From positions 1 through 24,432 of the IMG/VR virus record IMGVR_UViG_3300015360_000193: a stretch of DNA of 24,432 nt; one strand, written 5' to 3'. Under the pieces are notes generated by a model. It was not told the origin of the DNA and made no database searches. It saw only the letters and a program-made list of their open reading frames with translations. A program made the translations under genes and the position numbers. Source of the DNA: a virus. This document shows positions 1 to 24,432 of this stretch, piece by piece. Positions within the stretch are counted from its first letter, which is position 1. Every line of letters begins with the position of its first letter.

Positions 1-996
1 ACCCCCGCCGCCGCCCCCGCGCAACGAACCGCCACCGGAGCCCATTAAAGTTGTTGAGCTGTTAGAACCCCCGCCGCCGCCACCGCCCCACTCCGCTACG
101 TTAGTAAGAACCGAGGACGCGTTACCGGCGACGCCTTGACCGCCGCTAGCGCTAACCGCGGCGGAAGGAAGCCCGCCAGTACCGCCCGAAGTCGTGCCTA
201 CTTGGCCCGCGCCGCCGACGCCCGCGCCGCCACCGCCGCCTGTAGCCACGGCCGAGATAGCCCCGCCGCGGCCACCGCCACCGCCGAAAGCTGAAAGATG
301 CGCGCCGAAAGTAGACAAGGCACCGCCACCGCCGTCCCCGCCTGCCGCGCCTGCCGTGCCTGCCGCGCCAACGATTCCGCCGACGCCTATCGTTACCGCT
401 TCCGTACTAGCAAGATCAGCAGCTTGGAAAGTACCTCGAGCATAAGTACCACCACCACCACCGCCACCGCCCTTAGCGACCACCGCCGTAGCAAGAGACG
501 CGCCCCCGCCGCCGCCCCCGCCAGAGCCATACATTTCCACAACCACTATCTTTGGATCGAAGCTAGCAGGCTTAGTCCAAGTGCCAGAAACGCTGAATAC
601 CTGAACGTCCGAAGCGGCCGCGTCACTACCCGTGAAAGGCACACCGGCAGAGTTAAACCGAGTGAAACCCTCGTCGTCAAGGACAAACGACTCACCCGCG
701 GCCAGCGTCACTACGTAAAGGTTTACGATGGTGGCGCCGTCAGTGTGAAGCAACGTGACCACGTTAGCAGTCGCCGCGTGATCGTTGCGAACCAAAAGAT
801 TCTTGACCGTCCGCTGAGTAGACGCAGCCGGAGCCGCTACCACCGTCGTAGTCGTAGCCGTCGTAATGAGCGTGTTAGTCCGCCCCGGCGTGATCGCCCC
901 CGCGGCGTTATCCACCCAAGACGCGTGCACGTCAAGATCGGCCGCACTCGAGGTAATGAGACGCACCAAGTCAGAAACGGAAGTCAGCAGAAGCAT
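1..996 (-). CDS. Glycine-rich tail/fibre-type protein (3' end outside window)
   Basis: An open frame of 332 codons starts at an ATG (996-994), 4 bp after the stop of the gene before it, and runs off the left edge without a stop. The N-terminal half (about residues 1-150) is an ordinary globular beta-rich sequence. Near residue 140 comes a VFSVSGTWTKPA segment followed by VVVEMYGSGGGGGGG, the typical entry into the glycine-rich domain found at the ends of phage tail and fibre proteins. The rest is Gly runs separated by short Ala/Ser/Thr stretches. It was recognised from the reverse strand: plus-strand frames here are Pro/Arg-rich shadows of the Gly runs. Its place after the head genes and beside a fibre-family protein supports a surface-exposed virion role. 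The exact structure and any receptor are unknown. Confidence 0.75.
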   Translation of the reverse strand, partial: MLLLTSVSDLVRLITSSAADLDVHASWVDNAAGAITPGRTNTLITTATTTTVVAAPAASTQRTVKNLLVRNDHAATANVVTLLHTDGATIVNLYVVTLAAGESFVLDDEGFTRFNSAGVPFTGSDAAASDVQVFSVSGTWTKPASFDPKIVVVEMYGSGGGGGGGASLATAVVAKGGGGGGGGTYARGTFQAADLASTEAVTIGVGGIVGAAGTAGAAGGDGGGGALSTFGAHLSAFGGGGGRGGAISAVATGGGGGAGVGGAGQVGTTSGGTGGLPSAAVSASGGQGVAGNASSVLTNVAEWGGGGGGGSNSSTTLMGSGGGSLRGGGGGG

Positions 997-1000
997 AAGA

Positions 1001-1342
1001 CTACGCCGTCAGAGTAGTAGCCGTGGTAACCGTGTAGGTACCCGCGATACCAAAAGTCTCATCCGGCAAGTCGATACCGAGCAAAAACGTAGTATCGTCC
1101 ACCCTAAAAAGCCCCGCCCACGCCACCGTATCCCCGGCCTCAACCGAGAAAACCTCGTTACCGGCCAGAGCCATAGAGCCAACCGAAGCCGCGGACCACA
1201 CGCAAGTCTGCCGCGCGTAGCCACCGCCCGCAATCTCCGAAGCACCAGTAGTGCCAGGGTCCGCCGAGTGGAGGCTCATACGCACCGCCACCACGCCGAT
1301 ACCGTCCAACGCCGCGTTCTTAGCCGAGTTTGCAAAAGCCAT
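1001..1342 (-). CDS. Small phage tail-fibre-family structural protein
   Basis: 113 aa. The start is an ATG at 1342, 2 nt after the TAG of the upstream gene. The motif order is that of a small actinophage family usually annotated as tail fibre or minor structural protein: an N-terminal FANSAKNAALDG helix, then SLHSADPGTTGASEIAGGGYAR, then a W and an NEVFSVEAGDTVAWAGLF segment, and a C-terminal FGIAGTYTVTTATT beta strand. It has no signal peptide or membrane segment. It lies between another small Ala/Thr/Val-rich protein and the glycine-rich protein, which fits a virion decoration or fibre-base role. The family resemblance is from memory of typical sequences; the function is inferred from context. 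Confidence 0.65.
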   Translation of the reverse strand: MAFANSAKNAALDGIGVVAVRMSLHSADPGTTGASEIAGGGYARQTCVWSAASVGSMALAGNEVFSVEAGDTVAWAGLFRVDDTTFLLGIDLPDETFGIAGTYTVTTATTLTA

Positions 1343-1344
1343 TA

Positions 1345-1620
1345 CTAGCCGCCTGCCTTAGCCACTGTCACTACCGGAGTCCCGGTTGCGATAACCCGTA
1401 CGTTAGGGCCGATAAAGTTAAACCGGCGCGTAGTGCCGCCGAGGACCGGGTAGTTCTCGTCAGCCGCGGCCACCGGATCAACGCCGTCCATCCGAACATA
1501 CGCCGTCACCGAGCCCGCATGAACCGTAACGTCCACCCGGTCAGCTCGCGTAGCGCCGGTAAGAGTAAACGTCGAAACTGTGCCGCTTACTAGGGTAGCA
1601 GTCTGAGCCTTTGCTGCCAT
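1345..1620 (-). CDS. Small virion-associated protein, unknown function
   Basis: 91 aa, start ATG at 1620. The sequence is rich in Thr, Val and Ala with short alternating hydrophobic strands (TATLVSGTVSTFTLTG near the N-terminus, VRVIATGTPVVTVAKAGG at the C-terminus), suggesting a small beta-sandwich. It has no Cys, membrane segment or catalytic motif. It is tightly packed between the Lys-rich small protein and the fibre-family protein, so it is probably co-transcribed with them. I do not recognise the family. A capsid- or tail-decorating protein is the likeliest reading from position only. Confidence 0.55.
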   Translation of the reverse strand: MAAKAQTATLVSGTVSTFTLTGATRADRVDVTVHAGSVTAYVRMDGVDPVAAADENYPVLGGTTRRFNFIGPNVRVIATGTPVVTVAKAGG

Positions 1621-1631
1621 GATAGAATCGC

Positions 1632-1811
1632 CTACTTACTGTTAGCTTTAGCGGGTGGCTTACTTGGAGCTTTTGGAGACTTGATAGGCTCCGGCTCCGT
1701 TACCGTACGCGCCTTATTCTTAGCGTCCGGTGCTTTCTTGCCCTTGGCCTCGTCCCGAGCTACCTCGGCATCCGTCCTAGGGTCAACGTGGTCATACTCT
1801 TTCTCTGCCAT
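1632..1811 (-). CDS. Small charged, disordered protein
   Basis: 59 aa when started at the ATG at 1811. An ATG at 1820 is also in frame, but it sits only 1 nt behind the AGGAAGG ribosome site, while the ATG at 1811 has a 10-nt spacing, so the later start is preferred. The N-terminus is acidic (MAEKEYDHVDPRTDAEVARDE); the rest is Lys/Pro/Ala-rich and should be unstructured. There is no known domain. It lies in the structural operon downstream of the capsid gene. Its function is unknown. Confidence 0.55.
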   Translation of the reverse strand: MAEKEYDHVDPRTDAEVARDEAKGKKAPDAKNKARTVTEPEPIKSPKAPSKPPAKANSK

Positions 1812-1885
1812 AAGTGTCATACCTTCCTAGTCTGATAACCAAACGGGTAACTAGTGCGCGTACGGGGACACCGAAACCCCGCTCT

Positions 1886-1901
1886 CCGGCCTCGAGGCCG
1901 G
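1886..1901 (-). promoter_or_regulatory. Perfect 16-bp GC palindrome (hairpin) in intergenic gap
   Basis: CCGGCCTCGAGGCCGG reads the same on both strands and can fold as a 6-bp GC stem with a TCGA loop. It lies in the 120-bp gap (1821-1941) between the stop of the 126-aa gene and the start of the 59-aa gene. There is no T-run after it, so a classical terminator is not shown. An RNA-processing or attenuating hairpin is possible. Confidence 0.4.
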
Positions 1902-1941
1902 GTGCTTACGGTTTTACACTACCGCGCGCCTAAGCCTTAGC

Positions 1942-2322
1942 TTAGGTCTCAAGCCAAAGGTCAACTACGGCCACGCCTGTAAGAGCGTCCGACTGAGCGA
2001 CCGAGACGACAAGGCCCGTACCGAACGGCCACCCGCCAGAGCCGAGGTCAGTAGCCGCGGTGGCTGCGTTACCCTCGTCTACACCTGGCATACCGACAGG
2101 CTTAGCCGCAATATCGGTAGCCGTGTTAGTCGCCGTAAAGAGCGTAACGCCAGCCGCCGAGTCAGCCTTGATAAGCAAGTCAGTAGTAGCCGGGGCCGAA
2201 GCGTGATAATCGACCGCGATAGCGCGGACGAAGCCAGGACGACCGAGCGTGAGGGTGGCAGTAGCCACCGCCGAGCCGGCCACGCCGGCAGAAGTAAGTG
2301 TAACCCTATGCTTACGGATCAT
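1942..2322 (-). CDS. Virion structural protein candidate downstream of capsid gene
   Basis: 126 aa. Start ATG at 2322 with a clear AGGAAGG site 8 nt in front. The sequence is Ala/Thr/Val/Gly-rich with beta-strand character (MIRKHRVTLTSAGVAGS, then GRPGFVRAIAVDYHA, TTDLLIKAD, LTGVAVVDLWLE at the end). No membrane helix or enzyme motif is visible. The pattern resembles small proteins next to capsid genes in other phages, thought to be head- or fibre-associated, but I cannot name a family. It is separated from the capsid gene by a structured 175-bp gap that may lower its expression relative to capsid. Confidence 0.6.
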   Translation of the reverse strand: MIRKHRVTLTSAGVAGSAVATATLTLGRPGFVRAIAVDYHASAPATTDLLIKADSAAGVTLFTATNTATDIAAKPVGMPGVDEGNAATAATDLGSGGWPFGTGLVVSVAQSDALTGVAVVDLWLET

Positions 2323-2394
2323 CGTAAAGCCTTCCTATCTGAGAGGTTCGCTAGCGCGATAGAGTCACGCGCGTAGGACGTACTGAGCTCGAGC

Positions 2395-2449
2395 GGGCAG
2401 GCCGACCACTAGCCGGCAGGGGGACGTGCCACTAGCCTACGGCCCGCCC
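2395..2449 (-). promoter_or_regulatory. Long-range inverted repeat downstream of capsid gene
   Basis: The arms GGGCAGGCCG (2395-2404) and CGGCCCGCCC (2440-2449) are complementary at 9 of 10 positions. They enclose a 35-nt GC-rich loop that has its own GCCGGC palindrome. Together with the stronger hairpin at 2456-2489 they make most of the 2323-2497 gap a structured 3' region of the capsid transcript. The role is inferred. Confidence 0.35.
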
Positions 2450-2455
2450 ACTCTT

Positions 2456-2489
2456 GGCAGGACCGTACCGTAAACGATACGGTCCTGCC
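2456..2489 (-). terminator. Strong hairpin 8 bp after the capsid gene stop
   Basis: GGCAGGACCGTA (2456-2467) and TACGGTCCTGCC (2478-2489) are a perfect 12-bp inverted repeat with a 10-nt loop. Read on the minus strand it starts 8 nt after the TAA of the major capsid gene. It lacks a clear U-tract, as is common for actinobacterial terminators. A partial terminator here would explain how capsid is made in excess over the genes that follow. The structure is seen; termination is inferred. Confidence 0.6.
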
Positions 2490-2497
2490 GCTAGCGC

Positions 2498-3640
2498 TTA
2501 GGCTAGCGTGAGCTCGCAGAAAGCAAGAGGCGCCGGCACACCGAGAGCTACGCGCTCTTCGATAAGCACCGCGATCTTGTTTTTCTTAAAGTAGTCCGAG
2601 TGAGAGTCACTCGTACGGATCGTCACGCCACCGTTACGGGCGAGGAAAGCGCCAGAGCCGAAAGCCCCGACGAGTACCGTGCTCGCGGTAATGACGTTAG
2701 ACCTGACCACCTTGAGGCCCCAAAGGGTCTCGCCCACGGCCGCGGCAAACGGGCCGGTACCGTAGTAGCGGTCGTTAGCATCCTTGGCAAGAGCCAGCGG
2801 CTGCCAGTCTGTAGGGTTAATCACGATGCCATCGGCAAAGTAACCGCCAGCGGTGAAGCACTTGTCAGCCGCCTTATAGATAGCGTCAAAGACGGTATCT
2901 GTACCCTGAGCTTGCACCGACGTAGTACGCGCCAGGATGCCGTTAAGCTGGGGGCTAGTCCCGTTGCCGTCGATAATCTCATTCTCTTCCACGACACGGA
3001 GAGCCTTGGTCATGCGGGTATTCACGAAGCCGGCCATAAACGGCGCGTCCTCGAGAGTCTGCCGCGTAACCGCTGCCATGCCCGCGATGACCTCAACCTC
3101 GTCAGAGACCTGAGCGCCGGCAAGAGTAAAGTTACCCTTTTCCGCACCCTCAGAAGCACCGGCGATAGTGTGAGTCTCGCTAGTCTCGGTGTAATACGAG
3201 ACCGCGTTTGCGCCCGTAGGAATCACCGGGAGCAGGTCAGCGACAGTAGCCGGGAAGCTAGCAAGCGGCTCGATCTGGTTTACCCGCTGAGCGATCACAA
3301 GGTTTGCCAGAGCAGTAGCCTCGTCAATAACGGTAGGCTCCGCCTTAAACTCGTAGCCCTCGGTAACGCCGCGGAACTTAGCGGCCGCAGCTCGGCCAAA
3401 CTCTTCCGACTTGACGTAAGCGTCGCCCAAAGAGAGGACGGCCTTACGCTCGGCTGGGGAAAAGTCCCCGATGATGGCAGCCTTGAGCTCGCGCTCGGTG
3501 GCAACGTCATCACGCATCTGGCCGATAATGCCAACGCGGGCCTTAAGGTCCGCGCGCTCTTCGTCGTTCAGGTCCGTACGCCGAGAGATATCCTTGGCCT
3601 GAGCCAAAGCCGCCTCAAGCCGCTTTTCGTTCGGGGTCAT
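2498..3640 (-). CDS. Major capsid protein, HK97 fold
   Basis: 380 aa; builds the icosahedral head shell. Start ATG at 3640 with AGAAAGG 8 nt upstream. Residues 1 to about 100 are charged and helical (MTPNEKRLEAALAQAKDISR, many E/K/R) and look like the N-terminal delta/scaffold domain removed by the prohead protease. After that comes the typical HK97-family body: a VNQIEPLASFPATVADLLPVIP region (N-arm), a VIAGMAAVTRQTLEDAP spine helix, DGNGTSPQLNGIL, GIVINPTDWQPL, GLKVVRSNVI, and a C-terminal KIAVLIEERVALGVPAP strand. These order and spacing features match Phage_capsid (PF05065). It follows portal and protease in the usual head-gene order. Length is normal for the family. Hairpins lie on both sides of the gene. 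Confidence 0.95.
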   Translation of the reverse strand: MTPNEKRLEAALAQAKDISRRTDLNDEERADLKARVGIIGQMRDDVATERELKAAIIGDFSPAERKAVLSLGDAYVKSEEFGRAAAAKFRGVTEGYEFKAEPTVIDEATALANLVIAQRVNQIEPLASFPATVADLLPVIPTGANAVSYYTETSETHTIAGASEGAEKGNFTLAGAQVSDEVEVIAGMAAVTRQTLEDAPFMAGFVNTRMTKALRVVEENEIIDGNGTSPQLNGILARTTSVQAQGTDTVFDAIYKAADKCFTAGGYFADGIVINPTDWQPLALAKDANDRYYGTGPFAAAVGETLWGLKVVRSNVITASTVLVGAFGSGAFLARNGGVTIRTSDSHSDYFKKNKIAVLIEERVALGVPAPLAFCELTLA

Positions 3641-3655
3641 TGTGTGACCCTTTCT

Positions 3656-3671
3656 CCGGCCGCACGGCCGG
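3656..3671 (-). promoter_or_regulatory. Hairpin directly upstream of capsid ribosome site
   Basis: CCGGCC-GCAC-GGCCGG forms a 6-bp GC stem with a 4-nt loop. On the minus strand its 3' arm abuts the AGAAAGG ribosome site of the capsid gene. Such a position suits RNA processing, mRNA 5'-end stabilisation, or a weak terminator after the protease gene. No evidence separates these. Confidence 0.4.
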
Positions 3672-3727
3672 TTATACGCGCCAGGTCTTGTCTAGGTAAC
3701 CTCTGCCGCCTAAGCGGGTAGGCTCTG

Positions 3728-4618
3728 CTAGACCGTGACCGGCGCGTCGCTGGGGGGAGCCTCGGCCGGATCGGCCTCTGGCTCGTCGTCCTCTTCGGTA
3801 GCCAGTCCTAGGACTAGCTCAATCTCGGCCGCGTCAAGCGCTGCCAAGAGCTCAGGGTCTAGCGCCACCGGGCCGGCTGGCTCGTCGGTAGGCTCGTCCA
3901 CAGGCTCTACGGGTACCTCGTCGCCGGGAGCCTTACCCTCAAGGTGGGCCGGGTCATTACAGAGGCCCGCGTCCTTAGCACCGTCAGCGCCAGAAGTCAA
4001 GGACTTAAGGACTACCTTAATCGACTTAATGCCGGCGTCGATACCGTCTACCGCCTCGAGCAGAGCCGTCTCATTCTTAGCCGAGATAGCGCGGCCGACC
4101 TTGGCCCCGTACGCGTCGTCCATCGCCTTAGCAGCCACGAGCCGGGTAGCGCTGTTAGCGCCCTTAAGTGTGGGGCCGGCTTCGATCAAGTCCAGCTCGA
4201 GCAGATCGTTAGCGCCGTCCGTACCCTTGGTCTCTTGCACTACCTCGTAAGCAAACGAAAACTCGCGGACAAGCCGGCCAGACATAAGCTTATACGCTTG
4301 GTCCGCCACCGGGTTACCTGTCCCGATATCGACCAAGCCCGTTAGCTCGAGGCCCTCGTCTGTCTCTACCGCCTTAGCCGCGTCCCATGCGCCGATATGA
4401 CTCATAGGGTCTGACCAATCGTGAGACCAAAGCATAGGGATAGGGTCGCCCGAGTCTTTCCAGCCCTGCAAAGAGGCGCCGAAAGCACCCTTGACTACCC
4501 GATCCCCTACCGTATCGACGTTACCGAACGCCGAAACAACGGCCGTAACCTCGCCGGTAGCCTTGCCGGTAGCATCCTTGACGGTACGGAAGGTAGCCTT
4601 AAAGTCTTTCGTAAGCAT
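3728..4618 (-). CDS. Prohead protease, HK97 gp4 family (S78-type)
   Basis: 296 aa from the ATG at 4618. A TTG at 4630 is in frame but overlaps the portal stop and has no ribosome site, while the ATG has GGA 7 nt upstream. It cleaves the capsid delta domain and itself during head maturation. Visible family signatures (numbered from the TTG) are an N-terminal GEVTAVVSAFGNVDTVGDRVVKGAF, the catalytic His in MLWSHDW (H70) and the catalytic Ser in VREFSFAYEV (S125), followed by LLELDLIEAGPTLKGANSATR. Residues after about 215 form a Pro/Asp/Glu-rich acidic tail that is longer than the protease core needs and could act as a scaffold-like extension. It lies between portal and capsid, as expected. Confidence 0.92.
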   Translation of the reverse strand: MLTKDFKATFRTVKDATGKATGEVTAVVSAFGNVDTVGDRVVKGAFGASLQGWKDSGDPIPMLWSHDWSDPMSHIGAWDAAKAVETDEGLELTGLVDIGTGNPVADQAYKLMSGRLVREFSFAYEVVQETKGTDGANDLLELDLIEAGPTLKGANSATRLVAAKAMDDAYGAKVGRAISAKNETALLEAVDGIDAGIKSIKVVLKSLTSGADGAKDAGLCNDPAHLEGKAPGDEVPVEPVDEPTDEPAGPVALDPELLAALDAAEIELVLGLATEEDDEPEADPAEAPPSDAPVTV

Positions 4619-4622
4619 ATCG

Positions 4623-6656
4623 TTATCCAATGTCTAGTACGCAGAGGCAAAACGACGTATCGAACGCCTCGCCTCGAGGGTCACCGGGGTAAAGTAAACC
4701 GTTGTCAAACTCTTTACCAAGCTCTGCCGTCATTCCATCCCAGTCAGGATGCCGGCTATTGTCACTCGTCACTACCCAAGTCTTAGACGTAATGCCGGCT
4801 TGCTTACCCGCCGCCTCACGGGCAAACGAGACAAGAGAGCTAGCGTTAGTCACACCTAGCCGGGTAGCGATACCCGCTAGTGATAGCTTGAGCGCCGCGC
4901 CGTCGTCCGTAGCGTCCCTATGGCGCGCTACGCTTTTCTCCGCCTCCACCGCCGCCGCCTGACCGATAGCCTTAGAGCCGGCGTCTAGGTAGTTTTGGAC
5001 AAAGGCAGGATCAAAGTCTGCGCCGAGCTGAGCCGCCTTACGCGTACCCTCCGCCACTACTACCCGCTCGAGCACCGGCCGTAGGTCAGAAGCTATCTCA
5101 GCCTCGAAGCGTGCCGCCTTGACCCTAGCGGGGTGGCTCTTAGCGGTCTTAGCCAGCCTGTCCAGCGTCGCCGCTACCGTCTCTTCGATCTGGTGAGCGT
5201 ACGCCTTCCGGCGCTTAACGATGCCGCGCTCTGCCGAAGCCTTAGCAGTCTTAGGAGTGTCCAAGGCGCCGGGATCTTCGCTAGGCGCGGGCTGATCGAC
5301 CACGCCAGGGAGGCCCGCGTCGGGACCAGGGCTGCCGCCTACCGGGGTTTGCTGCCCGGTAATAGGATCAGTCACCATAGGCACCGTAGGCAGGCCCTCG
5401 GAAGGCGCGCCCACTTGCTCAGCGGCCCAAGCCGCCGACACAATGCCAGCCGCCACAAGCGCCGGCAGCCCGACAGAAGCAAAGGCCGAAGTAGCAGCCT
5501 CTTCCTCAAGCGGAGCCAAGTCCATGATTCCGCGCCACTCGTCCACAGTCATCCAAGGCTGGCCCACCGCGATATGACCTATAGCCGCTTGCTCCGCAAA
5601 CGAGCCGCGTAGCTTAGCCTCAAGCGAAAACTCTACGTAGAGCTTACCCTTAGCGCGCTCTTGCTTAGACAAGAGCTGTCGCTCGATGCCCTGAGATATA
5701 AAAGTCAGCCTAGGGGCCAGAGCGTTTTGGTAGAGCTGCCGGTTATACTCCGTAATGCTGGAATACGGGGCCGGCTCAAGCCCTAGAATCTGTGGGGAGA
5801 CCCGGTAAGCGTTAGCCACCGTCCGAGTAGTGAGCTCACGCGAAGCTATGTATTCCTCGGATCGCATACTAATCTGGTCGCTACTCCACTCCATACCTTC
5901 CTCGAGCAAGAGCGGCCGGCCACTAGACGCCGCGCCTACGTGCCTATCAGTAAGCTGATCTAGGAATCGGCCACGCGCCGTCTCCGACCAATCCGGCGCC
6001 TCAACCGGACGCCTGATAACGCCCGCGTTACGCATACCGTTACGGTACATACCCTCACGGTAGTTACCCGCCGCTTCGTCCTCTGACAGAATCCGCCGAA
6101 GAGTCTCAATAGGAGAGATACCCCGGTCGCCGCCGTAGCCGTGTAGGTAAAGAACCTCGCCGCGGTCCAGCTCATCCCGCGAGCCGTCCAGCCGCTGAAC
6201 CTCGAAAACCTCCGGCCCGAGCGGCCCCGACTCTTTAACCGTAACCGCGTCCGGCCAAAGCCGGGTAACGAAGAGCGCGCCCTTGACCGTGTGAATCTGA
6301 TAGAAAGCACAGTCGAAAACCTCGAGGTCCGTACTAAAGTCTCGGATAAACTCGTAAGCCGAAAGCTCAGGGTTTGGCTCTCCTAGCATGACCTGTACCG
6401 GGTGATCGCTAAGGTACTTCCGCTCTTCGTCCGAGACCCGCTTATAGACCTTGAGCGGTACCTGCCCTAGATTCTCCGCAACAAACGAGACCACCTGGCG
6501 CACGGCCGGCTGCGTACGGTACACCTTAGCGTAACTCGAGAAAGCACCGTCATAGCCATAGATCGTAACCGGAGCAGACCAACTAGAGCCCGAAGAGCCC
6601 TGCCACTGATCGGCCTGATATGCCGCCTTACGTCCGATGCCAAGAGGCCACTTCAC
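4623..6656 (-). CDS. Portal protein fused to a MuF-like C-terminal domain
   Basis: 677 aa, GTG start at 6656 overlapping the terminase stop by one base (TAGTG). Residues 1 to about 395 are a phage portal of the HK97/lambda type (PF04860): KVYRTQPAVRQVVSFVAENLG, VPLKVYKR, LYLHGYGGDRGISPIETLR, YRVSPQILGLEP, SITEYNRQLYQNALAPRL and VDEWRGIMDLAPL. A Pro/Gly/Ala-rich linker (about 410-475) follows. The last 60 residues carry KTWVVTSDNSRHPDWDGM, then a FDNGLLYPGDP segment and FCLCVLDI, which match the ending of the Mu gpF minor-head domain (PF04233: W, R..H..dG, PGDP, C.C). A normal portal is about 400-500 aa, so the extra 200 aa is a fusion. The portal forms the DNA entry ring; MuF proteins sit at the portal inside the head. 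Confidence 0.9.
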   Translation of the reverse strand: MKWPLGIGRKAAYQADQWQGSSGSSWSAPVTIYGYDGAFSSYAKVYRTQPAVRQVVSFVAENLGQVPLKVYKRVSDEERKYLSDHPVQVMLGEPNPELSAYEFIRDFSTDLEVFDCAFYQIHTVKGALFVTRLWPDAVTVKESGPLGPEVFEVQRLDGSRDELDRGEVLYLHGYGGDRGISPIETLRRILSEDEAAGNYREGMYRNGMRNAGVIRRPVEAPDWSETARGRFLDQLTDRHVGAASSGRPLLLEEGMEWSSDQISMRSEEYIASRELTTRTVANAYRVSPQILGLEPAPYSSITEYNRQLYQNALAPRLTFISQGIERQLLSKQERAKGKLYVEFSLEAKLRGSFAEQAAIGHIAVGQPWMTVDEWRGIMDLAPLEEEAATSAFASVGLPALVAAGIVSAAWAAEQVGAPSEGLPTVPMVTDPITGQQTPVGGSPGPDAGLPGVVDQPAPSEDPGALDTPKTAKASAERGIVKRRKAYAHQIEETVAATLDRLAKTAKSHPARVKAARFEAEIASDLRPVLERVVVAEGTRKAAQLGADFDPAFVQNYLDAGSKAIGQAAAVEAEKSVARHRDATDDGAALKLSLAGIATRLGVTNASSLVSFAREAAGKQAGITSKTWVVTSDNSRHPDWDGMTAELGKEFDNGLLYPGDPRGEAFDTSFCLCVLDIG

Positions 6657-8458
6657 TACTCGACACCGCCGCTAGTGCTAAACATATCGTCAGGCCCTCG
6701 CTCTTCGTAGATAGATACGCGCTTACGGCCCCGCCTCATAGCGCCGTCAAGGGCCATGATTCCGGCCACTAGGCCGTCGATACGCGTAGCACTTCGGGTC
6801 TTGCTTAGCTTAAGATTCTCCGCCGCGTCGGTCTCTCCGCCCGCGTTATCGGCCATCCACTTAAGGACCGGGTTACCGCCGAGCGCCAGGTTATGCCCCA
6901 CTACCAAACGTACTAGCTCTTTCGTAGGAGGGCTCATCGTAGCGAAACCCTGACCGATCTTTACCATAGTGAAGCCGTCCGCCTCGAGCTCGTCAGCAAG
7001 CTGCGTAGCGCCCCACCTATCGTAAGACACGTCACGGATATCGTAGGACTCTGCCCACTCACGAAGCGTAGGCTTGACCGTAGCGTCAAAGTCGATAACC
7101 GCGCCGGGTGAAGTATGGAGGTAGCCCGCGTCTACCCACTCTTGATAAGGGGCTCGGTCTCGCAAGCCACGGTCTCTCAAGTCATCGGCCGGTACCCAGA
7201 TACGGGCCAGCCACGCGTGCTTATTGTTTGCTAGCGGGAAGTCCAAAACAAGCGCCGTCATATCCGTAGTCTTAGAAAGGTCCAAGCCGCCGAAGCAACG
7301 CGCACCCGCCAGCCTCGGCAACTCGATGCCATCGCAAAAGTCCCAGTCAGGCATAGGAATAACGCGCTTAGACTGCCCTACCCACTGGCAAAGCATGAGA
7401 GTACGAAAAGAGTTTTGGGCCGAAGGCTGGCCGACCGCCTCGGAAGCCTTACGCTCGTAGTACGAGAGCTCGACAGTCTCACCCAAGCTAGGCGCCGCCG
7501 CCTGCCAAGTTTCCGGTAGCGTCCAGTCCGCGTCCTCGGCCACCGTATAGCAGACCCCAAGAAACGTAGGGTCCGTCAAAGAACCGCTAGCGATCTGGCG
7601 CGCATACTCTCTTTGCTCAAAAGCGATACTCTGCCGATCCCAGCCGGCCGTACTGATAGCAAAGATAAGAGGCTGAGCCCTCGAGCCCTGAGCCGTCGTC
7701 AGAGCATCCCAGAGCACCCGGTCAGGCTGAGCCATTAGCTCGTCAAAGACTAAGCCGTGAAGGTTAAGACCGTAGACGCCGGCCGTCTTGCTCGAGAGCG
7801 CCCGAAGCTCCCCGTGCGAACCCGGCACAAGAATCTTACGGGTAGAGTTATAGATGACCGAGCGGCCAGCTAAGTCCTTGTCTTGCTCCACAAGGACACG
7901 AGCCATGCCGTAGGCGATACTAGCCTGGTCCTTGTCAGCCGCCGCAAAGAACACTTGAGGGGCCGGCTCGCTATCCTCGTAAGCCAGGTAAAGAGCTATC
8001 GCCGCGGCAAACGTGCTCTTGCCATTCTTACGCGGTACCTCTAGGTAGACCTGGCGTATGAGTCTAATCGGGTGGCCATCATCGTCCAGCCGATGCCAGC
8101 CGAAAACGTAGCGGATAAGCCGCTCTTGCCACCATGCCAGCCGGAAAGGGTTACCCGCGTAGCGGCCCTGAAAGTGCTTTAGCCGCGTGATAAACGCTAC
8201 CGCGTGGTCAGCCTTGCCGGCATCATAGAAAGAGCCTAGCGGCGCCCCGCGTGGTGGCTCGAGAATGTCGCGCGAAAGATTATCGCTGCCGGTGTAGGCG
8301 CCGTAGGTGTGAATAAACGGGGCGACCTCTGGCACCCGCGGCCGGAGCGGGAAAAGGGGATCGTGAGCTGGCGCATAGTTCCGCTCGATCAGGCCGGCAA
8401 CGTGCTTACCCGCGGTAGCGCCGCTGGCGCCGCCCGCGACTTTCGCCGTCCGCGCCAC
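6656..8458 (-). CDS. terL: Terminase large subunit
   Basis: 600 aa, GTG start at 8458 (a stop lies 15 codons upstream with no other start). It is the ATP-driven motor and nuclease that packages and cuts phage DNA. The N-terminal ATPase has a Walker A variant VPRKNGKSTF (K147, S148) and Walker B GLVFDEL (D239, E240), then a SSKTAGVYGLNLHG region and the ISTAG coupling motif. The C-terminal nuclease begins at FGGLDLSKTTDMTALVL (D393), continues with YDRWGATQLADEL, and ends with a RIDGLVAGIMALDGA helix. The order fits the TerL ATPase/nuclease families PF03354 and PF20441. No small subunit is recognisable in the window. Confidence 0.95.
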   Translation of the reverse strand: MARTAKVAGGASGATAGKHVAGLIERNYAPAHDPLFPLRPRVPEVAPFIHTYGAYTGSDNLSRDILEPPRGAPLGSFYDAGKADHAVAFITRLKHFQGRYAGNPFRLAWWQERLIRYVFGWHRLDDDGHPIRLIRQVYLEVPRKNGKSTFAAAIALYLAYEDSEPAPQVFFAAADKDQASIAYGMARVLVEQDKDLAGRSVIYNSTRKILVPGSHGELRALSSKTAGVYGLNLHGLVFDELMAQPDRVLWDALTTAQGSRAQPLIFAISTAGWDRQSIAFEQREYARQIASGSLTDPTFLGVCYTVAEDADWTLPETWQAAAPSLGETVELSYYERKASEAVGQPSAQNSFRTLMLCQWVGQSKRVIPMPDWDFCDGIELPRLAGARCFGGLDLSKTTDMTALVLDFPLANNKHAWLARIWVPADDLRDRGLRDRAPYQEWVDAGYLHTSPGAVIDFDATVKPTLREWAESYDIRDVSYDRWGATQLADELEADGFTMVKIGQGFATMSPPTKELVRLVVGHNLALGGNPVLKWMADNAGGETDAAENLKLSKTRSATRIDGLVAGIMALDGAMRRGRKRVSIYEERGPDDMFSTSGGVE

Positions 8459-8658
8459 GCGGTACCGTCCGTCCTCGAGCGCGGTAACGCTCCGTAGAGA
8501 TTATGGCGTAGGCTCCGTCCGGCCTAACGCTAATACGACACGCCCGAGACCTTAGCCCGTTCAGGGGGCCACCCCACAGAATCGGGGACGATCAGTGGAC
8601 AGATCATTCCCCATCGACCCTTTAGGGCCTTGTGCCTTGGACTTTCAGAGTTGGCTTG
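8459..8658. other. Gene-free stretch upstream of terminase with imperfect hairpins
   Basis: I see no gene here. An imperfect inverted repeat joins GGGGACGATC (8584-8593) to GATCATTCCCC (8602-8612) across an 8-nt loop, with a small internal bulge, and a short CCCTTTAGGG inverted repeat follows (8618-8627). On the minus strand a CATAAT -10-like hexamer lies about 40 nt before the terminase GTG, but no good -35 is visible. Packaging-site or leader functions are possible but unproven. Confidence 0.3.
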
Positions 8659-8856
8659 TTACTCTGTGTGAGTGTCTTTGGTCTTAGGTTGGTATGTCAT
8701 ATGAGTTTGGGATAGTCTGCGTCGTTGGCTTGGACTGTAGGCTATTGCTCTTGCTTGTTTGCGTCCTAGTCCTGTGTCTTGGAGCATCTGGGCTAGGTCT
8801 TTACGTGTGGTCCTGACCTCTTGCCTCTTGGCTCTTGTGTCTTTGGTGTTGCTCAC
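8659..8856 (-). CDS. Small basic protein, possible DNA-binding
   Basis: 65 aa when started at a GTG at 8856, which has GAGGA 10 nt in front; an in-frame ATG at 8883 has no ribosome site. It is very rich in Arg, Lys, Gln and Thr. A TRKDLAQMLQDTGLGRKQAR stretch could fold as a helix-turn-helix, but no family is recognised. The gene is less GC-rich than its neighbours, with codons such as AGA, CAA and ACA. Position between HNH and terminase is where a small terminase subunit would often lie, and a basic HTH protein could serve that role, but the sequence alone does not show it. Confidence 0.4.
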   Translation of the reverse strand: MSNTKDTRAKRQEVRTTRKDLAQMLQDTGLGRKQARAIAYSPSQRRRLSQTHMTYQPKTKDTHTE

Positions 8857-8883
8857 TTGTCCGCCGTCCTCGCTCGTATGCAT

Positions 8884-9299
8884 ATAACGTGTATGTATGT
8901 ATAGTGTCTTATGCTTGGCTAGCGGGGGCCAAGGGGCCGCGGCCCGCTCTTGGTAGCTTAGGCACCTGGGTACCTAGCTGGCTCGCTTAGGCGTACGACG
9001 CGGGGCCACCCTTACGGCTGGCCAACGCTTACCGGCTGCGTCCCTCGGAGTAGTGGCACGCGCTTACGCGCTTGGGTAGCTCTATGTCCAAGGTACTAAG
9101 CCGACGCCGTACGTCTAGTGGAGTAGCGCGGTGCTGCCCCGCGGTCCTAGCTGCGTCCCTCTTGGGGCTTTAGCAGATAGTCGATACTGTCCCTACCCCT
9201 ACTGACAAGACCTAGCTTACGATAGCACGGCTAATAAGGTAGGCGCAAGCCCATAACGGGATAGCCCCAAGGACGCCATAGCAGAAGCCTCGAGCAACT
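8884..9299. other. 416-bp gene-free stretch between membrane protein and small basic gene
   Basis: No reading frame of 60 codons or more lies here on either strand. It holds several GC-rich inverted repeats near 8921-8950 (GGGGCC, GCCGCGGC), a CGCTTACGCG palindrome-like element near 9060, and a 12-bp direct repeat (listed apart). On the minus strand AAGACA, 18 nt, then TATATG near 8890-8915 could be a weak promoter for the small basic gene. The place next to HNH and terminase suits a cos or packaging region, but no overhang or terminase site can be identified by eye. Confidence 0.3.
9035..9161. repeat. 12-bp direct repeat GCTGCGTCCCTC, two copies
   Basis: The sequence GCTGCGTCCCTC occurs at 9035-9046 and again at 9150-9161, 115 bp apart, both in the gene-free stretch. 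Two identical 12-mers in 416 bp are unlikely by chance. A protein-binding site (terminase or regulator) is one reading. Confidence 0.4.
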
Positions 9300-9521
9300 C
9301 TAGAGGACATAGCCGCCGCGGCCGCCGTTTAGGTTAGGATCGTACCCTTCCTGGGGCTGCCGGTGGGCCTCGAGTACGCGGGATAGCTCCCCTTGGAGCT
9401 CGTCTACGTACGCCTGGACCTTGAGCCTATACCGCTCCATCTTGGCCAGGATATAGAGCCTGTCCAAGACCGCGCCGGCAAAGCCCGCCACTAGGGCTAA
9501 GAGAATCAGCCACCCGATCAC
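9300..9521 (-). CDS. Small one-helix membrane protein
   Basis: 73 aa, GTG start at 9521, 2 nt after the HNH stop. Residues 2-18 (IGWLILLALVAGFAGAV) are a clear transmembrane helix at the extreme N-terminus. A charged amphipathic helix (about 19-55, MERYRLKVQAYVDELQGELS) that could form a coiled coil follows, then a Gly/Asn tail. The layout (N-terminal anchor plus coiled coil) is that of many small phage membrane proteins. It could be a spanin-like or holin-associated protein, but no endolysin is next to it, so the function is left open. Confidence 0.6.
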   Translation of the reverse strand: MIGWLILLALVAGFAGAVLDRLYILAKMERYRLKVQAYVDELQGELSRVLEAHRQPQEGYDPNLNGGRGGYVL

Positions 9522-9523
9522 GC

Positions 9524-9850
9524 CTACCGCCTCGTTTCCCTCTGAGTCTTTCGGGTATGGCAGCTCTTACATAAGGTCTGTAAGTTGGCCATATCCCAAG
9601 CGCTACCGCCGTCCGCGATAGGTACTACGTGGTCTACCTCGTTGCCGAACCGTAGGCAAGCCTTACACGTATAGCGGTCTCGAGCTAGTACCTTTCGGCG
9701 CCACGCCCTCCACCTAGCCGACTTATAGAGCTGAGCGCCTGCCGTCCTGCCTTTGAGCTCGGTATTACGCTCGCCGGCGTGCCTCTGGCAGCGACCTCGG
9801 ACCTCTGCCCACTCAGGACAGGAGGGCTCGAGGCACGGGGCCACTGGCAT
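9524..9850 (-). CDS. HNH endonuclease
   Basis: 108 aa, ATG at 9850 with AGGAAAG 7 nt upstream; that ribosome site lies partly in the edge of the first 62-bp repeat. An N-terminal Cys cluster (C6, C11, C21, H24) may bind zinc. The HNH core is CKACLRFGNEVDHVVPIAD (C62, C65, D73-H74), then N89 in MANLQTL, and CKSCH (C94, C97, H98), matching PF01844. HNH proteins beside the terminase of cos-type phages take part in genome-end cutting during packaging, which the position suggests, although about 1.1 kb separates it from terL. A free-standing homing-type nuclease is the alternative. Confidence 0.9.
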   Translation of the reverse strand: MPVAPCLEPSCPEWAEVRGRCQRHAGERNTELKGRTAGAQLYKSARWRAWRRKVLARDRYTCKACLRFGNEVDHVVPIADGGSAWDMANLQTLCKSCHTRKTQRETRR

Positions 9851-9856
9851 AGTTCC

Positions 9857-10042
9857 GCTTTCCTAGCTTTTCGACCTCAAGCGCTCAAAAGTTCAGAAAC
9901 CGAAACTTCTGCAGTCTGGCTTTCCTAGCTTTTCGACCTCAAGCGCTCAAAAGTTCAGAAACCGAAACTTCGGAAGTCTGGCTTTCCTAGCTTTTCGACC
10001 TCAATCGCTCAAAAGCGCCAGAAGCCAAAGTTTCGGACAGAG
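9857..10042 (-). repeat. Three tandem 62-bp repeats in the HNH leader
   Basis: Units at 9857-9918, 9919-9980 and 9981-10042 each start (plus strand) with GCTTTCCTAGCTTTTCGACC. Units 1 and 2 differ at two positions; unit 3 has diverged in its second half. On the minus strand each unit ends with GCTAGGAAAGC, and the copy nearest the gene supplies the HNH ribosome site. Each unit holds short inverted repeats, such as AAGTT/AACTT around a 10-nt loop and CTTTT/AAAAG around a 15-nt loop. The units are AT-richer than the surroundings. There are no spacers, so it is not a CRISPR. Confidence 0.9.
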
Positions 10043-10084
10043 ACCAAGCGAGGGTAGCCGCATAGCGCGCTAGCACCGTACCGC

Positions 10085-10402
10085 CTAGCCCTGTCCTTTA
10101 TCGTTTTTGGGCCTATAAGCAACGTCATACATCGTATGCCATAGGCTTTGGTCCTCTTGGTCTCCGTAGAGCGTAGACCTAAAGACCGTTAAAAGCTCTT
10201 CTAGCGTGCGTACGCCAGCGTTACGGAGCACTTGCCTTACCTCTAGAGTAAGCTGCTTTTCTAGCGTGATATCGCATACGGGGCAAGGCATACGGTATAC
10301 GCTAGCTTCGTCGTCTATGACTATGCTAGACCTAAGTACCGTGACGATCTTAGAGCAGAAGGGGCAAGAGACCGTAGCCGTAGCCGTAGCAGGTTGACTC
10401 AC
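10085..10402 (-). CDS. Small zinc-ribbon protein
   Basis: 105 aa from the GTG at 10402, which has AAGGGG 6 nt upstream. The frame stays open to an ATG at 10543, but that stretch holds the promoter-like and repeated operator-like sequences and reads as non-coding. Cys pairs CPFC (near residue 13) and CPVC (near residue 40) should bind one zinc. The second half is helical (LEVRQVLRNAGVRTLEELLT) and ends with a charged tail. It is the first gene of the leftward transcription unit. Its place at the divergent control region would suit a transcription factor, but no family is recognised. Confidence 0.6.
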   Translation of the reverse strand: MSQPATATATVSCPFCSKIVTVLRSSIVIDDEASVYRMPCPVCDITLEKQLTLEVRQVLRNAGVRTLEELLTVFRSTLYGDQEDQSLWHTMYDVAYRPKNDKGQG

Positions 10403-10424
10403 GGTAGACCCCTTATCTCTAGAG

Positions 10425-10455
10425 CTTATACCCCTCTCCTTACATACGGTGACAA
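10425..10455 (-). promoter_or_regulatory. Candidate leftward promoter
   Basis: On the minus strand TTGTCA (10455-10450, 5 of 6 to the -35 consensus) and TATAAG (10430-10425, 5 of 6 to the -10 consensus) are 19 bp apart. This is slightly longer than ideal. The -10 lies about 23 bp before the GTG of the zinc-ribbon gene. No other good promoter was found in this direction. Confidence 0.5.
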
Positions 10456-10466
10456 CGTACGAGAGG

Positions 10467-10520
10467 TATGCCCTTGACTCTAGACGTATACGGAGCGGAG
10501 ATATGCTCTTGACTCTAGAC
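10467..10520. repeat. Two 19-bp direct repeats with TCTAGA cores (operator-like)
   Basis: TATGCCCTTGACTCTAGAC (10467-10485) and TATGCTCTTGACTCTAGAC (10502-10520) differ at one base and start 35 bp apart. Two further TCTAGA cores lie nearby: AGTCTAGAGG (10548-10557), inverted relative to the pair, and TCTCTAGAGC (10416-10425) next to the leftward -10. This looks like a set of binding sites for one regulator between divergent operons. Confidence 0.65.
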
Positions 10521-10524
10521 TTCC

Positions 10525-10545
10525 ATATGGGGTTGGCTCCCATAT
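10525..10545. promoter_or_regulatory. 7-bp inverted repeat ATATGGG / CCCATAT
   Basis: ATATGGG (10525-10531) and CCCATAT (10539-10545) flank a 7-bp spacer in the divergent control region, just upstream of the rightward genes. It is a possible dimer binding site or RNA hairpin. No rightward -10/-35 pair with good spacing was found, so the rightward promoter is not placed. Confidence 0.4.
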
Positions 10546-10607
10546 AAGTCTAGAGGTTCACCCGTTCGGCGGTACCGCGGCTCTTTCGCTTGCCCGAAGA
10601 TACAGGT

Positions 10608-10811
10608 ATGACGAAAACACTAGCACCGAGCACGGCGGTAAAGTACGTGGGCTCCATCCTCGAGCTAGGCGGTCGCTCAGGGTGGATCGTAGGACCGTGC
10701 CCCGCCATGCTAGGCCGCTACGAGGTAGCGCTCGTTAAGGCCCCAGGGGAGAACGTGCGCCCTGTGCTATACCGTGTCCGTCGTGAGTCTCTAGTAGTAG
10801 TGGGCCAATAA
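10608..10811 (+). CDS. Small hypothetical protein, first rightward gene
   Basis: 67 aa from the ATG at 10608; a TTG at 10590 is in frame but has no better ribosome site. The sequence has short beta-strand-like parts (KYVGSILELGGRSGWIVGP, RYEVALVKA, VLYRVRRESLVVVGQ), which would suit a small beta-barrel. No motif is recognised. It opens the rightward operon. A micro-frame of 18 codons overlaps its stop and leads into the methyltransferase start. Confidence 0.5.
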   Translation: MTKTLAPSTAVKYVGSILELGGRSGWIVGPCPAMLGRYEVALVKAPGENVRPVLYRVRRESLVVVGQ

Positions 10812-10860
10812 TGATTGACGTGGTATCGTCCGTAGACGAACTAGAGGAAGGTTGCCCGAT

Positions 10861-11922
10861 ATGCTAGCGCTAGATCACTTTGCGGGGCCGGGGGGATGGA
10901 GCCTAGCGTGCGAGCGCTTGGGTATCCTCGAGGACGGCGTAGAGATTGACGAGACGGCCGTAGCCACCCGTACGGCCGCTGGCTTTAGCACCATCGGCCG
11001 GGACGTACGTACCTCGCCGGTTACGATCCACGATCTTTACATAGCGAGCCCGCCGTGCCAGACCTTTAGCGCGGCCGGTTCAGGTAGCGGTAGGAAGGCC
11101 CTAGACGCCGTTCTAAGCGCCGTAGACGCCTTCCGAGGGCCGGAGGACCAATGGCCCACCTACGAGGCTCTGACGGCTCTCCTAGGCGACGAGCGTACCG
11201 CGCTCGTACTCGTGCCCTTGCGCCATATCCTGACCGAGCGACCTAGGTACGTGGCCCTTGAGCAAGTGCCTACGGTGCTGCCCGTGTGGAAAGCCATCGG
11301 CGCGGTACTTGAGGAATACGGCTATGACTGGCAGGCCGCGAACCTATCCGCCGAGCAATACGGAGTGCCCCAAACGCGCAAGCGGGCCGTACTCGTGGCC
11401 TCACGCGTAGGCCCTGCCAACTTGCCTATGCCTACTCACTCGAAGTATTACTCGAGGTCACCCGAGCGCGTAGACGCTGACGTAAAGCCTTGGGTATCTA
11501 TGGCGGAGGCCCTAGGGTGGACCGCGCCTACCCCGGCTTCCGGCCTACGCCTTCCACGCTGGCCAGAGGCCGAGCGGGAAGCCTTTACCGAGCTAGGCCA
11601 AGAGCGTACGTACCAAGCGGAGGTAGCCGAGGACAAGCCTTGGACGCGCTCAAGGCCCGCCACGACGATAGCCACCCGTGACCTAGTGGCGGACCCTGGC
11701 GCGAACGCTAACCGCTTTAACGGGGCCACGAAGAGCCGTAACGATGGCGTACGGGTGACCGTGGCCGAGGCCGGGGTATTGCAGTCCTTCCCCGCTGACT
11801 TCCCGTGGCAGGGGTCCAAGACCAAGCAATATCAGCAGGTAGGTAACGCTATCCCGCCGCTCTTGGCCGAAGCCGTGCTCTCGGCTTTGCTAGAGCTTGA
11901 CCTAATCATGTTCGGCAGATAG
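10861..11922 (+). CDS. DNA cytosine-5 methyltransferase
   Basis: 353 aa from the ATG at 10861, preceded by GAGGAAGG 8 nt upstream; a TTG at 10852 is also in frame. It moves methyl from SAM to C5 of cytosine. Visible motifs are I (DHFAGPGGWSLAC), IV with the catalytic Cys in SPPCQTFS (C66), VI as ALEQVP (E134; Gln replaces the usual Asn of ENV), VIII (QYGVPQTRKRAVLVA) and X (VGNAIPPLLAEAV). Length and order fit PF00145. No restriction enzyme lies next to it, so it is probably an orphan methylase protecting phage DNA from host restriction. The target-recognition stretch is between about 200 and 290; the target cannot be told. Confidence 0.93.
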   Translation: MLALDHFAGPGGWSLACERLGILEDGVEIDETAVATRTAAGFSTIGRDVRTSPVTIHDLYIASPPCQTFSAAGSGSGRKALDAVLSAVDAFRGPEDQWPTYEALTALLGDERTALVLVPLRHILTERPRYVALEQVPTVLPVWKAIGAVLEEYGYDWQAANLSAEQYGVPQTRKRAVLVASRVGPANLPMPTHSKYYSRSPERVDADVKPWVSMAEALGWTAPTPASGLRLPRWPEAEREAFTELGQERTYQAEVAEDKPWTRSRPATTIATRDLVADPGANANRFNGATKSRNDGVRVTVAEAGVLQSFPADFPWQGSKTKQYQQVGNAIPPLLAEAVLSALLELDLIMFGR

Positions 11923-11979
11923 CGGCCGGCTTTTTTAAGCGGATAATGCCCGAGTCCTTGCTTTCGGCGCGCCTCTCTA

Positions 11980-11996
11980 CTATGGTCTCCCCATAG
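11980..11996 (+). promoter_or_regulatory. Small hairpin in the 104-bp gap after the methyltransferase
   Basis: CTATGG (11980-11985) and CCATAG (11991-11996) form a 6-bp stem with a 5-nt loop. A T6 run near 11931-11936 follows the methyltransferase stop after only a weak 4-bp stem. Either could weaken read-through to the sigma-like gene; neither is a convincing terminator. Confidence 0.25.
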
Positions 11997-12026
11997 ACCC
12001 CGTGACGGTAGGGAGGCTATCGCCTT

Positions 12027-12425
12027 GTGGAAAAGGACGAAGAGGTACGCCGGCTTAGGCGTAGCCAGCGTGCGGACGATTCCGACGCGGTACGCCGGCA
12101 GAGGTTCGGCAGGCGTCAAGTCGCTACCGTCCGGCTCTCTACTGCCTACGCTGGCTTGGGAGACTCGACGTATGACCCTGGCGCGATGATAGAAGAGGGC
12201 AGCCCTACGAGCGCCGTAGAGGCGGTAAGGCGCGCTAGGCTATTCGAGGTATCGGCTATCGTCGCTGGCCTCTCAGAAGAGCTTAGAGAGGCTTACAGGA
12301 TGATCTATGCGGAACGGCTGAGTATCCGGCAGGCAGCGGAGCTGGCAAAGGTGGCGCCGGGTACGATGCAGTACCGGCTCGGCCAGGTTCAGGCAGCGGT
12401 TAGGAAGGGGCTCGAGCATGAGTAA
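12027..12425 (+). CDS. Sigma-70 region 4-like DNA-binding protein
   Basis: 132 aa, GTG start at 12027 with GGGAGG 10 nt upstream. Residues 82-130 read like sigma region 4: LSEELREAYRMIYAERLSIR, then QAAELAKVAPGTMQYRLGQ and AAVRKGL. This is the usual acidic/hydrophobic helix, the eglS-type turn, and a recognition helix ending in the RL pair. The N-terminal 60 residues are Arg-rich and match no sigma region 2. The protein may therefore bind DNA or RNA polymerase to redirect transcription to phage promoters, or be a simpler HTH regulator. Its stop overlaps the next start (ATGAGTAA). The family call is from motif pattern only. Confidence 0.65.
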   Translation: MEKDEEVRRLRRSQRADDSDAVRRQRFGRRQVATVRLSTAYAGLGDSTYDPGAMIEEGSPTSAVEAVRRARLFEVSAIVAGLSEELREAYRMIYAERLSIRQAAELAKVAPGTMQYRLGQVQAAVRKGLEHE

Positions 12426-12921
12426 GTGCCACCCAAAGGTCTACGCAGCAGATAAGTACGCTGAGCTCGAGGCAGCGGGTCTTAGTAGGCCGCCCTGTAA
12501 GTGTCATGGTGAGCCGCAAAAGTGGAACGCTGACGCGCAGCGCCTCGCCGGTGGCTCTTGGCGTTGCGCGGTCAAGAGCCGGGAGGCCGATAACGCTAGG
12601 TACGACACGCCGGAGGGCAAGGCCGCTAAGGCTGAGTACGCGGGCAGCGAGAAAGGCAAGGCCACTAGGGCTGAGTACGATGGCAGCGAGGAAGGCAAGG
12701 CCGCTAGGGCTAAGTACGATGGCAGCGAGAAAGGCAAAGCCACTAGGGATAGGAATAGCGGCTACGCCAGTGTCCAAACCCGGCGCCGCCGCGCCGCGTC
12801 TATTGCTAATAATGAGATAGCACTATCCGATGCCCTAGTGACTTTAGAGTCTGAGTTTGGCTTGACCCTGACCGCCGCCGATCTGGCGCCGACACTAGAA
12901 AGGCTAGAAAATGGCTCGTAA
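12418..12921 (+). CDS. Cys/His protein with 13-residue tandem repeats
   Basis: 167 aa, ATG at 12418 overlapping the sigma-like gene by 8 bp. The N-terminal part has C4-H5, CKCH (27-30) and C50 in a GGSWRCAVK context, a pattern seen at the start of phage HNH/zinc proteins, but no complete HNH core follows. Residues 65-115 are four tandem units of about 13 residues on the pattern E-(E/K)-G-K-A-(A/T)-(K/R)-A-(E/K)-Y-(A/D)-G-S, highly charged and probably helical. The C-terminus (about 130-165) is acidic and helical with ALVTLESEFGLTLTAADLAP. The function is unknown; nucleic-acid binding is a reasonable guess from the repeat charge. Confidence 0.6.
   Translation: MSKCHPKVYAADKYAELEAAGLSRPPCKCHGEPQKWNADAQRLAGGSWRCAVKSREADNARYDTPEGKAAKAEYAGSEKGKATRAEYDGSEEGKAARAKYDGSEKGKATRDRNSGYASVQTRRRRAASIANNEIALSDALVTLESEFGLTLTAADLAPTLERLENGS
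12610..12765 (+). repeat. Four 39-bp tandem repeats inside the coding region
   Basis: Units begin at 12610, 12649, 12688 and 12727, each 39 bp, so the reading frame is kept. The core GGCAAGGCC(G/A)CTA(A/G)GGCT is shared, with later divergence in the fourth. They encode the 13-residue repeats of the surrounding protein. The unit number could vary by slippage between related phages. Confidence 0.8.
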
Positions 12922-13120
12922 GACGGAAGCTGAGCTCCAAAAAGCCACGCTTATTATCACTATCCGTAACGCCTACTCGCTAAAGCAACGGCTCGAGCGG
13001 CTGCGATTCTTAGACGACTTCGAGGCCGACGCGCTCGAGGACTTTAACGGCCGGCTAACGGCAGGCAAGTCCTTTACCGTAGAGCCTAAAGAGGTATACG
13101 AGGCTATCGCTAATGTTTAG
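12911..13120 (+). CDS. Small helical hypothetical protein
   Basis: 69 aa, ATG at 12911 with AAAGG 7 nt upstream, overlapping the repeat protein by 11 bp. It is highly charged and mostly helical (TEAELQKATLIITIRNAYSL, KQRLERLRFLDDFEADALED). The stop overlaps the exonuclease start, so translation is probably coupled. No motif or family is recognised. Confidence 0.55.
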   Translation: MARKTEAELQKATLIITIRNAYSLKQRLERLRFLDDFEADALEDFNGRLTAGKSFTVEPKEVYEAIANV

Positions 13121-13715
13121 GGGCAGCGCTCCCGGCCTACGTATTCTGGACTTTGACACCGAGGTACGGCCGCTCTCGTACCTTGGGTCTGACTACACTA
13201 CCGGGGAGGTTACGGGTATCGCTTGCGCGTGGATCGTTAACGGCAAGGTCCGCGATATGCAGTCCTGGCTTTTGGGAGAGGACGACGTAGACGATATGGT
13301 AACCGGCTTCCTCGGGCGTTTCGACGCGGCCGATATGGTAACCGGACACTTTATCCGCGGCTATGACCTTCCCGTGCTTAACGGTATGCTCTTGGACCTC
13401 GGATACGGGCCGCTAGGTGATAAGCTGACACACTGTACCAAGGGCGAGCTAATCAAGCGTAAGTACGTGTCTGCCAGCCAGGAGAACCTAGGCGCGTCCC
13501 TCGGTATCAAGGCTCCAAAGGTCCAGATGAGTCAACAGCTCTGGCGGGAAGCCAACCGGCTCACGCCGGAGGGTATCGCCCTGACCCGTAAGCGGGTAGA
13601 GGGTGACGTACGCCAGCACGTCCAGCTCAGGGAAGAGCTTATGGCCCGTGGCTGGCTGGCCCCGCCGAAAGTGTGGCACTCTACCGGGGTGAGTAGCGGT
13701 GCCTACACTCCCTAA
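13113..13715 (+). CDS. DnaQ-like 3'-5' exonuclease (RNase H fold)
   Basis: 200 aa, ATG at 13113 with GAGG 9 nt upstream. Exo I motif ILDFDTE (D15, E17) is near the N-terminus. Exo II is likely GHFIRGYDLPVLNG (D85). Exo III would be RVEGDVRQHVQL (D165). The order and spacing fit the DEDD exonuclease superfamily. The Tyr or His normally 4-5 residues before the last Asp is an Arg or Lys here, so full activity is not certain. It lies in the replication module, probably for proofreading, end trimming or recombination. The phage polymerase has its own exonuclease domain, so this one would be extra. Confidence 0.75.
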   Translation: MFRGSAPGLRILDFDTEVRPLSYLGSDYTTGEVTGIACAWIVNGKVRDMQSWLLGEDDVDDMVTGFLGRFDAADMVTGHFIRGYDLPVLNGMLLDLGYGPLGDKLTHCTKGELIKRKYVSASQENLGASLGIKAPKVQMSQQLWREANRLTPEGIALTRKRVEGDVRQHVQLREELMARGWLAPPKVWHSTGVSSGAYTP

Positions 13716-13938
13716 CGACGATGCACCCAAACGGCGCCACTATCGCGGGGACGGTTGCGATCCCGCGCATATCCTGACTATCCTAGCCCCCGAGAATCCC
13801 GACGACGTACGAGACCGAGACAAGGCCCATATAGACAGGGACTTGCCTAACTACCGCCGAGCTCACCCTACCGAGGAAGAGCGGCGCCTGGGAGTACCTG
13901 GCCAACCTAAGAAAGCAAAGTGGAGGACCGATGGCTAG
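13699..13938 (+). CDS. Small hydrophilic hypothetical protein
   Basis: 79 aa, GTG start at 13699 overlapping the exonuclease end by 17 bp. It overlaps the next gene by 8 bp, so all three are probably coupled. Rich in Asp, Arg, Pro and Glu (NPDDVRDRDKAHIDRDLPNY), with no Cys pairs or membrane segment. Function not recognised. Confidence 0.45.
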   Translation: MPTLPNDDAPKRRHYRGDGCDPAHILTILAPENPDDVRDRDKAHIDRDLPNYRRAHPTEEERRLGVPGQPKKAKWRTDG

Positions 13939-14713
13939 AGCCGCGGGTGACGAGCGTAACTACCGGGTAGGGATTCTAGACACTAAGGGTAAGCTCGTAG
14001 AAGAGCTGGCCGGCCTGCCTAGTGTGACTACCGTTATCGGAGACGCGGACGGTACCAAGAGTGAGGGTCTCAAAGGCTGGACGTATAACGTAACGGCCGC
14101 GGCTATTGCCGAGCTACTCGAGGCTGGCACGATCACACCGGGTATGTCCGGTAAGACGATTCAGGCCCGCTTACGGTCCAAGAAACGTACGCACTACGAC
14201 GAGCTGACCAAGGCTCAAGACCGGGGTACGGCTATACACGACTACGCCGAGCGCTTGCTCTTGGACAAGTGCACCTATGACGACGTGCTCGAGGGTATGC
14301 CGCGTGAGCATAGGGGCTATGCCGAAGCGCTCGTATCGTGGCACAAGGCTTACCGAGGTTCGCCGGCAGGGATTGAGCGGGTCTGTGTATCGCTTGAGCA
14401 CGGGTACGCCGGTACCGCTGACCTCATCGACCAAGTACCCTCGCCCACTACCGAGCGCGGGTCAGTGACTAGGCTAGTCGATTACAAGACCTCGAGCCGG
14501 ATACACGAGACTCACTTTATCCAAGGTGACGCCTACGCGCTGGCATGGGAGGAAATGGCACGCCGGCGTGGTACGCTAGCCCCAATCGACCTAGTTACCG
14601 TGGTACGCTTCGGTGACGATGGCACCTACGAAGAAAAGAGCCGGCCACCACAAGGCGGTAGGGTCTTTCTAAAAATGCTCGAGCTATACCTCGAGCGAAA
14701 CCGGAAAGGATAG
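13931..14713 (+). CDS. RecB/Cas4-like PD-(D/E)XK nuclease
   Basis: 260 aa, ATG at 13931 with GGAGG 4 nt upstream. The motifs are in RecB-family order: an N-terminal RGTAIHDYAERLL (H103), then GYAGTADLIDQ (D164), VDYKTSS (D184, K186) and a helix with Q and Y (HFIQGDAYALAWEE, Q198, Y202). There are no Cys residues arranged for the iron-sulphur cluster of true Cas4. Such nucleases are common in actinophage replication modules, where they process DNA ends or join in recombination. No CRISPR genes are near, so an adaptation role is not suggested. Confidence 0.85.
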   Translation: MARAAGDERNYRVGILDTKGKLVEELAGLPSVTTVIGDADGTKSEGLKGWTYNVTAAAIAELLEAGTITPGMSGKTIQARLRSKKRTHYDELTKAQDRGTAIHDYAERLLLDKCTYDDVLEGMPREHRGYAEALVSWHKAYRGSPAGIERVCVSLEHGYAGTADLIDQVPSPTTERGSVTRLVDYKTSSRIHETHFIQGDAYALAWEEMARRRGTLAPIDLVTVVRFGDDGTYEEKSRPPQGGRVFLKMLELYLERNRKG

Positions 14714-14720
14714 AGCCCCT

Positions 14721-15053
14721 ATGGGATTCTTTGACGAGTACCAGGACACTTCCGCGGGAAACTGGGTCAAGGCGGAAGGCAAGGCCGACCTTATGGAGAG
14801 CGGCACACCGTTTACGGTACGCTCGTGCTCTCTCGAGGACACCGAGCGCTTCGGAGAGCGCTACCGGCTCGAGGTCACTTTGGTAGATGGTGAAGAGGCC
14901 CTAATGGGCTTCGGAGCGGGCTCGGTCGATTCACGAGACCGTATGCTCGACGCTATGGCTAAGTACCTCGAGGATGACAAGGCAGCAAAGCCTATCGTAG
15001 TCCTTGAGAAAAACGGCCGAAGCCAGATCCTTAGGGCTTTCGACCCGGCGTAA
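14721..15053 (+). CDS. Small replication-module protein, possibly ssDNA-binding-like
   Basis: 110 aa, ATG at 14721 with AAAGGA 10 nt upstream. It starts MGFFDEYQDTSAGNWVKAEG and has a beta-rich centre (PFTVRSCSLEDTERFGERYR, LEVTLVDGEEALMGFG), followed by a charged helical part and a C-terminal RSQILRAF. The strand pattern resembles small OB-fold or ssDNA-binding proteins that phages place between recombination nuclease and primase genes. No clear SSB motif is seen, so the family is left open. It ends just before a strong hairpin. Confidence 0.55.
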   Translation: MGFFDEYQDTSAGNWVKAEGKADLMESGTPFTVRSCSLEDTERFGERYRLEVTLVDGEEALMGFGAGSVDSRDRMLDAMAKYLEDDKAAKPIVVLEKNGRSQILRAFDPA

Positions 15054-15068
15054 CGTCTAGCGCTAGTG

Positions 15069-15099
15069 CGGGGTATCGGCTGAGAAAGTCGGTACCCCG
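15069..15099 (+). terminator. 10-bp hairpin before the primase-polymerase gene
   Basis: CGGGGTATCG (15069-15078) pairs with CGGTACCCCG (15090-15099), with one G-U pair and an 11-nt loop. It sits 16 bp after the stop of the 110-aa gene and 33 bp before the prim-pol start. No T-run follows. It may be an attenuator, a processing site or a terminator without a U-tract. Confidence 0.5.
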
Positions 15100-15132
15100 T
15101 GCTATCTCAAGACTCTACGGAAGGTACACACT

Positions 15133-16719
15133 TTGACTATGCTAGAGCACGCGCTCAAGTACGCCAGTCTTGGTATCGCGGTCTTTCCCTGCCGCCCTGA
15201 CAAGTCCCCGATAACGCCGCATGGCCACGAGGACGCTAGTACCGGCGTAGACGTGATTACGGCGTACTGGGCTCGTGACCCTGGCGCCCTCATAGGTGGA
15301 GCTATCCCGCGCGGATACGTAGTGATCGACTTGGACCCGCGTAACGGCTCGGACGAGACCGTAACGGCTCTAGCCAGCCTAGGGGTGAAGTTTCCGCCCA
15401 CGCTTTCGGCTCTGACTGGCTCCAAGGGCCGGCATAAGTGGTACCGGATTAGCCCCCAAGTGGAGCTTAAGGGTACCGCTGGGCTTGGTATCGACGTTAA
15501 GAGGCACGGCAAGGGGTACGTTATCCTTCCGCCCTCGGTATCGGACGCCGGACCTTATCACTGGCAGCAGGGCGAGCCAGACTTCCCCAGGGCTAAGAGG
15601 CTGCCAGAGGCAGCTCGAGCGTACTTGACGAAGCGCGAGGTAGCAGAGCGGCGCCCCGCTGACTTCACACCTACGCGCCGGCCGGACTGGCTTAAGGCTA
15701 CGGCTTACGGTGACTCAGCCCTCGCTAATCAGGGTAGGGCCATCCTGGCCGCAGTCGATGGAGAGCGTAACAACGTCCTTAACTCTGCCGCGTTCGGTAT
15801 CTATCAGCTCGCGCATGGGGGCGAGATAGACGAGGATTACGCGTCAGAGTTTTTAGCCGAGCTAGCCGAAGAGGTAGGGCTCTCTAAGCGTGAGATAAAG
15901 CGGACTCTTAAGAGCGCCTACGAGGCCGCGGCCGACGATCCTAGGGCAGCGCCACCCGTAGACCCGGCCAAGCCGTCAGAGAGCCTCTCAGAGCCTTTAG
16001 AGGGCCACTTTTGGACGGACTGGCAAGTAGAAGAGGCCGCGCCACCTTTCTATCTCTACCCACTACTACCCAAAAACGCGTACGTACTAGTCTACGGAGC
16101 TACCGAAGCGGCTAAGTCTATGGTATGGAAAGCCCTGTTAACTCAAGCCTCCCATTATGGCATACGCTCGAGCGTCTACTCTCTCGAGAATCCGGCGCAC
16201 GTAGACCGGGAGAGGCTCAGGCGCCTAGGGCCGGACCCGGCTAACTTCCGCATATCGCACGCCGGCCTAAACTTGGCCGACTTTGCCCAGGCCGAGGCAC
16301 TCGTTACGCGTGAGCAAGCGTGGCACACTGACGTAATCCTCTTGGACACGTATTCTCACGCGTTCGCTTCTAGGTCCGAGGACGGTAACGCGAAGGCTAT
16401 AGCCTTTTCTAAGCTAGTCCGTTACATCATGGCCGAGGTAGGGTGCTCGGTAGTCGTGATTGACCATACCGGGTACATGCAAAAGGAAGAGCCGCGGGAC
16501 GCAAGCGCGAAGAGGCAGGCGGTAGACGTTGCTATCCTTATGGAGAAAGACGGAGCTTGGTCTAAGGGCTCGCCGGCACGGTTCAGGATGAGCAACTATA
16601 AAGCGGCGAGGTTCGCTAACCCGTTTTACGAGGTCCGCGGCGCCGTAATCGACACGGACAAAGGTGGCCTAGCCCTTGACTGGCTAGATAAGGACTTTTC
16701 GGAGGGGTGGCAGGTATGA
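15133..16719 (+). CDS. Bifunctional primase-polymerase with RecA-like helicase domain
   Basis: 528 aa. TTG at 15133 is chosen because GGAAGG lies 8 nt in front; an ATG two codons later would be 14 nt away. The N-terminal prim-pol (PF09250-like) has GIAVFPCRPDKSP, the catalytic VIDLDPRNG (D66, D68) and GSKGRHKWYR (H101). Residues about 195-265 (GERNNVLNSAAF to LKSAYEAA) look like a primase C-terminal domain. The C-terminal ATPase has a Walker A loop GATEAAKS (322-329) with Ala instead of Gly before Lys, Walker B DVILLDTY (D405), and SVVVIDHTGY (D444-H445), as in RepA/DnaB-type proteins. It should prime and unwind DNA at the phage fork. Its stop overlaps the next start by 4 bp. Confidence 0.88.
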   Translation: MTMLEHALKYASLGIAVFPCRPDKSPITPHGHEDASTGVDVITAYWARDPGALIGGAIPRGYVVIDLDPRNGSDETVTALASLGVKFPPTLSALTGSKGRHKWYRISPQVELKGTAGLGIDVKRHGKGYVILPPSVSDAGPYHWQQGEPDFPRAKRLPEAARAYLTKREVAERRPADFTPTRRPDWLKATAYGDSALANQGRAILAAVDGERNNVLNSAAFGIYQLAHGGEIDEDYASEFLAELAEEVGLSKREIKRTLKSAYEAAADDPRAAPPVDPAKPSESLSEPLEGHFWTDWQVEEAAPPFYLYPLLPKNAYVLVYGATEAAKSMVWKALLTQASHYGIRSSVYSLENPAHVDRERLRRLGPDPANFRISHAGLNLADFAQAEALVTREQAWHTDVILLDTYSHAFASRSEDGNAKAIAFSKLVRYIMAEVGCSVVVIDHTGYMQKEEPRDASAKRQAVDVAILMEKDGAWSKGSPARFRMSNYKAARFANPFYEVRGAVIDTDKGGLALDWLDKDFSEGWQV

Positions 16720-16973
16720 CCATAGTAGACATATGTCCCGTAAACGGTTGCGACTTACGCGGTGACCCGATAGACCCTGAGTACGCGGACTACTACGCCG
16801 AGGGTGCGCGGTACTACTCCAAGATGATCGGCGTAGAGGTCCAAGGGGTCTACGATGGCGTGCTCTACTGGACTTGCTCTACCTGTGGAGTGAGCTGGCC
16901 AAGGTTTGACGCGCCCCATAGGCTCCACTACGAAGCGCTTAAGTACGTAGGCGTAGCCTGCCGCTGCCCATGA
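16716..16973 (+). CDS. Cys-rich zinc-binding miniprotein
   Basis: 85 aa from the ATG at 16716, which has GGAGGGG 8 nt upstream and overlaps the prim-pol stop (ATGA). N-terminal CPVNGC and later WTCSTCGVSWPRF give two Cys pairs about 45 residues apart, a zinc-ribbon layout. The YSKMIG and WPRF elements are seen in small actinophage proteins of unknown role. It overlaps endonuclease VII by 4 bp, so the two are probably translated together. Confidence 0.65.
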   Translation: MTIVDICPVNGCDLRGDPIDPEYADYYAEGARYYSKMIGVEVQGVYDGVLYWTCSTCGVSWPRFDAPHRLHYEALKYVGVACRCP

Positions 16974-17323
16974 CTAGGCTTAAGCGCCTCCAAGCCGAGG
17001 CCGACAAGCGCGGCGTAGTCCAGCCTAGGCCGGCAACCGTGGCCAAGTACGGGTGGACGCTCGAGGACTGGCTAGGCCAGCTCGAGGGTAACCGCTGGCG
17101 TTGCCCGATATGCCTACGAGCTCCGAGGACCGGCAAGTACGTCACTGACCACGAGCACGTAAGAGGCTGGGCAACCATGCCCGACGAAGAGCGTAAACTT
17201 TACGTTAGGGGCTTGACTTGCTGGACGTGTAACCGTTACCTTTTGGCTAGAGATATCAGCGTAGCCACCGCGCGTAACGTGGTAAGCTACCTTGAGACCT
17301 ACGACGCCAGGAGGCCAAAGTAA
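16970..17323 (+). CDS. Recombination endonuclease VII
   Basis: 117 aa, ATG at 16970 overlapping the upstream stop. It resolves branched DNA such as Holliday junctions before packaging. The signature is CPICLRAPRTGKYVTDHEHV (first Cys pair plus D-H-x-H), then VRGLTCWTCNRYL (second Cys pair and Asn), as in PF02945. The upstream TLEDWLGQLEGNRWRCPIC is also usual for the family. Length is typical of the stand-alone phage form. It is the last gene with the normal base composition before the atypical block. Confidence 0.92.
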   Translation: MTRLKRLQAEADKRGVVQPRPATVAKYGWTLEDWLGQLEGNRWRCPICLRAPRTGKYVTDHEHVRGWATMPDEERKLYVRGLTCWTCNRYLLARDISVATARNVVSYLETYDARRPK

Positions 17324-17325
17324 AC

Positions 17326-17697
17326 ATGAGTGCATACACCGAGGACGACGTAACCCTCGCACGACAGGTAGGCTACGACTTAGGCTACGACGATGGCTAC
17401 AAAGATGGCCGGCTCGATGGCTTGAGCGAGGCAGTAGGGGCAGTCAGGCGGGTGCAGTTCTCGCCCGAGCCGCCGCTGGCTAACACTGTGCGGGCAGCAA
17501 CGCTCCGAGTGGGTGACCGCTTTATGGCCGAAACCCCCGACGAAACCTTCCCAGCGTCACTGAGGGCCCACTTCGGCTGGGGAATGGTGCACGGATGTAT
17601 GGACTGGCAGTGCGCCCGTGAGGACGGAACGGAGTTCGTCTACTCCATCCACATCGACGCACCAGTGACACTGATTGAGGAAGGTGACAAGGCATGA
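17326..17697 (+). CDS. Probable chimeric small protein at the left edge of the atypical block
   Basis: 123 aa, ATG at 17326 just after endonuclease VII, with AGGAGG 11 nt upstream. Residues 1-37 are acidic and Gly/Asp/Tyr-rich (DLGYDDGYKDGRLDGLSE) and use GTA, CTC and CGA codons like the phage. From about residue 40 the style changes to GTG/GTC/CTG-rich codons, with an unrelated second half (LRVGDRFMAETPDETF, FGWGMVHGCMDW). A recombination joint inside the gene is inferred from this; neither half is recognised. It overlaps the next start by 4 bp. Confidence 0.55.
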   Translation: MSAYTEDDVTLARQVGYDLGYDDGYKDGRLDGLSEAVGAVRRVQFSPEPPLANTVRAATLRVGDRFMAETPDETFPASLRAHFGWGMVHGCMDWQCAREDGTEFVYSIHIDAPVTLIEEGDKA

Positions 17698-17882
17698 GCT
17701 CGTCATACGAGCTGGCCCCCGCGGGAGAGGTTTTTATGGACGGTAAGGCTACCTACTATCTTCGGCGCATCGGCTCGCCGGGTATCGCCGGGACCATCTT
17801 TCTTACGCCTGAGCACGCCACCGCGCTAGCCCAGCAGTTGCGCGCAGGGCGGATCAAACCACAACCACCAACAGGAGAATAA
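17694..17882 (+). CDS. Small hypothetical protein
   Basis: 62 aa, ATG at 17694 overlapping the upstream stop, with a strong GAGGAAGG 9 nt upstream. A beta-hairpin-like pattern (EVFMDGKATYYLRRIGSP, GIAGTIFLTPEHA) precedes a helix (ATALAQQLRAG). No motif recognised. It still contains one CTAG, so it may be native or near the joint. Confidence 0.5.
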   Translation: MSSSYELAPAGEVFMDGKATYYLRRIGSPGIAGTIFLTPEHATALAQQLRAGRIKPQPPTGE

Positions 17883-17886
17883 TCAG

Positions 17887-18129
17887 ATGCCAGTACGAGT
17901 GCAACCAACAGACGCCGACGCCATCATCTTTGACTCAGCCACCAGGTGGTACATTGACGACGAACGACAGTTGCATATCGTCGATGGTGCGGGAGCCCCT
18001 GTTGCCGCTTTCTCTGTCAACGCTTGGCAGTCAGTTCAGAAAAAGGTAGGCGCCCTTGTTTTTGGTCACCCTGACCAAAGTAGGGGTGCATCCGACAGTG
18101 ATACCGCGCAATCGGATACCCGCCCGTGA
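17887..18129 (+). CDS. Small hypothetical protein
   Basis: 80 aa, ATG at 17887 with AGGAG 9 nt upstream. The centre is strand-rich and polar (AIIFDSATRWYIDDERQLHI, VDGAGAPVAAFSVNAW); the last 20 residues are Ser/Asp/Thr-rich and disordered. No motif recognised. Its stop overlaps the next GTG start (GTGA). Confidence 0.5.
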   Translation: MPVRVQPTDADAIIFDSATRWYIDDERQLHIVDGAGAPVAAFSVNAWQSVQKKVGALVFGHPDQSRGASDSDTAQSDTRP

Positions 18130-18620
18130 CAAGCCCTCCCGGCCACTCGAGCCGTCTCGGCCCCGCACGCTCAGTAACCGCCGAGTTTAGAGAGGGTGCG
18201 GCCGATCAAGTAACCGTGACTGTCGTCCTCACCTACGACATCTGGTGCTGCAACGGCACACACGAGCTAGCAGACGCGGCGGCTGCCGTATCTGCACTAC
18301 TGAACCAAGACTTCGCAAACGTGGGCGGTGGCGGGGCACCCCCAGAACCACCGGCGGGGGGAGATCAGGGCCTAGCACCCCTAGCTCCTCCCCCCTCCGG
18401 TGTCTACCGCCTGACCGCCGCCCTCCCCATCACCACCGGACAAGTCAAACTGGTCAACGTCCTCGCCGCCGGTGCCGCCATCACTGACCGTGCCCTCCTA
18501 CACGAAGGGATCTCGAAACTGATAGGGCGGGAAGTGCACAGCGTCAAACACCTCACCAAAGCCGAGGCCACCACAGTCATCGAGTCGCTACAGACAAGGC
18601 AACCGAAGGAGGCATCGTGA
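18126..18620 (+). CDS. Hypothetical protein with a phage-type C-terminal helix motif
   Basis: 164 aa, GTG start at 18126. Residues 20-60 are beta-rich (DQVTVTVVLTYDIWCCNG) and a Gly/Pro-rich linker lies at about 65-90. The end reads HEGISKLIGREVHSVKHLTK then AEATTVIESL. This ISKLIGRxVxSxxxLTKAEAxxVIxxL pattern ends many actinophage proteins, including some recombination or ssDNA-binding ones, as I recall. The rest is not recognised, so no function is assigned. It carries the last two CTAGs of the block (18372 and 18380). Confidence 0.5.
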   Translation: MTSPPGHSSRLGPARSVTAEFREGAADQVTVTVVLTYDIWCCNGTHELADAAAAVSALLNQDFANVGGGGAPPEPPAGGDQGLAPLAPPPSGVYRLTAALPITTGQVKLVNVLAAGAAITDRALLHEGISKLIGREVHSVKHLTKAEATTVIESLQTRQPKEAS

Positions 18621-18934
18621 TCCGCCCCGTTGACGCTTGGGAGTTGGTCTGCGACTGGCCCGAGTGCGAGAGCACTGCCGATGACGGCTACAACACCATC
18701 TACGCCGACAATCCGTATGACCCCGGTGAGATTGCGGAGTACGCCGACTGGCTCACGTCGAAAGACGGGGCCAGCCACTACTGCTGGGAGCATCCGACGA
18801 CGCGGGCCAGCGACCACACCGGTGGCTTAGCGCTCCCCGATCCGCCGTACCTGCTCATACACGAAGGCGACACCGACAATCCGGTGATGGATGACGGCAG
18901 CGTGACGCTGGTTGAGGATAGTGACGGGGCATGA
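18617..18934 (+). CDS. Cys/His-rich small protein
   Basis: 105 aa, GTG at 18617 with AAGGAGG 4-5 nt upstream, overlapping the previous stop. CDWPEC near residue 12 and HYCWEH near residue 55 form a C-x4-C and C-x2-H pair that could hold zinc, a layout common in actinophage miniproteins. The rest is very acidic (YADNPYDPGEIAEYADW; DDGSVTLVEDSDGA). Function unknown. Its stop overlaps the next start by 4 bp. Confidence 0.55.
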   Translation: MIRPVDAWELVCDWPECESTADDGYNTIYADNPYDPGEIAEYADWLTSKDGASHYCWEHPTTRASDHTGGLALPDPPYLLIHEGDTDNPVMDDGSVTLVEDSDGA

Positions 18935-19056
18935 GGCGACTACTGACAATGTTCTACACGCGCAAGTGCGACGGCAAGTGCGGGAATGAGAGTGGTCATA
19001 ACGCACATCTGACGTGGCTTGGGCGTCGTCGGTACACCCGACCGGCTGGGTGGTGA
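18931..19056 (+). CDS. 41-aa Cys/His miniprotein
   Basis: ATG at 18931 overlaps the preceding TGA (ATGA), and the frame closes at TGA 19054-19056. The product begins MRRLLTMFYTRKCDGKCGNE and has C-x3-C, then SGHNAH and a basic tail (GRRRYTRP). The overlap, the Cys pair and the packed context support a real gene. No function can be given. Confidence 0.45.
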   Translation: MRRLLTMFYTRKCDGKCGNESGHNAHLTWLGRRRYTRPAGW

Positions 19057-19062
19057 CAGGGC

Positions 19063-19275
19063 ATGAGTGACTGGACCGACGACGCACCGATTATCCCGCT
19101 GGACCGCGAACAATGGGGCATTGTGATAGACGCGCTGATCGAACATGCGGCCAGCGCTGCCGCTCGAAAGCACGTCAACCCTGAGTCAACTTCCGACGTT
19201 CGGGTCACTATGTGTAACGACCTGATTAGCCTGCTAAACGGCCGGCTGGGGAGTTCTGGTTCTCCGAGAGGATGA
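19063..19275 (+). CDS. Small acidic helical protein
   Basis: 70 aa, ATG at 19063, 6 nt after the previous stop. Contains PIIPLDREQWGIVIDALIEH followed by an Ala-rich helix, then DVRVTMCNDLISLLNGRLGS. No motif recognised. The end overlaps an ATG at 19272, but the next gene probably starts at 19278. Confidence 0.45.
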   Translation: MSDWTDDAPIIPLDREQWGIVIDALIEHAASAAARKHVNPESTSDVRVTMCNDLISLLNGRLGSSGSPRG

Positions 19276-19277
19276 AA

Positions 19278-19517
19278 ATGAGCGCGGATAACTACTGGTT
19301 GGTTGTTGCCCACCCAGATGGTGACGGATTTACCTACTGTATGCGGTTTGCGTCAGACGACACACCACACGACCCGTCTGCGTTGCCGCGCAATATGACC
19401 AAGTACGACACAAGGGCTGATGCTGTCGAAGCTGCGGTACTGGATGATGCCTACACCGAGTACGGCCCGGTCATTCACGTTGACATTCGTCCCCGTCGAG
19501 AAGGATGGACATTATGA
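19278..19517 (+). CDS. Small hypothetical protein
   Basis: 79 aa from the ATG at 19278, which has GAGAGG 6 nt upstream; the ATG at 19272 is in frame but abuts that site. Starts MSADNYWLVVAHPDGDGFTY, then MRFASDD, and later YGPVIHVDIRP. An alpha/beta pattern with many Asp residues; no family recognised. Its stop overlaps the next ATG (ATGA). Confidence 0.5.
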   Translation: MSADNYWLVVAHPDGDGFTYCMRFASDDTPHDPSALPRNMTKYDTRADAVEAAVLDDAYTEYGPVIHVDIRPRREGWTL

Positions 19518-19798
19518 ACTACACGCACGCCGATCTGCTGGCAGGAGCGCAGGAGGGGCGGGAGCGGGCCAAGGGCGACCCCTACGGGTCGATCAAGGCT
19601 GAGCAAGCCCGCGATGACCACGCCGATGACCTGGCCGCGACGCTGGACCGGCACAAGCCAATCAGTCCACCGGCCTACCCCGCCTGGTACCCCGCCTGGT
19701 GCGCCGGGTGCGACCACCTTTGGGACGAGTGCCCCGACGCCATCCAGGTGGCCGACCGGCTGACCGTGTGGGGCGTGCTCGATGGTGACGGAGCATGA
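19514..19798 (+). CDS. Small Cys-containing hypothetical protein
   Basis: 94 aa from the ATG at 19514 (AAGGA 8 nt upstream, ATGA overlap); an ATG three codons earlier is less well placed. The N-terminus is helical (LLAGAQEGRERAKGDPYG). The middle has PPAYPAWYPAWCAGCDHLWD, with a tandem PAWYPAW and a C-x2-C, and a third Cys follows in DECPDA. Zinc binding is possible; the function is unknown. Confidence 0.5.
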   Translation: MNYTHADLLAGAQEGRERAKGDPYGSIKAEQARDDHADDLAATLDRHKPISPPAYPAWYPAWCAGCDHLWDECPDAIQVADRLTVWGVLDGDGA

Positions 19799-19800
19799 GA

Positions 19801-19962
19801 ATGAGGGTCACCTTCACAACGACGATTGACGAAACTGATCCGGGCGATCCAGCCGATCTCGACAACCTGGTTGATGCCCTATGGGATGTGGCAACGGCAC
19901 ATGGCGCCTACGACCACGGGGGATTCTCCGGTCCCGATGATGGGGGTGACCGAGATGACTGA
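19801..19962 (+). CDS. 53-aa acidic miniprotein
   Basis: ATG at 19801 with GGAG 7 nt upstream; an ATG at 19795 overlaps the previous stop but is too near that site. The product starts MRVTFTTTIDETDPGDPADL, then a helix and a Gly/Asp tail, closing at TGA 19960-19962. It is very acidic, and a DNA-mimic or decoy role is only a thought. No family recognised. Confidence 0.4.
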   Translation: MRVTFTTTIDETDPGDPADLDNLVDALWDVATAHGAYDHGGFSGPDDGGDRDD

Positions 19963-20137
19963 CTACGGCCCCACCGCCGTCTACGAGTGCTGCCGACTGT
20001 GGACCGTTTACACGCTCTGGCCTATCGGACGCTGCGGTGGATGTGGACAACGACCCGAGTGGAAGGCAGCCGAGGAAGCATCGCCCGTTGCCGATGCGTT
20101 TGATCGCCAGTTTACGGCATGGATGGAGTGGCGATGA
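19955..20137 (+). CDS. Small Cys-rich protein
   Basis: 60 aa from the ATG at 19955, with GGGGG 8 nt upstream. The frame extends upstream to 19826, but that part overlaps another gene. YECCRLWTVYTL and RCGGCGQRPEW give two Cys pairs for a possible zinc site; the rest is helical (AFDRQFTAWMEW). The stop overlaps the next ATG. Function unknown. Confidence 0.5.
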   Translation: MTDYGPTAVYECCRLWTVYTLWPIGRCGGCGQRPEWKAAEEASPVADAFDRQFTAWMEWR

Positions 20138-20340
20138 GTGACCTACCGTTCAGCTGCCCTAAGTGTGGGCAGCGGTACGGGTTCGGTGACGCCGCCGCAC
20201 TCATCGGGGTGGTCAGGTCAATCCCATTCACCGATACACCCACGCCGTGCTGCGGGACTCTGGACAGCGGCACCCTGACGCGCAGGGACGACGGGGCAGT
20301 GGTGCTGCAATCAGACCTACTGGGAGAGGTTCTGCTGTGA
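20134..20340 (+). CDS. Small zinc-ribbon protein
   Basis: 68 aa from the ATG at 20134 (GGAG 5 nt upstream, ATGA overlap). CPKCGQRYGFGDA near the N-terminus and TPCCG in the middle make a C-x2-C plus CC zinc-ribbon pattern; a strand-rich C-terminus (GAVVLQSDLLGEVLL) follows. The stop overlaps the GTG of the methyltransferase fragment (GTGA). Confidence 0.55.
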   Translation: MSDLPFSCPKCGQRYGFGDAAALIGVVRSIPFTDTPTPCCGTLDSGTLTRRDDGAVVLQSDLLGEVLL

Positions 20341-20576
20341 CCGTCGAGCCCTACTACCAGGACGAGTCCGTCACCCTGTACCACGGCGACTGTCTGGAGT
20401 CTATGGCGTCGATGGATTCAGCTTCTTTCGACCTAATCTTCACGTCCCCTCCCTACAACCTCGGGGTCGGCGGCCACTTCCCGAAGCCGAACGGGAGGAG
20501 GGGACTGTGGGACGGCGGCGCGCTGCGCGATGGCTACGCCGACCACCGCTCCGCTAATCAGAGAGGCAGGCGAAAA
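20337..20576 (+). pseudogene. Truncated DNA methyltransferase, in frame with polymerase A
   Basis: 80 codons from a GTG at 20337 with a strong GGGAGAGG 7 nt upstream. SVTLYHGDCLESM, then FDLIFTSPPYNLG, is the start of an amino-type (N4-cytosine or N6-adenine) methyltransferase whose motif IV is SPPY. The family continues for another 150-200 residues to the SAM-binding FxGxG motif, which is absent here. After DGYADH the sequence turns into RSANQRGRRK and then, with no stop, into polymerase A. Methylation activity is not expected from this piece. It is either the N-terminal extension of a fusion protein or a dead remnant at a recombination joint. Confidence 0.8.
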
Positions 20577-22454
20577 GTGACGTACGAAGTCCTAGACATA
20601 GAAAACGTAGGCGAGCCCCACGAGGGCCGGCTAATATGCGTCGGCCTCGGAGACCGCGCCTACGTACCAAACGGCCCCGGCTGGCAAGACTGCCTAGACC
20701 GGCTCGCTAACCCCGATATCGGAAAGATCGTCTTTACCAAGCACGATCACCGCTACCTACTGCTGGCCGGCTACGAGGTAAACGGGCCGATAGTTGACGC
20801 TCAAGCTATGGCATGGGTAGTAGACGAGCGGACAGACCTAGACCTAGCCACCCTGAGCCAGCTCTACGTACCTCACACCGTCAAGCGCTCCCGTATCAAA
20901 AGCAAGGCCGGAGTCATTGTCTTTGAGTGCGATAACGGAGAGTGGCTACCGCTCGAGGACGCGCCCATAGACGAGGTATGCGCCTATAACGTCCAAGACC
21001 TCAAGAGCACCGAAGCGCTAGCCCTCGAGCTCAAGCGGATTATACGTTTTGAGGGCCTAGCAGACTACTACGAGCACGACGTATTACCCTTTACCGAGGT
21101 ACTCGTTAAGGCCGAGGTACGAGGTCTGCCTATCGACCTCCCCCAAACAGTAACGCTACGCGAGCGCCTCGAGGAAGAGGCGGACTACTACGAGTATCGC
21201 CTACGCGCCGAGGGTGGCCTACCCGAAGAGTTTAACCTTAATAGCGCCACGCAGCTAAGCGCCTACCTTTATAACCGTACCTACACTTTCGAGCGCCGGG
21301 TAGAGGTCTCAAAGGAAGAGCGGGGAGCCCTCAAGGCTCGGCTAGCCAGCGGGGAGACCGTAGAGCTGGCCGGGATGACACTAGAAAAGGTAGGGACCAA
21401 GTACGCCACCGGCTCGGCCAGCCTGCCGGGTCTAGGCTTGAGCACCGAGACCGAGACTGATCGTGGCCAGAAGTCCACAAGCGCTAAGGTACTCCGAGTA
21501 GAGCAAGAGCACCCGTGGGTAGACCTCTTGCTCGAGCGGGCCAAGCGCGTAACCGTTGCCGGCTACCTGGCAGGCTTCGAGAAAAGGACCGTGGCCGGCC
21601 GCGTATACGGCCGCTTTAACCAGACCGGGACCAAGACCGGCCGGCTTAGCTCTTCCTCCCCGAACCTCCAAAACGTACCGGCGCGGGGAGACCTAGGAAG
21701 GGCCTGCCGGGAGCTTTTCAGGCCAGAGCCGGGTACTGGCTTTTTACACGGGGACTACGGCCAGCTCGAGCCACGGCTTATGGCCCACTTTTCGTGTGAT
21801 CCGGCCCTAGTTTCGATCTTTGACGAAAAGGATGACATATACCTACGTACCGCGGTTATGCTCTGGGGCGACACGCTACCGGAGGGTGCTCGAAACGTAT
21901 GTAAGGTGCTCGTGCTGGCCCTTGGCTATGGCTCCGGCGCCGAGACTTTGCACCGGCAGCTTGCCGAGGCTGGCTTTCGCTTCCCGTTGCACGAGGTAGA
22001 GACCATGCTTGCGCGCCTTAAAGGGGTCTACGCGCGGCTCTTCGAGTGGAAAGAGGACGTGATAGCCACCGCGGCCAACGAGGGCTACGTAGAGACCCTG
22101 GCAGGCCATAGGCGCCGCTTTAGCAAGCGCCACGAGCGCCACCGCGGGGAGAGCTGGCGCCAGCAGGCTGCGGACGAGCGGCAGGCCGTAAACGCCGTCA
22201 TTCAGGGGAGCGCTGCCGATATCGTCGGTAGGACCATGATGGCCGTAGACAGGGAATACGGGGAAGAGCTTAGGCTCTTGGCCCAGGTCCATGATGAGCT
22301 ACTCTTAGAGTATGACGTAAACCCCGAGCTTGACCCTATCTGCTACGTATATAGGCTACAGTGGCTGGCAGAGTCGGGCCACGGCTTTAAGCTACGGGTA
22401 CCGCTAGAGTTTATCCCCAAGGTAGTACCGACTTGGGCCGAGGGTAAGGACTAA
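20577..22454 (+). CDS. polA: DNA polymerase A with 3'-5' exonuclease domain
   Basis: 625 aa from the GTG at 20577 (AGGCAGG 6 nt upstream); the frame stays open upstream into the methyltransferase fragment. The N-terminal exonuclease has LDIEN (D7, E9), a KHDHRYLLLAGY Exo II-like region, VDAQ (D74) and YNVQD (Y137, D141). No 5'-3' exonuclease domain is present. The polymerase has motif A HGDYGQLEPR (D393), an O-helix RNVCKVLVLALGYG (R439, K443, Y451) and motif C QVHDELL (H572, D573). The O-helix residue equivalent to E. coli Phe762 is Leu447. It should copy the phage genome with the prim-pol helicase. Composition returns to phage style at this gene. Confidence 0.93.
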   Translation: MTYEVLDIENVGEPHEGRLICVGLGDRAYVPNGPGWQDCLDRLANPDIGKIVFTKHDHRYLLLAGYEVNGPIVDAQAMAWVVDERTDLDLATLSQLYVPHTVKRSRIKSKAGVIVFECDNGEWLPLEDAPIDEVCAYNVQDLKSTEALALELKRIIRFEGLADYYEHDVLPFTEVLVKAEVRGLPIDLPQTVTLRERLEEEADYYEYRLRAEGGLPEEFNLNSATQLSAYLYNRTYTFERRVEVSKEERGALKARLASGETVELAGMTLEKVGTKYATGSASLPGLGLSTETETDRGQKSTSAKVLRVEQEHPWVDLLLERAKRVTVAGYLAGFEKRTVAGRVYGRFNQTGTKTGRLSSSSPNLQNVPARGDLGRACRELFRPEPGTGFLHGDYGQLEPRLMAHFSCDPALVSIFDEKDDIYLRTAVMLWGDTLPEGARNVCKVLVLALGYGSGAETLHRQLAEAGFRFPLHEVETMLARLKGVYARLFEWKEDVIATAANEGYVETLAGHRRRFSKRHERHRGESWRQQAADERQAVNAVIQGSAADIVGRTMMAVDREYGEELRLLAQVHDELLLEYDVNPELDPICYVYRLQWLAESGHGFKLRVPLEFIPKVVPTWAEGKD

Positions 22455-22458
22455 GACT

Positions 22459-23028
22459 ATGCCACCTACACTACCGCGTATTGCCGTCGATCTTGACGGA
22501 GTGGTCTACGACTGGGGCGGTACTGTCCGCTATCTGATCCGAGAGCACCACGGTATAGACTTGCCTGTCTCCGATCACTGGGACTACGTAGAGGAAAACG
22601 TACCGCCCGAGGTCTGGCGTTGGCTCTGGACGGAAGGCGTAGAGCTGGGGCTCTTCCGCTACGGCCACCATATCAAGGGCTCGGTAGACGGCTTGAGAGA
22701 GCTGGCTAAGGTAGGCTCCCTCGAGGTAGTGACACACCGGCCGCGCGCAGCGCTCCAAGACACGCTACGTTTTATCGCTAACCTGCCGGACGTTTTCGCC
22801 GGCGTCCACTTCCTGACGAAGAACGAGCCTAAGAGCATCGTACGCGCCGATCTGTACCTAGACGATGCTCCGCACGTTATCGAAAACGTGCTAGACTTCG
22901 GCGCTTCGGCGGTAGTCTTTGACCAAGAGTGGAATCAGTACGTAGACGGTAGAGCGTTTCGAGCTCACGGCTGGCTAGAAGTGCCGATCATGGCAAAGCT
23001 GGCCCTATCTTTGGGAAGAGGGGCGTAA
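22459..23028 (+). CDS. 5'(3')-deoxyribonucleotidase-like HAD phosphatase
   Basis: 189 aa, ATG at 22459 with AAGGA 9 nt upstream. The HAD motif I is AVDLDGVVYDW (nucleophile D11, D13), motif II LEVVTHRP, and motif IV DLYLDDAPHVIE. The overall layout fits the NT5C family (PF06941), which removes phosphate from deoxynucleoside monophosphates. Beside the diphosphohydrolase and polymerase it probably alters the host dNTP pool. Its stop overlaps the next ATG by one base. Confidence 0.85.
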   Translation: MPPTLPRIAVDLDGVVYDWGGTVRYLIREHHGIDLPVSDHWDYVEENVPPEVWRWLWTEGVELGLFRYGHHIKGSVDGLRELAKVGSLEVVTHRPRAALQDTLRFIANLPDVFAGVHFLTKNEPKSIVRADLYLDDAPHVIENVLDFGASAVVFDQEWNQYVDGRAFRAHGWLEVPIMAKLALSLGRGA

Positions 23029-23564
23029 TGGCAGAGGAAGAGGTACGCGTAACCTCGAGCACGGGAGGCCAGAAAGGGTCCAAGGGTGCCAGGTATGACC
23101 TTATTCCTACCGCGCCGCTCGAGGCTCTAGCCCGCCACTACGGCAAAGGGGCCGCTAAGTACGAGCAAGTTAACGGCCGGGATAACTGGCGTAACGGCTA
23201 CGAGTGGTCTCTATCCTACGCCGCCCTGCAAAGGCACCTAGCCGCGTTTTGGAGCGGAGAGGACATAGACGAAGAGACCGGGAGCGCGCACCTAGTAGCG
23301 GCCGCGTGGCACGCGTTTACGTTGCTCGAGTTTATGGAGCACTATCCCGAGCTGGACGACAGGCAAGACCTACTCTACGAGCTCGGCCCTTGCGACTTTG
23401 CCGCCAGCCAGCCTCGCGTATCTGTAGGTGTTTTGCTCGAGCCTGGGAGCGACTACCGGCAGCCGTCCGAGCGCCACGACGCTAAGACACTGACGCCGCC
23501 GATGATCGGAACGCCGCGCCAGGAATCGCACGGGCTCGCGGCTAAGTGGGCCGGCCGTGGCTAA
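23028..23564 (+). CDS. dATP/dGTP diphosphohydrolase-like protein (PF18909 family)
   Basis: 178 aa, ATG at 23028 (TAATG). The N-terminal SSTGGQKGSKGARYDLIPTA is followed by LEALARHYGKGAAKYE, NGRDNWRNGYEWSLSYAALQ, RHLAAFWSGEDIDEETGSAH, and a LVAAAWHAFTLLEF helix. This is the full pattern of the phage family once called DUF5664, now named for dATP/dGTP diphosphohydrolases. The last 60 residues are extra and unstructured. In phages with 2-aminoadenine DNA a related enzyme (MazZ) makes dGMP for base synthesis. No purZ is seen in this window, so a general pool-shaping role is safer. Confidence 0.8.
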   Translation: MAEEEVRVTSSTGGQKGSKGARYDLIPTAPLEALARHYGKGAAKYEQVNGRDNWRNGYEWSLSYAALQRHLAAFWSGEDIDEETGSAHLVAAAWHAFTLLEFMEHYPELDDRQDLLYELGPCDFAASQPRVSVGVLLEPGSDYRQPSERHDAKTLTPPMIGTPRQESHGLAAKWAGRG

Positions 23565-23805
23565 GCGTATGCCAGAGTCTAAGTACGCGGTAGAGGAGAT
23601 TATCTGGCTTGACCACGTAGGGCCGGCGTCCTGGCCGGACCATACACCCAAGAAGCTAGAGCTAGAGCGCCGCGTATCGGTAGGGTACGTGGTCTACGAG
23701 GACTGGGAACGCCTAGTGTTCGCCGGTACGGTAGACACCACAGGATGCCACGATATGACCGCCCTAGGTACGGCTCTGATTGTCTCAAGGAAGGTACTCT
23801 CGTAA
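23557..23805 (+). CDS. Small hypothetical protein
   Basis: 82 aa, GTG at 23557 overlapping the previous gene by 8 bp; an ATG at 23569 is an alternative and neither has a strong ribosome site. Strand-rich sequence (EEIIWLDHVGPASW; VSVGYVVYEDWERLVFAGTV), then a TGCHDMTALGTALIVSRKV ending. No family recognised. The stop TAA shares one base with the next ATG. Confidence 0.5.
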   Translation: MAKRMPESKYAVEEIIWLDHVGPASWPDHTPKKLELERRVSVGYVVYEDWERLVFAGTVDTTGCHDMTALGTALIVSRKVLS

Positions 23806-24011
23806 TGGGATACATGGGTAAGGTAGCTCGGTACGGATTCCAGCTCGGACTAGACCGCGTGCTCGTAGAGATAATCAGCGACGCGCACGGCTCCATTACC
23901 GAGGTCCGCGTCAAGGACAGGCTAGCGCTTGCTAAAACGTGGTCTAGGCCCTGGGAGCTAATCAGCCAGGACGTAGAGGTATCCGTAGACTCGAGCCAAG
24001 GTCAAGGCTAG
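23805..24011 (+). CDS. Small hypothetical protein
   Basis: 68 aa from the ATG at 23805 (TAATG; AAGGAAGG 10 nt upstream). MGYMGKVARYGFQLGLDRVL, then VEIISDAHGSITEVRVKDRL, then WSRPWELI and a Ser/Gln tail; a beta-rich small fold is likely. No recognised motif. The stop TAG overlaps the next GTG by one base. Confidence 0.5.
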   Translation: MGYMGKVARYGFQLGLDRVLVEIISDAHGSITEVRVKDRLALAKTWSRPWELISQDVEVSVDSSQGQG

Positions 24012-24166
24012 TGCTTGTGTCTTACTTAGTGAGCCGCTGGCCGGTCAGGACGTGTAAAGCGTATGACCGGGAAGGCTTATTATGCGGAGGGTCGCCTATC
24101 ATCCTGTACCCGGTAGAGCTTTGCTCTGAGCACGAGTACCTACTCGATCCAAAGAGACTGCTATGA
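24011..24166 (+). CDS. 51-aa Cys-rich miniprotein
   Basis: GTG at 24011 shares a base with the previous TAG (TAGTG); the stop is TGA 24164-24166. RTCKAYDREGLLCGGSP and LCSEHEYLLDP give a C-x9-C and C-x2-H set, a plausible zinc site. Tight overlap on both sides supports it. Function unknown. Confidence 0.5.
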   Translation: MLVSYLVSRWPVRTCKAYDREGLLCGGSPIILYPVELCSEHEYLLDPKRLL

Positions 24167-24291
24167 CCGCGCAAGATCGGCCTTTCGTATCTCTGACAGG
24201 GGACTACTGCCCTAAAGGCAAGTGCCTACGTAAGCCTGACCACGAGGGGCCTTGCTGGCCGCTCGTGCCAACCGAGGAAGGGGTATCGTGA
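24163..24291 (+). CDS. 42-aa Cys-rich miniprotein
   Basis: ATG at 24163 overlaps the previous TGA; the stop is TGA 24289-24291. DYCPKGKCLRKPDHEGPCW has three Cys and a His in a C-x4-C-x6-H-x3-C pattern, which recurs in small actinophage proteins. Function unknown. Confidence 0.5.
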   Translation: MTAQDRPFVSLTGDYCPKGKCLRKPDHEGPCWPLVPTEEGVS

Positions 24292-24432
24292 GCAACGTCA
24301 AGCCGCTAGAGGGCCTCGAGGTCTGCCCGCTATGTAAGCTAGTGGGCTACGTAGAGGTAGAGGACATTATGGCAGTCTGCCCTAGGTGCTTTGGGGAGGG
24401 CCTAGTAGCGAAGAGGCAGGCCAGTCCCGCCG
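24288..24432 (+). CDS. Zinc-ribbon protein (3' end outside window)
   Basis: GTG at 24288 overlaps the previous TGA (GTGA), with GAGGAAGGGG just upstream. At least 48 codons are open to the right edge. EVCPLCKLVGYVEVEDIM and VCPRCFGEGLVAKR give two C-x2-C pairs 18 residues apart, a standard zinc ribbon. Function unknown. Confidence 0.55.
   Translation, partial: MSNVKPLEGLEVCPLCKLVGYVEVEDIMAVCPRCFGEGLVAKRQASPA

Follow-up and report, generated by a model that had tools for sequence, protein, structure and literature searches.

A probable mosaic insertion of small overlapping genes between endonuclease VII and polA in an uncultured phage with a TpA-rich core

The DNA analysed here (the window) comprises 24,432 nt of IMGVR_UViG_3300015360_000193, an uncultured bacterial virus. 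Between its genes for recombination endonuclease VII and a family A DNA polymerase (polA) lies a block of 12 complete ORFs (41–164 aa) and one truncated gene (Table 1), in line with the first-pass annotation, which had described about eleven genes of 41–164 codons joined by ATGA/GTGA overlaps. Nine of the 12 junctions are 4-bp overlaps of this kind, taking 19514 as the start of the ORF at 19505; the other three are one 8-bp overlap and gaps of 4 and 6 bp. One close relative was found, IMGVR_UViG_3300049489_000593 (G001), with 74% identity in terminase and 57–59% in polA. The endonuclease VII is 71% identical to that of G001, with homology stopping at RRP, one codon ahead of the stop; and polA, for which GTG 20577 is the natural start, has 59% identity from residue 2 onward.

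Table 1. Features of the block, its neighbours and the start-associated repeat (positions in the window).
Feature	Position	Strand	Evidence or remark
Recombination endonuclease VII (HNH), left neighbour	16970..17323	+	PF02945 E 7.7e-9
Inserted block	17318..20555		absent in relative; TA rho; HMM; change-points; methylase homology end
123-aa ORF	17326..17697	+	weak phrog_4785 match, E 0.0015
62-aa ORF	17694..17882	+	ATGA overlap
80-aa ORF	17887..18129	+	PADLOC only, E 0.008 and 0.009
164-aa ORF	18126..18620	+	Gly/Pro linker; C-terminal segment weakly like phage RecT tail
105-aa ORF	18617..18934	+	GTGA overlap
41-aa ORF, two Cys	18931..19056	+	ORF call; without Pfam match
70-aa ORF	19063..19275	+	ORF call
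81-aa ORF	19272..19517	+	phage family phrog_16893, E 1.2e-7
97-aa ORF, 3 Cys	19505..19798	+	94 aa from ATG 19514, giving ATGA overlap
55-aa acidic ORF	19795..19962	+	ORF call
60-aa ORF with CxxC pair (YECC...CGGCGQ)	19955..20137	+	without Pfam match
68-aa ORF, CPKC motif and second CC, zinc-ribbon-like	20134..20340	+	sub-threshold zinc-finger match, E 0.024
Truncated DNA methylase N-terminus	20337..20576	+	phrog_67 E 5.4e-15; in frame with polA
polA, right neighbour	20577..22454	+	PF00476 E 1.2e-68
Repeat copy 1	17679..17698	+	ends on ATG 17694
Repeat copy 2	18916..18935	+	ends on ATG 18931
Repeat copy 3	19048..19067	+	ends on ATG 19063; contains upstream stop
Repeat copy 4	19780..19799	+	ends on ATG 19795

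The only pointers to a phage lineage within the block are the methylase fragment and the 81-aa phrog_16893 ORF, which had no tblastn match in phages and no close relative in IMG/VR. The 164-aa ORF aligned with the RecT-like protein of prophage prophi62-3 at 36% identity over 59 aa, with a pairwise E of 4e-5 and an E of 0.045 over 197 loci. No match was found in the phage collection for the 123-aa or 164-aa ORFs, nor in phages for the 68-aa ORF (query from ATG 20119); and the 62-aa ORF had no family in Pfam, PHROGs, PADLOC or NCBIfam scans. The block had been called Cys-rich, which holds for a few genes (e.g. 19955–20137 and 20134–20340) and not for the others.

It had also been suggested that these genes form a host-takeover or anti-defence cassette, for which we found no supporting evidence. 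NCBIfam matched none of the 10 block proteins scanned; PADLOC, also run on 10, gave two chance-level matches, both for the 80-aa protein; and no known counter-defence homologue beyond chance was found in the PADLOC, NCBIfam, Pfam and PHROGs scans. Structure models of two block proteins had pLDDT values of 48 and 36 (the latter a single-sequence model of the 105-aa ORF), values too low for a fold search. A functional cassette selected for such a role would fit with small genes lying in an early operon beside replication genes, some with CxxC pairs, but family matches at chance level, structures below useful confidence and the finding that such small genes are common in actinophages (five annotated regions compared) make it unlikely. 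Scans of the block for regulatory signals gave one promoter-like site compared with 0.7 in shuffles (sigma-70 consensus only), and one terminator-like site, on the minus strand, compared with 2.5 in shuffles.

The first-pass annotation had drawn attention to a 2.2-kb stretch free of CTAG, with CTAG sparse in the kilobase to its left, frequent in polA (about 13) and accompanied by a change in codon style; counting bore this out. The window holds 154 CTAG sites and none falls within 18385–20591; the flanking sites at 18381 and 20592 are 2211 bp apart (start to start), compared with a second-largest spacing of 782 bp and, in order-2 Markov simulations of the window (n = 300), a maximum gap of 1779 bp and a 95th percentile of 1284 bp. 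There are 12 CTAG sites in polA and only four in 17324–18384. Between 20 core genes and 18617–20576 the share of GTA among Val codons falls from 40% to 3%, and that of CTG among Leu codons rises from 14% to 57%. The absence of CTAG had been taken as the sign of an odd block, a reading that has to be reversed: G001 holds only 20 CTAG in 39 kb, so it is the CTAG-rich core, not the block, that is the compositional oddity. The CTAG gap is a by-product, as the core over-uses TpA and under-uses CpA/TpG while the block is ordinary in both.

A compositional step was evident in computed scans of dinucleotide rho, codon usage and hidden Markov states (HMM). TpA rho was 1.53 in the core (1.51 and 1.61 on the two flanks) versus 0.80 inside the block, CpA/TpG rho was 0.71 versus 1.15, and TA rho was at least 1.20 in 21 of 21 1-kb core windows. 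The dinucleotide distance between block and core was 241, whereas 57 core segments of equal length reached at most 107. At two-fold third positions before A, T/(C+T) was 0.65 in the core, 0.33 in the block and 0.01 in the relative. Among 122 loci the signature nearest to that of the block belonged to Gordonia phage BritBrat (distance 65).

This compositional block is about 3.2 kb long and wider than the CTAG gap, running from just after endonuclease VII to about 20550; an unsupervised two-state HMM set apart 17484–20515. Its left edge may lie anywhere in 17318–17550 and its right edge at about 20547–20576, change-point likelihoods being near-flat across 17400–17550 and 20400–20560. The left change-point fell at about 17483, inside the 123-aa ORF, with 17326 scoring 3.1 nats worse, and the first part of this ORF may still be core. 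Both junctions are near gene boundaries, the left at the endonuclease VII stop or at most 230 bp from it and the right between methylase residue 70 and the polA GTG; and their neighbourhoods share words of at most 5 bases. At another place in the window, the same HMM also set apart 8562–8869.

The left part of the block (17324–18390), with its four CTAG, is nearer to the core than the right part (distances of 170 and 277) and the two parts differ by 116, as might be expected of two nested acquisitions from different donors, one on the left (17324 to ~18390) and one on the right (to 20550). This is improbable, however, as the signatures of such short segments are noisy, TA rho is about 0.7–0.8 in both parts beyond 17824, and a start-associated repeat is present in both (17679; 18916–19780). 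The repeat has four copies, each ending on an ATG, and within the window it is confined to the block. As a donor probe in IMG/VR it returned 71 stretches against about 70 by chance (a rough estimate), none with more than two near copies.

In G001 the endonuclease VII stop (10070) and polA start (10073) are 2 bp apart and the block is absent; relative to G001 it is therefore an insertion. Neither of the two results that would have spoken against a foreign segment, relatives sharing both block and CTAG gap or a scan lacking a compositional step, was obtained. Four of four distant actinophages compared have only one or two small genes between primase and polA. Alignments of primase, polA and terminase for host identification found no close relative among genome contigs, where 30 loci matched mainly the N-terminal primase/polymerase part (28–55% identity). 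Alternatively, the block could be ancestral and lost by the relative and other phages, its small genes having escaped the process that altered the core. A single close relative and a gene-poor comparison set leave some room for this, but core intergenic DNA (1706 bp pooled) has a TA rho of 1.61, indicating that the process is not limited to selected genes, and with the methylase cut exactly at the polA boundary and no such block in the four actinophages we judge ancestry highly improbable. With only one close relative known, gain is preferred over loss on the strength of composition and the truncated methylase.

The truncated gene, which forms the right edge and is absent from the first-pass annotation, encodes about 70 residues of an amino-group DNA methylase with a TSPPYNLG motif, and a tblastn search with it matched 284 phage records, mostly of Mycobacterium, Arthrobacter and Gordonia. 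Homology to four aligned phages with a full-length methylase ends near residue 70, where theirs run on to about 205–290 residues, and the fragment is without the C-terminal AdoMet-binding part. The phrog_67 methylases of phages, for example those of Corynebacterium phage Bran (gene 64) and Gordonia phage BritBrat (gene 76), share with the fragment the N-terminal motif PYYQDxxVTLYHGDC...TSPPYNLG, and Bran gene 64, too, follows a series of small overlapping genes; unlike these methylases, the block copy keeps only the first ~70 residues. The earlier proposal of a segment taken whole from another phage lineage is supported as to origin by the compositional step, the absence in the relative, the cut methylase and the block-only repeat, but not as to 'whole', the last gene being cut. 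The donor genome was not found: four of the 12 block proteins, searched singly, had no match in the phage collection, and at the DNA level only five records matched, along some 50 bp of the methylase.

A truncated gene at a join in a metagenomic record without reads, and the finding of no second contig carrying the block, would also suit an assembly chimera in which a piece of another phage in the sample was misjoined into the contig. This would need two independent misjoins in one 2-bp gene boundary, with both neighbours and the operon direction kept, at junctions sharing only 5-base matches, below any assembly overlap; we consider it very unlikely.

In our view the block is very probably a mosaic module that was gained recently from an actinophage-like donor and is expressed by read-through within the replication operon. 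In the ancestor polA would have directly followed endonuclease VII, and two non-homologous joins would have brought into this boundary about 3.2 kb of the donor's early region (right-arm type), the donor being of ordinary base composition. The right join would have severed the donor methylase after ~70 codons, directly 5' of the polA ribosome-binding site, and by falling just before that site would have left both neighbours undamaged. The small genes would retain the tight overlaps and start-associated repeats of the donor, without an outstanding promoter or terminator, and would most likely be transcribed and translated within the replication operon. As the block has not acquired the core signature, the insertion would be recent relative to the process that shaped TpA.

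The TpA-rich core is itself uncommon, with TA rho above 1.2 in only 4 of 303 other loci, a set partly picked for TA-rich words; and a limited search of the open-licence literature found nothing on point for TpA over-representation in phages. Codon preference was rejected as its sole cause by 470 TA at codon boundaries versus 247 in synonymous shuffles, together with the intergenic rho. Z-DNA (2-aminoadenine) was also rejected: PF00709 (PurZ) was found in neither of two records (the window and G001, both possibly incomplete), while 14 of 14 control genomes were positive; the Z-phages phiVC8 and S-2L have normal TA (rho of 0.66 and 0.59). The phage's own dGTP/dATP diphosphohydrolase gene (PF18909) also occurs in the relative, where TpA is not in excess. 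CpA-specific cytosine deamination (e.g. via the C5-methylase at 10852–11922) was weakened by the rarity of TTA (3% of core Leu codons) and by the four-fold sites of the core, where T, C, G and A stand at 0.49, 0.23, 0.17 and 0.10 before A, compared with C 0.31–0.45, G 0.20–0.37 and A 0.09–0.21 before other bases; plain C-to-T change would reduce C alone, yet C, G and A all drop by about an equal factor. A genome-wide DNA-level process that favours TpA and disfavours CpA/TpG in the core, for which the block came too late and so serves as a before-and-after control, is conceivable but doubtful; such a process might stem from a modified base, from pressure by a nuclease or restriction system, or from mutation or repair with an unusual spectrum. 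Were the cause of the TpA-rich core to be identified, insertions in phages of this type could be dated from their dinucleotide profiles.

The repeat resembles the Start Associated Sequences known in cluster K mycobacteriophages (PMC3203893) and cluster EF Microbacterium phages (PMC7302621), which have an AGGAG-core consensus and at least 10 copies per genome. As with these, a short repeat lies directly 5' of several starts, in an early region and in a single orientation; it differs in sequence (RGTGACRRRGCATGAG here; GGGATAGGAGCCC and GGGAAAGGACCCC in cluster K/EF phages), in having no AGGAG in four of four copies, in overrunning the start codon and in having only four copies. Morons, described in PMC3029335 as extra genes flanked by their own promoter and terminator, likewise place extra DNA between two genes adjacent in a relative, but the block has many genes and its own promoter and terminator signals are not outstanding. 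The same paper describes mosaic modules exchanged among mycobacteriophages by illegitimate recombination near gene boundaries; the block is like these in its absence from the relative, its gene-boundary joins without extended homology and its functional neighbours, and unlike them in comprising 12 genes rather than one. Its compositional contrast is unusually strong for a mosaic module, owing to the rare TpA-rich signature of the recipient, and the case cautions that a missing tetranucleotide can mean odd surroundings rather than an odd segment. With both joins placed by relative, composition and a cut gene, this clean multi-gene mosaic insertion is an unusually clear case of a well-known process; the TpA pattern of the core stands out more.

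The sequence is linear, comprises 24,432 bases (59.8% G+C) and makes up an entire IMG/VR virus record; no tRNA gene was found in it, and no near match among 50,697 phage records. IMG/VR yielded a single relative (IMGVR_UViG_3300049489_000593, 39,178 bp), with identities of 74% for terminase, 70% for the head protein, 70–71% for endonuclease VII and 57–59% for polA. In this relative the endonuclease VII gene runs to 10070 and polA opens at 10073, whereas in the window 3.25 kb lie between the two genes, and the proteins encoded there (the block) have no match in the relative. The primase–polA interval holds one or two small genes in all four distant family A polymerase phages fetched. On these sequence comparisons, the block is best read as an insertion. 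That it is an assembly chimera is very improbable, as this would require two misjoins, both at one 2-bp gene boundary.

Features of the window, with positions where available
Feature	Position	Strand	Family or remark
Terminase, portal, protease, major head protein		minus	
C5-methylase, sigma-like gene, exonuclease genes, primase/polymerase-AAA protein, endonuclease VII, block, polA, deoxynucleotidase, dATP/dGTP diphosphohydrolase		plus	
C5-cytosine methylase gene	10852–11922	plus	PF00145
5'-deoxynucleotidase gene	22459–23028	plus	PF06941
dATP/dGTP diphosphohydrolase-like gene	23028–23564	plus	PF18909
Block	17324–20576	plus	
Core, left and right	1–17323, 20577–24432		TpA excess (rho 1.5–1.6) and CpA/TpG depletion genome-wide
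Second, short block-like stretch	8562–8869		over most of a 74-aa minus-strand ORF

The right junction of the insertion is precise. The polA ORF opens upstream at 20247 and homology to the relative begins at GTG 20577; the 240 bp before this GTG code for a DNA methylase N-terminus (phrog_67, E 5.4e-15) with matches in 284 phage records, most from phages of Mycobacterium (206), Arthrobacter (37) and Gordonia (36). In an alignment to four full-length methylases, similarity is lost beyond roughly residue 70 of the fragment, some 30 bp before the polA start, and a ribosome-binding site within those 30 bp is plausible. A methylase–polA fusion protein is possible, since the two reading frames agree, but such agreement would arise in one of three cases by chance. 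The left junction is more diffuse: similarity of endonuclease VII to the relative ends one codon before its stop, and the best compositional change-point falls at 17483 (17400–17550 nearly equal; 17326 worse by 3.1 nats), so the first small ORF of the block may be partly native. The first-pass annotation had proposed a segment taken from another phage lineage, a reading supported by the insertion at a gene boundary, the differing base habits and the cut methylase at the end.

The CTAG-free stretch it described is also real. The window holds 154 CTAG sites; the widest gap between them is 2211 bp and the second widest 782, against a maximum of 1779 bp in 300 order-2 Markov simulations. The block is mildly short of CTAG (4 versus 9.4 expected from its own order-2 model), and the core, the rest of the window, carries roughly double the count that base composition alone predicts on both the left (120 versus 62.8) and the right (30 versus 14.0). 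The contrast arises from the core and not from the block: the core has an excess of TpA and is therefore rich in CTAG. TA rho is 1.51 and 1.61 in the left and right core versus 0.80 in the block, and at least 1.20 in 21 of 21 core windows of 1 kb; CpA/TpG rho is about 0.70 in the core and 1.15 in the block. TA across codon boundaries occurs 470 times versus 247 in synonymous shuffles, and pooled intergenic core DNA (1706 bp) has a TA rho of 1.61. At two-fold pyrimidine third positions preceding A, T makes up 110 of 168 sites (0.65) in the core, against 16 of 49 (0.33) for the block and 1 of 154 (0.01) for the relative. As sources of the TpA excess, 2-aminoadenine DNA, simple CpA deamination and codon choice by itself each fitted poorly when tested. 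AAAT/ATTT is nearly absent from the core (2 on the plus strand versus about 15.6 expected from order-2 counts) and AATT is absent (0 versus 6.9). An unsupervised two-state HMM assigned a second short stretch to the block-like state, possibly another small foreign insert.

The core signature is rare among the phage loci compared, in sets that include several overlapping loci of one relative: the highest TA rho was 0.96 among 82 loci mostly from a terminase scan and 0.98 among 122 with genome and actinophage loci added, and values above 1.2 occurred in four of 303 loci from outside the window after a TA-rich word scan, this last set being enriched by design. A protein shared with the window was undetected in six of seven TA-rich loci examined, the seventh (L044) being a terminase match. 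L216, L254, L245 and L278 are other phage contigs with high TpA in which no shared protein was detected; the first two carry 9–11 CTAG per kb. In the relative, the PF18909 and PF06941 genes are in swapped order and no counterpart of the C5-cytosine methylase gene was detected. Its locus L003 encodes (14858–15712) a member of the thymidylate synthase family that, among solved structures, is matched best by CMP 5-hydroxymethylase. Thymidylate synthases have Asn where this protein carries Asp, and it is a candidate (d)CMP hydroxymethylase; the window stops before the equivalent position.

The block contains 12 complete small genes, with nine junctions that overlap by 4 bp, one that overlaps by 8 bp and two with short gaps. 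A clear family was found only for 19272–19517 (phrog_16893, unknown function, E 1.2e-7). The C-terminus of the 18126–18620 product weakly resembles a RecT-like protein tail (E 0.045, 197 loci searched), two proteins have CxxC-type pairs, and PADLOC and NCBIfam searches of the block proteins gave nothing above chance. An anti-defence role, also suggested by the first-pass annotation, would be a hypothetical function of the block. Because no promoter or terminator stands out in a scan of the block, its genes are probably expressed together with the replication operon. The donor would have been an actinophage-like phage, and the insertion would be recent on the timescale of core reshaping.

The insertion is of an already known type, and its chief appeal is the contrast with the odd core. 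For joins near gene boundaries, non-homologous exchange is the accepted explanation (PMC3029335). Corynebacterium phage Bran likewise has a train of small overlapping genes before a related methylase, which by analogy may picture how the donor region looked. Four gene starts, in the left and right parts of the block, coincide with the end of a 20-nt repeat (consensus near RGTGACRRRGCATGAG); the window has seven matches with at most three mismatches versus 0.88 expected, the four block copies having at most one. The upstream gene continues through three of the copies, and the copy at 19048 contains the upstream stop codon, so what is conserved is the nucleotide sequence. In position, though not in sequence, the repeat resembles the Start Associated Sequences described for actinophages of clusters K and EF (PMC3203893, PMC7302621).

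Follow-up and report, generated by a model that had tools for sequence, protein, structure and literature searches.

The window analyzed here, a 24,432-base IMG/VR virus record representing an uncultured phage on a single contig, contains a reading frame in which the beginning of a DNA methyltransferase gene runs directly into a gene for a family A DNA polymerase (polA). This arrangement is best explained, with a probability of roughly 0.84, as a mosaic recombination joint that has left a truncated cargo gene next to polA, and not as a working fusion enzyme, because related phages carry separate, stop-terminated genes upstream of polA and because the truncated gene forms the end of a block of foreign DNA. 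Homology breaks at the joint, the polA start is conserved, only one side has foreign composition and the flanks are syntenic. Composition, codon use and the homology break all mark DNA of different origin on its two sides, each of which is found intact in distant relatives; no close parent was found.

An open frame with two starts

In the list of open reading frames in the window, the frame that ends at 22454 is open from a GTG at 20247. The methyltransferase-like start is the GTG at 20337, which overlaps the stop of the preceding small ORF in a GTGA (Table 1). Counted from this codon, the frame is 705 codons long, of which 80 precede polA, and its translation, VTVEPYYQDESVTLYHGDCLESM...FTSPPYNLG...LRDGYADHRSANQRGRRK-V(20577)TYEVLDIENVG, contains zero stops, just as an earlier note on this DNA had described. 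The same note had credited the methyltransferase GTG with a strong ribosome site. Indeed, the calculated duplex energies at both 20337 and 20577 (-7.6 and -8.2 kcal/mol) are stronger than -7.3, the 5% quantile for random positions. It is plausible that ribosomes starting at 20337 produce a 705-aa polymerase.

Table 1. Features at and around the methyltransferase-polA joint, in window positions
Feature	Positions	Strand	Evidence
Endonuclease VII gene of the resident phage; polA's left neighbor in relatives	16970-17323	+	PF02945, 7.7e-9
ORF across the block's left edge; first ~37 codons resident-like, remainder block-like	17326-17697	+	Best composition breakpoint 17436
Foreign block, ~3.1 kb, of small + strand ORFs	~17436-20555		Segmentation, codon use
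Small ORF, the block's last complete one; stop overlaps methyltransferase start (GTGA)	20119-20340	+	ORF list
Ribosome-site-like GGGAGAGG of the methyltransferase start	20322-20329	+	Duplex -7.6 kcal/mol
Stub: N-terminal ~73 codons of an N6/N4 DNA methylase; TSPPYNLG present, DPFxGSGTT half absent	20337-20555	+	tblastn, phrog_67, alignments
Joint: last methyltransferase-like codon GCT (20553-20555), polA next	20555-20577		Homology ends
Ribosome-site-like GAGAGG of polA	20561-20566	+	Duplex -8.2 kcal/mol
Complete DNA polymerase A (3'-5' exonuclease and polymerase), 625 aa, own GTG	20577-22454	+	PF00476; relatives align from residue 1

The polymerase is complete from its own start

The polymerase part matches PF00476 at 6.7e-69, and its homology to other polymerases begins at GTG 20577. 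Polymerase motifs A, B and C are present in the alignment as GDYGQLEPR, RNVCKVLVLALGYG and QVHDE, and the exonuclease DxE motif lies within LDIENVG, residues 6-12 counted from GTG 20577, where it aligns with LDVETTG of the relatives. A two-row alignment search of IMG/VR with polA returned twelve loci; L005-L007 (primase only, no polA) were left out of the analysis. In nine relatives from IMG/VR, polA is 34-40% identical and its N-terminus aligns to GTG 20577; for instance, the relative L004 begins (M/V)SDYTVLDVETTG where the window has MTYEVLDIENVG. No polA relatives could be confirmed in GTDB genomes. One homologue (L019:5001-7394) carries a long insertion between its exonuclease and polymerase parts and totals 821 aa.

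The upstream piece is the start of a methylase

Residues 1-73 of the upstream piece, referred to here as the stub, share 48-52% identity with the N-termini of intact, ~255-aa actinophage N6/N4 DNA methylases. In tblastn it matches gp64 of Corynebacterium phage Bran (2e-14), with further matches to Gordonia phage BritBrat gp76 and to Mycobacterium phage methylases, and the stub matches PHROG 67, 'DNA methyltransferase' (phrog_67), at 1.6e-16. The catalytic (D/N/S)PP(Y/F/W) motif of PF01555 methylases occurs in it as TSPPYNLG. The full Bran and BritBrat proteins, each of ~255 aa, match PF01555; the domain search gave no PF01555 match for the stub itself. Judged by these similarities, its identity as a methyltransferase is beyond chance.

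In the alignment the stub follows the methylases up to ...DGYADHRSA and then diverges. The BritBrat match stops at 20555, and the Bran match continues weakly beyond the joint to 20609, a stretch that is read as a chance extension. A check of where homology breaks, which the earlier note had proposed, thus places the end of the methyltransferase matches at ~20555 and the beginning of PolA homology at 20577. The note had also held that the missing part includes the SAM-binding motif, and no C-terminal methylase part with DPFxGSGTT was found within the window, all other tblastn pieces having E values of at least 0.7. A second methyltransferase-like ORF, apparently complete and belonging to another DNA methyltransferase family (phrog_116, 7e-54), lies at 10852-11922.

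These observations bear on whether the two parts make up a functional enzyme, either bifunctional or an extended polymerase, to which the methyltransferase piece would add a domain for DNA binding or tethering. The 705 open codons and a good ribosome site at 20337, coupled to the upstream stop, would suit such a protein, but its SAM-binding half is absent and polA retains a start and ribosome site of its own at 20577. The methylase homologues comprised 167 ORFs from viral and cellular contigs. A stop codon closes 162 of them, at a median of ~264 codons past the beginning of the match, and 130 have the SAM motif; a polymerase is attached to none of the 167, nor does any of the nine polymerase relatives show such a fusion. 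In an AlphaFold model of the 705-aa protein most of the polymerase scores pLDDT 75-95, residues 31-97 fall below 50 and the stub spans 28-62; the stub is thus predicted to lack a confident fold, a test limited by a shallow input alignment of 15 sequences. Beyond the open frame nothing supports a functional fusion, and the methyltransferase-polymerase enzyme entertained in the earlier note is very improbable. A search of open papers found no relevant report of a methyltransferase-polA fusion in phages, a weak negative.

A variable slot upstream of polA

The relatives reveal what ordinarily lies upstream of polA. An endonuclease VII homologue, 38-44% identical to that of the window, is located between primase and polA in L004/L018, L013, L015, L017 and L020. 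L004, L013, L017 and L020 all share the order exonuclease-like gene, primase, endonuclease VII, polA, and L015 has a primase match followed by endonuclease VII and polA. In all five relatives read (L004, L013, L015, L017 and L020) the upstream gene stops at or over the polA start, within a GTGA in L004, L015 and L017 and an ATGA in L013 and L020. Endonuclease VII and polA are 180-374 bp apart in L004, L013, L015 and L020, where the intervening DNA contains one or two small ORFs; in the window they are 3.25 kb apart. In L017 this slot holds a complete and separate N6_N4_Mtase gene (L017:3985-4992) with the motif SPPYWGLRDYG, whose stop overlaps the polA start and whose product belongs to another subfamily than the stub. 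The slot thus holds variable cargo, different in each relative, and a methyltransferase within it normally forms a gene of its own. The earlier note had asked whether relatives have a stop between the two genes; all five do, L017 with a full methyltransferase in place.

The order endonuclease VII, methyltransferase, polA in L017 also raises the prospect of decay in place, in which an ancestral methyltransferase of the slot lost its C-terminal part by deletion and the remaining block arrived separately. The stub nevertheless has the composition of the block, with the valine codon GTA at 0/4, and shares more identity with Bran-type methylases (48-52%) than with the SPPYWGLRDYG-bearing enzyme of L017 (38%), which makes this history extremely improbable.

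A remnant of the earlier arrangement may be visible at the joint. The +1 frame at 20569-20580 reads GEK and a stop over a GTGA, and its L004 counterpart (L004 10389-10613) ends in GEAK and a stop. The GEK tail is possibly the end of the former upstream gene, a short likeness that is only suggestive.

The stub ends a block of foreign DNA

Base composition shifts near 17,000-17,500 and again near 20,500. In a two-state segmentation, a block spanning 17436-20529 raises the log-likelihood by 210, compared to 31-56 in flank-only controls. Valine is encoded by GTA in 6/55 cases within the block versus 72/140 in six flanking genes (P = 9e-8), with P = 0.03 for isoleucine ATA and P = 0.06 for leucine CTA; the two flanks share a common composition and codon use. 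The earlier note had placed the feature at 20337-20640. The stub is indeed there, but it forms only the right-hand end of a foreign block, which begins at ~17436, well outside those limits.

A second in-frame scar probably marks the left edge, joining a resident N-terminus to a foreign C-terminus, since both the breakpoint and the switch in GTA use fall inside ORF 17326-17697 (GTA 3/3 in its first 37 codons and 0/7 thereafter, albeit small counts). Searches for the donor of the block yielded only 51-54-bp methylase matches in phages and nothing in plasmids, and the block proteins had no match among phages. No convincing direct repeats that might have guided an insertion occur at the block edges, and no long repeat at either. 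Outside the block, a small ORF at 12027-12425 weakly matches phage RNA polymerase sigma factors (phrog_1190, 0.0005), and the first ~114 residues encoded at 23028-23564 match PHROG 801, of dATP/dGTP pyrophosphohydrolase type (1.7e-44), and related families.

An abrupt change of composition at ~20555 is also what an assembly artefact would produce, had the block or its right edge belonged to a different phage of the same sample and been misjoined to polA. The record is a single uncultured contig, and no second genome has the joint, an exact search of IMG/VR giving 0 matches. However, the flanks agree in composition, codon use and the gene order expected from the relatives, so that an artefact would take two misjoins, both at just the right place; as the window moreover contains no N and neither edge has a long repeat, misassembly is regarded as unlikely.

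A probable recombination scar beside an essential gene

In the preferred account, that of a mosaic joint with a truncated cargo gene, ~3.1 kb of small genes would have been joined between endonuclease VII and polA, their source being another phage, probably an actinobacterial one. The right crossover would have fallen ~73 codons into the incoming methyltransferase gene and attached this piece ~21 bp ahead of the polymerase start. PolA and its ribosome site would have stayed intact, with the stub falling in frame by a one-in-three chance. We infer that the exchange was illegitimate (non-homologous) and occurred without long homology. Reviews of mycobacteriophage genomes describe mosaic joints as common and favor illegitimate recombination near gene boundaries (PMC3029335). 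The immediate block-free ancestor was not seen among the relatives, which are distant (polA 34-40% identical). Translation of the polymerase probably begins mainly at GTG 20577, and an N-extended form of 705 aa, with a passive tail, may be made as well. Selection would demand a whole polA and be indifferent to the stub. The alternative reading offered in the earlier note, in which the joint is a recombination scar and the polymerase has a GTG start of its own, is well supported by the homology break, the polA start of the nine relatives and their separate upstream genes.

Were the fusion functional, it would constitute a new polymerase architecture; the evidence points to a scar. That the 705-aa polymerase is made with a methyltransferase-derived tail that contributes, for example, DNA or partner binding, as the first step of a domain fusion, merits very little credence. 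The joint is most likely ordinary mosaicism, of modest value in two respects: it illustrates how exchange beside an essential replication gene can bring a truncated cargo gene into the same reading frame, and how the cargo carried between endonuclease VII and polA differs from one relative to the next in this phage group.

Comparison with known systems

The stub resembles the actinophage N6/N4 methylases (Bran gp64, BritBrat gp76; PF01555, phrog_67) over its N-terminal ~73 residues, including SPPYN, but lacks their C-terminal two thirds and SAM-binding motif. The polymerase, like the family A polymerases of L004, L013, L017 and L020, is whole from residue 1 and shares their gene neighborhood; unlike in those relatives, the upstream gene of the window enters polA in frame and stop-free. 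As in the mosaic joints of mycobacteriophages (PMC3029335), the origin of the DNA changes abruptly near a gene boundary, no long sequence is shared at the boundary and the essential gene is whole. The present joint differs from them in being seen in one uncultured contig only and in having a truncated cargo gene whose frame continues into a replication gene.
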